Below the pieces are notes generated by a model. That model had not been told where the DNA came from. It saw nothing but the letters and a program-made list of their open reading frames with translations, and did no database searches. Made by a program: the position numbers and the translations under genes. DNA of 64,000 bases from an uncultured Vicinamibacterales bacterium. Lineage in GTDB: Bacteria > Acidobacteriota > Vicinamibacteria > Vicinamibacterales > UBA8438. Each line of letters opens with the position of its first letter. Within the stretch, counting starts at the first letter, position 1. Positions 1 to 64,000 of the stretch are shown here, in pieces. The stretch covers positions 2,938,001 to 3,002,000 of the forward strand of contig OY282382.1 in the NCBI GenBank assembly GCA_958295905.1. Direction: 5' to 3'.

Positions 1-31
1 CTATCCGCACCCGCTCCGGCGGTCCGACGGC

Positions 32-379
32 TCAGCTTCCGGTCGTCGGAGCCGGTCCCGCATCCGCCAACGCGTCGTCGACCATCCGTTCGATTTCACC
101 GGCCCGCGCCTTCACCGCCGTCTCCAGGGAGATCTCCGTGTCGCGGCTGCGGAAGTACTCGTCGGCGATGTTCATCGCCGCCAGCACCGCGATGCGCACC
201 GCGTCTCCGCCGGTCGAATGTTCGGTCGCGGACTGAATCTTGTGGTCGACGTAGCTGGCCAGCCGGTTGATGTACTCGATGTCGAGCGAGCTCCGGATCA
301 AGAAGCGCTGACCCATGATTTCCACCGTCACGACCTCCGGCGTATCGCCGGTCACGGGTACTTCTTCGATCTCGGTCAC
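32..379 (-). CDS. zapA: Cell division protein ZapA
   Basis: ZapA binds FtsZ filaments in the cytoplasm and stabilises the division ring. The 115-residue product has the family layout: a short N-terminal strand region ending in GQRFLIRSS (about residues 24-32), the segment EYINRLASYVDHKI (about 35-48), then a helical C-terminal half (AVLAAMNIADEYF, then a Glu/Ala-rich helix) that forms the dimer coiled coil. Length is close to the usual 100-110 residues. The start is a GTG. It is the last gene of the minus-strand run from thrS and follows a coiled-coil gene by 39 nt, which suggests co-transcription with a ZapB-like partner. Identity is well supported by pattern; regulation is not visible. Confidence 0.9.
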   Translation of the reverse strand: MTEIEEVPVTGDTPEVVTVEIMGQRFLIRSSLDIEYINRLASYVDHKIQSATEHSTGGDAVRIAVLAAMNIADEYFRSRDTEISLETAVKARAGEIERMVDDALADAGPAPTTGS

Positions 380-418
380 GGTGGCAGCACTCGGACGCGC
401 GGGGCGTCCTTCTTTCCG

Positions 419-694
419 CTAGAGGCTGAGCTCTTCGATCTGTTCGAGCATTTTCGTGACGCGCCCGCGGATCTCGTCGCGCTCGGACTCGAACTCGCGG
501 GTCTGCGTTTCCTGCTGCGCCTCGGCGGCCTGCAGCTTGCCGCGGAGCTCTTCGACGTCGTCCGACAGTTTGGTGTTTTCGTCGAGGGCGAACTTCAACT
601 CCTCGCGCGTGGTCTCGAGCACGTCAATGAGGGACTGAACCCGCGCGGCCAACTGTTCGATGGGCTTCAGCTCGACAGGGGCTTCCGTTTTCAT
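419..694 (-). CDS. Small coiled-coil protein, ZapB-like
   Basis: A 91-residue, almost wholly helical protein. Residues from about 10 to the end are rich in Glu, Lys, Leu and Gln with heptad-like spacing, so a long coiled coil is expected. It has no signal peptide or membrane segment. The ATG at 694 is preferred because AGGAG lies nine bases upstream; a GTG at 715 would add seven residues. It sits between pheT and zapA, where many genomes carry a short coiled-coil division factor, so a ZapB-like role at the Z ring is inferred from length, composition and neighbour. Coiled coils are poor evidence of homology, and another structural role is possible. Confidence 0.7.
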   Translation of the reverse strand: MKTEAPVELKPIEQLAARVQSLIDVLETTREELKFALDENTKLSDDVEELRGKLQAAEAQQETQTREFESERDEIRGRVTKMLEQIEELSL

Positions 695-789
695 CTTGAG
701 CAACTCCTGCAGCACGGGCGGCCATGGTCACCTGACACCGGATCGCCGCGCGCCGGGCGGTCCGGGGACCGCGGTCGTGTGGATCGTCT

Positions 790-2871
790 TCAACGCTGTT
801 TCGCGCGATGGGTTTCCGCGAGTGTCTGCAGCACCCTGTCGGTGCTTCGTTGGACTTCGGCGTCGGTCAGTGTCCGATCGGGGGCGCGGAACGTCAATCG
901 AAGCGACAAGCTGACGGCGCCGGCGGCCACCCCGGATCCCGTATAGCGGTCGACCTCGACGACCTCGACCAGGGTTGGCCCGGCCGCCGTCCGGATCGTG
1001 TCACGAACCTGCGCCGCAGGCAAGGCGTCGTCGACCTCGACCGAGAGGTCGCGCGTTATCGACGGGTAGCGGGGCACCGGCGCCGCCCGCAGGCGGTCGA
1101 AGACGCCGAGGTCGAGCGGCCGCAGATCGAGCTCGGCGACGTACACCGGATCGAGCCCGGTCATGCCGCGCGTCGCCGCGAACGCCGGATCGAGCTGGCC
1201 GGCCTCCCCCAGCACGACGGGGTCGCCGCCGGTCTGCAGATGCACGCGGGCGCTCCGTCCCGGCACCAGATGGCCGGCGGTCAACGGCTCGAACGTCGCC
1301 TCCACGCCGAACCCCGAGCACAGCCGCGCGATGACCCCGGTCAGGTCGAACAGGTCCGCCCGCCGGGCCGGGGCGCTCCAATGGACCGCGGACGCCGCGC
1401 CGGTGATCGCGATCGCGAGGGCGGGCGTTTCTCCAGCGCCGCGGCGGAAGCGGCTGCCGATCTCGAACAGCCGGACGTCCGGCCGCTCGCGGCGGCGATT
1501 GTGGACCACGGAATCGACGAGACCGGGGAGCAGCGAGGGCCTGAGCACGGCGCCGCGCTCCGACAGCGGGTTGCGCAGGGCCACGATGTCCTGCGGGTCG
1601 GCGTGGACGGCGCGCGCGGCGGCCTGCTCGATGAAGCCGTAGGTGACCGCCTCGGAGAAGCCGCTGCCGGTCAGCAGGCGGCGCACGAGGCGGTCGCGGT
1701 CCCGCCAGGGACCCGGCGCCGCCGCCGGGCGGGTCAGGGCCGGGAACGTGGTCGGAATCTCGTCATAGCCGTGGTGACGTGCGATCTCCTCTATCAGGTC
1801 CTCTTCCCGGCTGACGTCCACCCGGAACGTCGGAACGCGGACGCGCCAGACCGCGCCGCCGTCTCCCGCCGCCGGCGTCGGCTCGAAGCCGAGCCGCGTC
1901 AGCGCCGGCGCCACGAAGCCTTCGTCGATGCCTTGACCGAGCACGCGGCCGATCCGGGCGTGTCGGAGCCGCAACTCGATCGGTTCGGGCGGGGACGGAA
2001 AGCGATCGATCAGGGCGCCGCGGGGGGCGCCTGCGGCGGTGTCGGCGAGCAGCCGGCGGGCCCGGCGGATCGCGGCGGGCGGCGCCCCCACGTCGGCGCC
2101 CCGCTCGAATCGGTACGAGGCGTCGGTGGCGAGACCCAGCCGCCGGCTGGTCCGCCGCACCGAGATGGGATCGAACCAAGCCGCCTCGAGCACGATCGTG
2201 CGCGTCGCCGCGCTGACCTCCGCGGCGGCGCCGCCCATGATTCCGGCCACCGCCTGCGGGCGCTCGGCATCGGCGATCGCGAGCATCTCGGGGTCGAGGC
2301 GGCGATCGGCGCCGTCGAGGGTCCGGAGGGTCTCGCCCGCCCGCGCCCGGCGCACGCGGATCTCGGGGCCGGCCAGCCGGTCCAGATCGAACGCGTGCAT
2401 GGGTTGTCCAAGCTCGATCATGACGTAGTTCGTGACGTCGACGACGTTGTTGATGGGCCGAACGCCGGCCGCTTCCAGCCGCCGCGCCAGCCACGGCGGC
2501 GACGGCCCCACCGTCACCTCCGCGAGCGCGCCGGCATACCGGGGGCAGAGGTCGGGGGCGTCGATGGCGATCGGGACCGCGTCGCCGCCGGTATCGGCCT
2601 CCGGGGGCGCCGCCCCCGGCATCCGCAGCTCGGCGCCGTACATCGTCGCGACCTCGCGCGCGATGCCGAGCACCGACAGGCAGTCGGGGCGGTTCGTGGT
2701 GATCTCGAGGTCCAGCACCGCATCCGGGGCGTCGTCCGCGGTCCGGGGGTCGGCCGGCCAGGGCTCGACCGCGCCGACCTCGAACCCGCACAGGGTCAGC
2801 TTGTCAGCCAGCTCGTCGACCGCGACCGGCGCGTCGACGAACTCCCGCAGCCACGACACGAGGATTCTCAA
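790..2871 (-). CDS. pheT: Phenylalanyl-tRNA synthetase beta subunit, short form
   Basis: Beta subunit of the alpha2-beta2 enzyme that charges tRNA-Phe. The product is 693 residues, against about 800 in many bacteria. It opens with RILVSWLREFV and passes within about 50 residues to LEITTNRPDCLSV (B1/B3-B4 core), so the EMAPII-like OB-fold tRNA-binding domain normally inserted here is missing. The B5 region and the catalytic-like core follow, and the C-terminus (from about residue 600, PRYPSITRDLSVEV) is the FDX-ACB anticodon-binding domain. I place the start at TTG 2871: it gives the usual N-terminus and overlaps the pheS stop as TTGA, implying translational coupling. The open frame continues upstream inside pheS, but that part is shadow. 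Confidence 0.93.
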   Translation of the reverse strand: MRILVSWLREFVDAPVAVDELADKLTLCGFEVGAVEPWPADPRTADDAPDAVLDLEITTNRPDCLSVLGIAREVATMYGAELRMPGAAPPEADTGGDAVPIAIDAPDLCPRYAGALAEVTVGPSPPWLARRLEAAGVRPINNVVDVTNYVMIELGQPMHAFDLDRLAGPEIRVRRARAGETLRTLDGADRRLDPEMLAIADAERPQAVAGIMGGAAAEVSAATRTIVLEAAWFDPISVRRTSRRLGLATDASYRFERGADVGAPPAAIRRARRLLADTAAGAPRGALIDRFPSPPEPIELRLRHARIGRVLGQGIDEGFVAPALTRLGFEPTPAAGDGGAVWRVRVPTFRVDVSREEDLIEEIARHHGYDEIPTTFPALTRPAAAPGPWRDRDRLVRRLLTGSGFSEAVTYGFIEQAAARAVHADPQDIVALRNPLSERGAVLRPSLLPGLVDSVVHNRRRERPDVRLFEIGSRFRRGAGETPALAIAITGAASAVHWSAPARRADLFDLTGVIARLCSGFGVEATFEPLTAGHLVPGRSARVHLQTGGDPVVLGEAGQLDPAFAATRGMTGLDPVYVAELDLRPLDLGVFDRLRAAPVPRYPSITRDLSVEVDDALPAAQVRDTIRTAAGPTLVEVVEVDRYTGSGVAAGAVSLSLRLTFRAPDRTLTDAEVQRSTDRVLQTLAETHRAKQR

Positions 2872-3914
2872 TGGGGAAACTGCTCCAGCAGGCGCAAGTC
2901 GTTGTCGTAGAAGAGCCGGATGTCTTCGACCCGGTACTTCAGCAGCGCGACCCGGTCGATGCCGAGACCGAAGGCCCATCCGGTATAGCGCTCCGGGTCG
3001 TATCCGACCGCCTCGAAGACGGCCGGGTGCACCATGCCGCAGCCCAGAATCTCGAGCCAGCCGGTCTGCTTGCAGACCGCGCATCCATCGCCGCCGCAGA
3101 ACACGCAGCTGATGAAGACTTCGGCGCTCGGCTCGGTGTAGGGGAAGAAGCTCGGCCGGAACATGACCCGGGTGCCGGGGGCGAAGAACGCCTGGAGAAA
3201 ACCGACGAGCGTCCCCTTGAGGTCCGCCATCGTGATCCCCTCGTCGACCAGAAGTCCCTCCACCTGCATGAACATGGGCGAGTGGGTCAGATCGGGGGTG
3301 TCGCGGCGGTAGACCAGCCCCGGCGCGATGATCCGGACCGGCGGCCGGTGTCGCTCCATGTAGCGGATCTGCATCCCGGAGGTGTGCGTGCGGAGCAGGG
3401 TCGCCGGGGCGCCGCCGCCGGGCATCGAGCCCTCCAGATAGAACGTGTCCTGCATGTCGCGGGCGGGATGGTCCGGCGGCATGTTGAGGGCTTCGAAGTT
3501 GTGGTAGTCGTCTTCCACCTGCGGGCCCTGGAGAATCTCGAACCCCCGCGCCTCGAAGATCGACTCGATCTGCTCGCGAATCAGGGTCAGCGGGTGGCGC
3601 CGCCCGAACGGCGTCCCGCGGCCCGGCAGGGTGACGTCGACGCTTCCCGCCGGTCTCGCGCCGACGCGCAACGTCTTCCGCCGTTCTTCCAGGGCGTGCT
3701 CGATCTCCCGCTTGAGGACGTTGGCGCCCCGGCCGAGGGCGGGGCGGGCCTCGGCCGGGGCCCCGGCCACCTGCTTCATCAGCGTCGCGATCGCGCTGCG
3801 CTTGCGGCCGAGATACCGGTCCCGCACCGCCTGCAGGTCCGGCTCGGATGCGGCCGCGGCGAGGTCCGCCCGGAAGGCGGCGCGGATTCCGTCGATATCG
3901 CTCGGGGCGTTCAT
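2868..3914 (-). CDS. pheS: Phenylalanyl-tRNA synthetase alpha subunit
   Basis: Catalytic alpha subunit of PheRS, a class II aminoacyl-tRNA synthetase; 348 residues, the usual length. The N-terminal helical arm (about 1-90) contains the YLGRKRSAI segment. The catalytic domain shows GRGTPFGRRHPLT, the HPARDMQDTFY motif-2 region, LLRTHTSGMQIRYM and the motif 3 region GWAFGLGIDRVALLKY near the C-terminus. A cysteine cluster (CVFCGGDGCAVC, about 270-281) is seen in many bacterial PheS proteins. It is followed by pheT with a 4-base overlap and preceded by about 380 bp of repeats that separate it from rplT, so it may have its own promoter or depend on read-through. Confidence 0.96.
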   Translation of the reverse strand: MNAPSDIDGIRAAFRADLAAAASEPDLQAVRDRYLGRKRSAIATLMKQVAGAPAEARPALGRGANVLKREIEHALEERRKTLRVGARPAGSVDVTLPGRGTPFGRRHPLTLIREQIESIFEARGFEILQGPQVEDDYHNFEALNMPPDHPARDMQDTFYLEGSMPGGGAPATLLRTHTSGMQIRYMERHRPPVRIIAPGLVYRRDTPDLTHSPMFMQVEGLLVDEGITMADLKGTLVGFLQAFFAPGTRVMFRPSFFPYTEPSAEVFISCVFCGGDGCAVCKQTGWLEILGCGMVHPAVFEAVGYDPERYTGWAFGLGIDRVALLKYRVEDIRLFYDNDLRLLEQFPH

Positions 3915-4295
3915 GATGGGGGTTCCGGCGTGAAGCCGTCGCGGCGCGGCCGGGCGGCGGCCGGAGCGCCGGCTCGACGGCGGGAGGCGTCTCGAGTCCC
4001 CCGCCCGGCGCGCGCCCGCTGGCCCGGAAATCGTCGCCTCCGGCTCCGATTACCGCCCAACCAACCCTCCAGGGGTCCGCGCCGTTCTACGGCGCAGACG
4101 CCTAGTGGTCCGTCACGTCATAAGTTTCGGACAGACAGACTTGGGTCGAACAACGTATTTCTTCTGCATAGGACTCTTGCGGTTCGAGGTGAGTGCCCCG
4201 GAGACCCTATTTTTAGTCGTGGCGATGCACTGGCCCGGAAATCGTCGCCTGCGGCTCCGATTGCCGCCCAACCAACCTCCAGGGTCCGCGCCGTT
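3915..4295. other. Gene-free stretch between rplT and pheS, holding two repeat copies
   Basis: No credible gene. It holds two direct copies of a dispersed repeat (4021-4103 and 4232-4312) separated by about 128 bases that are visibly richer in A and T. That middle segment begins TAGTGGTCCGTCACGTCATA, which resembles a transposon end, but no partner end or transposase is present. Confidence 0.6.
4021..4103 (+). repeat. Dispersed intergenic repeat family A, copy 1
   Basis: About 83 bases beginning GGCCCGGAAATCGTCGCC and ending with the hairpin GCGCCG-TTCTA-CGGCGC and CAGACGCCT. Other copies lie at 4232-4312, 7748-7880 (longer) and, reversed, at 60696-60779, with degraded relatives at 62276-62410. 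The ends and the hairpin are the best conserved parts. Confidence 0.85.
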
Positions 4296-4312
4296 CTACG
4301 GCGCAGACGCCT
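4232..4312 (+). repeat. Dispersed intergenic repeat family A, copy 2, overlapping the rplT 3' end
   Basis: Nearly identical to copy 1, in the same orientation, about 211 bases away. Its terminal hairpin loop TTCTA contains, on the minus strand, the TAG stop codon of rplT (4296-4298), so the last codons of rplT are repeat-derived. Confidence 0.85.
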
Positions 4313-4685
4313 GGCCCGCCGGCTGCGCGTCGTTGTCTTGTGCCGCGGCCCGGGCCGCGAGATGGGCGAAGGCGGTGGGTTCCGTCGCGGCGAGGTCGGC
4401 GAGACTCTTGCGGTCGAGGGTGACCCCGGCCGCGCTCAGACCGTGCATGAACCGGTTGTAGCTGAGCCCGTGCCCGCGCGCGGCGGCATTGATCCGCTGG
4501 ATCCACAGGCGGCGGAAGTCGCGCTTCTTCAGGCGGCGCCCGACGTACGCATACTCGGCGGCCTTGTCGCCGGCCTCCTTGGCGGCCCGGTACAGCTTGC
4601 TCTTGGTGCCGAAGAAACCCTTGGTGCGCGCCAGCAGCTTCTTGCGCTTCGCCCGCCGCACCGATCCACGCTTGACTCGTGGCAT
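4296..4685 (-). CDS. rplT: 50S ribosomal protein L20
   Basis: Primary 23S rRNA-binding protein needed early in large-subunit assembly, and a translational autoregulator in several bacteria. The N-terminal basic arm ([18 protein letters not shown]) and the core ([49 protein letters not shown]) are canonical. At 129 residues it is about ten longer than usual. The extra tail ([17 protein letters not shown]) has a different, repeat-like composition: its last codons and its stop lie in repeat A copy 2, so an element appears to have extended the protein. It follows rpmI by 55 bases. Confidence 0.97.
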
Positions 4686-4740
4686 CCATGAACTCCTGAA
4701 TCCGCCGGTCGGGGGGCGGAGCGCCGCCCGATCCCGGCTC

Positions 4741-4938
4741 CTATCCGTTCGGCAGCAGCCGCTGAACCCGGCGCGTGTCGGCGGCCGAAATCAGGGCCGA
4801 CTTCCGGAGATTCCGCTTCCGTTTGGTCGTCTTGCTCGTCAGGATGTGCTGCTTCAACGACTTGCTGCGTACCACTTTGCCGCTGGCCGTCCTCCTGAAG
4901 CGCTTCGCGGCCCCGCGGTGTGTCTTCATCTTCGGCAT
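4741..4938 (-). CDS. rpmI: 50S ribosomal protein L35
   Basis: 65-residue large-subunit protein, the normal size for the family. [21 protein letters not shown] at the N-terminus and the basic stretch around [18 protein letters not shown] identify it. It lies six bases after infC and 55 before rplT in the conserved infC-rpmI-rplT operon, which is commonly repressed by L20 through the leader RNA. No leader structure was worked out here. Confidence 0.97.
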
Positions 4939-4944
4939 TCGAGT

Positions 4945-5502
4945 CTAGCCCCCCTGTCCCTTCTTGGCGCCGCCGATGCCGGACAGGATGATGTGCATCT
5001 GGTTGCCTTGCATGCTCGGACGCGTCTCGGCCGCGGCCACCCCCTCGAGATCCTCGACCAGGCGATCGAGAATGCGCCGCCCGAAATCGGGGTGCGCCAT
5101 CTCGCGCCCGCGGAAGAAGATCGTGGCCTTCACCTTGTCGCCTTCCTTGACGATGCGCTCGATGTGCTTCTTCTTGAAGTTGTAGTCGTGATGGTCCACC
5201 TTGGGCCGGAACTTGATCTCCTTGAGCTCGATCGACTTCTGGTTCTTGCGCGCTTCCCGGGTGCGCTTCTGTTCCTGGTAGTGGTACCGCCCATAGTCCA
5301 TGATGCGGCACACGGGCGGTGACGCCGTCGGGGAGATCTCGACGAGGTCGAGCCCCTTCTCCCGGGCGATCGCCAGCGCCTGCGGGGGCGACATGATGCC
5401 GAGCTGCTGGCCCGTGTCGTCGATGACCCGGATCTCCCGCACGCGTATCCGTTCGTTGGTGCGCGTCCGGGTCTCACGTCGTTGAGTGCGAACAAAAGCG
5501 AT
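4945..5502 (-). CDS. infC: Translation initiation factor IF-3, probable AUC start
   Basis: IF-3 binds the 30S subunit and proofreads the start codon and initiator tRNA. The N-domain (RTNERIRVREIRVIDDTG, QLGIMSPPQALAIAREKGLDLVEISP), the linker (YGRYHYQEQKR) and the C-domain (LKEIKFRPKVDHHDYNFK) are all present. The conserved RTNERIR segment lies upstream of the first ATG/GTG-type codon that would open the frame at 5442, so the true start must be further up. The frame then holds no ATG, GTG or TTG before a strong AAGGGGG Shine-Dalgarno site, five bases after which lies an in-frame ATC at 5500-5502. infC commonly uses a rare AUU/AUC start for autoregulation, so ATC gives a 185-residue product. 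The start is inferred. Confidence 0.9.
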   Translation of the reverse strand: MAFVRTQRRETRTRTNERIRVREIRVIDDTGQQLGIMSPPQALAIAREKGLDLVEISPTASPPVCRIMDYGRYHYQEQKRTREARKNQKSIELKEIKFRPKVDHHDYNFKKKHIERIVKEGDKVKATIFFRGREMAHPDFGRRILDRLVEDLEGVAAAETRPSMQGNQMHIILSGIGGAKKGQGG

Positions 5503-5507
5503 AGCGT

Positions 5508-5514
5508 CCCCCTT
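5508..5514 (-). promoter_or_regulatory. Shine-Dalgarno site that fixes the infC start
   Basis: AAGGGGG on the minus strand, five bases before the proposed ATC start of infC. It is the strongest anti-SD match between thrS and infC and is the main reason for choosing the non-standard codon. Confidence 0.6.
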
Positions 5515-5541
5515 GTGAAAGTGGTGCGGGTACGGGAGGCG

Positions 5542-7479
5542 TCACTGCGGCGCCTGACCACCGCCGCGGGCTCCGCGCCGCCGCACCTCGTCGAGGGCCG
5601 CGGCGATGAAGTCTTCGACCCGGCTGGCTCCCCGGTCGCCGTCCCGCCGGTGCCGGACGGCCACCGCTCCGTTGGCCGCCTCGCGATCGCCCGTGACGAG
5701 CATGTAGGGGATCTTTCGGAGCTGCGCCGAGCGAATCTTATACCCCATTTTCTCGTGGCGGGCATCCACCTCGACCCGCAGGCCGGCCGCGCGCAGGCGG
5801 GCGGCGGCAGAATCGGCGTAGTCCCGGTGGCGGTCCGCGATGGGGACCACGACCGCCTGCACCGGCGCCAGCCAGAGCGGGAACGCGCCGGCGTAGTGCT
5901 CGATGAGCAGGGCGATGAACCGCTCGAAGCTGCCGAAGATTGCCCGGTGGATGACGACGGGACGATGCTCGGCGTTGTCCTCGCCGATGTACTTGAGCCG
6001 AAACCGCTCCGGAAGCTGGTAGTCGAGCTGAATCGTGGCGCACTGCCAGTTCCTGCCGATGGCGTCGACGACGTGGAAATCGATCTTGGGGCCGTAGAAG
6101 TTGCCCTCGCCCTCCGCGGTGCGGTAGTCCTGGCCGGCCGCCTCCAGGGCCTGCTCGAGCTGGGCCTCGGCCTGGTCCCAGGTGGCGGTGTCGCCCAGGA
6201 ACGTGTCGGGCCGCGTCGACAGCTCGACCGAGAACTCGAGCTCGAAGTCGGCGTAGACCCGCTGCACCAGACGCAGCAGGCGCTCGACCTCGCGGCCGAT
6301 CTGATCGGGGGCGACGAAGCAGTGCGCGTCGTCCTGGCAGAACTGGCGGGCGCGGGTCAGCCCCGCGAGCACCCCCGACGCCTCGTCCCGATGCAGTACG
6401 CTCTGGTCGTGGTAGCGAATCGGCAGGTCGCGGTAGCTCCGGATCTCGCTCGCGAAGACCAGCATGTGCCCCGGGCAGTTCATCGGCTTGAGACTGTAGG
6501 TCTCGCCCTCCGACTCCACCCGCAGCATGTTCTCTTCGTAGTGCGCCCAGTGCCCCGAGGTCTCCCAGAGCTGCTTGTTGTAGACCAGCGGGGTGCGGAG
6601 CTCGACGTAACCCTCCGGGAACAGGGTGGCCCGCATGTACTCGGCCAGCAGGTTCCACAGGGTGGTGCCGTGCGCGAGCCAGAACGCGGCCCCCGGGGCC
6701 CAGTGATGGAACGTGAACAGCCCGAGCTCGCGGCCGAGCTTGCGGTGGTCCCGCTTCCTGGCCTCCTCGATCCGCCGCACGTGCTCCTTGAGGGCCTTGT
6801 CGGTGAAGAAGGCGGTGCCGTATATCCGCTGCATCGGCTGGTTGCGGGCGTCCCCCTTCCAGTAGGCGTTCGAGCTCGTGAGCACCCGGAACGCCTTGAG
6901 GGCGCCGCTCGACGGCACGTGGGGACCGGTGCAGAAGTCCATGAACACGCCGTCGATGGTGTAGCAGGAGACGACCGGTCCGCCTTTTTCCTCGATGAGC
7001 TCGACCTTGAGGGGCTCCCCGCGGTCGGCGAAGTAGCGCTTGGCCTCCTCTTTCGGCATCATCCTGCGTTCGTAGGCCCGGTCCTGCTCGGCCAGCTCGC
7101 GCATCCTGGCCTCGATCGCTTCGAGATCCTCGGGCACGAACGGGCGGTGCACCACGAAGTCGTAGAAGAAGCCGTCCTCGGTCGGCGGCCCGATTCCGCA
7201 CTGGGCCTCGGGGAACAGGCTGGTGACCGCGGCGGCCAGCAGATGCGCGGTGCTGTGCCGATAGAGCTCCAGCGCCTCCGGTCCGTCCCGGGTCACGATG
7301 CGAACCCGCGTATCCACTTCGAGCGGATGGCTCAGGTCGACCAGACGGTCGCCGACGGTGGCGGCCAGCGCGGCCTTGGCGAGGCGGGGCGAAATGCTCT
7401 CGGCGACGGCGCGCACGGGGGTTCCGGCCGGCACGTGCCGCGTGGAACCGTCCGGCAGGGTAACGGTCACCTGTTCCAT
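5542..7479 (-). CDS. thrS: Threonyl-tRNA synthetase
   Basis: Class II synthetase that charges tRNA-Thr and edits mis-charged serine; 645 residues, the usual length. Order: TGS domain (about 1-62, from MEQVTVTLPDGS), editing domain with the HSTAHLLA motif and YTIDGVFMDFCTGPH, catalytic core with RIYGTAFF, MLRVESEGETYSLKPMNCPGHM and RARQFCQDDAHCF, then the anticodon-binding domain (from about 540, APVQAVVVPIADRH) ending near MLVTGDREA. The ATG at 7477-7479 is chosen because it starts the TGS domain; the longer frame runs into the tRNA gene. It follows tRNA-Val by 54 bases and precedes infC by 39. No T-box was looked for in detail in this short leader. Confidence 0.97.
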   Translation of the reverse strand: MEQVTVTLPDGSTRHVPAGTPVRAVAESISPRLAKAALAATVGDRLVDLSHPLEVDTRVRIVTRDGPEALELYRHSTAHLLAAAVTSLFPEAQCGIGPPTEDGFFYDFVVHRPFVPEDLEAIEARMRELAEQDRAYERRMMPKEEAKRYFADRGEPLKVELIEEKGGPVVSCYTIDGVFMDFCTGPHVPSSGALKAFRVLTSSNAYWKGDARNQPMQRIYGTAFFTDKALKEHVRRIEEARKRDHRKLGRELGLFTFHHWAPGAAFWLAHGTTLWNLLAEYMRATLFPEGYVELRTPLVYNKQLWETSGHWAHYEENMLRVESEGETYSLKPMNCPGHMLVFASEIRSYRDLPIRYHDQSVLHRDEASGVLAGLTRARQFCQDDAHCFVAPDQIGREVERLLRLVQRVYADFELEFSVELSTRPDTFLGDTATWDQAEAQLEQALEAAGQDYRTAEGEGNFYGPKIDFHVVDAIGRNWQCATIQLDYQLPERFRLKYIGEDNAEHRPVVIHRAIFGSFERFIALLIEHYAGAFPLWLAPVQAVVVPIADRHRDYADSAAARLRAAGLRVEVDARHEKMGYKIRSAQLRKIPYMLVTGDREAANGAVAVRHRRDGDRGASRVEDFIAAALDEVRRRGARGGGQAPQ

Positions 7480-7533
7480 GGTCTGGCGTGGTCGATCTCG
7501 TCTCGCGCGGGGTGGTACCGGTACTGCTGAAGT

Positions 7534-7611
7534 TGGTAGGCACGGGCGGACTCGAACCGCCGACCTCCTGCGTGTCAAGCAGGCGCTCTAACCAGACTGA
7601 GCTACGCGCCT
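7534..7611 (-). tRNA. tRNA-Val (GAC)
   Basis: 78 bases including an encoded CCA. The acceptor stem is AGGCGCG paired with CGTGCCT (one G-T pair); the D arm is GCTC...GAGC; the anticodon stem CCTGC/GCAGG encloses TTGACAC, giving anticodon GAC; the T arm is GGCGG-TTCGAGT-CCGCC. It lies on the same strand just upstream of thrS. No integrase or att-like duplication of its 3' end was seen. Confidence 0.96.
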
Positions 7612-7747
7612 AGAGATACGGGGCAATCCCGAACTTCGCAATATAGCAATCCCGCACGGAATCAGTCAAACGGATGACGGCGGGGGGCGTGTCGGGGAAG
7701 TTGAGGCGCCGCCGCGGGAACCGGCACCCGAGGGATCCCAGGCGCTT

Positions 7748-7880
7748 GGCCCGGAAATCGCCGCCGCAGGAGTTTCGCGCCGGCGAAACCCCCGACGCCG
7801 CCGCAAGGCCGCGCTGCGGCCTCCGCCCGCCGCCCCATCAACCCGCCGGACGTTCTGCGCCGTTCTACGGCGCAGGTGCC
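7748..7880 (+). repeat. Dispersed intergenic repeat family A, copy 3 (longer variant)
   Basis: Starts GGCCCGGAAATCGCCGCC and ends with the hairpin CTGCGCCG-TTCTA-CGGCGCAG, a perfect 8-bp stem; the middle is longer and different from copies 1 and 2. The loop holds the stop codon of the minus-strand S41-type gene (7865-7867), exactly as copy 2 does for rplT. Confidence 0.8.
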
Positions 7881-9070
7881 TGGGGCGCGGACGCCTGCGC
7901 CGGGACCCCCGCGAGATGTTCCAGGGCCCGTTCCAGTACGGGGTCCTCCGCATCCTCGTCCGGCGCGGCCGCCGTCGGCGCCAGCTCGATCGCCGGCTCC
8001 TGGACCGGGACCGCCGCCGCCACTCCCCGGCGATGGATCGACTCGCCCGCCGCGGTCAGGTAGCGTGTCGACGACAGCAGGAGGCCCCCGCCGTCGGGCA
8101 GGCGAACCAGCGTCTGCTCCGCCGCCCGGCCGGCGGTTCGGATTCCCACCGTGTCGGCCCGCCCGGCGTCGGTGAGCGCCGCGGCGAACAGCTCCGCGGC
8201 CCCGGCCGTGCCGAAGTTGGTCAGCAGCGCCACCGGCCGGGCGATCGACGGTTGCCGGGGGCTGCGGGCGACGGGTTCCCGCTCGTCGGACGACTCGCGG
8301 ATCACCAGCGGATCGGCGTCCGTGAAGAGCTCCGCGGCGGCGATCCCGGCCTCGAAGGAGCCGGTCGCGGTGCCGCGGAGATCGATGACCAGGCTCTCGG
8401 CGCCCTGTGCGGTCAGGCTGTCGTCCGCGGCGCCGATCGCAGCCACGGTGGTGGCGTCGAACTCCGCGATGCGGAGATAGCCGACTCCCGGCGCCGCGAT
8501 CCGGCTCGTGACGTTGGCGGATCGATCCCCGCCCCGCACGAGTTCGATCGTCACCGGTTCGGCCGCGTTGCCGCGGATGATCTCCAGGCTCACCGACGAC
8601 CCCGCGGCGCCGCGCAGGAGCTGCTGCGCACGGACGGTCGACATCATCCGGGTCGGGTTCCCGTCAATCTGCCGCAGATAGTCGCCGGGCCGGAGGCCGG
8701 CCAGGGCGGCGGGCGAACCGTCCCGCGCCGCCACGACCTGAACGTAGTACTGGCGCGTCACGGACAGACCGACGCCGGCCTGCCCATCGCCGGGCCCGGC
8801 GTCATGGAGCCGGACCTCGTCGGGGGTCAGATACGAGCTCTCCGGGTCGAGCCCTTCCGCCAGCCCCCACAGCGCGCCGTGCATGATGCGGTCGGCGTCG
8901 ACCTCCTCCACGTAGTTGCTGGTGACGAGCGACACCACTTCTTCGAAGATCCGCAGGTGCCGGTAGGCGCCCTCCTGAGCGCCGACGCCGCCGAGCATGC
9001 TCCCGACCAACGTGTAGGCCATGATCGGAAACGTCAGCGCGAGGACGAGGAGACGGGTGCGATCGGTCAC
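7865..9070 (-). CDS. S41 carboxyl-terminal-protease-like protein with PDZ domain, probably inactive
   Basis: The 401-residue product starts with a membrane anchor or signal (LLVLALTFPIMAYTLVGSML). It then has the S41 helical segment (SNYVEEVDADRIMHGALWGLAEGLDP), a PDZ domain (about 98-170) and an S41 core (from about 195). In active CtpA/Prc enzymes the nucleophile lies in G-[ST]-A-S-A-S-E and the base Lys 25 residues later. Here the matching residues are GTAGAAE (Gly290 for Ser) and TAGRAAE (Arg315 for Lys), again 25 apart. Both catalytic residues are therefore replaced, so a binding or scaffold role in the periplasm is inferred. GTG 9070 is preferred: GAGG lies six bases upstream and it begins the anchor. 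The C-terminal tail QASAPQAPAP and the stop are in repeat A copy 3. Confidence 0.85.
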   Translation of the reverse strand: MTDRTRLLVLALTFPIMAYTLVGSMLGGVGAQEGAYRHLRIFEEVVSLVTSNYVEEVDADRIMHGALWGLAEGLDPESSYLTPDEVRLHDAGPGDGQAGVGLSVTRQYYVQVVAARDGSPAALAGLRPGDYLRQIDGNPTRMMSTVRAQQLLRGAAGSSVSLEIIRGNAAEPVTIELVRGGDRSANVTSRIAAPGVGYLRIAEFDATTVAAIGAADDSLTAQGAESLVIDLRGTATGSFEAGIAAAELFTDADPLVIRESSDEREPVARSPRQPSIARPVALLTNFGTAGAAELFAAALTDAGRADTVGIRTAGRAAEQTLVRLPDGGGLLLSSTRYLTAAGESIHRRGVAAAVPVQEPAIELAPTAAAPDEDAEDPVLERALEHLAGVPAQASAPQAPAP

Positions 9071-9415
9071 AAGAAACCTCAAATGCCGGGGTCCTGCCCG
9101 GGAACGGACCCATTGCCGCTGTCTGCGCCATTCTATCGAATCCGCCCGGCGGCCGTCGATCCTGACAGCCGGTGGTGAAACCCCGCGTCGCACCGGGAGC
9201 GGCGGGCGCGCCTGCGGGCTGAAGAGCGCCCGTGGCTGACCAGGCGTGAGGAGGGCGCATCGGGCATAGGCAACCGACGAACAACGCCGTCAGGCGGGAT
9301 GCATCGCCGCTCGAAGGCAGCGGGGACTGTCGCCGCGGGCTGCCGGGGCCCGCCGGCGGGGGTGGGATGCTACTCTGAAGAGGAGCGCCGGCCGGCGCTC
9401 GCGTGGGTCTGCGGT
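9071..9415. other. Divergent intergenic region with repeat family B
   Basis: No gene is supported. It must hold the promoters for the S41-like gene (minus) and for ruvX-mltG (plus); no clear -35/-10 pair was found. Repeat family B copy 1 fills 9229-9343. Confidence 0.5.
9229..9343 (+). repeat. Dispersed intergenic repeat family B, copy 1
   Basis: About 115 bases, including GGCGTGAGGAGGGCGCAT, CCGACGAACAACGC and GGCGGGATGCATCGCCGCTC. A reversed copy with scattered mismatches lies at 13386-13500. A shorter, weaker resemblance is at about 19650-19690. Confidence 0.8.
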
Positions 9416-9859
9416 GTGAGAGTGGTCGGATTGGATCTCGGACGGCGTCGGATCGGGATCGCGGTCAGCGATCCGACGGGCACGCTCGCAACCCCCTGGC
9501 GGACGGTGAGCGGCGCGGGATCGCCGGCCGCGGTCGCCCGACGGATCGAGGCGTTGCTGGCGGAGCTGTCCCGGGACGACGCTCCGGTCGCGCGCGTCGT
9601 GGTCGGGTTTCCGTCCCATCTGGACGGTCGGGCCCACGAGGAGGGCGCACGGGTGTCCGCGGTCGTCCGGGCCCTCGAGCAGCGGACCGGCCTGCCGGTC
9701 GCCCTGCAGGACGAGCGGCTCACCAGCGTCGAGGCCGAGCAGCGGCTGGCCCTGCGCGAGCGCGACTGGCGTCGGCGCAAGGCGCGGCTGGATGCCGCGG
9801 CTGCCGCGATCATCCTGCAGGACCATCTCGACGTGCGGGACGGGGAGAAAGGTGGATGA
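9416..9859 (+). CDS. ruvX: RuvX/YqgF family RNase H-like nuclease
   Basis: The 147-residue protein has the YqgF fold: VVGLDLGRRRIGIAVSD at the N-terminus (first catalytic Asp), then VVVGFPSHLDGR, LQDERLTSVEA and RLDAAAAAIILQDHLD (last acidic residue). The family acts as a putative Holliday-junction resolvase and in 16S rRNA 5' maturation; which role applies here is not shown. The GTG at 9416 puts the catalytic strand at residue 5; the open frame upstream crosses repeat B and is not coding. Its stop overlaps the mltG start as ATGA, so the two are translationally coupled, a common pairing. Confidence 0.93.
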   Translation: MRVVGLDLGRRRIGIAVSDPTGTLATPWRTVSGAGSPAAVARRIEALLAELSRDDAPVARVVVGFPSHLDGRAHEEGARVSAVVRALEQRTGLPVALQDERLTSVEAEQRLALRERDWRRRKARLDAAAAAIILQDHLDVRDGEKGG

Positions 9860-10887
9860 GGAAGTTCCTTGTTTCCGTCGTGGTCGCGGCGCTGCTCGCG
9901 GGCGGGCTGGCCGCCTACGGCGCCCGGCGCCTCTACGACCGGGCGGACGAGGCGTATCGCGGCTACGAGGGCGCCGAGGTCTTCGTGGACATCCCGCCGG
10001 GGACGTCGACCCCGGCCATCGGCCGGCAGCTCGTGGCGTCGGGCGTCGTTCGCGACGAGACCACCTTCTTGATGGCGTTGTGGCGCAGCGGACGGGACCG
10101 CGGGTTGCAGGCCGGGGAGTACCGGTTCGCGGCGCCGCTGTCGGCGATGGCCGTCGTCGAGTCGATCGCGGCGGGCAGGGTCCATCTGCTGCCGATCACC
10201 TTCCCCGAGGGGCTCACCCGGCGCGCGATGGCCGAACGCTTCGGCCGGTCCGGGTTCGGGTCCGCCGAGGCGTTTCTGGCCGCGGGCGCCCGCGTCGATC
10301 TGATTGCGGACCTTGACCCGGAGGCGACCGACCTCGAAGGCTATCTGTTCCCGGAAACCTACTCGCTGCCGCGCGGAGCCGGGGCCGACGACCTCGTCGA
10401 AGCGATGGTCGCGCAGTTCCGCCGGACCTTCGACGCCGATCTGCGGGCGCGGGCGGCGGCGCGCGGTTTGAGCGTTCGCGAGGTGGTGACGCTGGCGTCG
10501 CTCATTCAGCGGGAGACCGGGCTCGACGAGGAGCGGCCGGTCGTCTCGGCCGTGTACCACAACCGTCTCGGTCTGGGGATGCCGATGCAGTGCGACCCCA
10601 CCGTCATCTACGCCCTGCAGTTGGCCGGGCTCTACGACGGAAACCTCACCCGCGAGAACCTGCGGTTCGACTCGCCGTACAACACCTACGTCTATCCGGG
10701 ACTGCCCCCGGGCCCGATCGCCGCGCCGGGGGCCGCCGACCTCCGGGCCGCGGTCGAGCCGGCGGACGTGAGCCATCTGTACTTCGTCAGCCGGAACGAC
10801 GGCTCGCATGTGTTCGCCGACACCCTGCGGGAGCACAACCGCAACGTCCGCGAGTATCAGATCGAGTACTTCCGGCGCCGCCGCTGA
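9856..10887 (+). CDS. mltG: Endolytic murein transglycosylase MltG
   Basis: Membrane-anchored lytic transglycosylase that cuts nascent glycan strands and is thought to end glycan elongation. 343 residues: an N-terminal membrane anchor (about 4-22), a LysM-like region (VFVDIPPGTSTPAIGRQL), and the YceG catalytic domain with ASLIQRETGLDEERPVVSAV (catalytic Glu in QRE), VYHNRLGLGMPMQCDPTVIYA and NTYVYPGLPPGPI. The start is fixed by the ATGA overlap with ruvX and by AAAGGTGG just upstream. It lies 23 bases before the antiporter gene. Confidence 0.95.
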   Translation: MRKFLVSVVVAALLAGGLAAYGARRLYDRADEAYRGYEGAEVFVDIPPGTSTPAIGRQLVASGVVRDETTFLMALWRSGRDRGLQAGEYRFAAPLSAMAVVESIAAGRVHLLPITFPEGLTRRAMAERFGRSGFGSAEAFLAAGARVDLIADLDPEATDLEGYLFPETYSLPRGAGADDLVEAMVAQFRRTFDADLRARAAARGLSVREVVTLASLIQRETGLDEERPVVSAVYHNRLGLGMPMQCDPTVIYALQLAGLYDGNLTRENLRFDSPYNTYVYPGLPPGPIAAPGAADLRAAVEPADVSHLYFVSRNDGSHVFADTLREHNRNVREYQIEYFRRRR

Positions 10888-10910
10888 CGTCCCGTTGCGC
10901 GGTCCCGCCC

Positions 10911-12887
10911 ATGCACGATCTCGCCGTCCTCCGCCATCTGGCCCTCATCGTCGGACTGGCGATTCCCGTCGCGGCCCTCGCGCACCGCCTGCGGGTCCCG
11001 ACGCTGGTCGGGTTCCTGCTCGTCGGCGTCGCCATCGGTCCCCACGGCGCCGCGTTCATCCCGGAGCCCGACGCGGTGGCCGCGCTGGCCGAGATCGGGG
11101 TGGTGCTGCTGCTGTTCGAGATCGGGCTGGAACTCTCGCTGTCGCAGGTGCTGGCCTGGGGGGCGTCGATTCTCGTGGCGGGCGGCCTGCAGGTGTTCGG
11201 CATCGTGGTCCTCGCGGCGGCGGCCGGCCCCCTGCTCGGCCTCCCCATGGGGCAGAGCCTGTTCTACGGCGCCCTCGCCGCGCTGTCGTCCACCGCCATC
11301 GTCAGCAAGACCCTCGCGGACCGCGGCGAGCTGGACGCGCCGCACGGCCGCGAGGCGATCGCCGTCCTGCTGTTCCAGGATCTGGCCATCGTGCCGCTCA
11401 TGCTCGTCGTGCCGCTGTTCGGCGCCGACCCCGCCGGCGGGCACGGCGCCGGCGGGGTCGGCGCACTCTGGCTCCGGCTCGGACTGGGGCTCGCCGCAAT
11501 GACCGCGCTCGTCGCCGGCGGACGGCTGGTGGTCCGCTGGACGCTGGACCGGATCGTCGAGACCCGCGACCGCGACCTGTTCACCCTGTGCGTCGGGTTC
11601 TTCGCGATCGGCACCGCGCTGGCGGCGGGAACCGCCGGGTTCTCGCTCGCGGTCGGCGCGTTCCTGGCCGGTCTGGTCATCTCCGAGTCCGAGTACGGCC
11701 TGCAGGCGCTCGACGACGTCATGCCGTTTCGCGCCCTGTTCAGCGGCGTGTTCTTCACGTCGATCGGCATGCTGCTCGACCTGGCGCTGGTGGGGGCGCA
11801 GTTGCCGCTGCTCGTGGGGGGCACGGTGCTGCTGCTGGCGGTGAAGACGGCGGTGGCGGCGGGGGCGGTGATGGCGCGCGGGCGGCGGTTCGGCACCGCG
11901 CTCGCGACCGGGTTGAGTCTGGCCCAGATCGGGGAGTTCTCGTTCGTCCTCGCGGCGGCCGGCCTTCCTCTGGGATTGTTCGGCGCCGGCCACTACGAGG
12001 TGTTTCTCGCGGTTGCCGCCCTGTCCATGCTGGTCGCACCGTTCCTGGTGATGGTCTCCCGGTCCTGGGCGGTCCGGCTCGGCGCGGGGTCGCGCGCCGA
12101 GCCGGACGCGGAGGAAACGGCTTCCCGCCCGCGCGACCACGCCATCGTCGTCGGCTACGGCCTCGCCGGACGCTATCTGGCGCGGATGCTGGGGGCGGCC
12201 GGGATCGAATGCGTGATCATCGACCAGAACGCGGAGCTGGTGGAGAAGGCGCGGGCCGATGGCTTCACGACGCTGTACGGCGACGGCGCCGGTCACCCCG
12301 TGCTGGAACGCGCAGGCGCCGCCGGGGCGCGGCTCGTGGTCTTCGCGATCTCGTCACCGTTCGACGAGCGGCGGGGGGTGGCGATGGCCCGCCGCGCGGC
12401 GGCGGGGGCGGCGATAGTCGTGCGGACGCGCTACGTCGGGGCCATCGACGAGCTGATGCGGCTCGGCGCCACCGAAGTGGTGGTCGAAGAGTTCGAAGCG
12501 TCGCTGGAGCTGTTCGCCCGGGCGTTGGAGCGCTACGAGATCCCCGCCGCCCGGATCGCGCACCAGCTGAACGCCGTGCGGGACGAGCACTACGGTCTGC
12601 TCCGGGGGCGGGCGCAGCCCAACCTGCACCTCGACACGTTGAAGCACCTGGGCGTTCACCGCGCCCTCGAGCTGATGGAGGTGGAAGCGGGCGCGGCCGC
12701 GGTGGGCGGGAGCGCCACCTCGCTCGACCTGCGCCGGGCTACCGGCGCGGTGCAGATTGCCGTGATCAGGGACGGGGAACCGCACTACCAGCGCGAGACC
12801 GGCTTCGCGTACCGCGCGGGGGACACCGCGGTGCTGGTGGGCGACCGCAACGCCCTCGACCGGGCGGCGGCGCTGTTCAGGGGGTGA
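10911..12887 (+). CDS. Kef-type monovalent cation/H+ antiporter with TrkA-N and TrkA-C domains
   Basis: 658-residue inner-membrane protein. Residues 1 to about 385 form a CPA2 Na+/H+ exchanger domain with about a dozen hydrophobic segments. A Rossmann RCK/TrkA-N domain follows (IVVGYGLAGRYLARML, about 405-420, with a downstream acidic residue in CVIIDQN), and a TrkA-C domain ends the protein (about 570-655). By family, it exchanges K+ or Na+ for H+ under nucleotide control. The ATG at 10911 gives a short N-terminus before helix 1. KefB, KefC and YbaL all share this layout, so no gene symbol is assigned. Three tandem hairpin repeats begin at the base after its stop. Confidence 0.92.
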   Translation: MHDLAVLRHLALIVGLAIPVAALAHRLRVPTLVGFLLVGVAIGPHGAAFIPEPDAVAALAEIGVVLLLFEIGLELSLSQVLAWGASILVAGGLQVFGIVVLAAAAGPLLGLPMGQSLFYGALAALSSTAIVSKTLADRGELDAPHGREAIAVLLFQDLAIVPLMLVVPLFGADPAGGHGAGGVGALWLRLGLGLAAMTALVAGGRLVVRWTLDRIVETRDRDLFTLCVGFFAIGTALAAGTAGFSLAVGAFLAGLVISESEYGLQALDDVMPFRALFSGVFFTSIGMLLDLALVGAQLPLLVGGTVLLLAVKTAVAAGAVMARGRRFGTALATGLSLAQIGEFSFVLAAAGLPLGLFGAGHYEVFLAVAALSMLVAPFLVMVSRSWAVRLGAGSRAEPDAEETASRPRDHAIVVGYGLAGRYLARMLGAAGIECVIIDQNAELVEKARADGFTTLYGDGAGHPVLERAGAAGARLVVFAISSPFDERRGVAMARRAAAGAAIVVRTRYVGAIDELMRLGATEVVVEEFEASLELFARALERYEIPAARIAHQLNAVRDEHYGLLRGRAQPNLHLDTLKHLGVHRALELMEVEAGAAAVGGSATSLDLRRATGAVQIAVIRDGEPHYQRETGFAYRAGDTAVLVGDRNALDRAAALFRG

Positions 12888-13074
12888 CTGCGCGACCTGC
12901 GGTCGCGTTTGAAGTTCGCTGGCGCGAACTTCTGTGCGGTTTTACGGGGGTGCCTGCGCGACCTGCGGTCGCGTTGGAAGTTCGCTGGCGCGAACTTCTG
13001 CGCGGTTTACGGGGGTGCCTGCGCGACCTGCGGTCGCGTTTGAAGTTCGCTGGCGCGAACTTCTGTGCGGTTTG
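12888..13074 (+). repeat. Three tandem 65-66 base hairpin repeats
   Basis: Units start at 12888, 12954 and 13019. Each carries GCGACC-TGC-GGTCGC and the 9-bp perfect hairpin GAAGTTCGC-TGGC-GCGAACTTC, and the first two end TTTACGGGGGTGC. They begin directly after the antiporter stop codon. With strong stems but only short T runs, they may act as weak terminators or 3' stabilisers. They are too large and too alike throughout to be CRISPR. Confidence 0.9.
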
Positions 13075-13147
13075 CGTTTGTGTGGGGGTTCGCTGGGCGG
13101 GCACTGGGTCGCCGACCCGAACCGGTGTCCCCGACGGCATGCGGGGC

Positions 13148-13354
13148 TCATCGGCAGGGGACGCGATCCGTCCAGGCCGGCCAGCCGTCCACCTCGGTGT
13201 AGAACAACGCCGCCGCATCGCGGTCGGCGTCCGCGTTCCGGCGGACGGCGTCGCCCGCCGGTCCGGGCAACCGGCCGGCCTGCGAGAGCAGCAAGGCCAG
13301 CGCCCCCAGCGCGAGCAGGCCGGTGACGAGCCGCCAAGGGCGTCCCTGCGTCAT
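13148..13354 (-). CDS. Small predicted membrane or secreted protein
   Basis: 68 residues with one hydrophobic segment near the N-terminus (LVTGLLALGALALLL, about 9-23) and a polar C-terminal part rich in Asp, Ala and Arg. A single-span inner-membrane or signal-anchored protein is likely. The ATG at 13354 is preferred to an earlier in-frame ATG inside repeat B because GGAGAAG lies five bases upstream. No family is recognised. It stands alone between the tandem repeats and repeat B copy 2, with no obvious partner. Confidence 0.5.
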   Translation of the reverse strand: MTQGRPWRLVTGLLALGALALLLSQAGRLPGPAGDAVRRNADADRDAAALFYTEVDGWPAWTDRVPCR

Positions 13355-13385
13355 GACGACTTCTCCGTATCGGCGCGTGCCCCAA

Positions 13386-13500
13386 CCGCCCGTGGCGAAA
13401 GTCCCCGCCGCCTTCGAGCGGCGATGCATCCCGCCTGCCGCGTTGTTCGTCGGTCGCCCATGCCCGACATGCGCCCCTGCTCACGCCTTGTCAGGCACGG
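13386..13500 (-). repeat. Dispersed intergenic repeat family B, copy 2
   Basis: Reverse complement of the 9229-9343 element, sharing CCGACGAACAACGC and GGCGGGATGCATCGCCGCTC, with scattered substitutions. It fills the space between the small membrane gene and the Panacea pair. Confidence 0.8.
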
Positions 13501-13546
13501 CGTTCTTGCCGGCGGGCGGTCAAGCCCCCGACGGGATCGGGGACCA

Positions 13547-13783
13547 TTATCTTGGCCAGAAGCGAAGCAGCGCGAGAACCACGGCAAGCACGAGTCCGGC
13601 GATCCATCGATAGATCTTCAATTCGGTTTCAATCGCCGTGAGGCGTTCCCGGATCCGGGTGCCGGCTTCGGCCTCGTCCGGACCGAGATGCTCGACGCCC
13701 TGGTCCGCCGCCGCCCGCCGAACTTCCTTTTCGGCGGCTCTCCGGATGAACTTCGTCAGTTCGCCGCGCTGCTGACTATCCAT
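13547..13783 (-). CDS. Small single-span membrane protein overlapping the Panacea gene; possible toxin
   Basis: 78 residues: a charged helical part (GELTKFIRRAAEKEVRRAAAD; RIRERLTAIETELKIYRWI) and a C-terminal membrane segment (IAGLVLAVVLALLRFWPR). The ATG at 13783 lies inside the last 28 bases of the upstream Panacea-domain gene, in another frame, so the two are co-translated. Panacea-domain antitoxins are known to pair with very different toxins, including membrane-acting small proteins; a toxin role here is inferred from that pairing, the size and the membrane segment. A longer open frame starting at 14137 is the shadow of the Panacea gene. Confidence 0.6.
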   Translation of the reverse strand: MDSQQRGELTKFIRRAAEKEVRRAAADQGVEHLGPDEAEAGTRIRERLTAIETELKIYRWIAGLVLAVVLALLRFWPR

Positions 13784-14265
13784 GCCGGCTTGGGCCCGAT
13801 CTCGCCGAGCAGCTCGCGATAGTGTTTCCGAATGAGCTCGTTCGGAATGATGGCGCCGATACCGTACTTGCGCCGTGTGGTGTCCCAGGGCGTATCGGGC
13901 TGATGGGTCAGGCTGGAAAGCTCCAGCGCGGAATAGTCGCGGTAGACCTCCTCGACGACCGCGGTGAACTCCCGCTGCTGCTCGCCCAACATCCCGGAGC
14001 GGTCGATCGGCACCGTCGTGATGGCGTCTCTTCCGAACGACTTGTAGCGGCGGTAGACGCTCGGCACGACGGGGCCGTAGCGCCATGCCTCGACCGGCTC
14101 GTCGACGAGTGGCTGGTCTGTCAGCCCCAGCACCCATCCGTGACAGAGGTAGACGAGCTTGAGCACGTGCATCGGCGTCGTTTTCAGGCTGCGCCGAAGC
14201 CAGAGAATGTGCTCGGCGACCACCTGTGGTGATCGGCTCGGTGCGTTCGTCTCCGCCCCTTTCAT
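13756..14265 (-). CDS. Panacea (SocA-like, DUF4065) domain protein, putative antitoxin
   Basis: 169-residue soluble protein with the Panacea/SocA pattern: LKLVYLCHGWVLGLTDQPL (about 40-58), the E(A)WRYGPVVPSVYRRYKSFG segment (about 63-81) and a C-terminal DTPWDTTRRKYGIGAIIPNE that precedes a helix. Members neutralise an adjacent toxin or act as proteolytic adaptors. The ATG at 14265 has GGAGAG six bases upstream. The small membrane gene overlaps its 3' end, which supports an antitoxin-first toxin-antitoxin pair. The toxin of this pair has not been shown, so the assignment rests on the domain and gene order. Confidence 0.8.
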   Translation of the reverse strand: MKGAETNAPSRSPQVVAEHILWLRRSLKTTPMHVLKLVYLCHGWVLGLTDQPLVDEPVEAWRYGPVVPSVYRRYKSFGRDAITTVPIDRSGMLGEQQREFTAVVEEVYRDYSALELSSLTHQPDTPWDTTRRKYGIGAIIPNELIRKHYRELLGEIGPKPAWIVSSAAN

Positions 14266-14367
14266 ACGCGTCTCTCCGGTTGTCCGCCTTCCTTCAGCCC
14301 TTCAGCCATTTTCCGCCGCGGGTGGAGGGCCGTCAAGCCCGCCCCGGGCCGGCTCCGGCGCCGCGGG

Positions 14368-15780
14368 TCACGCCACCGGATCGAACAGGATCCCGCCGAA
14401 CGCCAGCCACGCCGCGATGAGGGTCAGCACGAGGTTGAACGCCTGGCCCACGACGTACAACTGGATCGGCCGGCCCCCGGCCACCTGCCCGGCGAGGGCG
14501 CGGAAGTTGGACTCGAGGCCGATGCTGACGAACGCGAGACAGAAGAGCCAGCCGCGGAAGTCGGACGTGATATCGATGATGCCGGCGACCGCCTCGTCCC
14601 CCAGCGCCGGGGTGAGGACGAACGAGAACAGCAGCGACGCCCCGACGAAGCCGAGGATGAACTTGGGGAAGCGGGTCCAGATCTCGGCCGCGGCGGGGCG
14701 GGTCGAGGCCCCCGGCGCCTCGACTCGGATCACCCAGTAGACGGCCACCAGGAACGCCACGACCCCGATCAGGATGTTCTGGATCATCTTGACGACCGCG
14801 GCCACCTGCCCCGCCTGCTCTCCCAGCATGGCGCCGGCCGCCACCACCGCGCCGGTGGCGTCGACGGCGCCGCCGATCCAGGCCGCCCCGACCGTCGGAT
14901 TTATGCCGAGGGCCCGGATGCCGAGGGGCATGACGATCATCATGACGACGGTGAAGATCAGGGTCATGCCGACGGCCAGCGTCAGCTCGTCCTTCTTCGC
15001 CCGCACCGCCGCGGCGGTCGCGATCGCGGCGGACACCCCGCAGACGGACGTGGCGGCGGCGATCACGATGACCAGCGAGGGGCTCGCGATCTTCAGCACC
15101 CGGGTGCCGAAGCGGTACATGAAGACGATGACGATCGGGGTGACCAGCCAGGCGACGACGAGCCCCGGCGGGCCGAGGGTCAGGATGCGGTTGAACAGAA
15201 TCTCCGCCCCCAGCAGCACGAGCCCGGTCTTGATGTACAGCTCGCTGCGCAGGGCCGGCTTCAGCCAGCCGGGGACGCCGGCGGTGTTCGAGACGACGAG
15301 CCCCAGCAGGAGGGCCCAGAAGGCGTAGCCGACCCCCGCGGCCCGGATGCCGGTCTGGTTGGCGAAGGTGTAGGAGAGGACCGCGAACCCGAACAGCCCG
15401 AAGAACCCCGCCTGGTGCTCGACGAGCCGCCCCCCCATGGCCTGGGCGGCCAACCCGGTGGCGAGCGCCAGCCCCAGGCCCAGCATCGCCAGCCCCGCCA
15501 CCCGTCCGTCGAAAGCGGCCAGCGGGTCGCCGGTCCAGCGGCCGACCCCGGCCACCCCGGTGAGGAGGCCGAGGGCGGCGACGGCGATGAGGAGTCCCCC
15601 CAGCCCGATCGCCCACCCGTCTTCCGAGGCCGGGACCCCGCGCCGTGGGGCGGCGGGGGGGCCTTCAGGGCCGGTTGGGCGGCCGTCAGCGCCGTCCGGT
15701 GACGATGGGCGGGCCGGGAGCGCGGACCGGCCGGGGGCCGGGGAGACGTTGTCAGGCATGTTGGATTCGGCGACGGTCAT
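14368..15780 (-). CDS. YeiH/UPF0324 family putative sulfate exporter
   Basis: 470-residue inner-membrane protein with about ten or eleven hydrophobic segments. The first about 50 residues are a Pro/Ala/Gly-rich, probably disordered cytoplasmic tail; the membrane part begins near IGLGGLLIAVAALGLLTG. Family marks include LYIKTGLVLLGAEILF, SVCGVSAAIATAAAV, and NPTVGAAWIGGAVDATGAVVAAGAML. The family is annotated as putative sulfate exporters, on limited evidence. The start at 15780 or an in-frame ATG eight codons later are both possible. It is divergent from the penicillin-acylase-like gene. Confidence 0.85.
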   Translation of the reverse strand: MTVAESNMPDNVSPAPGRSALPARPSSPDGADGRPTGPEGPPAAPRRGVPASEDGWAIGLGGLLIAVAALGLLTGVAGVGRWTGDPLAAFDGRVAGLAMLGLGLALATGLAAQAMGGRLVEHQAGFFGLFGFAVLSYTFANQTGIRAAGVGYAFWALLLGLVVSNTAGVPGWLKPALRSELYIKTGLVLLGAEILFNRILTLGPPGLVVAWLVTPIVIVFMYRFGTRVLKIASPSLVIVIAAATSVCGVSAAIATAAAVRAKKDELTLAVGMTLIFTVVMMIVMPLGIRALGINPTVGAAWIGGAVDATGAVVAAGAMLGEQAGQVAAVVKMIQNILIGVVAFLVAVYWVIRVEAPGASTRPAAAEIWTRFPKFILGFVGASLLFSFVLTPALGDEAVAGIIDITSDFRGWLFCLAFVSIGLESNFRALAGQVAGGRPIQLYVVGQAFNLVLTLIAAWLAFGGILFDPVA

Positions 15781-15808
15781 GAAGCGCGGGATTACGGGGC
15801 ACCGGGAT

Positions 15809-15814
15809 TATAAT
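15809..15814 (+). promoter_or_regulatory. Possible -10 element for the penicillin-acylase-like gene
   Basis: A perfect TATAAT stands out in a GC-rich 88-base divergent spacer, 55 bases before the acylase start codon. No good -35 hexamer is seen 16-18 bases upstream. Confidence 0.35.
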
Positions 15815-15868
15815 GCGTCTCGACCCCGATGACCGGCGGCCGAAATCCGAACGGAGGAAGCTTCCGCC

Positions 15869-18325
15869 ATGACCTGCAGCATTCGCGTCCGGAGGGCCGT
15901 CCTGGCCGGTTTGACGTTGAGCATCGCGAGCCACGCCGCGCCGGCGGCGGCGCAGTCCGAGCGTCTGGAGATCACCGGGCTTCAGGCCCCGGTGGAGATC
16001 GTCACCGACCGCTGGGGCATCAACCACATCTACGCCGAGAACGAGGCGGACCTCTTCTTCGCCCAGGGCTATGCGGCGGCCCGCGACCGGCTGTTCCAGT
16101 TCGAAATCTGGCGGCGGCGGGCGACCGGCACCGTCGCGGAGATTCTCGGCCCCCGCGAGCTGCAGCGCGACATCGGGGCGCGGCTGCACCGGTTCCGCGG
16201 CGACATGACCACCGAGATGAACCACTATCACGACCGGGGCGACCAGATAATCCCCGCCTTCGTGAGGGGAATCAACGCCTACGTCGATCAGGCCGCGGCC
16301 GATCCGTCGCTGCTGCCGATCGAATTCGAGCTGCTGGGGATCACGCCCGGGCGCTGGACCCCGGAGGTCGTCATCTCGCGCCATCAGGGGCTGGTGGGGA
16401 ACGTCGGCGCCGAGATCGGCAACGCGCGCGCGGTGGCCCTGCTCGGCCCGGACGCCGTCAAGGAGCTGAACTACTACTACGGCGACCCCGACCTGACCAT
16501 CGATCCGGCGGTGGACCCGTCGCTGCTGCACGACGGCATCCTCGACCTGTACCGCGCGCACCGGCGCCCGGTGCGGTTCGAGCCGGAGGACGTCGCGCAG
16601 GCTTGGCGCGGCGACCGGGCCACGTTCGAGCGCCTCGCCGCCGCCCTGCCGAGCGAGATCGACCTCGGGCGGCAGGACTACGAGGCCATCGGCAGCAACA
16701 ACTGGGTGGTCGCGGGCAGCCGCACGCTGACGGGGTATCCGCTGATGGTCAACGACCCCCACCGCGTGCAGAGCGCGCCGTCGCTCCGCTACTGGGTCCA
16801 TCTGGTGGCGCCGGGGTGGAACGTCATCGGGGGCGGCGAGCCGGTGCTGCCGGGGGTGTCGATCGGGCACAACGAGCACGGGGCGTGGGGGCTGACGGTC
16901 TTCGGGCAGGACAACGAGGACCTCTACGTGTACGACACCAATCCCGAGAATCCGAACCAGTACCGGCACCTGGGGCGCTGGGAGACGATGACCGTCATCG
17001 AGGACCGCGTCCCCGTGAAGGGACAGGACGCGGTCGACGTCGAGCTGAAGTACACCCGCCACGGCCCGGTGCTCTACGAGGACCGCGGGAACCACAAGGC
17101 GTACGCGCTGCGCGCGGCCTGGCTGGACTACGGCTCCGCGCCCTACCTCGCCAGCCTGCGCATGGACCAGGCCCGCACGTGGGAGGAGTTCGTCGAGGCG
17201 TGCAGCTACAGCCGCATCCCGTCCGAGAACATGATCTGGGCCGACCGCGACCGGAACATCGGCTACCAGGCGGTGGGCGTCTCGCCGATTCGGCCCCACC
17301 ACAGCGGGCTCGTGCCGGTGCCGGGGGACGGCCGCTACGAGTGGGACGGCTATCTGCCGATCACCGCCCTGCCCAGCGTGGTGAATCCCGAGAAGGGGTT
17401 CTACGGGACCGCGAACAACTACACGGTGCCCGACGGCTATCCCTGGTGGGAGGCGCTGCACTACACCTGGGGCGACCAGATGCGGGCGGCGCGGGTGGAG
17501 GAGATGCTGGACGCGGGCCGGCACATGACGGTGATCGACATGATGCGCATGCAGCATGACGACCTAACCGTCGCGGGCCGGAACATCGTTCCCCTGCTGC
17601 GCGGGTTGGAGCTCGACGAGCCGAAGGTCGCCGCGCTGCGCGACCGGCTGCGGGGCTGGGACTTCGTGCTCGACCGGGACTCGGTCGAGGCGGCGATCTA
17701 CGTCAGCTTCGAACGCCGCCTGCGCGCCAACATGCGCGAACTGATCGTGCCCGAGGCGGCGCGCGACGTCATCGGGGGCCTCAACACCAAGCGCATCATC
17801 GACTGGCTCGCCGCGCCGGACGGCCGGTTCGGAGACGACCCCGTGGCGGGCCGCGACGCGGTGCTCGCCCGCAGCCTGACCCAGGCGTTCGCCGATCTGG
17901 AGGAGCGGCTCGGCCCCGACCAGTCGACCTGGCAGTACGGGCAGGAGCGGTTCAAGCACGCCCTGATCCGCCATCCGATGACCGCCGCGGTCACCCCCGA
18001 GCTGCGGCGGCGGCTCGACGTGGGCCCGTTGCCGCGCGGCGGGTACGGCGGGACCGTGCACAACACCGGCAACGGCGACAACCAGACGTCCGGCGCTTCG
18101 TTCATGATCATCGCGGACACCGCGAACTGGGACAACTCGGTCGGTTTGAGCAATCCCGGCCAGTCCGGCGACCCCGACAGCCCGCACTACCGCGACCTGT
18201 TCGAGCTGTGGGCGCGCGGCCGGTACTTCCCGATCTTCTACAGCCGCGCCAAGATCGATTCGGTCACCGAGAGCGTGACCCTGCTGCAGCCGGCGGCCGC
18301 GGCGACCCAGGGCGGCGGGCGGTAG
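15869..18325 (+). CDS. Penicillin acylase family (Ntn hydrolase) secreted amidase
   Basis: 818-residue precursor. A Sec signal peptide (to about residue 29, ending AAPAAAQ) is followed by the alpha-chain region (DRWGINHIYAENEADLFFAQGY, typical of the family). The autoprocessing site is G275-S276-N-N-W, where Ser276 would become the N-terminal nucleophile of the beta chain. Downstream PLMVNDPH, the PGVSIGHNEHGAWGLT oxyanion region and GTANNYTVPDGYPWWEALHY fit the fold. Periplasmic cleavage of amide bonds is expected; substrates in this family include beta-lactams and acyl-homoserine lactones and cannot be told from sequence. GGAGGAAG before ATG 15869 is a strong ribosome site. A secreted esterase gene follows. 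Confidence 0.92.
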   Translation: MTCSIRVRRAVLAGLTLSIASHAAPAAAQSERLEITGLQAPVEIVTDRWGINHIYAENEADLFFAQGYAAARDRLFQFEIWRRRATGTVAEILGPRELQRDIGARLHRFRGDMTTEMNHYHDRGDQIIPAFVRGINAYVDQAAADPSLLPIEFELLGITPGRWTPEVVISRHQGLVGNVGAEIGNARAVALLGPDAVKELNYYYGDPDLTIDPAVDPSLLHDGILDLYRAHRRPVRFEPEDVAQAWRGDRATFERLAAALPSEIDLGRQDYEAIGSNNWVVAGSRTLTGYPLMVNDPHRVQSAPSLRYWVHLVAPGWNVIGGGEPVLPGVSIGHNEHGAWGLTVFGQDNEDLYVYDTNPENPNQYRHLGRWETMTVIEDRVPVKGQDAVDVELKYTRHGPVLYEDRGNHKAYALRAAWLDYGSAPYLASLRMDQARTWEEFVEACSYSRIPSENMIWADRDRNIGYQAVGVSPIRPHHSGLVPVPGDGRYEWDGYLPITALPSVVNPEKGFYGTANNYTVPDGYPWWEALHYTWGDQMRAARVEEMLDAGRHMTVIDMMRMQHDDLTVAGRNIVPLLRGLELDEPKVAALRDRLRGWDFVLDRDSVEAAIYVSFERRLRANMRELIVPEAARDVIGGLNTKRIIDWLAAPDGRFGDDPVAGRDAVLARSLTQAFADLEERLGPDQSTWQYGQERFKHALIRHPMTAAVTPELRRRLDVGPLPRGGYGGTVHNTGNGDNQTSGASFMIIADTANWDNSVGLSNPGQSGDPDSPHYRDLFELWARGRYFPIFYSRAKIDSVTESVTLLQPAAAATQGGGR

Positions 18326-18418
18326 CGGGAGTCGGCGCCGTCGCGCCGCGCGCCTTCCGCGGGCGGCGGCGACTGGCGGGCGGCGGCGCCGGAGGGCGCC
18401 CGGCGGTCTCGGTCGGCG

Positions 18419-18533
18419 GGCGGCGGCGGTCGGAGGACCGCGGCGGAGAAGCGGCAGCACCGGAGGGAGAATGACCGCCGGCTTCGCCGGCGGGTGGCCG
18501 CGGCGGTCGGAGGACCGCGGCGGAGAAGCAAGA
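18419..18533 (+). repeat. GC-rich direct repeats and hairpins between acylase and esterase genes
   Basis: A roughly 30-base segment containing GCGGCGGTCGGAGGACCGC and GGCGGAGAAGC occurs twice (about 18421-18450 and 18504-18530), with a CCGCCGGC-TTC-GCCGGCGG hairpin between. It lies in the 216-base gap before the esterase and may attenuate or terminate transcription. Confidence 0.65.
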
Positions 18534-18541
18534 GGGACACG

Positions 18542-19486
18542 ATGCAGAGACGAAGACTGGCGGCGGTGGTCGTGGCTTCGGCGATGGCGGCGGCGCTCGG
18601 CGCGCCGGCGGTCGCCGAGGCCCAGCTCGACTCGACGGCGGCGTGGGCGTCGCACCTGTCGAACACCTATCGCGTGGTGCCCAACGTCACCTACCACACC
18701 GCGAACAACCGGGACAACAAGGTCGACCTCTATCTGCCGCGCGGCGCCGGGGGGCCGACCCCGGTGCTCATGTACATCCACGGCGGGGGGTGGCGCGCCG
18801 GCTCGAAGGAGGGCAACGTCCTGCGCCTGCTGCCCTGGCTGGAGAAGGGCTGGGCGGTCGTCAACGTGCAGTACCGGCTGGCCCAGGTGTCGTTGGCCCC
18901 GGCCGCGGTCGAGGACTGCCTGTGCGCGCTGCGTTGGGTGATTCGCAACGCCGAGCAGTACAACATCGACGCCTCGCGCATCGTCGTCACCGGCAACTCC
19001 GCCGGCGGGCACCTCGCCCTGACCACGGGGATGGTCCCCGCCTCGGCCGGCCTCGACCGCGGGTGCCCGGGGCCCGAGGACCTGTCGGTGGCCGCGGTCG
19101 TCAACTGGTACGGCATCACCGACGTCGGCGACCTCCTCGACGGGCCCAACATGAAGACCTACGCGGTGACCTGGATGGGCAGCATGTCCGATCGGTTCGA
19201 GGTCGCCGAGCGCGTTTCGCCGCTGACCTACGTGCGGTCCGGACTGCCCCCGATCCTGACGATCCACGGCGACGCGGATCCCGTGGTGCCCTATCAGCAC
19301 GCGACCGGGCTCCACGCGAAGCTCGAGGCGGCGGGAATCGCCAACGAGCTGCACACGGTGCCCGGCGGCGGGCACGGCGGCTTCAACCGCGAGGAGACGG
19401 TGGCGATCTTCGAGACCATTCAGGCATTCCTCGCGACCCACGGTCTGACGGCGGGCGGGGCGGAGAGCACCACCGGCGGGCAGTAG
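18542..19486 (+). CDS. Secreted alpha/beta hydrolase (BD-FAE/HSL-like esterase)
   Basis: 314 residues with a signal peptide (MQRRRLAAVVVASAMAAALG, cleavage after AEA). The hydrolase core shows the HSL-type oxyanion motif HGGGW (about 81-85), the nucleophile elbow GNSAGG (about 154-159), an acidic residue in HGDADPVVPY, and a His in GGGHGGF. Such enzymes hydrolyse small carboxylic esters, often acetyl or feruloyl groups on polysaccharides. The ATG at 18542 is chosen because it begins the signal peptide; an upstream in-frame ATG at 18494 is in repeat DNA. It follows the acylase and precedes another esterase on the same strand. Confidence 0.9.
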   Translation: MQRRRLAAVVVASAMAAALGAPAVAEAQLDSTAAWASHLSNTYRVVPNVTYHTANNRDNKVDLYLPRGAGGPTPVLMYIHGGGWRAGSKEGNVLRLLPWLEKGWAVVNVQYRLAQVSLAPAAVEDCLCALRWVIRNAEQYNIDASRIVVTGNSAGGHLALTTGMVPASAGLDRGCPGPEDLSVAAVVNWYGITDVGDLLDGPNMKTYAVTWMGSMSDRFEVAERVSPLTYVRSGLPPILTIHGDADPVVPYQHATGLHAKLEAAGIANELHTVPGGGHGGFNREETVAIFETIQAFLATHGLTAGGAESTTGGQ

Positions 19487-19733
19487 CGCGACGTCCGAAA
19501 GCCCAGGGCGGGAAGCTTGGCGATCGAACGGCGCCGGCGCCCCCGCCCTGGGCTTCTCCCACCCGTGGGCGGCGTCGATTCCCGGTCCCCGGCTTCGGCC
19601 GCGCATCATCGGTCGGTTGCTTGCAGTTCGCGGCGGCAGGACGGCCAACCGCGCCCCGCTCACGCCTTGTCCGGCTGCCGTCCCCGGCGCGGCGCCGGGT
19701 TCCACGGGCTGCCAGTAGAGACAGGAACGTCAA
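19487..19733. other. Gene-free spacer with a degraded repeat B trace
   Basis: No gene is supported. The segment near 19650-19690 contains CCGCTCACGCCTTGTC and CGGTCGGTTGC, recalling the repeat B copies, but the match is short. Confidence 0.4.
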
Positions 19734-21359
19734 GTGTCATCACTCATCACGACGTCGGCGGCGCGGCGCTGGCTTGCATCGCTTGGCGCGGCGCTGACCG
19801 CCCTGGCGTCGGCCATCGGTACGCAGACGCCGCTCTTCGCGCAGGACCTCGCGCCGGCCGTCGCCGACTTCTGGGCCGCCGGTTCGTCCGAGGATGTCGA
19901 TCGAGCGGTCGAACGGATCCTCGCGCTCGATCCCGACATCGAGTCGCTGTGGCCCCTGGTGCGGGCGGGGGGCGCCTACGACGCCGACGTCCCGCGGGGA
20001 CGCCGGTTGCTGACCCGGCGCAATCCCGAGGGGGTCGAGTATCGGACCGTCGCCTGGATCCCGGCCGGCTACGATCCCGGCCGGCGCTATCCCGTGCGGG
20101 TCTATCTGCACGGCGGCGTCAGCCGGCCGCGCCGCGACGAGGCCGCCTGGTGGCGGAACCAGGAGCGCTACGCCCGCGACGATGCGATCGTCCTGTTCCC
20201 GGAGTCGTGGGGCGAGACCATGTGGTGGCAGGCGAGCCAGATCGAGAATCTCGCCGGCGTGGTCAACGACCTCAAGCAGACCTACAACGTCAACGAGAAC
20301 CAAGTCCATCTGCTGGGAGTGTCCGACGGGGCGACGGGGGCGTTCTACCACGCCTTCAAGGCTCCTACGCCGTGGGCCGGGTTCGTCTCGTTCAACGGCC
20401 ACCCGGCGGTGCTCGCCAGTCCGTCGACCGACGCCGACGGGCAGATGCACGTCGCCAACCTCCGGAACAAGCCGTTCTTCGTGGTCAACGGCGGCCAGGA
20501 CCGGCTGTACCCCATCGCCTCGGTCTTGCCCTTCCTGCAGCTCTTCGTGGACGCCGGCGTCTACGTCGACTTCCGGCCCCGGCCGGAAGCGGGCCACAAC
20601 ATGCAGTGGTGGGACGAGGAGAGCCCCCGGATCGACGCGTTCATCGTGGCCCAGACGCGCCGGCCGTTGCCCGACCGACTCGTCTGGGAGACGGAATCGG
20701 CCGAGCGGTTCAACCGCGCGCACTGGGTGGTCGTCACCGGGCTGGGGGATGTGGACGGCGAGACCCGCTTCGACGACTTCAACGAGATCGCCCCGCCGCC
20801 GCCCAGCGTGCCGATCGGCTTCAACCGGCTGGGCATGCTGGACACCGGCGGCATCGTGCTCATCGACGTGGTGGCGGGGTCGATTGCCGAGGCCGCCGGG
20901 GTCCGCGCCGGCGACGTGCTCGTCGGTGTGAACGGCAGGGCGGTGGCGACGGTGGACGATCTGCGCTCGGCGGTGCAGGCGCCCCGGGACGGGCCCGGGC
21001 TCGACATGGAGGTCGAAAGGGACGGCGAGCGCCTCGCCTTCGTGCTCACGCCCCCCGACACCCCCGCGCCGCCGCCGCGGACCGCGTTTCCCCGCCCCGA
21101 TCCGGCCGGCCGGGTGCAGTTGCTGCGCAACGGCAACGAGGTCAGGGCGACGACCCGCGGCGTCCGCCGCTACACGCTGCTCCTGTCGCCCGAGCAGTTC
21201 GATTTCAGTCAACCGATGCGGGTGACCACCAACGGCGTGTTGTCGTTCGAGGGCGTCGTGGAGCCCGATCCGGCGGTCCTGCTCCGGTGGGCGGCCCGTG
21301 ACCGCGACCGGACGATGCTGTTCGGCGCCGAGCTCGACATCGAGGTCCGCGCGCCCTGA
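19734..21359 (+). CDS. Secreted esterase-like hydrolase fused to a PDZ domain
   Basis: 541 residues. A signal peptide (to about residue 37, ending PLFAQ) is followed by an esterase/LpqC-like alpha/beta-hydrolase domain (about 60-305) with RYPVRVYLHGG, the nucleophile-elbow-like VHLLGVSDGATG, an acidic residue in VNGGQDRLYP and a His in EAGHNMQWW. A C-terminal PDZ domain (about 360-440) includes GSIAEAAGVRAGDVLVGVNGR. A final beta-rich region (about 460-541) has no recognised family. Extracytoplasmic ester hydrolysis with a PDZ for substrate or partner binding is inferred. GTG 19734 has AGGAA nine bases upstream. Confidence 0.82.
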   Translation: MSSLITTSAARRWLASLGAALTALASAIGTQTPLFAQDLAPAVADFWAAGSSEDVDRAVERILALDPDIESLWPLVRAGGAYDADVPRGRRLLTRRNPEGVEYRTVAWIPAGYDPGRRYPVRVYLHGGVSRPRRDEAAWWRNQERYARDDAIVLFPESWGETMWWQASQIENLAGVVNDLKQTYNVNENQVHLLGVSDGATGAFYHAFKAPTPWAGFVSFNGHPAVLASPSTDADGQMHVANLRNKPFFVVNGGQDRLYPIASVLPFLQLFVDAGVYVDFRPRPEAGHNMQWWDEESPRIDAFIVAQTRRPLPDRLVWETESAERFNRAHWVVVTGLGDVDGETRFDDFNEIAPPPPSVPIGFNRLGMLDTGGIVLIDVVAGSIAEAAGVRAGDVLVGVNGRAVATVDDLRSAVQAPRDGPGLDMEVERDGERLAFVLTPPDTPAPPPRTAFPRPDPAGRVQLLRNGNEVRATTRGVRRYTLLLSPEQFDFSQPMRVTTNGVLSFEGVVEPDPAVLLRWAARDRDRTMLFGAELDIEVRAP

Positions 21360-21470
21360 GGAGGCTGCGGAACCGGCGTCGCCGGGACATCGTGGGGCGA
21401 AAATGAGCGAAACGGCGCGTGGCGTTCCTCCGGCGCGTGCAGGCGGCATCCGCACCGGGCCGAGGCATCC

Positions 21471-24400
21471 GTGAGCATCCGGACAATCTTCGACACGTGC
21501 CGTCCCCGCGGCGACGTCATGCGCGGGACGGTGGCCGAAGCGGACTTCGCCGCCGATCTCGCACAGGTGGTCACGGGCGGAGGAACCCCCGAGTACGTCG
21601 ATCCCGTCCGGTTCTTCGCGAACACCTATCCGACCCGGGGCCTGAAGAACCTGCTGGCCAACGTCTGCCGGCGCCTGAGCGGCGCCGGGGGCGGGGCGGC
21701 CGCCATCTTCCGCCTGGACACCTCGTACGGCGGCGGCAAGACGCACGGCCTGATCGCGCTGGCGCACGCGGCGCGGGGGTTGCCGCGGGTGGCCGGGGTG
21801 GACGAGTTCATCGATGCGTCGCTCCTGCCGAAAGGGCCTGTGCGCCTCGCCGCCTTCGACGGCGAGAACGCGGACCCGGCCAACGGACGGACGATGGGGG
21901 ACGGCGTCCGGGCGCACACGCCGTGGGGCGAGCTCGCCTATGCGCTCGCCGGGACGGCGGGCTACGACCGGGTGAGGAACAGCGACACCGGCGGCGTCGC
22001 GCCGGGCGCCGACACGCTGCGCGAGCTGTTCGGCGGCGAACCGACGCTCATCCTGCTCGACGAGCTCTCGGTGTACCTCCGGAAGGTGCAGCAGAACGGC
22101 GCGGCGCGCGATCAGTTGACGGCGTTCCTGACGTCGCTCTTCAAGGCGGTGGAGGGAGCCCCGCGCGCGGCCCTGGTCTACACGCTGGCCATCGGCAAGG
22201 AAGGCCGGGCGGTGGACGCGTACTCGGCGGAGAACCAGTTCATCGCCGACCGGATGGCCGAGGCCGAGAGCGTCTCGGCGCGCAAGGCGACGCTGCTCAA
22301 TCCGACCGAGGAGGACGAGACGCCCCAGGTGCTGCGCCGGCGCCTCTTCGAGTTCATCGACGAGGGCGCGGCGGGGGAAGCGGCCGCCGCCTATCAGGCG
22401 GTGTGGTCCGCGAAGCGCGGGGCGATCGCGGACGACGCCGCCCGGCCGGAGACGGCGGAGGCTTTCAAGGCGGGCTATCCGCTGCACCCGGACGTCCTGC
22501 AGACGCTGACGTCGAAGACCGCGACGCTCGACACGTTCCAGCGCGTGCGCGGCATGCTGCGGCTGCTGGCGCGGACCATCGCGCATCTCTGGGAGACCCG
22601 CCCGGCCGACGCGACGGCGATACACCTGCACCACGTCGATCCCGGCTGCGAGCCCGTCCGGCAGGAGATCGTCACCCGCCTGCAGCAGTCCGCCTACGTG
22701 CCGGCCATCGCCAACGACGTGGCCGGGTCGGGCGGCACCCGCGCCCTGGCCGAGGAGATCGACGCGAAGCACCACGGCGGCCTGCCGCCCTACGCCGCCT
22801 ACGTGGCGCGCACCGTCTTCATGCACACTCTCGCGTTCAACGAGCCGCTCAAGGGGCTGTCGCCCGAGCGGTTGCGCTATTCCATGCTGGGGCCGGCGTC
22901 CGACGTCAGCTTCATCGAGGAGGCGCGGAAGAAGTTCGTCGAGGAGTCCGCCTACCTCGACGACCGGCCCGGTGCCCCCATGCGCTTCCTCGCCGAGGCG
23001 AACCTGACCCAGATCATCCGCCGCGAGGAGAAGAACGTCGATTCCGGCGAGGCCCGCGCCGAGCTGAACGACCGCATCGGGCAGATCTTCCGGGGCGGCG
23101 CGTTCGACGCGGTCCGGTTCCCCGGCGGCCCCTTCGACGTGCCCGACGACGTGGGCAACGGGCGGCCGAAGCTCGTCGTGCTGGCCTACGACGCGGTGAC
23201 CATCGGGGCGGCGGAAGAGGTCCCCGAGCTGGCGCGGCGCATCTATCGGCGCAAGGGCTCCGACGGGTCGGCGCTGCGGCTCTTGCGCAACAACGTCGTG
23301 TTCGTGGTGGCCGACGACGCCCGCAAAGCCGAGATGCGCCGTCACGCGTCGCGCCGGCTCGCCCTGCGCGAGCTGAGGAAGCCCGAGCGGCTCGCCCACC
23401 TGGCCGAGCACCAGCGGGACAAGGTCTGCGAGCTGGAGGCGCGGTCGGAGCAGGAGCTCGCGCTCGCCATCCAGCAGTGCTACCGCCACATCTTCTATCC
23501 GTCGCGCCACCGCGTCGAGTCGGCGGACGTCGATCTGGCGCACTCGGCGATCGACATCCACTCCACGTCGGACCAGCCGGGGGCCGGCCAGCAGCACGTC
23601 GCGCGGGCGCTCGCCGACCTCAACAAGCTGCGCCACCCCGAGGACGAGCCCGACTCGCCGGCCTATGTGCGCGACCGGACGCCGCTCAAGAAGGGGGAGA
23701 TCACGACCGCGGCGCTGCGCAACGAGTTCCGGCGCGACCCCGGCCTGCCGATGCTCATCGGCGACGACGTGTTCATCCGCGGGGTGCGGCTGGGGGTCGA
23801 GCAGGGCGAGTACGTCTACCGCCGGGGCGATCTGCTGCTCGGCCCCGGCGACCCGTTCGCGGAGATCGTGATCGACGAGCAGTCCGTCGTCTTCACGATG
23901 GCGTTCGCCAGGAACCGGGGCCTCTGGCCGCGGCCGGCGCCGGATGCGCCGGAACCGGACCCGCCGGTGTCTCCGGGGCCAGACCCGCCGGTGGCCCCGG
24001 GACCGGACCCGCCGGTTCCACCCCCGCCGCCGCCCGATGCGTTGACGGCGGAGGGCGTGCTCAGGGATGCGTTGACGCAGATCTGGGAGCAGGCGCGCGG
24101 TCGCGGCATCGATCGCATCGGCGTGCTGACGATCCGGATGTTCGAGGCCGGCGACGCCTTTCGACTCCTTGGCAGCGTCGGCGGCGCGCAGCGGGCCGAC
24201 AAGGTCGTCACCTTCGCCGGCGGGTACGAGACCCGCGACGGCGGCTCGTTCCAGATTGAGTTCCGCGGGCCGGTGACGGACGCCCAGCCTGTGCGGGAGT
24301 TCCTCGAGCCGCAGTTGCGCGACGCGACCTCCCGGGACCTGGAAGCCGGCTTCGAACTGACCTTCGCCGACGGACTCTCGACGGCCGGCGGCGCGGCCGA

Positions 24401-24479
24401 GGCCTTCACCGAACGTCTGTCCCGGTTCGCGGGAGGGGCCGCCTACGTGTCGGCGACGGCGCACGCGGCCGAATCGTGA
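21471..24479 (+). CDS. DUF499 family P-loop ATPase, defence-associated
   Basis: 1,002-residue cytoplasmic ATPase. The Walker A region is DTSYGGGKTHGLIAL (Lys90) and the Walker B is LILLDELSVYL (about 193-203), as in DUF499/COG1483. A Pro-rich linker of repeated PDPPV units (about 823-857) joins a small C-terminal domain. DUF499 proteins are repeatedly found beside DUF1156 DNA methylases and PLD-helicases in predicted anti-phage loci; both partners are present here but 19-20 kb downstream. The start lies 111 bases after the esterase-PDZ gene. Its stop overlaps the next gene, so a co-translated operon of three genes is likely. The biochemical role within the system is unknown. Confidence 0.88.
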   Translation: MSIRTIFDTCRPRGDVMRGTVAEADFAADLAQVVTGGGTPEYVDPVRFFANTYPTRGLKNLLANVCRRLSGAGGGAAAIFRLDTSYGGGKTHGLIALAHAARGLPRVAGVDEFIDASLLPKGPVRLAAFDGENADPANGRTMGDGVRAHTPWGELAYALAGTAGYDRVRNSDTGGVAPGADTLRELFGGEPTLILLDELSVYLRKVQQNGAARDQLTAFLTSLFKAVEGAPRAALVYTLAIGKEGRAVDAYSAENQFIADRMAEAESVSARKATLLNPTEEDETPQVLRRRLFEFIDEGAAGEAAAAYQAVWSAKRGAIADDAARPETAEAFKAGYPLHPDVLQTLTSKTATLDTFQRVRGMLRLLARTIAHLWETRPADATAIHLHHVDPGCEPVRQEIVTRLQQSAYVPAIANDVAGSGGTRALAEEIDAKHHGGLPPYAAYVARTVFMHTLAFNEPLKGLSPERLRYSMLGPASDVSFIEEARKKFVEESAYLDDRPGAPMRFLAEANLTQIIRREEKNVDSGEARAELNDRIGQIFRGGAFDAVRFPGGPFDVPDDVGNGRPKLVVLAYDAVTIGAAEEVPELARRIYRRKGSDGSALRLLRNNVVFVVADDARKAEMRRHASRRLALRELRKPERLAHLAEHQRDKVCELEARSEQELALAIQQCYRHIFYPSRHRVESADVDLAHSAIDIHSTSDQPGAGQQHVARALADLNKLRHPEDEPDSPAYVRDRTPLKKGEITTAALRNEFRRDPGLPMLIGDDVFIRGVRLGVEQGEYVYRRGDLLLGPGDPFAEIVIDEQSVVFTMAFARNRGLWPRPAPDAPEPDPPVSPGPDPPVAPGPDPPVPPPPPPDALTAEGVLRDALTQIWEQARGRGIDRIGVLTIRMFEAGDAFRLLGSVGGAQRADKVVTFAGGYETRDGGSFQIEFRGPVTDAQPVREFLEPQLRDATSRDLEAGFELTFADGLSTAGGAAEAFTERLSRFAGGAAYVSATAHAAES

Positions 24480-24979
24480 TGGCCCGGCTCGAACGCGTGG
24501 CGTCGGTCGAGACGCCGGCGTCGGCGCCCCGCTACGAGCTGCGGGTGCGCCGCCGCGGTCCCGCCGACGCCGAGTACGCCATCTGGCAACTGCCCGCCGC
24601 CGCCACCCCCCACGTCGCCGCGCCCACCCGCGTCGCCGGCCTCGCGGGCCGCAACCTGCAGCTGGTCGAGCACCGCGTGCTGAAGCGGCTCGCCCGCGCC
24701 GGCGTCAAGCTCGGGGCGCCCGCCCGCCGCCTGACCCGCGGCTACGCGCTGACCGAAGACCTTGCCCTGACCCTCGGCCTGCTGTTCCGCGCCCTCGCCC
24801 CGATGCGCAGCCGCGGGAACATGCGGGCGGTGGCCGAGGGCATCGAGGCGATGGGCCGCGAAGAGGCCGCCTACTGGCTCGGCATGGCCATGCACCGCCG
24901 CCGCCCCCGCCGGGTGCTGACGGCGCTGCGGATGCTGCTGACGGAACCTCGGCCGCGCGGGAAGGAGCAGGGCTCATGA
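24479..24979 (+). CDS. Small DUF499-partner protein of unknown function
   Basis: 166 residues, very rich in Arg, Ala and Leu. It has no signal peptide or membrane helix; the middle (NLQLVEHRVLKRLARAGV, LALTLGLLFRALAPM, EEAAYWLGMAMHRRRPRRVL) looks helical. Proteins of this kind often sit directly after DUF499 genes (DUF7680-like), but I have that only from context and memory. The ATG at 24479 overlaps the DUF499 stop by one base; a GTG at 24476 is also possible. Its last four bases overlap the start of the following ATPase gene. It is probably an accessory subunit of the DUF499 ATPase. Confidence 0.65.
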   Translation: MARLERVASVETPASAPRYELRVRRRGPADAEYAIWQLPAAATPHVAAPTRVAGLAGRNLQLVEHRVLKRLARAGVKLGAPARRLTRGYALTEDLALTLGLLFRALAPMRSRGNMRAVAEGIEAMGREEAAYWLGMAMHRRRPRRVLTALRMLLTEPRPRGKEQGS

Positions 24980-26394
24980 AGCTCGAAGCTGTCGAGATCG
25001 ACAACTACCGCGCGATAGAGCACCTCCGGCTTCCGCTCGATCCCGAGCTGACCGTGCTGCACGGCGGCAACACCTGCGGCAAGACCAGCGTTCTGAACGC
25101 CATCGCCGTCGGCTTGGGCGTCATTCCAGATCTCCTTTTGGGCGTTTCGGAAATCGATTTTCTCGAGACCGATCTGCGTGCGGGCGAGTCGTTCGCGCAG
25201 GTCAAAGTGACGACGACCGATGATGACAGTTGGAAGCGGGAACGCAGCTTGGAGAAGAAGACGGGAAGTCGGCGCCGTAGCAGCCCCGCTGAGCCTGCAC
25301 GTTGGAAGCGGGAACGCAGCTTGGAGAAGAAGACGGATTACGGGCTCGATGGTCTCAAGCACAGGCTGTCTGAAGTCACCCGTGCGGACGAGGAGGCGCG
25401 TTCACCCGTCGTGTTGCCCATCGTCGCGTTCTACGATACCAACCGCGTGGCACTCGCCCCGGAACCAGACGTGTTCAGGGATCCCTTCGAAAGCGAAGAA
25501 CGTCGTTACGCCCTGGCGGCCGCGCAGGAGGAGATGATCGCCCGCATCGGCCGGAACCGCGATTCTTCACGGGTTGCGGCACTGAAGGGGGCGCTCTCGG
25601 CGCGCACGAGTTTCCCGGAGCTCTTCACTTGGTTTTACGCCAAGGAGAACGACGAGCTGAGAGACCAGAAACAACGTCACGATTTCGCTTATCGACGGAG
25701 GGATCTGTCCGCGGTCCGCAACGCAATCGCCTTGATGGTCGATGGCGTGTCCGATCCCCATGTCGACGTGGAGCCGTTGCGCTTCTCGGTTTCGGTGATG
25801 TCGCCGGAAGGCCTCAAAAAGACGCTGGAGCTCGACCAGTTGAGCGGCGGACAGCGTGCGGTGCTTGCGCTGGCCGCCGATCTTGCTTGGCGGATGGCGC
25901 AGGGCAATCCGCACCTGGACGACCCGCTCGGCTCGGAAGCCATCGTCCTGATCGACGAGGTGGAGCTGCACCTCCACCCGTCGTGGCAGCAGCGCATCCT
26001 GAACGACCTGCGGCGCACGTTCCCGAATACCCAGTTCATCGTATCCACCCACAGCCCGCAGGTGCTGACGACCGTCGAGCCGGAACACATCGTGGAACTC
26101 GTCCGTGAGGACAGTCGCATCGTTGCCGGGTCGGCCGCGGGCTGGACCTACGGCGCCGAGGCCGGAGACGTGTTGTCGGTCGTGATGCGCGTGGACGAGC
26201 GGCCGGCCAACGACTTCACGGAGACGCTGGCTTCCTACCGACGCCTGATCAGCGAGGACCGGGGCGAATCCGAGCAAGCGCTGGCGCTCAGGGCAACTCT
26301 CGATCGCCTGTCTCCGGAAGATCCGGCCCTGGCGCAAGCCGACCTCGAGATCAAGCAACGCCGGTTGTTCGCCCAGATGGCGAAGTCGCGATGA
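24976..26394 (+). CDS. SMC/RecF-like AAA ATPase (PtuA/OLD-type), defence-associated
   Basis: 472 residues with an ABC-type split ATPase fold: Walker A HGGNTCGKTSVLN (Lys36), signature LSGGQRAVLALA (about 290-301), Walker B IVLIDEVELHLHPSWQ and the His-switch FIVSTHSPQVL. There is no C-terminal TOPRIM domain. It therefore resembles PtuA-type sensor ATPases, which normally act with a separate nuclease, or DUF499-associated ATPases. A 24-codon insertion with an internal in-frame duplication (WKRERSLEKKT twice, about residues 85-120) interrupts the N-terminal lobe. ATGA overlap with the upstream gene implies co-translation. No intact nuclease follows on this strand. Confidence 0.8.
   Translation: MKLEAVEIDNYRAIEHLRLPLDPELTVLHGGNTCGKTSVLNAIAVGLGVIPDLLLGVSEIDFLETDLRAGESFAQVKVTTTDDDSWKRERSLEKKTGSRRRSSPAEPARWKRERSLEKKTDYGLDGLKHRLSEVTRADEEARSPVVLPIVAFYDTNRVALAPEPDVFRDPFESEERRYALAAAQEEMIARIGRNRDSSRVAALKGALSARTSFPELFTWFYAKENDELRDQKQRHDFAYRRRDLSAVRNAIALMVDGVSDPHVDVEPLRFSVSVMSPEGLKKTLELDQLSGGQRAVLALAADLAWRMAQGNPHLDDPLGSEAIVLIDEVELHLHPSWQQRILNDLRRTFPNTQFIVSTHSPQVLTTVEPEHIVELVREDSRIVAGSAAGWTYGAEAGDVLSVVMRVDERPANDFTETLASYRRLISEDRGESEQALALRATLDRLSPEDPALAQADLEIKQRRLFAQMAKSR
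25229..25338 (+). repeat. In-frame direct repeat inside the SMC-like ATPase gene
   Basis: Two copies of about 35 bases (beginning GTTGGAAGCGGGAACGC at 25229 and 25301) with an exact 72-base, 24-codon period. They add WKRERSLEKKT twice without shifting frame, consistent with a tandem duplication or a small captured element. Confidence 0.85.
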
Positions 26395-26529
26395 AGTCGA
26401 CGTGAAGCGCATCCCGAGTTCGCCCGGCCGACCGTCCGGACTCGACGCTCACTTTGCCGCCGCCGGGTCGGCGCGTTCGCTTGGTGGTGGCGATGGAGCG
26501 CGATGCGCATGGAGTGGAGGCCTGCGCGG

Positions 26530-27789
26530 TTATCGTTTCTCGAACAGCACTACGCTTTCCCGGGACGCCAAGCGTCCATATTTCCCCATCTGCTGCGCGC
26601 TGTTTCCGCGCCATCGCACCGTTCGAATCTCCTGACAGGCAAGCCCTGCGCGTTCGCCGAGTTCTGCGGTGAACTCGTCAACGAGGATGGCCCTGCCGCC
26701 GTACCGGGCGTTCCCAAGTACGAGCGCGATCTTCGCGTTCTGGCGGCATACGCGGGCGAGCTCCCGTAAACACAGGTGCATGTCGAGAAAATAGCCGCGC
26801 AACATGCGCCGTATGCGCGCATCCTTCAAGTGGTCGATGCTCTGTTCGAGCCGTCCCGGCGCCACGTATTCGTCGGCGGGAGGCCGCTCCGGCCGCGCCT
26901 CGGGGTGGGAGTGGAAACTCTGGTACCGCAAGGCTCGGTTTCCCTCCCAGTCGAGGAAGGCGAACATCAGTTCGACCCCGAACACCCGCGTGTAATCGTG
27001 CCGGTTCGGATAGGGAGGCGACGTGATGACGGCCGTGTAGGTTTCGTCCGAATCCGGCAGCATGCGGGCGTCCGCCGTGCTCGTCGTCCAGCCGCCGTCG
27101 CGGCCGTCGCCGGCCGCAGCGTTGTCCGGGACATCCGACAGCATCATCTCGACGCGTGCGTTGAAGGCCTCCTCGACGGTTCCATCAGCCACACCATCGT
27201 TCGACCATCGAAGCCAACCGCCGTTCGCAACGGCGTGGCTGAAGCAGGGAATAATGGAGATCAACGCCAAGCGGAAGAAGTCACGTTCGGATGGCGGGCA
27301 GTCGAGATGGTGAATGCGGGCCGCGAGGGCGTCGAACGCCTCGAGTCGCCCCTTCGGTAGCGCCCTGCGCACCAGCGGCGGATAGTCGCGAGCGATGACG
27401 ACGGACGGGGAGGGCATCAGCGGGTTCCGAAGTCTGAGTCGCGTCGACGCCAGCCTGCTCCGGGAGACATTCGCCGCCTTCACGTTGGATATCAAGACCG
27501 CAAGCGGCGAAAGGTCACGGCCGGACCCCGGAATACCCTTCGCCTTGGCCGCCACCAGCGTGGTGCCGGCGCCGGCGAAGGGATCCAGAACGGCGTCCTG
27601 ACCGTCGAGTTCCCACTCGTCGATCAAGGCGTGCACCAAGTGGCCCGTAAAACTGTGCGGGAACAGGTGCCATCGATGAACGGGTTCGTCCCGCGCGGCC
27701 CGCGGCGTCACCCACCGGCTCCACGTCTTCGATTCGGTCATCCGATACACTGTCCCGGCCGGTGATGACGGACAGGAAGAGGACGACAT
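26530..27789 (-). CDS. DNA methyltransferase (N4-cytosine/N6-adenine type)
   Basis: 419 residues. The SAM-binding motif DPFAGAGTTLVAAKAKG (about 68-84) precedes the catalytic motif TSPPYPNRHDY (about 257-267), the order found in beta-type or COG0863-like amino-methyltransferases. There is no clear target-recognition domain beyond the central part. ATG 27789 lies three bases after the stop of the PIN gene and has GGAGGG nine bases upstream; MTESKTW at 27741 is an alternative. It is the last gene of a four-gene minus-strand operon, where it may mark self DNA for an ATPase/PIN effector. The enzyme class is clear; its recognition site is unknown. Confidence 0.85.
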   Translation of the reverse strand: MSSSSCPSSPAGTVYRMTESKTWSRWVTPRAARDEPVHRWHLFPHSFTGHLVHALIDEWELDGQDAVLDPFAGAGTTLVAAKAKGIPGSGRDLSPLAVLISNVKAANVSRSRLASTRLRLRNPLMPSPSVVIARDYPPLVRRALPKGRLEAFDALAARIHHLDCPPSERDFFRLALISIIPCFSHAVANGGWLRWSNDGVADGTVEEAFNARVEMMLSDVPDNAAAGDGRDGGWTTSTADARMLPDSDETYTAVITSPPYPNRHDYTRVFGVELMFAFLDWEGNRALRYQSFHSHPEARPERPPADEYVAPGRLEQSIDHLKDARIRRMLRGYFLDMHLCLRELARVCRQNAKIALVLGNARYGGRAILVDEFTAELGERAGLACQEIRTVRWRGNSAQQMGKYGRLASRESVVLFEKR

Positions 27790-27792
27790 GGT

Positions 27793-28533
27793 TCAACGCC
27801 CTCCGCCGGGTATTCCGATTGCGTCGGGCAGCGCGATGTTCGATCCCGGTTCTCTCGACAATACGGCGGCTATGCGTGACTCCAGTCGCCGTCGCGCTTC
27901 GCGCAAAGACGTCTCTGTCCTGAGACGATTCACGGTCTTCTTGAGATAGCCGTCGTCCGAAATCACCTGATCCGCCTCGGCCACGAGCGCCCCGGCGTAT
28001 ATCACGCTGTCGATGACGCTCATGTAGACGAGCTCCATGACGTCCCAGGCGAGTTCCAGCACGTCGCGGGTTCGGTCGGCTCTGCCGGCCGCGGCGTCGA
28101 TGCCCGCTTCGTCGAGTAACGGGCCGAGTCCTTCGACCGCCGTTCTGATCGCGGTCAAGTCGGTGTCTCGCAAGCGGTCGCCGACCTCGTGATCGACAAA
28201 GCGGCTCCAGATGCGGCCGGGGATTCCCTCGGTTGCGGCCTTCTCGATAGCCTTACCCCGCGCTCGCCCTTCCATCATCTCCAGTTCGGAAACCGCGGAA
28301 TACTCGACGTGAATATTCGTGCTTTGCAAGTGCGCGACGACGTTCAGCCCCTTGTTCAGCGACGACTTCAGGCGTTTGTTCTCGATTGTGGCGCTCAAGT
28401 GCTTCTTGGCTGCGGCCACGTCACCCCCAAAGGGAAAGAGACAATGGTCCTTGGCCCGCCGGAGATACAGGTCGACGAAATGCAGGACGTTCGTGTCGAG
28501 GAACGCGACCTTGCGCAGCGGTGTCGTGGTCAT
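27793..28533 (-). CDS. PIN-like domain ribonuclease
   Basis: 246 residues. Signs of a PIN domain are an N-terminal VAFLDTNVLHFVDLYL (first catalytic Asp, about residue 13), acidic residues in AVSELEMMEG (about 80-89), and a late DSVIYAGALVAEADQVISDDGYLKK (about 176-200), which supplies the usual D...D pair. PIN enzymes cut RNA, less often DNA, with metal ions. The start overlaps the ATPase gene stop as ATGA, and the methylase begins three bases after its stop. Together with those neighbours it is the likely effector of the operon. It has no small antitoxin beside it, so it is not a plain VapBC pair. Confidence 0.8.
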   Translation of the reverse strand: MTTTPLRKVAFLDTNVLHFVDLYLRRAKDHCLFPFGGDVAAAKKHLSATIENKRLKSSLNKGLNVVAHLQSTNIHVEYSAVSELEMMEGRARGKAIEKAATEGIPGRIWSRFVDHEVGDRLRDTDLTAIRTAVEGLGPLLDEAGIDAAAGRADRTRDVLELAWDVMELVYMSVIDSVIYAGALVAEADQVISDDGYLKKTVNRLRTETSLREARRRLESRIAAVLSREPGSNIALPDAIGIPGGGR

Positions 28534-29750
28534 GACCGCGGGTCGTCCGGGGTCGGGTCGGTTTCGTTGGCGAACAGCTTGGCTTCGACCTTTTTCAGGT
28601 AATCCGTGGAGAATGGCAGCGGGGTGGTGTCGCGGGCGGCGGAGATGGCGGATGAGCAGGCCTTGACGAGACGTCGGGGGTTCGAACGGGTGGTGGGACG
28701 GAAGGGGAGGTCGTCCGGAAATGGAAATAGAGTGCTTCCGACTCTACTGCCGGTGCTCGGACCGCCGCCGCTCGTCGAGTTGCGGGGTCTCGCCGCGTGC
28801 AGGCGGGACTGGATCAAGGTCAATGCGTCGTGGGGCGGCAGGGGGTCGATTCGCAGCACGCTGGCCGCGAAACGTTGTACGAGTGCCGGTTCGAGGTCCC
28901 GCGTGGTCTGGTACGCATCGGGAGTCATGGAGAGGAAGAGCCAGAACTGGTTGTCCTGCTGCTGGGTGAGGTTGATCAGGCGCTTCAAGGTGGACAGGTA
29001 GTCGTGGGCGGCCCGCTTGGTAAGTCTCTTCTGCAGGCCGATTTCCTCGAATTCGTCGATCAGGAACGCGATTGCGGCAGCCCCGGATCCGCGGGCCAAC
29101 GTCGTGAGAATCGCGCCGAAGTACGGCGCTTCTGCGGCCTCGGCGACGAGACTGTCGGTCTTGGCGGGAAGGAAATCCCGATACTCGAAGTAGGGTTTCC
29201 GCACGGCATCGGTGACGATTCGGGCGAGGCAGTGCGCGATCTCCTCGTCCGACGTGACGCCCGCGGACATGATGGCCGACTGAAGCGGCTCCACGATATC
29301 GTGATGGGGTCCTCGCCGCGGCCGAATCTGGGCCGACAGGTATTCCTCGAAGCTCTCCCGAAAGAGATGTCCCTGGTACGACGTCGCCAGGTGCGAACCG
29401 GCGAACTCCCAGATGAACTTGGCGAAGTCCTTGCGGCCGATGGTTCGCAGTAGCGTGTTGGCGAGATCGTAGAAGTGCACTCCAGGGTTGTCGAAGTAGA
29501 AAGGCTGGATCCGTCGTTCGGGAAGCAGGTGGTCCTGAAGCCATCGAAGCAGGCAGGTCTTGCCGGTCCCGTAGTCGCCGAGGATTACCATCACCTTCGG
29601 TCCGGGCGCGTGGCGGCCTGTTTCCACGAAACCGCTCAACCGGTCGCGCACGGTGCGGGGAGGCGAGATCGGGATTCCGAGGGGTGGGCCGGATGCGGCG
29701 GGTTCGAAAGGGTTGAAGGCGAGGTCGAGTCCGGGCGGCATGTCAGGCAT
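28530..29750 (-). CDS. ORC/Cdc6-like AAA ATPase
   Basis: 406 residues. Walker A GDYGTGKTCLLRWL (about 58-71) and Walker B AIAFLIDEFEEIGLQ (about 237-251), with an arginine-finger-like region LEPALVQRFAASVLRIDPL later, indicate a P-loop ATPase of the ORC/STAND type, as seen in several defence operons. ATG 29750 is preferred (AGGA seven bases upstream) over GTG 29765; it overlaps the upstream gene by eight bases. The C-terminal region (about 300-406) is Pro/Arg/Ser-rich and unassigned. It probably senses a signal and drives the PIN protein, which is inference from gene order. Confidence 0.8.
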   Translation of the reverse strand: MPDMPPGLDLAFNPFEPAASGPPLGIPISPPRTVRDRLSGFVETGRHAPGPKVMVILGDYGTGKTCLLRWLQDHLLPERRIQPFYFDNPGVHFYDLANTLLRTIGRKDFAKFIWEFAGSHLATSYQGHLFRESFEEYLSAQIRPRRGPHHDIVEPLQSAIMSAGVTSDEEIAHCLARIVTDAVRKPYFEYRDFLPAKTDSLVAEAAEAPYFGAILTTLARGSGAAAIAFLIDEFEEIGLQKRLTKRAAHDYLSTLKRLINLTQQQDNQFWLFLSMTPDAYQTTRDLEPALVQRFAASVLRIDPLPPHDALTLIQSRLHAARPRNSTSGGGPSTGSRVGSTLFPFPDDLPFRPTTRSNPRRLVKACSSAISAARDTTPLPFSTDYLKKVEAKLFANETDPTPDDPRS

Positions 29751-30789
29751 GATGGCGTCCTGCACGAGGGGCGTCGGGGGTGACGTCCTGGTGGAACCGG
29801 ATGTGGGAGACGTAGGGGCCGCCCTCGGGCTTGTAATATCGGCGCAGCGCGAGACGCTCCTGTTGCGGGGAGGAGGCGGCGATGGTCGCTAGGCGAAGCG
29901 GCGTCGGCACGAGACTGGTGTGGCCGGGCCACTCGCGCTGCAGCCAGTGGATGGCCCCGAACAGCACGGAGCGGGGTTGGCGGTGCGTTTCGCAATACTC
30001 GACGATCAGATCGGAGACGGACAGCATCGTCCATTCGCCCCGGCGGTGTCGGGGGCGTAGCGAGAGCAGAAAACGCACCGCGTGCAGGATGGCCGCTTGG
30101 TGCTCGGCCGGGGAGGAGGCGGGTCGGGAAACGGGAAACAGGGTCGTTCTGTCGATGGATCGTGTGGAATACTCGTCAACGAGCGCCAGTTCGTCGCGGG
30201 CCCAGTAGCGGAGGCCGTACAGCACCGCGGATGCGCCGGCGCGGGACGGGTGGTCGGTTGTGCGCCCGGTCGCGTGATTGCGGAAGGCGATGGCCGCGTG
30301 GCCGTCGGACCGGCGGCGCGTCCAGGTCAACGGGGCGCCGTGTTTCCGGAAGTCGGTCACGGAATCGCACCGCCGGCCGGACGGCATGAAGAGGTCGAAG
30401 AAGAGCGCTCGGCAGTCGGGGTTCCGCAGGACGAGGGCCGCGAAATGCTCGCGGGCGGCGTTGCTCACGGCGGGGCCGTCGGCCGGGGCCGCTTCGTCGA
30501 GCAGAGCGAGAACGTCGGGGTCGTCGAGATTGGGGCGCAGCCGGAGTCCGTACCGTGCAAGGACGCCCAGACGGACCAGCGTGTTCCGATAGTGGTAGAG
30601 GGTGGTGGGCTTCGGCGACGATGTGCGTGGGGTGAGCGTCACCTGCCGGTCGAGGACCAGGGCGTTGATCTCCCGGGCCCGCAGTCCGCCCGATGTCTTG
30701 GCGACGGCTCTGAGAAGGCGGTGGAGACCGGCGAACGAGACCGCCCGCATCCAGTACGTGGGCGACGGCGACCTGTCGTCGAGCGGCAT
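29743..30789 (-). CDS. Winged-helix-like protein of unknown function, first gene of the operon
   Basis: 348 residues, soluble and Arg-rich. Residues about 15-80 read as a winged helix (LHRLLRAVAKTSGGLRAREINALV, then TLYHYRNTLVRLGVL), which suggests nucleic-acid binding. The rest matches no family I recognise; conserved-looking patches are DCRALFFDLFMPS, SVTDFRKHGAPLTWTRR and VLYGLRYWARDELALVDEY. It is followed, with overlap, by the ATPase, PIN and methylase genes, so it is probably the recognition or regulatory subunit of that set. Its upstream region is AT-richer than its surroundings and may hold the operon promoter. Confidence 0.65.
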   Translation of the reverse strand: MPLDDRSPSPTYWMRAVSFAGLHRLLRAVAKTSGGLRAREINALVLDRQVTLTPRTSSPKPTTLYHYRNTLVRLGVLARYGLRLRPNLDDPDVLALLDEAAPADGPAVSNAAREHFAALVLRNPDCRALFFDLFMPSGRRCDSVTDFRKHGAPLTWTRRRSDGHAAIAFRNHATGRTTDHPSRAGASAVLYGLRYWARDELALVDEYSTRSIDRTTLFPVSRPASSPAEHQAAILHAVRFLLSLRPRHRRGEWTMLSVSDLIVEYCETHRQPRSVLFGAIHWLQREWPGHTSLVPTPLRLATIAASSPQQERLALRRYYKPEGGPYVSHIRFHQDVTPDAPRAGRHHA

Positions 30790-31244
30790 GGCGTTCGAAT
30801 ATGCACGTTCCGTTCCGTGCGTTTGGCCGCGTGTCCGCGCGTTGCGGCTCGGCGATCTTGATTCGGTCCGATTACACCTGGTGTCCTGTGGAATCTTGCG
30901 GCCTCCGGAACAAGAACCCGGCGGTTCCCCGAGAATGCTGGAAAGATGTCGCCGAGTCTGCGCCGCAGGAAATTATGACCACCATATGTTGCGCAAGCTC
31001 TGGTGATTGACCGCTACATATTGTGCCAAATCGGACCCAAAACCGTTCTGCGGCGCAGACTCCCAGGTCGTCCAGGCATCCTCGAAGCACATTGCGATAG
31101 TGCGCCGCCATCTGTTCGATTCTCCAAGCATTGTACTTGGCGCCGCGCGTCACCGGGGCCCTCCATCCTGGCGTGGCCGACGACTGGAGTACGCTTGTTC
31201 GCCGTGACGGCGGGTTGACGGGTCGGGGTGGAAGCGGTTCGGCG
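30790..31244. other. Non-coding or degraded stretch upstream of the four-gene operon
   Basis: No intact gene. It is AT-richer in 30870-31040, as expected for a promoter region of the minus-strand operon. On the minus strand about 30890-31160 encodes a fragment (AWRIEQMAAHYRNVL...) without a credible start or family. A hairpin-like GTTCTGCGGCGCAGAC near 31046 weakly recalls repeat A. Confidence 0.45.
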
Positions 31245-31666
31245 ATGGGCGACAGACCGCACGCGAGGATCGAGAGCATCCGGATTCGGGGATTTCGATC
31301 GCTTGCGGACGTGGCGTTGAAGGATCGTTGCGGTTCTTTGCGCTGGTGACCCTGCTCAACCTCCCGCCGGAGATGCTGCCGGACGTCATCCTGCTCGACG
31401 AGCCCGAACTGGGCCTGCACCCGATGGCCGTCGGCCTCGTGGCCGAGATGGTGAAGGCGGTCGGCCGCGACCGACAGGTGATAGTGGCCACGCAGTCGCC
31501 GCTGTTCGTCGATGCGTTCGGTCTGGACCAAGTGATCGTCGTGGACCTGGACCAGGATGCGACGGTGCTGCGGCAGCTCGATCCGGCGCAGTATGCGCAA
31601 TGGATCGAGCAGGGCTACTCGTCGGGGCGGCTGTGGACCGGGAACCTGCTGGGGGGCGCGCCGTGA
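31245..31666 (+). pseudogene. AAA (OLD-type) ATPase with a large internal deletion
   Basis: The 5' part (ATG 31245) encodes RIESIRIRGFRSLADVALK, the usual start of an OLD/AAA_21 ATPase. Then, at about 31320, the sequence jumps straight to GSLRFFALVTLL...DVILLDEPELGLHP (Walker B), VIVATQSPLFVD and a normal C-terminus. Walker A and the whole lobe between are gone, and the two parts are in different frames. The protein would be non-functional. It overlaps the next gene as GTGA, showing that the pair was once an ATPase-DUF4276 operon. Confidence 0.85.
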
Positions 31667-31989
31667 GCCGTCTCGACATGGTCGTGGAAGGGCCGACGGA
31701 GGTGGAGTTCGTCAAACGGGTGTTGGCCCCAGCGTTGGGCGCCCACCGCGTCGCCACCACGCCGGTGTCGATGGGTGGCAACGTGACGCGGGACCGCATG
31801 GCCCGCGAAGCGGCGAACCTGTTTCGGAGCTTCGACTGCGTGACTTCGTTCGTGGACTTCTACGGTTTCCGGGACAAGGCGGACCTGACCGTCGAGCAAC
31901 TGGAGCGGGCGGTCGAACAGACGGTCCAGACACGAATCGGCAAGCGGTACGATGCGTTGAAGGTCGTGGTGTACGTGCAGCGCCACGAA
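31663..31989 (+). pseudogene. DUF4276 (TOPRIM-like) gene, truncated at its 3' end
   Basis: Starts GTG at the stop of the ATPase remnant. SRLDMVVEGPTEVEFVKRVLAP is the typical DUF4276 N-terminus, with the acidic Glu of the TOPRIM-like fold; FVDFYGF and VVVYVQRHE follow. After the RHE segment, where intact proteins continue with E-L-L-F-type residues, the frame runs into unrelated sequence (to a stop at 32286) that overlaps the minus-strand AAA gene. Only about 109 residues are homologous. With the broken ATPase this was a two-gene anti-phage or OLD-like nuclease module. Confidence 0.8.
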
Positions 31990-32092
31990 CACGTCCCGCA
32001 GACGCTGAAAGACGGGTTGGAGCCGTTCGCCCTGCCGGGCGCGACCCGGCAGGCGCAGGGCGCTTCCGCCCCGCGGTCCACTTGGGCGTCGA

Positions 32093-33122
32093 TCAGGAAC
32101 CGGGTTCGGAACCGGCAGCAGCGGGAACTCCGCCATCCGTCGTCTCTCCGTCTGCGGAGGCCCGCAACCGTTCCCGCCAGAGCGTCAGTTGTTCGGCAAC
32201 GATCGCTTCCAGCGTCTTCCGGCCCATCGCCAGCACCGAGCGCCGGCGCACGTCTCGACAGAATTCCTCGGCTTCGGCATAGCTGACGGCGCCGAGTCGC
32301 CTTGCGATCGCGGCGGGCGTCCGACCCAGCGGTTGATCGAGCGAATCGCCGAAAACGGGCGACGTAGGCGGCCAAGTCCCTGCGCGTCGGAGGATTGAGC
32401 GCCAGACGCACATGGAAGCGCCGCCAAGCCGCCCGGTCGAGCAGCTCGGCGTGGTTCGTGGCGGCGATGACCACGGTGTAGCTCGGCAGGTCGTCGACCT
32501 GCATGAGCAGGGAGGACACCACGCGCTTGATTTCCCCGGTCTCGTGAACGTCGCCGCGCTCCTTGCCGACGGCGTCGAACTCGTCGAAGAACAGCACGCA
32601 CGGCGTCGTCCGGGCGTCGTCGAACACACGCTTCAGACGCGACGCGGTTTCCCCGAGGAAGCTGCCGATCAGCGCCTCGTACCGCACGACGAAGAAGGGT
32701 GCCGACAAGGCTTCCGCGACCGCTTCGGCAAGCGACGTCTTGCCGTTTCCCGGATGCCCGACGAGCAGAACGCGATGGCGCGGTTCGAGCGAATGGGTGC
32801 GCAGAACCGAGGCGCGGTGTTGTTCCTCGATCAGTTCCTCACAGGCCCGGCGGGCGGCGTCGGTCAGCACCAGATCGGTGAGCCTCTTCCGCGGCGTCAG
32901 CTCCAGCAGAAACTGGCGTTGCGGCCGTTGGCCGGGACCGATGAAGGCCGCGCCGGAACCGGCGCCGTTGACCCGCATCGCGTCCGTCAGCCGGTCGGCC
33001 AGGACGTGGTGGCGCTTCACCCGTTCTTCGGCGATGATCGCCTCGGCTACGGCCCGCGCCCGCGCCGTGTCGCCGGACGATCCCGCCTTGACGAGCGAAA
33101 CGAGGAGGTCGCTCCGCGCCAT
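32093..33122 (-). pseudogene. AAA+ ATPase (FtsH/spastin-like) with a frameshift
   Basis: Start ATG 33122 (MARSDLLVSLVKAGS). Walker A VLLVGHPGNGKTSLAEAV, Walker B CVLFFDEFDAVGKERGD, sensor-1 VVIAATNHAELLDRA and an Arg-finger-like RRFHVRLALNPPTRRDL are intact. At an A4/T4 run (32352-32355) the frame slips: one frame reads to AAYVARF and the correct continuation SLDQPLGRTPAAIARRLG...RKTLEAIVAEQL lies in the next frame and ends at 32093. Removing one T restores a 340-residue protein. This may be a real pseudogene, a programmed slip or a sequencing error. Related ATPases usually precede a subtilase gene, which is missing here. Confidence 0.8.
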
Positions 33123-33267
33123 GTCTGCTCCGCAGTCGGCCGCACGCCCGCGCCGTCGCCTCGTGGGCGAGAATGGACGCGCGTGAAGGCGGGCCAGTTT
33201 ACCGCGAATCGTGACGGTCGGCCCCGCGCCGCCGTCGACCCGCGCCACGCCGAGGTTGTGCGGCCAG

Positions 33268-33435
33268 ATGCCTGACACCCGCCTGATCGAACGCTGGCTG
33301 CCGATTGCGGCGCTCGGTGAGGAGAGCGTGCGGGAGCGGCGGTCCATGACCGCGTTGCCGCCCACGACTCGGTCCCGGATCTGGTCAGCTCAGCCGGTCA
33401 TCGGCGCTCGACTGATCCTACGGTGCCCAGCTTGA
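33268..33435 (+). pseudogene. 5' fragment of a second DUF1156 methylase gene
   Basis: ATG 33268 begins MPDTRLIERWLPIAALGEES, nearly the same as the N-terminus of the intact methylase at 43629 (MPDIRLIERWLPIAALAIES); the first 48 bases differ at only a few sites. Similarity fades over the next about 100 bases (RSRIWSAQPVIGARLIL against RLHVWWARRPLVASRAAIL) and then ends. It is a truncated paralogue, not a gene. Confidence 0.85.
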
Positions 33436-33552
33436 TGGTATAGCAGCCCGTGGTGAAAGTCGGCATTCAGGGCTCGACAGGGCAGGCTCTCACGTTCTAC
33501 ACTGGCGAGCAAGGCGATGGGCACGACGCGCGACGACGGGTCGCAGCAATCA

Positions 33553-34080
33553 ATGTGGGTCGCGACGGCGGATCTGCCGCAGAGCGCGGGGCTCCGTTCT
33601 ACGAGCGGCTGAATCGGATTCTGGAGGAATGAAGAAGGCGTCGAACAAGGATTAGACTCACCCCCACGACCCGGGACGCGAAGGTCGCGAAGATAGAAGG
33701 ACGGCAGCACTCACATGGCCCGCAAGGTGGAGCATGCGGTGGAGCTGGAACGGGTGCGGTGGTGGGTGTGGCGATTCAGGGGGCGGACGAGACCTTCGAG
33801 ACGGCGGCGGAGCAGGCGAAGGTGGTGTTGTCGGAGGCGGCGGTGGTTGCGGACAAGGGCTACCACAGCAACGAGACGATGGTGGATCCGGCGGCGGTGG
33901 GGGTTCGGAGCTGCATTGCGAGCCGGACCGGGGCCGGTGCCGGGCTGGCGGTGCTGGAAGGACGCGCCGGAGGTTCGGGACGCGGTGTATGGGAACCGAC
34001 ACCGGATCCAGGGCAAGCGGAGCCGGCGTTTGCTGCGGAGTCGTGGTGAGCTGGTGGAGCGGCTGTTCTACCTAGACTAG
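33553..34080 (+). pseudogene. Remnant of a DDE transposase with deletions and frameshifts
   Basis: Pieces of one transposase in successive frames: MWVATADLPQSAG (33553), APFYERLNRILEE (to 33632), ARKVEHAVELE (33715), VGVAIQGADETF...VVADKGYHSNETMVD (about 33760-33900), and APEVRDAVYGNRHRIQGKRSRRLL...RGELVER (about 33960-34075). The D-K-G-Y-H motif near a catalytic Asp is typical of IS1182/IS5-like transposases. The middle third is deleted. No terminal inverted repeats were identified. Confidence 0.8.
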
Positions 34081-34119
34081 GGCCGCTGCCTACCCCTCAC
34101 GCACTTGAGGAGATCAGAA

Positions 34120-35397
34120 ATGGCCATGGCAGAGAACAATAGCGCAAATCGTGGAGATTCTGTCTCCCAGACTTCTCCCTCTGACTCCGAAAATGACATT
34201 GGCACGGCGCAATCGCCTTCTGCAGCAGCGACGAATCTACACACACTTGAGCGCCTCGCCACTGATCTTCGGTGCATCCTCATCAATATTCGTGACCGAC
34301 TGTGGAGTGGCACGTATATAGGGCTTGTCCAAATAGTGATCGGTTTGTTGAGCCTCATCGGGTTACCCGCCATTTTTTACTGGCTGAATATTGACATCAA
34401 CGATGAACAACGGCTCAAGAATGCCAATAATTTGGCTCAAAACGGTAGGAAAATCGACGCCATAGACGCGTATCGCTCTATAGCATCTGACGCGGGAGGT
34501 AACAATGATCAGATCGTCGCGGATGCTTGGCTAATGGTTGGCCGCCTGTGGATCGAAGAACGTGAATTCGAGAAGGCGCTTTCCGCTTACACTGAATTGA
34601 TTCGTTTGCAACCGGAGAACGCTGCAGCCTACTATCACCGCGGGAACGTGAGGCGCGAACACTTGGATCAGGCCAGGGACGCCATTATTGACTATGACAC
34701 TGCACTTAGTCTGAGGCAAAACTACTTCGAAGCATATCTCGGTAAGGGCATTGCCGAGTCACGGCTTGGATGGATCAAGGAAGCCATAGAAAGTTACAGT
34801 GGAGCGATCCGTCTGCAGCCCCGTGCGGTGGCAGTATGGATCAACCGTGGTGCCGCATATTCAAAACTAGATGAGAACGACAAAGCCTTTGCTGACTACA
34901 GCGAGGCAATTCGTCTGTTGCCCACATACGGTGGAATCTATATCAATCGCGGTGACATCAATCGCAAACTCGGTCGGCATGGCGAAGCGCTCGCGGACTA
35001 TAGTACGGCGATTCAGTTGCTACCCGACTTTTCTTACGGGTACATCAACCGGGCGAATCTGCTCCTAGAGCTCGATCGATATGACGATGCCTTCGCTGAC
35101 TACGACGAGGCCGTCGCCTTGGATCGGAATGATCCTGCCGTCCATTATGCGCGCGGACTTGCTGCTAGCAGGGACCCGAACCGTATCGATGCTGCATGCA
35201 GTGATTTTTCGACCGCGCTGACACTTGCCCAGAACGTTGGAGCGAAGGTTCCGAGAATCGACTTTAGGAACCGTCTAGTTGAGGAGCGGGACGCCAACAG
35301 ATCACGGGTGATATCCGAGGCGGTGGGTATGAATAGTGACTTAATTTCCAAAATTCAGGCGTCTGTGGCCGAAAAGTGTAGCGGTCTGGAGAATTGA
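34120..35397 (+). CDS. Membrane-anchored TPR protein
   Basis: 425 residues. A polar Ser/Asn-rich N-terminus is followed by one membrane helix (YIGLVQIVIGLLSLIGLPAIFYWL, about 70-92) and then at least seven tetratricopeptide repeats (from about 140 to 350; repeated A..AY..AI.LQP-type units such as ALSAYTELIRLQPENAAAYYHRG). TPRs mediate protein-protein contacts, so it is probably a scaffold on the membrane surface. ATG 34120 has GAGGAGA nearby upstream. GC content and codon use are clearly lower than in neighbouring genes, indicating transfer. A small membrane protein follows. Function unknown. Confidence 0.8.
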   Translation: MAMAENNSANRGDSVSQTSPSDSENDIGTAQSPSAAATNLHTLERLATDLRCILINIRDRLWSGTYIGLVQIVIGLLSLIGLPAIFYWLNIDINDEQRLKNANNLAQNGRKIDAIDAYRSIASDAGGNNDQIVADAWLMVGRLWIEEREFEKALSAYTELIRLQPENAAAYYHRGNVRREHLDQARDAIIDYDTALSLRQNYFEAYLGKGIAESRLGWIKEAIESYSGAIRLQPRAVAVWINRGAAYSKLDENDKAFADYSEAIRLLPTYGGIYINRGDINRKLGRHGEALADYSTAIQLLPDFSYGYINRANLLLELDRYDDAFADYDEAVALDRNDPAVHYARGLAASRDPNRIDAACSDFSTALTLAQNVGAKVPRIDFRNRLVEERDANRSRVISEAVGMNSDLISKIQASVAEKCSGLEN

Positions 35398-35500
35398 AAG
35401 TCTCCGCTTATGACGTCGGGACTATCTTAAGCAATCAGCATCTCTGTAGTGGTTGATGAGTTACCGTTTTACAGAAGCACTTCAAGAAGGAAACGGTGTT

Positions 35501-35743
35501 ATGGCAGATGAGGTCAGCAAAAGGACGGCGTGGTTAAGGGGATTGTTGCAGCGAGTCGGGCCAAGCGCAGTAACAATTGTGGCGACTGCCGTGGTAACTG
35601 CTATCGCCATATCAATTACTGGATACTATGAAGGGACACGGCAGGCTGACCGCTACGTGTCCACGATCGAGGAACTGCTGGAGCTAGCCCTGTTGTCGCC
35701 GACAGGGCCTGAGGGAGAACCGTCAACGGTCGCTTCGACGTGA
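35501..35743 (+). CDS. Small membrane protein, perhaps truncated
   Basis: 80 residues with one membrane helix (SAVTIVATAVVTAIAISITGYY, about 23-44). ATG 35501 is preceded by AAGGAAAC. Composition is AT-rich like the TPR gene just upstream (104 bases away) until about 35690. From there the DNA becomes GC-rich, and the last about 18 codons look like foreign DNA joined at a breakpoint, so the natural C-terminus may be lost. It may have worked with the TPR protein at the membrane. Confidence 0.5.
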   Translation: MADEVSKRTAWLRGLLQRVGPSAVTIVATAVVTAIAISITGYYEGTRQADRYVSTIEELLELALLSPTGPEGEPSTVAST

Positions 35744-35765
35744 TCAATTTCACGCGATCGTTGAC

Positions 35766-35918
35766 ACCGAGCCGGTCGCGCGATGCCGCCGGGCGAATGG
35801 CGCGACTGTTCCGGTCGGCGGAGCGGGTGTTCTGAAGGGGGGCGGCGCCCGGCGGATTGCCGGGCTGTCGCCCCCGCGGGCCAACCGCGCGCTCCGCGCG
35901 CCGCGCGACCCCGCCGGC
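35766..35918 (+). pseudogene. Internal fragment of a second PLD-helicase gene
   Basis: About 150 bases closely match the intact helicase gene at about 49466-49626: ATGGCGCG-CTGTTCCGG, GGCGGAGCGGG-GTTC, GGCGGATTGCCGGG and TGCGCGACCCCGCC-type blocks in the same order, with small indels that break the frame. It is unlinked to any other helicase sequence here, so it is a relic of another copy. Confidence 0.8.
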
Positions 35919-36044
35919 GACTCGAGACACCGCCCCCTGCACCACTTCTGTCCCACACACCTTCAAGTGAAGGCGGCTTGAACCTTCCATGTCTGATAGA
36001 ATGATTGGTAGCATAAGTCATTCAAAAGACAGGAGATCCAAGCC
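35919..36044. other. IS4-type element left flank
   Basis: AT-richer leader of the IS4-like transposase. CCTTCAAGTGAAGG forms an inverted repeat near 35960, and AGGAGA lies ten bases before the transposase start. The outer IS end could not be fixed. Confidence 0.35.
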
Positions 36045-36550
36045 GTGGCTCATCATAACACAGTCTTCGCGCAGCTTCTCAAGTTCCTTCCAAGACATGA
36101 ATTCGAGGCCGAAGCTCGCCGGCACCAGCGCGGTCAGGGGTTGCGCGTCATGAGTCGCTGGGCGCAGTTCGCGGCCCTTGGCTTGGCGCAGTTGACGGGC
36201 CGACAGAGCCTGCGGGATATCGTGAGCAACTTGGCCGCCCAAGGACGCAAACTCTATCACCTCGGCGTGGGGACGGTCAGCCGCTCGTCGTTGGCCCGGG
36301 TCAATACCGAACAGCCGTACACCCTCTACGAAGCGCTGTTCGAACGCCTGTTGAGCCGCTGCCGGGAGCACGCGCCGAGGCACGGCTTTCGATTCAAGAA
36401 CAAGTTGTACGCCGTCGATGCGTCCACCATCGATTTGTGTCTGGCGGTCTTCCCGTGGGCGACGTTTCGACGCACGAAGGCGGCCATCAAGCTGCACGTC
36501 GGTCTGGATGAGGCGGGCCATCTACCGAGCTTCGTTAGCAGTCCGTGGCA
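36045..36550 (+). pseudogene. IS4-family transposase, truncated by a group II intron
   Basis: GTG 36045 starts a typical IS4 N-terminus (HHNTVFAQLLKFLPRHEFE, RGQGLRVMSRWAQFAALGLAQLTGRQSLRDI) and reaches the first catalytic Asp (KLYAVDASTIDLCLAVFPWA) and KAAIKLHVGLDEAG. At 36551 it is interrupted by the first intron, after about 168 of some 380-440 residues. The sequence after the third intron (39154 on) does not resume the transposase, so the element is broken and cannot be repaired by splicing. Confidence 0.85.
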
Positions 36551-37418
36551 GTGCGCCGTGAAAGGCGCCATTCTTCAGCGGGTGCGAATCCCGCCCGGCA
36601 ACTGTCGCTCCAGCCGGTAGCAGTCGGAGCGGACGATGGAGGCAACGACATCGGCTGAAGCACTCCGACGACAAAGGGCCGCCGAGGGCGGTTCAGCGAC
36701 CATACGGGCCGTAGCGTGAGCGAACGCCGAGCAGGCCCCGAAACCTGCGTTGCGGAAGCCGACCCGCCTGTCACACGGGGAAGGCTGCCAGCGGTCGGGA
36801 AGCGAGCGACGGGAGCACCGACCGGTTCCGCCGGGGTATTGGCGACGGCACGCATGGAGGAGGGGAATGGACGCAACACGGGAAGCCCCGCCGGTGGCGT
36901 GGCACGCGCCAACTGACAGCCCGCGAGGGTCAGGTCGGGCCGGTGAGGGTGGCGGAGAAGCTCGTACTACCGAGGAGGTCGGGTAACGCCGACGGAGGGA
37001 AGGAGCTTCAGGTGGAAGGGATGGCGAAAGGGAGCAGGCTCACGGGAGTGGCCGACGGCCTATCACCCCGGAGATGAGCGGAAATGCCGGACGTCATCAC
37101 ATTCACAAGCGAAGGGGACGACCCGAGCGGTCGCCGTCGTCAGGGCGTCGACAGGCCTGACGACGCACCGGTCCGTCCGGCGCAAGGGTGCGAGCTTGGT
37201 GTGCCACCGGTTCGCAAGACCCGCCCGCCGGTCGTGACCGGGAGCCCGTGTGCGAGCCGAATGATTCCACTGGAGAGCCCGGTGCCGGAAACCGGCACGC
37301 CGGGTTCGGAGAGCGGGGGGAGGAAACGTGCCCATGGGAATCGGACTGCGGCCTGGCTGCGAAAGCGCCGGACAAGCCACCGATTCCCTACCGGCTACGC
37401 GCCTCCCCTCGACTCTAC
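36551..37418 (+). mobile_element. Group II intron without reverse transcriptase, copy 1 of 3
   Basis: 868 bases. The 5' end is GTGCGCC and the 3' end CTCTAC (a purine-free AY end). A domain V-like hairpin lies at 37275-37307: GAGCCCGG pairs with CCGGGTTC (AGC opposite GTT), then a CG bulge and an inner GC stem around an AAA loop. It is followed by a domain VI stem, GGGGAGG with CCTCCCC, extended by a GGGAATCGG/CCGATTCCC arm. An unpaired A (37412) lies seven bases from the 3' end, the expected branch point. There is no open frame for an intron-encoded protein, so mobility would need a reverse transcriptase in trans. Confidence 0.8.
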
Positions 37419-38286
37419 GTGCGCCGTGAAAGGCGCCATTCTTCAGCGGGTGCGAATCCCGCCCGGCAACTGTCGCTCCAGCCGGTAGCAGTCGGAGCGG
37501 ACGATGGAGGCAACGACATCGGCTGAAGCACTCCGACGACAAAGGGCCGCCGAGGGCGGTTCAGCGACCATACGGGCCGTAGCGTGAGCGAACGCCGAGC
37601 AGGCCCCGAAACCTGCGTTGCGGAAACCGACCCGCCTGTCACACGGGGAAGGCTGCCAGCGGTCGGGAAGCGAGCGACGGGAGCACCGACCGGTTCCGCC
37701 GGGGTATTGGCGACGGCACGCATGGAGGAGGGGAATGGACGCAACACGGGAAGCCCCGCCGGTGGCGTGGCACGCGCCAACTGACAGCCCGCGAGGGTCA
37801 GGTCGGGCCGGTGAGGGTGGCGGAGAAGCTCGTACTACCGAGGAGGTCGGGTAACGCCGACGGAGGGAAGGAGCTTCAGGTGGAAGGGATGGCGAAAGGG
37901 AGCAGGCTCACGGGAGTGGCCGACGGCCTATCACCCCGGAGATGAGCGGAAATGCCGGACGTCATCACATTCACAAGCGAAGGGGACGACCCGAGCGGTC
38001 GCCGTCGTCAGGGCGTCGACAGGCCTGACGACGCACCGGTCCGTCCGGCGCAAGGGTGCGAGCTTGGTGTGCCACCGGTTCGCAAGACCCGCCCGCCGGT
38101 CGTGACCGGGAGCCCGTGTGCGAGCCGAATGATTCCACTGGAGAGCCCGGTGCCGGAAACCGGCACGCCGGGTTCGGAGAGCGGGGGGAGGAAACGTGCC
38201 CATGGGAATCGGACTGCGGCCTGGCTGCGAAAGCGCCGGACAAGCCACCGATTCCCTACCGGCTACGCGCCTCCCCTCGACTCTAC
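37419..38286 (+). mobile_element. Group II intron, copy 2 of 3
   Basis: Exactly 868 bases, joined directly to the 3' end of copy 1 and differing from it at only a few positions (for example the base at 37625). The domain V-like hairpin is at 38143-38175. The 5' exon of this copy is the intron 3' end itself, so the array arose by insertion at, or unequal exchange between, intron boundaries. Confidence 0.8.
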
Positions 38287-39153
38287 GTGCGCCGTGAAAG
38301 GTGCCATTCTTCAGCGGGTGCGAATCCCGCCCGGCAACTGTCGCTCCAGCCGGTAGCAGTCGGAGCGGACGATGGAGGCAACGACATCGGCTGAAGCACT
38401 CCGACGACAAAGGGCCGCCGAGGGCGGTTCAGCGACCATGCGGGCCGTAGCGTGAGCGAACGCCGAGCAGGCCCCGAAACCTGCGTTGCGGAAGCCGACC
38501 TGCCTGCCACACGGGGAAGGCTGCCAGCGGTCGGGAAGCGAGCGACGGGAGCACCGACCGGTTCCGCCGGGGTATTGGCGACGGCACGCATGGAGGAGGG
38601 GAATGGACGCAACACGGGAAGCCCTGCCGGTGGCGTGGCACGCGCCAACTGACAGCCCGCGAGGGTCAGGTCGGGCCGGTGAGGGTGGCGGAGAAGCTCG
38701 TACTACCGAGGAGGTCGGGTAACGCCGACGGAGGGAAGGAGCTTCAGGTGGAAGGGATGGCGAAAGGGAGCAGGCTCACGGGAGTGGCCGACGGCCTATT
38801 ACCCCGGAGATGAGCGGAAATGCCGGACGTCATCACATTCACAAGCGAAGGGGACGACCCAGCGGTCGCCGTCGCCAGGGCGTCGACAGGCCTGACGCCG
38901 CACCGGTCCGTCCGGCGCAAGGGTGCGAGCTTGGTGTGCCACCGGTTCGCAAGACCCGCCCGCCGGTCGTGACCGGGAGCCCGTGTGCGAGCCGAATGAT
39001 TCCACTGGAGAGCCCGGTGCCGGAAACCGGCACGCCGGGTTCGGAGAGCGGGGGGAGGAAACGTGCCCATGGGAATCGGACTGCGGCCTGGCTGCGAAAG
39101 CGCCGGACAAGCCACCGATTCCCTACCGGCTACGCGCCTCCCCTCGACTCTAC
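38287..39153 (+). mobile_element. Group II intron, copy 3 of 3
   Basis: 867 bases: one base is missing near 38860 and there are several substitutions (GGTGCC for GGCGCC near the 5' end, and others near 38880), so it is the most diverged copy. It ends CTCTAC at 39153, after which unrelated sequence begins. The domain V-like hairpin and branch-point A are kept. Confidence 0.8.
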
Positions 39154-39540
39154 GAAGTTGCGTTGCATCCGGCCGGGACCGTACTCGGCCCAAGAACGTG
39201 TCGTACAGCGGTAGAAATCGCCGAAATCTGGCCGATCCGAGCCGTTTCCGCGCCATGGCCGGCCAGTTCCGGCGCGCCGCGGGGTTTTGCCACGGGCTGA
39301 TAGCCGTTTCGACACCGCTTGACTCCGTCTTCTCGGGGGCGCAGACTGTCATGTGGGTGATTGGTGCCAAGAGAGCGAGCGCAAGATCGCTAGCCATGCC
39401 CTCCGTGACCGCTCAGGAAGACGTTTGATGGTACAACCGAGTGCGACTTCCTTCCGCGCCGAGGAGGATCCGCAAGCTGCTCCGAATCTTCGGTCTCAGC
39501 CTGCACGCCCCGGTCAACCGCTGTCCGATGACGAAAAGGC
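39154..39540. other. Unassigned stretch downstream of the intron array
   Basis: No gene is supported. It includes GTTCCGGCGCGCCGCGGGGTTTTGCC-like sequence (about 39270-39300) that recurs at about 53300-53335. A short open frame from ATG 39428 (MVQPSATSFRAEEDPQ...) runs toward the next fragment and may be its original 5' part. Confidence 0.4.
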
Positions 39541-39975
39541 TTGCCTGACTGTTGCTGTACAGTCAGTTTCCGCAAGTTCGACAAGCTGTACGCGGAGATC
39601 GTCCCCCGCTTCCAGCATTACGGCTTCAGACCACCGTCGGCTGGCGTCGTGGCGCGGGACCTGTCGGAGAAGATCGAGGAGTCCATCCGTCAGCACTGCG
39701 AGACCTTCGACGAGGGGCCGGGACACGTAGATCTCCAGCGATCCGGTCAGCCGTGGGAGGTAAAGATCTGCAAGGACAGCGGCTTGGCCATCAACCAGTC
39801 CAAGCGCGTCGACGGAGAGAACTACATCGTGATCAACTACCGCTCGCCATCGCACGTCAGGACGATCTGGGTCTTGTGGTGGGCAGAGGAAGCGTTCTTC
39901 TCTCCCCGGAAGCGGAATACCAACGCGCGAACGCTTCGCCGGCAGGCGGCTGAGCCCTCGAAGCGCTCGGAGTGA
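39541..39975 (+). pseudogene. Nuclease-like fragment (possible restriction-enzyme relic)
   Basis: About 144 codons. The part from FRKFDKLYAEIVPRFQHYGF onward looks like genuine protein: VDLQRSGQPWEVKICKDSGL contains a D...E-V-K arrangement as in PD-(D/E)XK nucleases, and INQSKRVDGENYIVINYR and VLWWAEEAFFSPRKRNTNAR follow. The frame opens with a TTG and no ribosome site, and an upstream frame may carry the lost N-terminus, so it is probably a frameshifted relic. Its 3' end overlaps a methylase fragment, which suggests an old restriction-modification pair. The nuclease call is tentative. Confidence 0.5.
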
Positions 39976-40290
39976 GTCCTGCCGCGCTCAGGCGTGAGAT
40001 GACGGGGGTCCGTGGTCGCGGCCCGAAGGAAGAGCTGGCGCTCTACAACGAAGACATGCAGGGAATGTTTCGCGAGGTAGCCCGAGTAATCAAGCCGGGC
40101 GCGAGAGCCGCGTTCGTGATTGGCGACGCGACGGTCGACCGCAGCGAGTACACGACCACGCGGCAGATGGGTGACTGGGCCGCGACGCCGGTCTGGAGCG
40201 CGAACGCGAGCTCCTGAAAATCGTCTTCGGCCTGTATGTGATGAACAACGAGAAGATCCTGGTATTCCAGAAAGCGATCGATTCGAGCTC
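39972..40290 (+). pseudogene. C-terminal fragment of a DNA methyltransferase
   Basis: YNEDMQGMFREVARVIKPGARAAFVIGDATVDRSEYTTTRQMGDWA is the C-terminal core of an amino-methyltransferase. At about 40185 the frame shifts, and the continuation ERERELLKIVFGLYVMNNEKILVFQKA lies in the next frame and ends near 40290. SAM-binding and catalytic DPPY-type motifs are absent, so this is a decayed end piece. Confidence 0.7.
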
Positions 40291-40997
40291 GGCGCTGACC
40301 CCAAGATATGGTGGTGGCGGGGGCATCGTCCGACTGACAGCTTCGGCGTGTGCTCACCCGTCGTCAAAGGCGCGTCGCTTCGCTCAGCCCCCGCTTCGCG
40401 GGTCTCTCGGCCTTGACGACGGCTCCGTGCAGCCTGTCTAGCCTGAGCACTATGGGACGATGCCCAACCCTGACCCCCTACATGTTGTAGTCGACGACCT
40501 GTCTAGATTGACGCACTCTCGGGCGATTGTTGACAACGCAGGCCGTGTCGTGCAACATCGCGTATCGGCGGCGGATTTGTCACCACGGACGAACGATACA
40601 TCCGTCGCGCTTCGAAGGCCGAGGGCGTCTTGTCGTTGCGGGCTTGGCGCTGCCCCTGCCCGAAATTCTTCGCCTGAGCTTCGTGATACCACTTCACTTG
40701 TGGCGGGCATGGAGATTCAGAAATCGGATCATGCGCAGGCTGGCGCTGCGGGACAACCTCGCCCGCGTGCTCGACGTGCTGGGGAGCGCGGCGGGGTCTT
40801 TGCCTTCGAACTACAGGACCAATACGGATAATACTGATGATCTCCACACGCATTACGAGTTTAACCGGAAAGATCCGGGGCACGGGCAGGATCTTGCGGG
40901 CGCGGTGACGGCTCTTGTTTTAATCCGCCGATCTCGCCCGTTCTGTTAGACGAAGGGATATGTTATCGAGAATGCGGATACGCAGTAGGTAGCACAG
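40291..40997. other. Degraded intergenic DNA before the SIR2-PIN gene
   Basis: No credible gene in either strand. CCCCCGC-TTC-GCGGG near 40390 could end transcription of the upstream relics. Composition falls from GC-rich to AT-richer from about 40800, where the SIR2-PIN unit seems to begin; its promoter should lie in 40850-40980. Confidence 0.45.
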
Positions 40998-43565
40998 ATG
41001 GAACAACTGCCACACGCCATTGCTCAACGACTAGAGGACTTCCTCAACCGCCCCAACCCTGTTCTGTTCGCCGGTGCCGGCGTTGGTACTCGCGTTGGGT
41101 TCCCCACATGGGACGCCTTCATCTGGTCTCTGGCGGACGTTTGTAAACGGTTCAATGATCAAGAGTCCGCTTTACTAATTCGCCGACGCCTCGAACAGTG
41201 CCAGCATCTTGGCGCGGCCAGTGTATTCAAGACCACTCATTTGGTTCCCGAGGGCGAACGTTGGAAAGCACTCGCTGAACCATTCACTCGTGAAGCTACG
41301 AACCTGGACAAGTTAGTCGCCCTGGTTGGTCTTCGATTCAGCGCCATTGTTACCACAAACTACGACCATAGCCTCCATGACGCCCACAGCAAAGTATTCC
41401 GCAAGTGGGTCGTTCCAGTCGAACGAGGTAGTCTGCGGAGCGCCTCCCAGAGCCGTGATTACTTCATTGCAAGAATCCATGGAAATGCTGAGAAACCGAC
41501 ATCAATGGTCGTGGACACTAGCGACTACAAGGAACTGCGCCAGGACGGCGACTACCTTGACTTCGTTCTCAATTTGCTCCAAACTCGATCGTGCCTCTTT
41601 TTTGGGTTCTCTTTCTTAGATCCGGCCATTCGTCATGTACTAGATATCCATGCCGAGCGGCATGGGCCAGTGTTCGAGAAGCTCCATATCGCACTTGTTC
41701 CGACAGACCAGCAAGAGCTGATTCAACGGCTCCATGCAGTCAACATCGAAGCCGTCCATTACAGTCCTGCTGACAACCATGCTGACGCATGGCGAGCTAT
41801 CCGTCAACTACACGACTCTTATTCCGTTTCTGCTCCCGCACCAATTCCGTTAGTCGATCCCATCTTCGGGCACGCGCCGCTTCACAAGTTTCTCGCATTT
41901 GCGCATGCCCAGACTCTTATCCGTCGGCATGTGCAACCAGTTACAGACATTGCAAGGGACGGCCTTGTAGCATCATTTATATCTTCGGAGTCAGGCGCGG
42001 TTGACGAGAAAGCGATTCGCGCCGCCGTTGCGTCTCTACTGGGGTTGTCACCGGTTGAAGCTCACCAAGTGGTTGCGACATCTATCGATCGTCTCGCCAC
42101 ACGTGACAGCGTTCGGCGAGACGGCTCGACAGTGTCATGGATCGGGTCGCAGGAGTCAAGTGTTGATCGCGACCTTGGGCAGTTGACCAAGAGTGCCCTG
42201 TATAGAATGCGAGTGCGCTATGGAGTGCGGGCGACGGATCAAGATCGACGGGCAGCGAAAGCACTAATCGAAGTTGTTTTATTAACAAGAGCGTGGGATC
42301 TTGGTGTGCAATTTGCTAGAGGCTATTCGGGTTGGAACGCCAACACTAAAGGTATCGTTGAGGACTCCTTGAATCTCTTGCCGGTCTCTGACCGGCCGAC
42401 TAACGCGAAACAGCTTGGCGGCGCGGTTCAAGGACTATTGAATGCCCCGGAGTCTCGAGACGCGGCGATCCTTGCCAAGCTCGGCCGTGTGGCGTTCGGA
42501 ATCCAGCTCGTCCTTGCGTCGCCTCGACAAACGCTGTTTCATCAGCACGCGCTTCCCCGCGCAGTGTACCTGGATGCCAGCGTGCTATTGCCCTTTATTA
42601 CTGCGGGGCACCCTCTGGAACCGACATACAGGGAGGTGATCGCACGCTTGGCTCGTGCTGCGCGACAGAAGGGAACGGAGATGTCGATCTCCGTAGGTAG
42701 ACAGTTCCTGGAAGAAATCGTAGCTCATCGACAACGGGCAATTGAAATGGTGCAGTCTGGTGGCCTCGAAGATCCAGAGACTCTGAGCCGCCACATTCAA
42801 TTCCACTCCGCCGTCAATACGAATGTATTCGTTGGTGCTTTCGGGACAGCAGTGGCGTCTGACACAGCGCCGCACACGTTCGCAGAATTTCTTAAAGACG
42901 TTGCACCGTACACGGACGAAGAGACGCTCGCCGCCTACCTGGAACGCAGAGGTGTAGAAACCGTAGAAATGCGATTCAGAAGGGAGTTCGACAAAGAATT
43001 CCAAACCGCGTTGAGCGCGCTTAAGGAAGCATACCAGACCATAGACCGGAACAAGGCGAGCATCCTCGTGGAACACGAGGCGCAACAGATAGCACAGCTT
43101 GCGATTCACGGCGGAGCTGGTGTTAGTTGTATCTTTGTTACCGCCGACGGCAAACTGCGGAGAGCGGTGGCGTTGGCCACCGAACTGCGAGAAATGTCTA
43201 GGTTGCTGGTTTCACACCTTGGCTTGGTTGCCCTTGCTGACGTCTTGGTGGGGATCGAGGAGGCTGACGCCGGGTCACTGTCGCGAATGATGTGGTTGTC
43301 AACGGATACGGACGATGAAGAAGGACTACTGGAATATTTTGTCAATCTGGGACTTCAAAAATACGACGAGAGCATGTCGAACGATTTGCAGGCCCTAGCC
43401 GAAAGGTGTGCTAAGGAGGCCAAGAAGGAGGCGCGGCTGCAGAAACTTGATCTATCGGCAACTTCTCGGCACGTGGAAGAGACGGTTAAGTTCCTTGGCC
43501 GGGTCGAGGACCGTTTCTATGAGTCGTGGGATGAAGCGATTCGTCGGCGGCATCGCGAGGAGTGA
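40998..43565 (+). CDS. SIR2-PIN fusion protein, predicted defence effector
   Basis: 855 residues. The N-terminal SIR2 domain has PVLFAGAGVGTRVGFPTW (NAD-binding loop, about 21-38), TTNYD (119-123), the catalytic-type His in ARIHGNAEKP (His161) and FFGFSFLDPAI (201-211). In phage-defence SIR2 proteins this domain degrades NAD+. A helical middle follows (about 280-510). The C-terminal half carries a PIN-like nuclease pattern: VYLDASVLLPF (first Asp, about 526), VEHEAQQIAQLA (acidic, about 695) and CIFVTADGKLRRAV (Asp about 717), then a helical tail. Composition is clearly more AT-rich than the neighbours. It stands alone, 63 bases before the DUF1156 methylase. The SIR2 call is strong; the PIN call is a good pattern match. 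Confidence 0.8.
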   Translation: MEQLPHAIAQRLEDFLNRPNPVLFAGAGVGTRVGFPTWDAFIWSLADVCKRFNDQESALLIRRRLEQCQHLGAASVFKTTHLVPEGERWKALAEPFTREATNLDKLVALVGLRFSAIVTTNYDHSLHDAHSKVFRKWVVPVERGSLRSASQSRDYFIARIHGNAEKPTSMVVDTSDYKELRQDGDYLDFVLNLLQTRSCLFFGFSFLDPAIRHVLDIHAERHGPVFEKLHIALVPTDQQELIQRLHAVNIEAVHYSPADNHADAWRAIRQLHDSYSVSAPAPIPLVDPIFGHAPLHKFLAFAHAQTLIRRHVQPVTDIARDGLVASFISSESGAVDEKAIRAAVASLLGLSPVEAHQVVATSIDRLATRDSVRRDGSTVSWIGSQESSVDRDLGQLTKSALYRMRVRYGVRATDQDRRAAKALIEVVLLTRAWDLGVQFARGYSGWNANTKGIVEDSLNLLPVSDRPTNAKQLGGAVQGLLNAPESRDAAILAKLGRVAFGIQLVLASPRQTLFHQHALPRAVYLDASVLLPFITAGHPLEPTYREVIARLARAARQKGTEMSISVGRQFLEEIVAHRQRAIEMVQSGGLEDPETLSRHIQFHSAVNTNVFVGAFGTAVASDTAPHTFAEFLKDVAPYTDEETLAAYLERRGVETVEMRFRREFDKEFQTALSALKEAYQTIDRNKASILVEHEAQQIAQLAIHGGAGVSCIFVTADGKLRRAVALATELREMSRLLVSHLGLVALADVLVGIEEADAGSLSRMMWLSTDTDDEEGLLEYFVNLGLQKYDESMSNDLQALAERCAKEAKKEARLQKLDLSATSRHVEETVKFLGRVEDRFYESWDEAIRRRHREE

Positions 43566-43628
43566 TCTGCGGGTGGCTGCGATGGACGGAGTGAGCGGGA
43601 ATGACGAAGGGTAGAGGACAGAACTGGA

Positions 43629-46600
43629 GTGCCTGACATTCGCCTGATCGAACGCTGGCTGCCGATTGCGGCGCTCGCCATCGAGAGTACGCGCGAGCGG
43701 ACGCCGATGACGCCGTTTCCGGCGCCGAACCGTCTCCACGTCTGGTGGGCGCGCCGGCCGCTGGTGGCGTCGCGGGCGGCAATCCTGGCGTCGCTGCTGC
43801 CGGCGGACGCGGACCGGGAGAAGTTCCTGCACGTCATCGGGATTCACGGGGATCCGGTGGCGGTGCGCCGCAGGATTGACGCGGCCCGCCGTCGAGGAGA
43901 ACGCTTCGAGGGACAGGCGTACAGCTATCCACGAGCGTTCGGCCATGTTCCCGGACGGGACGACGAGCGGTGGTTGGAGAGCGCGCTGGGCGCGCGTGCC
44001 CTGGCGACCGTCGCGGTGCTCGATCCGACTGCCGGCGGGGGGAGCATTCCCTTCGAGGCGCTACGGCTCGGCGCCCGAGTCGTGGCCAACGACCTCAATC
44101 CCGTCTCCACGCTGATCATGCGTGCCACCGTTGCGTGGCCGTTCATGTACGGCGCGGCGCTCGAATCGGCATTCGACGAGCTGTCGGAGCGCTTCATGCG
44201 GACGAGAGAAGAACGTCTCGCACCGTACTTCCCACCGGAGCCTCAATCGAATGCCATTACCACCAACTACCTCTGGGCGCGCACGGTCACCTGCCCGTAC
44301 TGCGACGGTCTCGTGCCGCTGTCGCCGAACTGGCGGCTGGCGCCGGACGGAACCGGGGTCCGGCTGCTGCCCGACTGCGCCGGCGGTCCGGGAACCGCGG
44401 GCCGCGTCTGCGCGTTCGAGATCGTCGGGTCGGTGAAGGAGCAGTTTCCAGGTACGGTAGCCCGCGGCGACGGGCACTGCCCGTACGCCGACTGCGGCCG
44501 GGTGATCGACGGCGGCGAGATCAAGCGGCAGGCGCAGGGCGGCCGGATGGGTGAGCAGCTCTTCGCAGTTGTCTACAAGCGGCGGGTGGAGACGAGGACG
44601 AAGTCGGGCAAGCGCGGTCGGGACAAATGGGTGCGAGGATACCGCGCCCCACGGCCCGAGGATGACAACGGAACGGATATCCGCGACAGGCTCACGGAGA
44701 AGGTGCCGGAGTGGGGTGCCCTCGACATCGTGCCGAGTGAGTCTATCGGTGAGCTGTCCAATTACGATCGCGGTCACAAGCTGTACGGCATGTTTCGATG
44801 GACAGACCTGTTCTCGCCGCGCCAGCTTCTCTGCCACGGCGTCAGCGTGGAGGTGTTCCGGGAGATGCTCGACGCGGATCGGGCAGCGGGCCGGCTGGAC
44901 GATTTGCGCAAGGCGGCCTACGGCTACTTGGCGCTCGCGCTGGACACGATGTTGGACTACAACAACCGATGCAGCTATTGGGACGCCATCACCGGCAGGG
45001 GAGTACGGCACATTTTCGCCCGCCACGACTTCGCGTTCGTGTGGTCGTACGCTGAGATGGCTCCGCTCGTCGTGGGAGTCGGCTACGACTGGGCCATCGA
45101 CAAGACCGCCAAGTGCATCCGCGAGCTCGTCGCCCTCGTCCGTCCGGAAGCCGGCGGCGGCGCCGGGCTCCCCGGCCTGTTCGACCCGCCCGCCGCCGAC
45201 GCCGATGCGCGCGCCCCGTCCGCCGACGAACCGAGTCCCCGGCGGGGAGATTCCCCCTTCGCGGCCGACGGCGCGGATCGACGCGGACCGGGCCCTCGCG
45301 GGACGAATCCGGGGACGAGCGCCCCCTTCGCGGCCGCCGGCGCTGATGCCCGCGAACCGTCCGCCGACCGCACCCTCCTCACCGGGGCCGAAGGTCCCGC
45401 CGCCCGCGCCAACTCTCCCGCCGGCGCCCCGCCGCCGGTCACCATCACCTGCAAGTCGGGCGACGACCTCGACCATCTGGCCGACGGCTCGGTCGACGTG
45501 GTCGTCATGGACCCGCCCTACTACGACAACGTGATGTACGCCGAGCTGTCGGACTTCTTCTACGTCTGGCTCAAACGCACGGCCGGCCACGTGTTCCCCG
45601 AGCTCTTCCGCCGCAAACTGACCGACAAGGAGCGCGAGGCGGTCGCCAATCCGGCCCGCTTCGCGGGACAGCCGGGGGCCAGGGAGCTGGCCGGACGCGA
45701 CTACCGGCGGCGCATGGCGGCCATCTTCGCCGAGTGCCGGCGGGTCCTCAAGCCCGAGGGCATCATGACGCTGATGTTCACGCACAAGGCGACCGGTGCC
45801 TGGGACGCGCTGACCACGGGGCTTATCGAGGCCGGCTTCGTCATCACCGCGTCGTGGCCGGTGAACACCGAATCGGGAGGCGGACTGCACATCAAGAACA
45901 AAGCCGCGGCGAAGAGCACGGTCTTTCTCGCTTGCCGCCCCCGCCGGACCGGCCCGCCCCGCGGCGGGGAAGGCGCCGGCGCCGTGCGCGAGGCCCGCCC
46001 GGCCTACGGAGACGACGCGGCGGCGGTGTACTGGGAGGATGTGGAGCCCGGGGTGGCGCGCGCGGTCCGGGCGCGGGTCGAGGCGTTCCAGGACGCGGGG
46101 ATCACCGGGGTCGACCTGTACCTGGCGTCGTTCGGGCCGGCGCTCGAGGAGTTCTCGCGCCACTGGCCGTTGCGCCGGGGCGCGCCGCGCCCGAAGCCGG
46201 TGGAACGCCGGCGGCAGCGGGTGCTGTTCGAGGAGCCGTGGGACCCGTACGCGGTCACCCCCGAGGACGCGCTCGACGCGGCGCGGCGCGAGGTCAAGCG
46301 GTGGCGGCTGAGCCAACTGACGCACGTCAAAGCCGACGACGACCTCGATCCGCTGACGGCGTTCTTCGTGCTGGCGTGGGACGCCTTCCGGGCTCCCGTG
46401 TTCGCCTACGACGAAGCGCTGCGGCTGGCCCGCGCGGTCGGCGTCGACCTGGAAGAGGGTGTGGTCGGCCGGGTCGCGGGCAAGAAGGGGAGCGACCTGC
46501 ACATGTGGGACAGCGCGCGGCGGGCGGCGGGCGGGGCGCTCGGGCCGGCCGACGGGTCGCGGGGGATGATCGACGCGCTGCACCACGCGGCCCACGCGGC

Positions 46601-46856
46601 GCGCGGGCGGTCCGTCGCCGCCGCGGCGGAGCTGCTCGCCGCGGCCGGCCTGGACCGCGAGCCGCGCTTCTTCACGGCGCTCGAAGCGGTGCTGGAGATC
46701 CTGCCGCCGTCGACGGCGTTCACGGGCATCGCGCTCGACGGGGCGGTCGAGGCGTCCGGCAGCGACTTCGAGGCGCTCTACAACCTGTACCGCTTCGCCT
46801 ACGGCGACCGCATCGACGAGCCGGACCAGTTGCGCCTGTGGCGGGAGGAGAGCTGA
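43629..46856 (+). CDS. DUF1156 family adenine-specific DNA methyltransferase
   Basis: 1,075 residues. The N-terminal DUF1156 segment (MPDIRLIERWLPIAAL...RLHVWWARRPL) is diagnostic. The SAM motif DPTAGGGSIPFEAL starts at Asp132, two zinc-ribbon-like CPYC and CPYADC segments lie at about 222-285, and the catalytic motif is DPPYYDN (about 628). A low-complexity linker (about 515-600, with SPFAADGADRRG and APFAAAGADARE as imperfect repeats) separates the halves. GTG 43629 matches the N-terminus of the truncated copy at 33268. It precedes an Rpn gene and a PLD-helicase, forming with DUF499 a predicted modification-based defence system; it probably marks host DNA. Confidence 0.92.
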   Translation: MPDIRLIERWLPIAALAIESTRERTPMTPFPAPNRLHVWWARRPLVASRAAILASLLPADADREKFLHVIGIHGDPVAVRRRIDAARRRGERFEGQAYSYPRAFGHVPGRDDERWLESALGARALATVAVLDPTAGGGSIPFEALRLGARVVANDLNPVSTLIMRATVAWPFMYGAALESAFDELSERFMRTREERLAPYFPPEPQSNAITTNYLWARTVTCPYCDGLVPLSPNWRLAPDGTGVRLLPDCAGGPGTAGRVCAFEIVGSVKEQFPGTVARGDGHCPYADCGRVIDGGEIKRQAQGGRMGEQLFAVVYKRRVETRTKSGKRGRDKWVRGYRAPRPEDDNGTDIRDRLTEKVPEWGALDIVPSESIGELSNYDRGHKLYGMFRWTDLFSPRQLLCHGVSVEVFREMLDADRAAGRLDDLRKAAYGYLALALDTMLDYNNRCSYWDAITGRGVRHIFARHDFAFVWSYAEMAPLVVGVGYDWAIDKTAKCIRELVALVRPEAGGGAGLPGLFDPPAADADARAPSADEPSPRRGDSPFAADGADRRGPGPRGTNPGTSAPFAAAGADAREPSADRTLLTGAEGPAARANSPAGAPPPVTITCKSGDDLDHLADGSVDVVVMDPPYYDNVMYAELSDFFYVWLKRTAGHVFPELFRRKLTDKEREAVANPARFAGQPGARELAGRDYRRRMAAIFAECRRVLKPEGIMTLMFTHKATGAWDALTTGLIEAGFVITASWPVNTESGGGLHIKNKAAAKSTVFLACRPRRTGPPRGGEGAGAVREARPAYGDDAAAVYWEDVEPGVARAVRARVEAFQDAGITGVDLYLASFGPALEEFSRHWPLRRGAPRPKPVERRRQRVLFEEPWDPYAVTPEDALDAARREVKRWRLSQLTHVKADDDLDPLTAFFVLAWDAFRAPVFAYDEALRLARAVGVDLEEGVVGRVAGKKGSDLHMWDSARRAAGGALGPADGSRGMIDALHHAAHAARGRSVAAAAELLAAAGLDREPRFFTALEAVLEILPPSTAFTGIALDGAVEASGSDFEALYNLYRFAYGDRIDEPDQLRLWREES

Positions 46857-46904
46857 CCGGCGCCGTCGCCCGCGATTCCCCCGGTATGATGGGGAGCATC
46901 CCTC

Positions 46905-47939
46905 ATGGACGACGCAGCCTACAAACGGTTGTTCTCGCGGCCCTCCATGGTCCGGGACCTCCTGCGCGGCTTCGCCGCCCGCGGCTGGAGCGGCGGCCTC
47001 GACTTCGGCTCGCTGACGCCGCTGCCGGCCAGCTACGTCAGCCGCGATCTGCGGCAGCGCCACGGCGACTCGGTGTGGCGCGTCCGGTTCCACGACCGGC
47101 GGTGGCTCTATCTGGTGTTGCTGCTGGAGTTCCAGTCGGGAGTCGACCGGGCGATGGCCGTGCGCATGCTGACCTATACCGGTTTGCTGTACGAGAAGCT
47201 GATCGGAGAAGGGGTGCTGCGCGAGCACGGTGCGCTGCCGCCGGTGTTGCCGATCGTGATCTACAACGGCCGGCGGCCGTGGTCGGCGCCGGCGGACGTG
47301 GCCGGGCTGATTGCGGCGGGCGAGCCGGCGCTGGCGCGGTATCAGCCGTCGCAGCGCTATTTTCTGTTGGACGAAGGGCGCGCCGAGGGCGGCGGTCTGC
47401 CGCCGGGCAACCTGGTGTCGGCGCTGATCGCGTTGGAGACGAATCGCGATCGGGCGCGGTTGCCGGCTCTGCTCGAGGTGTTGATCGCTCTGCTGCGGGA
47501 GCAGGACGACGAGGAGTTGACGAATGCGTTCAGCGCGTGGGCGCGGCAGGTGCTGTTGCCGCGGCGGGTGCGCGCAGGGGTCCCGGCGTTGCTGCCGGGC
47601 CTGGAGGAGGTACGCGCGATGCTGTCGGAAACCGTGCAGGAGTGGACCGAACAGTGGGTCGAGCAGGGGATCGAGCGGGGGATCGAGCAGGGAATCGAGC
47701 GGGGAATCGAGCAGGGCCGCGCCGAGGAACGCGCGCTGTTGTGCCGCCTGGCGGCGCGCAAGTTCGATGCCGCCACCGCGCAGCGGCTGGCCGCGGTGCT
47801 GGCGGACGTCACCGATCCGGACCGCTTGGCGGAGGTCGGCGACCGGATCATCGAGTGTGAGACGGCGGCCGATCTGTTCGCCCGCATCCCCGGCACCGGC
47901 GGGGCCGCGACTGAGGAACAACGCGGGGAGGAGAGCTGA
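46905..47939 (+). CDS. Rpn-family PD-(D/E)XK nuclease (recombination-promoting, transposase-like)
   Basis: 344 residues. The N-terminal nuclease domain contains YLVLLLEFQSGVDRAMAVR (catalytic E-x-Q variant, about 72-90), and LPIVIYNGRRPW follows, as in Rpn/YhgA proteins. A C-terminal region has the repeat IERGIEQGIERGIEQG (about 249-264), usual for this family, then a helical end. Rpn proteins are DNA endonucleases that promote recombination, and some act in phage defence. It sits between the methylase and helicase genes, 48 bases after the first and 3 before the second, so it may have inserted into the operon or been recruited to it. Fragments of relatives lie at 51598-52045 and 53096-53220. 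Confidence 0.88.
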   Translation: MDDAAYKRLFSRPSMVRDLLRGFAARGWSGGLDFGSLTPLPASYVSRDLRQRHGDSVWRVRFHDRRWLYLVLLLEFQSGVDRAMAVRMLTYTGLLYEKLIGEGVLREHGALPPVLPIVIYNGRRPWSAPADVAGLIAAGEPALARYQPSQRYFLLDEGRAEGGGLPPGNLVSALIALETNRDRARLPALLEVLIALLREQDDEELTNAFSAWARQVLLPRRVRAGVPALLPGLEEVRAMLSETVQEWTEQWVEQGIERGIEQGIERGIEQGRAEERALLCRLAARKFDAATAQRLAAVLADVTDPDRLAEVGDRIIECETAADLFARIPGTGGAATEEQRGEES

Positions 47940-47942
47940 CGC

Positions 47943-50900
47943 ATGCTCGCCGGGCGGACGTGGCAGCGCAAGTACACGCCGGACGACGGCGACTTGGTGC
48001 GGCTGTTCTACGTCCCCGCGCTCGAAGACGCGGAGCGCTACGACCGCCTGACCGGCTACTTCAACGCCGGGGCGCTCGCGCTGGCCGCCCGCGGCATCGA
48101 GGGGTTGGTCCGCAACCGCGGCCACATGCGTCTCGTGGTCGGCTGCACCCTGCCGCCGGCCGAGATCGAAGCCATCGAACGGGGGGCGGCGCTGCGCGGG
48201 CGGGTCGAGCGCCATCTCGCCGAGCTGCCGCTGGCACCGCCGGACCAGGGCGCGGCCGACGCGTTGGAGCTGCTGGCGTGGATGGTGGCGCGCGGGCATC
48301 TCGACGTGAAGGTGGCGGTGCCGTGCGACGCCGAGCGCCGCCCGATTCCCGAGGACGGCATCTTCCACGAGAAGGCCGGCGTCGTGGCCGACCGGGCCGG
48401 CGACCGGCTCGCCTGGACCGGCAGCCTGAACGAGACCGCGGCCGGCTGGCGCCGCAACTGGGAAAGCATCCACGTCTACACGAGCTGGGGGGCGGAGCCG
48501 AAGCGCGTCGACGACGAGGAGGGCAATTTCGGACGCATCTGGGCCGACCGGGCGAAGCGGGTGATCGTGCTCGACACGCCCGAGGCGGTGCGCCGCGACC
48601 TGATGCGCTTCATGCCCGACAGCGACCAGCCGGCGCGCCTGCGCGCGCCCGGGCCGGAGCCGCCGCCGGGCGCGGTCGCCCCGGCGATCGAGTCGGATGA
48701 TCGGCCGGCCGACGACGTCCCGCCGGCCGTCGATCTGCGCCGCCGGGTCTGGGCCTTCATCGACCGCGCGCCGGCGCTGCCCGATGGGGGGGCGCGCGTC
48801 GGCGAGGCCACGGCCGCGGTCACGCCCTGGCCGCATCAGGTGCGGGCGTTCGAGCGGCTCTACGCGCACTGGCCGCCGCGGCTGCTCATCGCCGACGAGG
48901 TGGGGCTGGGCAAGACCATCCAGGCCGGCCTGCTGCTGCGGCAGGCGTGGCTGGCCGGCCGCGCGAAGCGGATCCTGATTCTGGCCCCGAAGGCGGTGCT
49001 CCGCCAGTGGCAGATCGAGCTGCGCGAGAAGTTCAACCTGAACTGGCCGATCTACGACGGGCGCCAGTTCGTCTGGTACGCCTCGCCGGCCCTGCGCGGG
49101 GGGGAACGGCGCCCCGTCACCCCCGATGCGTGGCACGCCGAGCCGGTCGTCATCGCGTCCAGCCACCTCATGCGGCGCCGTGACCGGGCGCAGGTCCTGC
49201 TGGAGGAAGCGCCGCCGTGGGACTTGGTGGTGCTCGACGAAGCCCATCACGCCCGGCGGCGTGCGGCGGGGTCGGCGCAGGAAGGGGGACCGAACGCGCT
49301 GTTGCGGCTCCTGCAGGGCCTGAAGGACCGCGCCGCGGGCCTGCTGCTGCTGACGGCGACGCCCATGCAGGTGCATCCCATCGAGGTGTGGGACCTGCTG
49401 AACCTGCTGGGCCTGCCGGCCGACTGGACCGGGCCGGCGTTTCTGCGGTTCTTCGAGGATGTCGCGCAGCCGAGCCCGTCGCCCGATGCCGTCGAGCGGA
49501 TGGCGCGGCTGTTCCGGGCGGCGGAGCGGGCGTTCGGCAGGGTGGCGGCGCCCGACGCCCGGCGGATTGCCGGGTTGTCGCCCCTGCGGGCCGCCCGCGT
49601 GCTCCGCGCGCTGCGCGACCCCGCCAGCATTCCCCGCCGGCAGCTCGAAACGCCGGATCGCCGCGCCGCCCTGGCCGTCATGCGGTCGCACACGCCGGTC
49701 CGCCACTTGGTCTCGCGCCACACCCGCGCGCTGCTGCGCCGCTATCACGAGAAGGGGCTGCTGACGACGCCGATCGCCGAACGCCGGGTCGAGGATCGCT
49801 TCGTCGAGATGACCGCCGGCGAGCGGGCGCTGTACGACGCGGTGGAGGACTACATCGCCACCACCTACAACCAGGCGGCGGCCGACGAGCGGACCGCGGT
49901 GGGGTTCGTCATGACCATCTACCGCCGCCGGCTCGCCAGCAGCTTCCAGGCCCTGCGCACGACGCTCGAACGGCACCTCGGCGCGGTGGCCGGGGCCGGC
50001 GGCGCCCCGGCCGGCGGCGGTGCGGGCCATTCGCCGCGCCGGCTCTCCGCCGGCCCCGCGAACGCCGGGGCCGGCGGGAACGCGGCGGCCGGTGCCGGCG
50101 ATCCGCCGTACCCGCCCGTCGCCGGCCTGGACGAGGACATATCTGACGACGAGACCTCGGACGAGGCGCGGGAGGTCGACGAGGTGGCGGTGCTCGAGCA
50201 GCGGGCGCTGGCCTTCGAGGAGGCCGCCGACATCGGGAGGCTGCTGGACGGCATCGCCCGCCTGCCTCCCGACGGCAAGGCGCAGGAACTCAAGGACGTG
50301 ATCCGCGAACTGCGCCGCGCCGGCTTCGCCCAGGCGATGGTGTTCACGCAGTACACCGACACGATGGATTTCCTGCGGGAGGCGCTCGGCGGCTGGGACG
50401 CGGCTTCCGGAGACGACCGGCCGGAGGGGCGCGGGTCGGCCGAGTCCGGGGCGCGGAATCCGGGTCCCGCGGGACCCGGCCGGCCTTCGCCGGAGCCGCC
50501 CGCGGACGGGTCGCCGCCCGCCGACCGGCCTGCGGGCGCCTTGCGGCTGATGTGCTTTTCCGGCCGCGGCGGCGAGGTCCGATCCGCCGGCGGCGCGTGG
50601 AGCGCTGTCGGCCGCGACGAGGTCAAGCGCCGCTTCCGGGAGGGCGGGGCCGATCTGCTGCTGTGCACCGACGCCGCCGCGGAAGGGCTGAACTTCCAGT
50701 TCTGCGGCGCCCTGATCAACTACGACATGCCGTGGAACCCGATGCGGGTCGAGCAGCGGATCGGCCGCATCGACCGTCTCGGGCAGGCGCATCCGGCGAT
50801 CCGCATCGTCAACCTGCACTACGCGGGAACCGTCGAGACCGACGTCTACCGCGCGCTGCGCACCCGCATCAACCTGTTCGAGTCGGTGGTCGGTCCTCTG

Positions 50901-51440
50901 CAGCCGATCCTGGCCCGGCTTCCGCACACCATCGCCGGCGCGGTCCTCGCGGGCGGCGGGCGGCGGGACCGGGGCGCCGGCGCGCCCGCGGCGGGGCCGG
51001 CGGGCGGGTCGGACGCCGGCGGGCGGGGTGACGTCGTCGAGGCCATCGAGCGTCAGGTCAGAGACGCCCGAACCGGCGGCTTCGACATCGACGCGACGGT
51101 GGATACGGAAGTCGCAATGCCGGCGCGGGCGCCGTCGCCGGTGGCCATGGAGGACCTCGACCGGGTGGTCTCCTCGCCCGACCTGATGCCGCCGGGAACC
51201 GACGTCCAACCGCTCGGCCGCCGCGAGTACGGCCTGCTGGCGCCGGGAATGCGCGAACGCCTGCGCGTGACCACCGACCCCGCCTACTACGAGGAGCATT
51301 CCGAGAGCGTCGAACTCTGGTCGCCGGGCAACCCGCTCTTCACGCCGCCGGAATTCACGGCGGAGGTGAAGGACGACGAGTTTCCGGCGGAGACGACGCT
51401 GAAGGAGTTGCTGGACGAATCAAGCACGCCAAGAGCATGA
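47943..51440 (+). CDS. Phospholipase D-like nuclease / SNF2-family helicase
   Basis: 1,165 residues. An N-terminal PLD domain has HEKAGVVAD (His142, Lys144) and GSLNET, a single HKD motif. The SNF2/superfamily 2 helicase core has Walker A DEVGLGKTIQAG (Lys324), DEAH (433-436), LLLTATPMQ and, after an insert of low complexity (about 680-720), AMVFTQYTDTMDFL, DAAAEGLNFQ and EQRIGRIDRLGQ. It probably translocates on and cuts unmodified invading DNA. The start is three bases after the Rpn stop, so it is co-translated. It completes the DUF499/DUF1156/helicase set. The last 212 bases recur, damaged, at 57519-57731. Confidence 0.92.
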   Translation: MLAGRTWQRKYTPDDGDLVRLFYVPALEDAERYDRLTGYFNAGALALAARGIEGLVRNRGHMRLVVGCTLPPAEIEAIERGAALRGRVERHLAELPLAPPDQGAADALELLAWMVARGHLDVKVAVPCDAERRPIPEDGIFHEKAGVVADRAGDRLAWTGSLNETAAGWRRNWESIHVYTSWGAEPKRVDDEEGNFGRIWADRAKRVIVLDTPEAVRRDLMRFMPDSDQPARLRAPGPEPPPGAVAPAIESDDRPADDVPPAVDLRRRVWAFIDRAPALPDGGARVGEATAAVTPWPHQVRAFERLYAHWPPRLLIADEVGLGKTIQAGLLLRQAWLAGRAKRILILAPKAVLRQWQIELREKFNLNWPIYDGRQFVWYASPALRGGERRPVTPDAWHAEPVVIASSHLMRRRDRAQVLLEEAPPWDLVVLDEAHHARRRAAGSAQEGGPNALLRLLQGLKDRAAGLLLLTATPMQVHPIEVWDLLNLLGLPADWTGPAFLRFFEDVAQPSPSPDAVERMARLFRAAERAFGRVAAPDARRIAGLSPLRAARVLRALRDPASIPRRQLETPDRRAALAVMRSHTPVRHLVSRHTRALLRRYHEKGLLTTPIAERRVEDRFVEMTAGERALYDAVEDYIATTYNQAAADERTAVGFVMTIYRRRLASSFQALRTTLERHLGAVAGAGGAPAGGGAGHSPRRLSAGPANAGAGGNAAAGAGDPPYPPVAGLDEDISDDETSDEAREVDEVAVLEQRALAFEEAADIGRLLDGIARLPPDGKAQELKDVIRELRRAGFAQAMVFTQYTDTMDFLREALGGWDAASGDDRPEGRGSAESGARNPGPAGPGRPSPEPPADGSPPADRPAGALRLMCFSGRGGEVRSAGGAWSAVGRDEVKRRFREGGADLLLCTDAAAEGLNFQFCGALINYDMPWNPMRVEQRIGRIDRLGQAHPAIRIVNLHYAGTVETDVYRALRTRINLFESVVGPLQPILARLPHTIAGAVLAGGGRRDRGAGAPAAGPAGGSDAGGRGDVVEAIERQVRDARTGGFDIDATVDTEVAMPARAPSPVAMEDLDRVVSSPDLMPPGTDVQPLGRREYGLLAPGMRERLRVTTDPAYYEEHSESVELWSPGNPLFTPPEFTAEVKDDEFPAETTLKELLDESSTPRA

Positions 51441-51471
51441 GCGCATCCTCGGCAGGGTTCTCGCCCCGCCA

Positions 51472-51585
51472 AGTGCTTCAGCCGACGTCGTTGCCTCGAT
51501 CATCCGCTCCGACTGCTACCGGCTGGAGCGACAGTTGCCGGGCGGGATTCGCACCCGCTGAAGAATGGCGCCTTTCACAGCGCAC
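51472..51585 (-). mobile_element. 5' fragment of the same group II intron, reversed
   Basis: About 114 bases match the 5' end of the introns at 36551 on (from GTGCGC at 51585 through GAAGCACTT at 51472) with a few changes. The rest of the intron is missing. It lies just past the helicase stop and adjoins the 3' end of an Rpn fragment. Confidence 0.85.
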
Positions 51586-51597
51586 CACCAGGAGCTG

Positions 51598-52045
51598 CTA
51601 CGCCGACCAGTCCGACAGACGACCGAACAGATCGGCCGCCGTGTCGCACTCAATGATCCAGTCGCCGACCTGCGCCAAGCGGTCCGGGTCCGCAACATCC
51701 TCAAGCGCCGCGGCCAACCGCTGCGCCGCAGCTTCGTCGAACTTCCGAGCAGTCAGACGGCGCAGCAACGCACGCTCCTCGGCCCGTCCCTGCTCGATAC
51801 CCTGCCCTCGGCCTTCTTCGCGGCCTTCTTCGCGGCCCTGCTCGACCCACTCGGCAGTCCACTCCTGAACGGTTTCGGCCAACATCGCCCGCACCTCCTC
51901 AAGCCGCGGCAGCGGCTCCGACACCGAGCTGCGGAACCGCCGCGGCAGCAGCACCTGCGTCACCCATTCGGTGAACGCCGCCGTCAGCTCCTCATCATCC
52001 TGCTTCTGCAGCAGTTCGATCAACGGCTCCAGCAACGCCGCCGGC
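51598..52045 (-). pseudogene. C-terminal part of an Rpn-family gene
   Basis: Encodes LLEPLIELLQKQDDEELTAAF through WVEQGREEGREEGRGQGIEQG to a stop at 51598. This matches the C-terminal half of the Rpn protein at 46905, including the Glu-Gly repeat. The nuclease domain is missing and the frame upstream of about 52045 is unrelated DNA. Confidence 0.8.
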
Positions 52046-52503
52046 GGCGGGCTTTGTGAAAGGCAACGCGGGGCAGTTCCGCACTGTCGGCGTGCAACGG
52101 GCCGGCCGTCCAAGGTACAAGGGAAGACGAACACGCCGCGCCGCGCCCAACGAAGCGCCATGCGCGGGTTCTCCGCGGCCCCGCTGCGCCCAAACGTGCT
52201 TCTGCGGTTCGATGAGCGGGTTCCGTCAACTTGGGGGCCACCGCCGGCGGCGGCGAGCCCCCGCCGCGCGGAATCCGTCGAGCAGCTAGCGCGCGGCCGG
52301 GGGGGGGCGGACTCCAGGGCGGCCCCCCGCGGGGCGTCAATCCGCGCCGCCGGCGGTGCGGCCGTCGTGCTCGAACGGCTCGGCTGATCACGGCACCGGG
52401 CGGGTTTGTGAGTCCACCACCACGGCGACAGGTCGTCCTCGGGCGCGTCGAGACGCGCTATGATGATTCTCGCGTTCACCGGGGCAACGGGAGAGGCAGC
52501 GAC
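52046..52503. other. GC-rich spacer before the Uma2 gene
   Basis: No gene is supported. It contains runs and inverted repeats (for example GCCCCCGCCGCGCGG and GGGGGGGCGG near 52255-52310). Open frames here lack family similarity and ribosome sites. Confidence 0.4.
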
Positions 52504-53061
52504 GTGGCCACCACGCAACCCGTCCTCAAGTTCACCTACGAGGACTACCGCACCGCACCGCCGGACAAGCGTTACGAGCTGCTGAACGGTGATCTGACCA
52601 TGGTTCCCGCCCCGAATCTGAGGCGCCAGAGAGTGCGGATGGCGCTGTCGACGCGGCTGCACATGTTCATCAAAGAGCGGGCGTTGGGCGAGCTGTTCAG
52701 CGCTCCCTGCGACGTGGTGCTGTCGGACAGCGACGTCGTGCAGCCGGACCTGCTGTTCGTCTCCCGAGAACGCGGGCATCTGCTGAGCGGCGGCGAGAAC
52801 GTGCGGGGTGCGCCGGATCTGGTGATCGAGATACGGTCTCCGGCGACCGCCGACCGGGACCGGGGCTACAAGCGTGAACTCTACGGCAGACACGGCGTGA
52901 CGGAGTACTGGCTGGTCGATCCAACAGCCGAAACCGTCTCGGTCCACCGCCAACGCGCCGGCGGGCCGGCGGTCATCCACACCTTCGGTCGGGAACAGAC
53001 GCTACGCTCGCCGCTACTCGCTCGTCTGGAACTCCACCTCGACGACGTCTTCTCGTCTTGA
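52504..53061 (+). CDS. Uma2-family (DUF820) PD-(D/E)XK endonuclease
   Basis: 185 residues with the standard Uma2 pattern: FTYEDYRTAPPDKRYELLNGDL (about 10-31), VVQPDLLFVSRER (catalytic Asp, about 79-91), APDLVIEIRSPATADRD (E-x-R variant of E-x-K, about 102-118), RYG-type RHGVTEYWLVDP and a C-terminal beta hairpin. Uma2 proteins are common in transferred DNA; their cellular role is not settled. GTG 52504 has GGAGAGG upstream; longer frames from 52231 are non-coding. It lies inside the repeat-flanked cassette ahead of the STAND gene. Confidence 0.88.
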   Translation: MATTQPVLKFTYEDYRTAPPDKRYELLNGDLTMVPAPNLRRQRVRMALSTRLHMFIKERALGELFSAPCDVVLSDSDVVQPDLLFVSRERGHLLSGGENVRGAPDLVIEIRSPATADRDRGYKRELYGRHGVTEYWLVDPTAETVSVHRQRAGGPAVIHTFGREQTLRSPLLARLELHLDDVFSS

Positions 53062-53095
53062 GGGCGCACCGGTCCGTGGCGCGAGAGGAACGGCG

Positions 53096-53220
53096 CCGCG
53101 GCGCTGATCGCGTTGGAGACGAATCGCGATCGGGCGCGGTTGCCGGCTCTGCTGGAGACGTTGATCGCTCTGCTGCGGGAGCAGGACGACGAGGAGTTGA
53201 CGAGTGCGTTTTCCGCGACC
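53096..53220 (+). pseudogene. Short internal fragment of an Rpn-family gene
   Basis: About 120 bases are almost identical to 47418-47530 in the intact Rpn gene (ALIALETNRDRARLPALLETLIALLREQDDEELTSAF). Both ends stop abruptly. The high identity implies a recent copy event. Confidence 0.85.
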
Positions 53221-53357
53221 GCCGGCCCCGCGCCGCCGGACGCCGCCGGGCCGCGGAGGCGGGGACCCTGCGGCGCCGTTACGGCAGTTCGATCGAGTTA
53301 GTTCCGGCGCGCCGCGGAGTTTTGCCGCGGGTTGTTGAGGGGACCCGGTGACCGCCG
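53221..53357. other. Spacer with a short dispersed repeat
   Basis: GTTCCGGCGCGCCGCGG and GTTTTGCC-CGGG blocks at about 53300-53335 match 39270-39300 downstream of the intron array. No gene. Confidence 0.5.
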
Positions 53358-56300
53358 ATGCGATCGACAGACATGGCTCTCTGGGACATCAAACGCGTTT
53401 GGCGGGTAGGCACCGGCGTCGATGAAGCTACGTACCCAACGGTCGAGTTGGAGCGCTTCCGTTGCCTCGTCCTGCTGGGCGCAGCGGGCGCCGGCAAGAC
53501 GACGGAAGCTCGACGACTGGCGGAGCGCGAATGCGGCTCCGGACGTTCCGTGCGCAGGTGCAGGTTGGCGGAGTACGCCGACACGTCGCAGGAACTTGCA
53601 GGGCACCTGAAGGAACTCGCCGAGGGAGCTGACGCGACGACCAGCTTTTATCTCGATGCGCTGGACGAGGCGATGATACCGGCGCGCGGACGCTGGCTTG
53701 CGATAAAGCGCTGGATTAAACGGGACCTCCAGGAAACCGGCGCGTCGATTCGCATCACCTGCCGAACCGCGGTATGGCCGGAAGGGCTCTCGGACGCGAT
53801 CCGCAGGTTCTGCGGGCGACAGTCGTTCGCCACGGCGTATCTTCAACCTCTCACCGAGGATGATGTTTCCGCGGCGGCGGGCTGGCTCGGCGTCGCCCCG
53901 GCCCCGTTTCTGGCGCGGATCGAGAAAGCGCGGGTTCAGAGCCTCGCACGGCACCCGTTGACGCTCCGTATGCTGCTGGGTTTGTCCGGGGACGGTGACG
54001 ACCTGCCGTCCACGCTGAAGGACCTGTTCGCCGAGGGCGTCCGGATGCTTGCGCGCGACCGGCAGGACAGGCGCGCGATCGGTACGCAGACTCGGTTTCC
54101 TCCAGACCGGATCGTGGAGATCGCCGAACGCACCGCCTGCTACACGATCCTGACCGGCCGGGAAACGGTGAATCTCGGAGACGACGTACCGTCCGGTCAA
54201 CTTGGTCTGCAAGACCTGTCCGGCTGCAGCGGGAAGGAATCCAAAGTAGACGAAGACGAGATCCGCGCAGTCGGTTCGTCAGGACTGTGCGATTCCGGGG
54301 CGCCGGCGACGTTTCGCTTCGCTCACCGGCAGTTCGCCGAGTATCTCGCCGGACGGCGGCTCGCGCGGCTGCCGACGCACCAGTCACGCGCGTTCCTCGC
54401 CGGTCCGGACGGGTGGCGTTCAGGCGCCGCCGGACCTCTGCGCGAGACCGCGGCGTTCGCCGCCCTGTTCAATACGGACTTGGCCGCGTGGCTGTCGAGC
54501 CGGGACCCCGAGGTGGTCGGGTTGTCCGACGTCGCCGACGGCGCCCTCCGACGACAAGCGACGCTCGGGCTGCTCGGACGCTTTCGCAGCCGCGCCGTGA
54601 CGGGCGGGGAACTGTACCGTGGCGGCATGAAACTGCGCGGCCTCCAGTACGAAGGTGCGGAAACGGACCTGCACCCGGTGCTCGAAGAAAGAGGCGACCG
54701 TTGCGGGGACGTCTTGGTGTACGTGATCTTCCTGATCAGGACTTGGCGCCTCTCGTCCATGAGCGACGCCCTGGCGGACTTGGTGCTCGATCCGACGGCG
54801 CCGCTGCATGCGAGGAGCCTCGCCGGACGCGCCCTCCACGAATGCGGCGCCGACGCCGCGCGCGAACGTCTGAAGCCCCTTGTCGCGGGTCTGCCCGAGG
54901 ACGACAGCGACGAATTGAAGGGAGTCGCGCTGCAATGCAATTGGCCTGATCGATTGTCGGCGCCGGAATTGTTCGATGCGCTGAGACCGAGACGCCGTCG
55001 GTCGTTCTTCGGGGCCTACGCGATTTTTCTGTACGGATTGGACCCGGACGAATTCCCTGCGGCCGGTGACGTCGCCGCGGGTCTCCGCTGGGCCAAGGGT
55101 CTCAAAGGTCTCACGTCGGAACCCAGCGATACGGACCCGCTCCATCGGCTCGGCATGCGGATCGCCCATGCCGCGTTGCGGAAACTGGATGATCCGGAAA
55201 TCGCCGTCGAGTTGGTGTCGTTGATGCGGCACTGGACGAAGTACCGGAATAGTCCGCTCGCGCCCTTGCTGAAAAACCCGCTGGAACGTCCAACGGACGA
55301 CGACTCTCCGTTGTACGCCGCTCGACGAGTTCGGCGACGGTTGATCGACCGGCTGGCGGAGTTCGTGGAGTCTACCCAAGAACTACGGACCCTGTCTTGG
55401 CACATCCCCGGACTGCAGTGCGAAGAGGACTTCCAATGGTTGCTCCAGCAAAGCCGCGACGATGAGCAAACGATGCAGGCGCGAGAAAATTACCTGTGGA
55501 TTGCGAATTTGCTTCCGTGGATGGACCGGCTGAAGGACGTCGAGGCATGGCTTCGGGTTTGCGACATCGATCCCGTGCGAAAAGTTCTCGGAAATCAGAA
55601 ATTCGTCGATCTGGATTCCGAACAGGCGATACGGCTTCGCGAAGAATGGACAGTCATTCATGGCTACGGGCCAGGGGCAGAGACCAAGACCGAGACGTCA
55701 AAGCTCGATCCGCCGCCACGCGATAGAGTTCTCCAAGCCCTGGTTCGGTCGGAGACCGAGGATGTGCGCGGTTTCCCGAGACTGTGCAAGGAACTCACGT
55801 TGGAGCCGATGAGCACCCATTATGGATTCGGACGTTTCCTGAAGGACACGCCGGGGTGGCGGGATGCCGATGCGGAGACGCGGATTCGAATCGTCAAGGT
55901 CGCGAAGCGCTACCTGTCGGTGGAAGCGATTGCCGAGGAATGCTTGTCACACCTGTCTCCGAATGGGATTCCAGTCGGTGGCCTTGACGCGATGTGGCTC
56001 GTTCTCGATTGCGATCCGGACTGGTTGAAATCGCGGCCCGAGTCCTGGTGGGCCGAATGGTCCCGGTACATTCTGCGGGGATCCATTCTGAATCTGCACG
56101 GCGAGCCCAACGATCCGAAACGAAAGCTCGTCACGCTGCTCAACAACGCTGCCGCCCCCAGCGTTCGCCGGGAAGTTCTGCGGCTGTTGTCGATCGACGG
56201 GACCGACGGCCAGTGCGTTCAGCTATCCCACGCGCTGCAGTTGCTGGCCGGCCAATCCAACCGGGATCTCGATGAGGCACTGTGCGAGGCGCTGCGTACC

Positions 56301-57500
56301 GGCGAGGTGCGGGAGCAGGATATTGTCAGCGTGGTCGAGTTCGCATTGACCCGCGCAAAAGACTTGGCGTTGCCGACGTGCCTCCGCATCCTTGAGAATG
56401 CCGCGGGTCACCCGGGACAATCGCCCGCGGAGCGCGTTGCGGTTGGTCTTCTCCGCAAATGCCCCGGCGCAAGCTGGACGGGGGTGAAGGCGTACCTGGT
56501 CTCCGATCGGGACAGAGCGCGCCGCGTTCTGGAGGCATTTGCGCACGACATGTTTCATGAACCCCTTGCAATGTCGACGCCGCAGTCGGGCGAACTGGCC
56601 GGCATGCTCCTGGATCTGTTCCCGCCGAAGAGTGATTCGGATGAAGGCGGCATGGTTGGGCCGGTTGACGCCGTGCACTTGTTCCGAGTGCAACTGATCG
56701 ACCATCTGGGCCGTTTGCATGACGAAGAGTCTCTCGACGTGTTCAGGCGACTCGAACAACAGTTTGGAGACCGCTATCCGTGGCTTGAGAATGCGAGAAT
56801 CCGTGCGGCGCGGAGCTATCGCCTGTTACGCTGGTCGCCGTTTCCGGTCGACGTCATCGCCGGGGTGCTGGATGCGGAGACGCGGAGATTGCTTCGGTCG
56901 GACGAAGACGTGGTCGACGGCATCGAATATGCACTCGAGCAATACGCGGACGGGTTGCGGCGGGACGGGACGGCCAGCGTCGAAGATCTATGGAACACCG
57001 CGAAAGACGCCGCGCCAAGCCCGAAACGGGAAGAGCACGTCTCCGGAAAGTTGTGCGGCGTCGTCAGATCGTATTTCCGGGACTACGCTGTCACCGCGGA
57101 TCGGGAAGTCGAGATCTACCGGCGCAGCGTTGGCCGCGCTGACGGCGGCGGGCCGGGGTCGGAGGTCGATATCCTGGTGCAGGTGCCTGGCCGCGGCACG
57201 ACGACCGGCGACGCGATCCGCGTGCCGATCGAGGTCAAGCTGTCGTTTAACGGTGAGGCGAAGACGGGCATGCAGCGTCAACTCGTTGACCGATACATGT
57301 CCGAACTTGGCGCGACGCACGGCGTCTATGTCGTCGTCTGGATGACCACGCCCGAGCCCGGGCACCTGGATCGCCGTCATCGCCCGAAGTGGAACGGCAT
57401 CAAGGCGGCGCGGCGGGCGTTGAACGAAGAGGCAAAACGGTTGTCGGAAGCAGGTCGGGCACAGGTTCGGGCCGTGGTCGTGGACGGCTCGTTGCGGTAA
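53358..57500 (+). CDS. STAND/NACHT-like NTPase with C-terminal PD-(D/E)XK nuclease
   Basis: 1,380 residues. The N-terminal P-loop NTPase has GAAGAGKTTEA (Lys47), Walker B FYLDALDEA (97-105), sensor-like IRITCRTAVWP and a winged-helix-like segment ending RFAHRQFAEYLAGR, as in NACHT proteins. From about 350 to 1200 it is a long helical-repeat region, the usual sensor of STAND proteins. The C-terminus carries a restriction-like nuclease: EVDIL (Asp1271), then PIEVKL (Glu1292-x-Lys1294) and a helix MQRQLVDRYM. NTPase, sensor and nuclease in one chain fits an abortive-infection receptor. ATG 53358 (or 53373) is the start. It is the main gene of the cassette at 51442-57518. Confidence 0.85.
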   Translation: MRSTDMALWDIKRVWRVGTGVDEATYPTVELERFRCLVLLGAAGAGKTTEARRLAERECGSGRSVRRCRLAEYADTSQELAGHLKELAEGADATTSFYLDALDEAMIPARGRWLAIKRWIKRDLQETGASIRITCRTAVWPEGLSDAIRRFCGRQSFATAYLQPLTEDDVSAAAGWLGVAPAPFLARIEKARVQSLARHPLTLRMLLGLSGDGDDLPSTLKDLFAEGVRMLARDRQDRRAIGTQTRFPPDRIVEIAERTACYTILTGRETVNLGDDVPSGQLGLQDLSGCSGKESKVDEDEIRAVGSSGLCDSGAPATFRFAHRQFAEYLAGRRLARLPTHQSRAFLAGPDGWRSGAAGPLRETAAFAALFNTDLAAWLSSRDPEVVGLSDVADGALRRQATLGLLGRFRSRAVTGGELYRGGMKLRGLQYEGAETDLHPVLEERGDRCGDVLVYVIFLIRTWRLSSMSDALADLVLDPTAPLHARSLAGRALHECGADAARERLKPLVAGLPEDDSDELKGVALQCNWPDRLSAPELFDALRPRRRRSFFGAYAIFLYGLDPDEFPAAGDVAAGLRWAKGLKGLTSEPSDTDPLHRLGMRIAHAALRKLDDPEIAVELVSLMRHWTKYRNSPLAPLLKNPLERPTDDDSPLYAARRVRRRLIDRLAEFVESTQELRTLSWHIPGLQCEEDFQWLLQQSRDDEQTMQARENYLWIANLLPWMDRLKDVEAWLRVCDIDPVRKVLGNQKFVDLDSEQAIRLREEWTVIHGYGPGAETKTETSKLDPPPRDRVLQALVRSETEDVRGFPRLCKELTLEPMSTHYGFGRFLKDTPGWRDADAETRIRIVKVAKRYLSVEAIAEECLSHLSPNGIPVGGLDAMWLVLDCDPDWLKSRPESWWAEWSRYILRGSILNLHGEPNDPKRKLVTLLNNAAAPSVRREVLRLLSIDGTDGQCVQLSHALQLLAGQSNRDLDEALCEALRTGEVREQDIVSVVEFALTRAKDLALPTCLRILENAAGHPGQSPAERVAVGLLRKCPGASWTGVKAYLVSDRDRARRVLEAFAHDMFHEPLAMSTPQSGELAGMLLDLFPPKSDSDEGGMVGPVDAVHLFRVQLIDHLGRLHDEESLDVFRRLEQQFGDRYPWLENARIRAARSYRLLRWSPFPVDVIAGVLDAETRRLLRSDEDVVDGIEYALEQYADGLRRDGTASVEDLWNTAKDAAPSPKREEHVSGKLCGVVRSYFRDYAVTADREVEIYRRSVGRADGGGPGSEVDILVQVPGRGTTTGDAIRVPIEVKLSFNGEAKTGMQRQLVDRYMSELGATHGVYVVVWMTTPEPGHLDRRHRPKWNGIKAARRALNEEAKRLSEAGRAQVRAVVVDGSLR

Positions 57501-57518
57501 TTGCCGCATGCCCGCGCG

Positions 57519-57731
57519 CGGCCTGCTGGCGCCGGGGATGAGCGAACGCCTGCGCGTCACTACCGACCCCGCCGACTACGAGGAGCATTCCGAGAGCGTC
57601 GAACTTCTGGTCGCCGGGCAGCCCGCTCTTCACGCGGCCGGAGTTCACGGCGGAGGTGAAGGACGACGAGTTCCCGGCCGAGGCGACGCTGAGGGAGCTG
57701 CTGGACGAGTTAAGCACGCCGAGAGCATGAG
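57519..57731 (+). pseudogene. Duplicated, frameshifted 3' end of the PLD-helicase gene
   Basis: About 213 bases match 51229-51440 closely, from GGCCTGCTGGCGCCGGG to CCGAGAGCATGAGCG, with one inserted T (near 57605) that breaks the frame. With the intact 3' end it forms a direct repeat around the STAND/Uma2 cassette. Confidence 0.9.
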
Positions 57732-57919
57732 CGGAGGAACGAGCCAAGAGACCGCACGGCACCCAGACGGCAGGAAGACGGAAACGACATGCCCGCAAGT
57801 TCGCGGCTGGTCGTCGTCGAACCGTTCGATCGGCGCGTAAAGCGTGCCGGCCAGGTCCGCGGCTCCGTTATCGGCGGCTGCGCAGACCACCGGCCTCGTC
57901 GGTCCGAGGTGGAGCCTCG
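57732..57919. other. Island right boundary
   Basis: A short open frame at 57789 (MPASSRLVVVEPFDRRVKRAG...) has GGAAAC upstream but no family, and runs into the end of the beta-barrel gene on the other strand. It may be the cut-off start of a gene that once followed the helicase. Confidence 0.35.
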
Positions 57920-58675
57920 TCAGAACTTGAGCCGCAGTCCGCCCCCGGCGTGGAACCCGCCGGCATCGACCGGGACCCTGCTCCCGCCTTCGCCCGGCAA
58001 CTCGACGGACGCCCTCGAGTAGCGGATGATCGCGCCCACGCCGACCACCTCCGAGAAGAAGAACCCGACGTCGACGCCGACGTTGAAGCCGACCGCGGAG
58101 GCGGACTGCGGCGACGCGGACGCGGACGCGAAGCTGGCCTCGTTGTAGGGATAGACGTGGTCGTATCCGATGGTGGTCACGAGATCCTGGCGGAGGTTGA
58201 AGAACGTCGGTCCGCCGAACACCGCCAACTCGGCCTTGTCGCCCATCGGTTCGAACCAGCGGACCTCCAGGTGCACCGCGGTTTCCCGGCGCGTCAGGTC
58301 GGGTTCGCTGCCGGTCAGCGACCGGGGCCGGTCGAAGAAGAACGGGTGCGGCACGCGCGCATCTATCGCCACCGGATCGAGCTTCTCGAAGCGGCTGACG
58401 CCGACGCCGAAACCGAGGCCGGACGCGAGCCGGACCCCGCCCCCGGCGTCGAAGACGGCGCCGGCGCCGACGCCGTAGCCGGCGTCGACGTCGGCGTCTT
58501 CCTGGAACTCGGTGAACCCGATGTTGTCGTCGAAGGTGGTGGACGTCGCCTGGGTTCCTCCGTTGAAGCTGAGGTAGCCGCCGGTCTGGGCGCCGGCCGT
58601 CGCCGGCGGCAGAACCGCGGCGGCGAGCGCGGCGAACGCGAAGGGGCGGGTCCAGGTTTTCAGGCGCGGCATCAT
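57920..58675 (-). CDS. Outer-membrane beta-barrel protein
   Basis: 251 residues. A signal peptide (to about residue 30, ending ATAGAQ) is followed by alternating hydrophobic and polar strands, many ending in aromatic residues, and a C-terminal GGGLRLKF with a terminal Phe, the outer-membrane sorting signature. About eight to ten strands are likely (OmpA/OmpW-like size). No specific family is recognised; a small porin or adhesion role is possible. It starts 40 bases after the M4 protease stop on the same strand, so the two may be co-transcribed. Confidence 0.75.
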   Translation of the reverse strand: MMPRLKTWTRPFAFAALAAAVLPPATAGAQTGGYLSFNGGTQATSTTFDDNIGFTEFQEDADVDAGYGVGAGAVFDAGGGVRLASGLGFGVGVSRFEKLDPVAIDARVPHPFFFDRPRSLTGSEPDLTRRETAVHLEVRWFEPMGDKAELAVFGGPTFFNLRQDLVTTIGYDHVYPYNEASFASASASPQSASAVGFNVGVDVGFFFSEVVGVGAIIRYSRASVELPGEGGSRVPVDAGGFHAGGGLRLKF

Positions 58676-58715
58676 GGGCGGTCTCTCGAATCGTCGCGGC
58701 TTTGGTTGAACGTGT

Positions 58716-60452
58716 TCATTGGACCGGCGGGCGCGGAATCCCGACCGCGTGGAGGGCGTCCCGGATTGCCTGGGTGGCGGCGGCGTCCGACCCGAACAGG
58801 TCGGTGGCCGACCGTATCAGGCTCTCTCCGACGATGGCGTGGTCGGCGAACGACGGCACCAGGTGGACCCAGGCGTTGAAGAAGGTCCGCTCGATCTGCA
58901 GGCGGTTCCCGCGGCCGACGCCGGTCACGCTGAGACCGGAGGTGCGGTTGACGCCGCCCTCGACCGCGAGAAAGTAGGCGTGCCCCAGGATCGTGGCGTT
59001 GATGTGGACGCCGCCGTTATCCAGCTCTCCGTCGTACAGGTTGTCGTAGTGGTCCGGATACGGACCCGTGATCCCGTTTTGCAGCTCCTGCGGGTTTCGC
59101 AGCGAGCGGAGGGGGAACCCGCTGTCCTCGCCCACGAGGTAGTCGGCGCGCAGCGGTCCGCTGCCGGCGTCGTGAACGTAGAACTCGGTGGCGGTGCCGA
59201 TGATGTCCGAGAACGCCTCGTCGATCGCCCCCGGCTCGTTGGGAGGCGGCGTGCCGCCCAGTCCGGCCGTGAAGTAGGTGACGCCGTGGGCCATCTCGTG
59301 CGCAACGATGTCGAGGGCCGTCAGCGGCCTGTCGAAGAAATCGAGCGGTTCGCCGAAGACCATGAAGCCGGTCGAGCCGGCAGCGCCGGGAAGGGGTGGG
59401 AAGTACACGGCGTTGTCGATGAAGAACGTGAGGAACACGTATTCGAAGCACTCCTCGAACGGGTCCGCGGCGTTCTCGAAGCACGGCTGCGCCGCCGCCA
59501 GGACCCTGGCGGGGTTCACCGGGTGGACGAAGGCGGAGATGGCGCCGTCGCGGCCGTCGATGCCGGCCCAGCCGAGCTGCGTGGCCAGGTAATCGTAGGA
59601 CCATCCCACCCCGGGGTGGACGTCGACGACGGCGCCGTCCTCCCACACGTTGTCGGCGTCGGCGGCGAGATCCAGGAGCGACGGGGGCACGCCGTTGGAC
59701 AGCGCCACCAGGGTGTTCAGGAATCTGTTCTCGTCGTACTCCATGTCGAAGGTCTGGATCACCGCCGGCCGGAGCGGGTCTCGTGTCCTGAACGTCCCCC
59801 CGATGGACTCCGTGGCCATCTTGCGCTGGTCGCCGAGAAGTCCGGTGCCGAGACCGACGGTCTGATGGCGGACCCGGCTGAGCTCGAACAGGGTCTCGCC
59901 GGTGCCGGCGTCGATGAAGACGTCGCGGAACCCTGACAACGTGCCGCGCCACGCCAGCGTGTAGGCCCCCTCGCCGAGGGGAAACACCCACAGGCTCGGC
60001 GCGCCCGTCAGCCCGAAGGGCGGCTCCGCCATCCCGCCGAATGCCGCGCGGGCCGCGGACAGCGTCAGACCCGGCGTCGTGTCGAGGTCGATTTCCGTGA
60101 ACAGCGTGCCGAGTATCGCGGTGGTGACGCCGGCGTCGGTCTGCCGGATCAGATCGGCTCCGTAGACCGGGACCCCCTCGTGGTACTGGGCGAAGCGTTC
60201 GCTCTGCAGGCCCGGAAGGTACAGGTTCGGCTGCGAATCGTACCGGCGGAGGTCGCCGGCCCGGAACCCGCGCTCCAAGATGTTGTCCCATTCGCGCAGG
60301 GTGGACGCGTCCAACGCGGCGACGGTCCGGCGATCGTCCGGCTGCGCCGCCGCGGGCAGGCAGCCGAGCAGCAGGAGGATCGCGGCGGCGGCGGTGCGGA
60401 GGTCTTGCCGGCGGGTGTCCGTCACCTGGTCTGGATGCCGCGGATGGGGCAT
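58716..60452 (-). CDS. Thermolysin-like M4 family metallopeptidase
   Basis: 578-residue secreted zinc protease precursor. The N-terminal signal (LRTAAAAILLLLGCLPAAAQ; LLGC could also be a lipobox) is followed by an FTP/PepSY-type propeptide (about 45-250). The catalytic domain has the zinc motif HEMAH in DIVAHEMAHGVTYF, the third ligand Glu in GAIDEAFSDIIG, and the active-site His in DNGGVHINATILGHAYF. Extracellular protein degradation is expected. ATG 60452 is chosen because the signal follows within about 20 residues; a longer frame enters the repeat-bearing spacer. It is upstream of the beta-barrel gene. Confidence 0.93.
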   Translation of the reverse strand: MPHPRHPDQVTDTRRQDLRTAAAAILLLLGCLPAAAQPDDRRTVAALDASTLREWDNILERGFRAGDLRRYDSQPNLYLPGLQSERFAQYHEGVPVYGADLIRQTDAGVTTAILGTLFTEIDLDTTPGLTLSAARAAFGGMAEPPFGLTGAPSLWVFPLGEGAYTLAWRGTLSGFRDVFIDAGTGETLFELSRVRHQTVGLGTGLLGDQRKMATESIGGTFRTRDPLRPAVIQTFDMEYDENRFLNTLVALSNGVPPSLLDLAADADNVWEDGAVVDVHPGVGWSYDYLATQLGWAGIDGRDGAISAFVHPVNPARVLAAAQPCFENAADPFEECFEYVFLTFFIDNAVYFPPLPGAAGSTGFMVFGEPLDFFDRPLTALDIVAHEMAHGVTYFTAGLGGTPPPNEPGAIDEAFSDIIGTATEFYVHDAGSGPLRADYLVGEDSGFPLRSLRNPQELQNGITGPYPDHYDNLYDGELDNGGVHINATILGHAYFLAVEGGVNRTSGLSVTGVGRGNRLQIERTFFNAWVHLVPSFADHAIVGESLIRSATDLFGSDAAATQAIRDALHAVGIPRPPVQ

Positions 60453-60905
60453 GTGGGTTCCGTCTGTCGGCGGTCTGTTTCCGGCGATTGCAGCGACTGC
60501 GCTTTCCACTTGTTCCGAGTACGCATTTTTTGCGTGCATCCAGTAGCTTAGCGTACCGACACGGGATCCCGGCGGACCCCGCGTGGCGCTGGCGGCGCGG
60601 CGTCCCGATCCCGAAGCGTGGTGCGGCGGCGAACGCTCGTGTGTCGGGGGCCGGCCATCTACCGGCCGCCGGGCCGGCGCGAACCGCAGCGGGGCAGGCG
60701 TCTGCGCCGCAGAACGGCGCGGACTCCTGGAGGGTTGGTTGGGGCGGCCATCGGAGCCGCAGGCGACGATTTCCGGGCTGGTGTCTGCCGGCCACGTTTC
60801 GCCAGACAGGCGGAGGCGCATTTCGCGCCGGTTCCGCATGCGCGGGCCGGAAGACCCGCGGCGGCCGGCGGAGGCGGGGAGGCTCCGATGTAGAATGTCG
60901 TCGTG
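60453..60905. other. Divergent spacer with repeat family A
   Basis: No gene. It must hold the promoters of the M4 protease (minus) and the enolase-superfamily gene (plus). AT-rich GCATTTTTTGCGTGC near 60525 stands out. Repeat A copy 4 occupies 60696-60779. Confidence 0.5.
60696..60779 (-). repeat. Dispersed intergenic repeat family A, copy 4 (reversed)
   Basis: Reverse complement of the 4021-4103 element with few changes, including the CTGCGCCG/CGGCGC hairpin, the GGAGGGTTGGTTGGG block and CGACGATTTCCGGGC. It lies 56 kb from copies 1 and 2, so the family is dispersed, not local. Confidence 0.85.
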
Positions 60906-62120
60906 ATGCTGCCACCCACCCGCCGCGCGTTTCTCGGCGCCCTTCCGGCGATCGCCGCCGTGCCCGCCTTCCGGCCCGCCGCATCCGCGGTCCCGGCCCT
61001 GCCGCTCGGTCAGGCGGAGAGCAGGCTTCGGATCACCGGCCTGGAGCTCGTCGTCGTCCGCGTCACGGGGCGCACCAACTGGATCTTCGTCCGGCTCGCC
61101 ACCAACGACGGGATTACCGGTCTGGGAGAGGCCTCGATGGGGCGCCGGACCGGCTTTCCGGAGATCGCGCCGTTCTTCGATCTGGTCCGGGACCGGTCGC
61201 CGTTCGAGATCGAGGCCTATCGACAACGCGGCCGGGCCGCGGCCGCCGGGGGGCGGGTGCCGGCCACCGCGTTCAGCGCCCTCGAGCAGGCGCAGTGGGA
61301 TCTCGTCGGCAAGGCCCTCGGGGCACCGGTCTACGAGCTGGCCGGCGGCGCGGTGCGGCGCGAGCTGCCGGCCTACGCGAACATCAACCGGGCCACCGCC
61401 GACCGGTCGCCCGAAGGGTTCGCGGCGAATGCGCGGCAGGCGGTCGCCGACGGCTTCCGCGCGATCAAGGCGGCGCCGTTCGACGGTTTCCCGCCGCTCG
61501 ATCGGCCGGCCGGCGAGGTGGAGGCGGCGACCGAGCTGGGCATCGCCTGCATCGAGGCGATGCGGGCGGCCATCGGCCCCGACGTCGCCCTCAAGATCGA
61601 CGTCCACAGCAACTTCGACGTCCCGCTCTCGATCGAGGTGGCGCGGCGGTTGGAGCCGCAGGGGCTGTCGTGGTACGAGGAGCCGGTGCCGCCGACCGAC
61701 CTCGAGGCCACGAAGGCGATCAAGGACGGCATCCGCCAGACGATGGCGGGCGGCGAGTTCCTCTTCGGCATCGAGGGGTTCGCGCCGCTGTGCCGCGAGC
61801 GGGCCGTCGACATCATCATGCCCGACGTCAAGCACTGCGGCGGCATCACCGAGCTGGGGAAGATTGCGACGGTGGCCGAGCTCGACGGGGTGCTGGTCTC
61901 GCCGCACAACCCGAGCGGTCCGGTGGGCACCATGGCGTCGGCGCAGGTCTGCGCCCGCCTGTCCAACTTCGACGTTCTCGAGTACCAGTGGAACGAGGCG
62001 CCTTGGCGGGGTGACCTCGTCGACCCGCCCGAGCGCTTCGAGAACGGGATTCTGCAGGTCCCGGACGGTCCCGGCATCGGCGTCACGCTGAACGATGCCC
62101 TCGCCCGGGAACATGCCTGA
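60906..62120 (+). CDS. Mandelate racemase/muconate lactonizing enzyme family protein, Tat-exported
   Basis: 404 residues. A Tat-type signal (RRAFLGALPAIAAVPAF) precedes the enolase-superfamily capping domain (about 40-150) and barrel. Barrel residues include FRAIKAAPF (Lys), ALKIDVHSNF (Asp metal ligand), SWYEEPVPP (Glu ligand), AGGEFLFG (third Glu) and VSPHNPSGPVGT (His). The substrate is probably a sugar acid or other carboxylate dehydrated or isomerised in the periplasm; the exact reaction is unclear. A GTG three bases earlier (60903) is an alternative start. No operon partner is on this strand. Confidence 0.85.
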   Translation: MLPPTRRAFLGALPAIAAVPAFRPAASAVPALPLGQAESRLRITGLELVVVRVTGRTNWIFVRLATNDGITGLGEASMGRRTGFPEIAPFFDLVRDRSPFEIEAYRQRGRAAAAGGRVPATAFSALEQAQWDLVGKALGAPVYELAGGAVRRELPAYANINRATADRSPEGFAANARQAVADGFRAIKAAPFDGFPPLDRPAGEVEAATELGIACIEAMRAAIGPDVALKIDVHSNFDVPLSIEVARRLEPQGLSWYEEPVPPTDLEATKAIKDGIRQTMAGGEFLFGIEGFAPLCRERAVDIIMPDVKHCGGITELGKIATVAELDGVLVSPHNPSGPVGTMASAQVCARLSNFDVLEYQWNEAPWRGDLVDPPERFENGILQVPDGPGIGVTLNDALAREHA

Positions 62121-63747
<1,627 letters not shown>

Positions 63748-64000
63748 TCCCCGGCGTCCGCGCCGCAGGGCCGCTGATCGATGACGGCGTCGCCACCTTC
63801 ATCGAGGCGCAGCCCATGATTTCCGTCGGGCGCGTCGGTGACACGGCGGGGTGGTTCCCGTCCGGGTTCCGAGGGCTCGAGGCGAAACCGCGGGGCGGTC
63901 GCCGCGGGCTCCCGGACGTTCAAGCCTCTCTCGATGCCGACTGATCGAGGCGTCCGTTGCCTCGGCGGGCCGGCCGGCCGTCCAGACATGTCGACCCTGA
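63748..64000. other. Window end, no supported gene
   Basis: Short frames in both strands lack ribosome sites and family patterns. A septum-formation gene often follows eno but does not begin within this window. Confidence 0.4.

Follow-up and report, generated by a model that had tools for sequence, protein, structure and literature searches.

The window considered here, a stretch of 64,000 nucleotides from an uncultured Vicinamibacterales bacterium, carries the 3' end of a helicase gene twice in the same orientation, with a STAND-nuclease gene and several gene fragments in between, which raises the question of whether these repeats are the edges of a mobile defence cassette, as the original prediction had it, or a trace of some other rearrangement.

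The helicase belongs to a recognizable kind of antiviral locus. DUF499-centred BREX-related (BR) systems have a tripartite core of DUF499 ATPase, DUF1156 methyltransferase and SNF2 helicase (PMC12839542), and profile searches place all three genes inside one 30-kb stretch of the window, each on the forward strand, though not adjacent to each other. The DUF499 ATPase gene (21471..24479; PF04465, E=3e-33; NF042962, E=2e-59, below cut-off) lies 19 kb upstream, and the DUF1156 N6-methyltransferase gene (43629..46856; Pfam DUF1156; NF042963, E=3e-58) is followed by an intact gene for an SNF2/PLD-type helicase of 1165 aa (47943..51440; NCBIfam NF042964, E=6e-96, below cut-off; Pfam SNF2 and Helicase_C). 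The arrangement thus shares its core genes with the described BR systems but differs from them in that other defence genes stand between the ATPase gene and the other two, and in that an Rpn gene separates methyltransferase from helicase. Since all three proteins stay below the NCBI equivalog cut-offs (202 of 1200, 198 of 1000 and 323 of 1100 bits for NF042962, NF042963 and NF042964, respectively), which define the named equivalogs and not the broad BR kind, they are divergent BR members rather than the named equivalogs themselves. A SIR2-like defence-type gene of 855 aa (40998-43565) sits directly upstream of the methyltransferase gene. The intervening Rpn (Transposase_31) gene (46905..47939, forward strand; Pfam PF04754, E=3e-22) contains an in-frame internal ATG at 47619 behind a Shine-Dalgarno-like GAGGAGGT site and ahead of EQGIERGIEQGIERG repeats, as expected of an RpnS-like start. 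It is probably a recent arrival in the operon because methyltransferase and helicase genes abut in the relative G007 and enclose a PIN gene instead in G002.

Repeat finding and blastn pair positions 51230-51443 with 57519-57733 in direct orientation at 92.1% identity over 215 columns (E = 9e-84), with one 1-nt indel between copies of 214 and 215 nt whose starts lie 6289 nt apart; the originally described recurrence of about 212 bases at 51229-51440 and 57519-57731 is thereby confirmed. Copy 1 comprises the last ~211 nt of the intact helicase gene and 3 nt past its stop codon. Copy 2, also on the forward strand, begins 18 nt past the stop codon of the intact 1380-aa NACHT/nuclease gene and is a frameshifted helicase stub, as had been noted: read in the helicase frame, it runs GLLAPGMSERLRV...SVEL until an inserted T near 57605 breaks the frame, beyond which the original frame can be read to the stop codon. 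The longest identical tracts shared by the two copies span 31 and 29 bases, and a genome-wide search (6.3 Mb) returned a single third match, covering only the last ~35 bases of the repeat, at C1:79133-79157. We could rule out an assembly artefact, as the copies are 8% apart and the window lies inside a 6.1-Mb contig. The repeats have no evident function. In a tree of helicase tails, built from five short sequences and of low support, the branch of copy 2 is ~9 times longer than that of copy 1 (0.068 versus 0.008), as expected if only copy 1 stayed functional, and in the same comparison of five short sequences with low support each copy resembles the other (92%) more than it does the tails of the relatives G001, G002 and G007 (78-84%). 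At three sites, copy 2 has the bases of G002 and not those of copy 1, which would fit an allelic donor or homoplasy.

The sequences downstream of the two copies reveal which junction is the older one. At C1:79133, the end of the helicase tail and the flank of copy 2 are joined with 96% identity over 1053 bp, reaching into the next gene, and tail and copy-2 flank are likewise joined in the same-genus genome G001, where the blast alignment spans 57519-57763; therefore, the ancestral downstream flank is the sequence after copy 2, not the one after copy 1, which matches neither the C1:79133 nor the G001 flank. In G001, only ~30-60 nt of the copy-2 flank lie beside the helicase tail, with different sequence beyond, and a shuffle test of this flank by itself against G001 gave an equally good score in 1 of 1000 cases; G002 and G007 have other flanks. 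Because the copy-2 flank is ancestral, the helicase tail is now separated from its old neighbour by ~6.3 kb, and the ancestral order would have been helicase, copy-2 flank and an outer-membrane-type gene (57922-58675), with these ~6.3 kb gained in between. The C1:79133 locus itself represents a copy of helicase tail and flank at a second genomic place with its breakpoint inside the tail, and its gene end has the copy-1-like GAATCAAGC where copy 2 has GAGTTAAGC. Further downstream, positions 57694-58733 and 60381-60544 of the window recur joined at C1:79119-80328 (96% and 90%), so that 58734-60380 was either gained in the window or lost at C1. A search of viral contigs for the ancestral tail/flank junction gave no match.

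All five elements that had been listed between the copies were found. Following copy 1 is the 5' fragment of a group II intron (51472..51600, reverse strand), a type of sequence with more than 20 copies in this genome; the truncated copy in question matches Rfam RF02003 at E = 1.2e-6, under the gathering score, and five genomic copies score above it. Elsewhere in the window, three tandem copies of ~868 bp (36551-39154; 99% identical) each contain the 5' end of this intron. The intron fragment meets a C-terminal Rpn fragment (51598..52049, reverse strand) that is 88-92% identical to other Rpn loci and has its Rpn-intron junction in common with C1:5489086. Then come an intact Uma2-family gene (52504..53061, forward strand; Pfam PF05685, E=3e-32) with genomic paralogs of up to 84% identity and a second, internal Rpn fragment of 119 bp (Rpn', 53099..53217, forward strand). 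This stub is a copy of 47419-47537 in the intact Rpn gene (94% overall, 96.4% over the first 112 bases) and matches any other Rpn in the genome at no more than 83%. Directly before the STAND gene lies a piece of 35-39 bp (53300..53338, no strand assigned) of a dispersed genomic repeat, which we rejected as part of a STAND promoter given its dispersed nature and its absence near STAND orthologs. Short fragments abound in the whole region, as do repeats of both the dispersed and the tandem type.

The reverse-strand Rpn fragment deserves a closer look, since rpn toxin-antitoxin loci are known as genes-within-genes and separate rpnS genes have been described as well (PMC10327210). Like the intact Rpn gene with its internal ATG behind GAGGAGGT, the fragment holds a complete RpnS-like ORF of 95 aa (51885-51598) that starts with an ATG behind the same GAGGAGGT site, and it is exactly this ORF that has been kept; different from the published cases, the ORF is known from sequence alone and had no Pfam match in a profile search. 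Because separate rpnS genes exist, a role as orphan antitoxin is plausible. Compared to two intact paralogs, the fragment shows a dN/dS of 0.3-0.4, although part of this figure reflects constraint on the paralogs themselves. The genome abounds in Rpn genes and fragments (14 matches to the subfamily); among them, a broken Rpn at C1:3638413 also retains an RpnS-like ORF, and another copy (C1:5488527-5489512) has an open toxin part and a frameshifted RpnS-like region.

The largest gene between the repeats (53358..57500, forward strand) is intact and encodes an EruA-like NACHT/STAND ATPase of 1380 aa with a C-terminal PD-(D/E)XK-like motif (E1269-x-D1271...IEVK). Its residues 23-722 match residues 12-687 of the EruA profile NF058535 (E = 4e-55) with the Walker motifs kept, but the C-terminal half with the nuclease-like motif falls outside the match, and the 187.5 bits obtained compare to an equivalog cut-off of 1000 bits. 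A Pfam profile search of the protein gave no domain match. At 52-53% identity it aligns with full-length orthologs that end at the same residue, and Walker A (GAAGAGKT), Walker B-like (YLDALDE) and C-terminal PD-(D/E)XK-type motifs are invariant among three full-length orthologs, which at the level of motifs makes it a STAND/NACHT nuclease in the broad sense (P-loop, Walker B and PD-(D/E)XK-type motif). The closest named records of these orthologs are MAGs of Vicinamibacteria and Acidobacteria. In G012, G001 and G007, the orthologs have upstream and downstream sequence in common that is missing from the window, and arrival together with the usual neighbours was therefore rejected in favor of the STAND gene having been brought in alone. 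In functional terms, two apparently intact defences are neighbours at this locus, one being the DUF499/DUF1156/helicase system and the other the EruA-like NACHT nuclease, to which an orphan Rpn antitoxin may be added.

Taken together, the repeat is best read as what remains of an operon that was duplicated and then overwritten within a rapidly changing defence island rather than as the edge of a mobile cassette. The order and orientation of Rpn', STAND gene and helicase tail repeat the arrangement that Rpn and helicase have within the intact block, and the origin of Rpn' in the same operon together with this collinearity leads us to consider it reasonably likely that the Rpn-helicase interval was duplicated, that its interior was overwritten by the STAND gene and that the stubs then decayed. 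The divergence of the two stubs is statistically similar (4/112 versus 16/214; Fisher p = 0.23). What we infer about the duplication, the sequence of steps and the route of recombination is as follows: A second interval from Rpn to the helicase end would have come to follow the first immediately, through either a tandem duplication or recombination with a sister allele, and in this second copy everything from the middle of Rpn up to the final ~212 nt of the helicase would have given way to the single-gene NACHT/nuclease system. The seam at 51444-53098 may then have been filled by pieces of a group II intron and of other defence genes, with copy 1 kept under selection as working helicase tail and copy 2, untranslated, left to decay. 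According to published work, rpn arrays form through direct tandem duplications whose ends vary and which leave no target-site duplications (PMC10327210), and by analogy a duplication with variable ends would agree with the one proposed here. Against it speak that the seam is not a clean tandem junction and that no further Rpn' sequence survives between the two stubs, where the best match to additional helicase sequence (53219-53263) does not exceed what chance gives in GC-rich sequence. In addition, the Rpn' stub could have come separately because Rpn genes and fragments are so common in this genome.

Remains of similar events are found in the window and among relatives. A 5'-end remnant of a DUF1156 methyltransferase gene (33269..33360, forward strand; 80% to 43630-43721) and an interior remnant of the helicase gene (35767..35918, forward strand; 84% to 49470-49628) enclose a TPR gene, and the stretch 33269-35918 represents the eroded remnant of another operon copy. 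In same-genus G001, the 5' two thirds of the helicase gene have been replaced by a 1372-aa HigA-type HTH gene that abuts the remaining 3' third, and an Avs4 homolog lies convergent just downstream of this helicase remnant; this second pile-up of defence genes at the same end of the helicase occupies L035:12884-16999 (HigA-HTH) and L035:6353-11620 (Avs4 homolog). Genome G017 has an internal helicase fragment only. We also considered mosaicism of the helicase in the window and claim no breakpoint, given that its dips in similarity to G002 lie in linker regions that vary in other genomes, too.

The reading closest to the original prediction would have a discrete defence cassette of RpnS-like ORF, Uma2 and STAND genes inserted after the helicase stop codon, bringing or duplicating the 3' end so that copy 1 restored the tail, copy 2 became the displaced original and re-excision would be possible. 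Its geometry fits: the block does interrupt the ancestral junction of tail and flank, and, as in integrative elements that target gene 3' ends, the intact copy of a direct repeat is joined to the gene and the decayed one lies beside the ancestral flank. Different from such elements, the block is patched together from pieces that have paralogs at other places in the genome, its terminal duplication of 215 bp is 8% diverged and exceeds the usual length of a core site, and no integrase is encoded between the copies. Whole-genome searches place the nearest Phage_integrase (PF00589) domains ~420 kb and ~700 kb away and found one weak resolvase (PF00239) match at ~400 kb, so that the block has neither its own nor a nearby site-specific recombinase, and we rejected an integrase-driven island with no tyrosine recombinase within ~400 kb and the lone resolvase match weak and distant. 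The cassette reading also gives no reason to expect a collinear Rpn' stub from the same operon, and insertion of a discrete unit with duplication of the target 3' end could thus not be upheld; overall, we regard it as improbable. Comparison with relatives turned up none with the block and none with both flanks minus the block, and hence no exact empty site; searches with the C-terminal part of the helicase likewise gave no relative with a separate, complete second helicase gene to which copy 2 could have belonged. The suggested excision keeps its structural basis in that direct orientation and the tracts of 31 and 29 identical bases, in principle, permit a deletion of 6289 bp, but it lacks a recombinase nearby. 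RecA-dependent excision is conceivable and, depending on the tract used, would leave a frameshifted or an intact helicase gene. Recombination between diverged repeats is inefficient, and such deletions should be rare because the repeats share no identical tracts longer than these at 92% overall identity.

We are about equally doubtful that the arrangement arose from independent accidents in which Rpn piece, helicase tail, intron piece and STAND gene were joined singly by illegitimate recombination or template switching, with coincidental collinearity. The abundance of short fragments and of dispersed and tandem repeats would suit such a history, as would the additional copy of tail and flank at C1:79133 with its breakpoint inside the tail, yet independence is unlikely for two stubs that derive from one operon, keep its order and orientation and have diverged to a similar degree, and since copy 2 is followed immediately by the ancestral flank, it did not arrive alone. 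A far more speculative idea, to which we give very little credence, is that the block works as a defence 'swap cassette', in which the helicase 3' end serves as a recurrent anchor for the exchange of alternative NACHT/STAND nuclease genes (EruA-like here; Avs4 and a HigA-fused gene in G001) via homology to the operon's ends, with the duplicated tail letting a population change between one and two defences and the orphan rpnS ORF guarding against leftover Rpn toxins.

If the operon was indeed duplicated and overwritten, the repeat marks an ordinary, if clearly visible, scar left by turnover in a defence island. It constitutes a well-resolved case of how a defence island is rebuilt, with one operon kept intact and its duplicated neighbours overwritten by other antiviral genes, leaving datable stubs behind. 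The RpnS-like ORF kept in a truncated Rpn offers a case in which the survival of an antitoxin beyond its toxin can be tested, and, if the two stubs stem from one event, collinear stubs could show which gene replaced which in defence islands.
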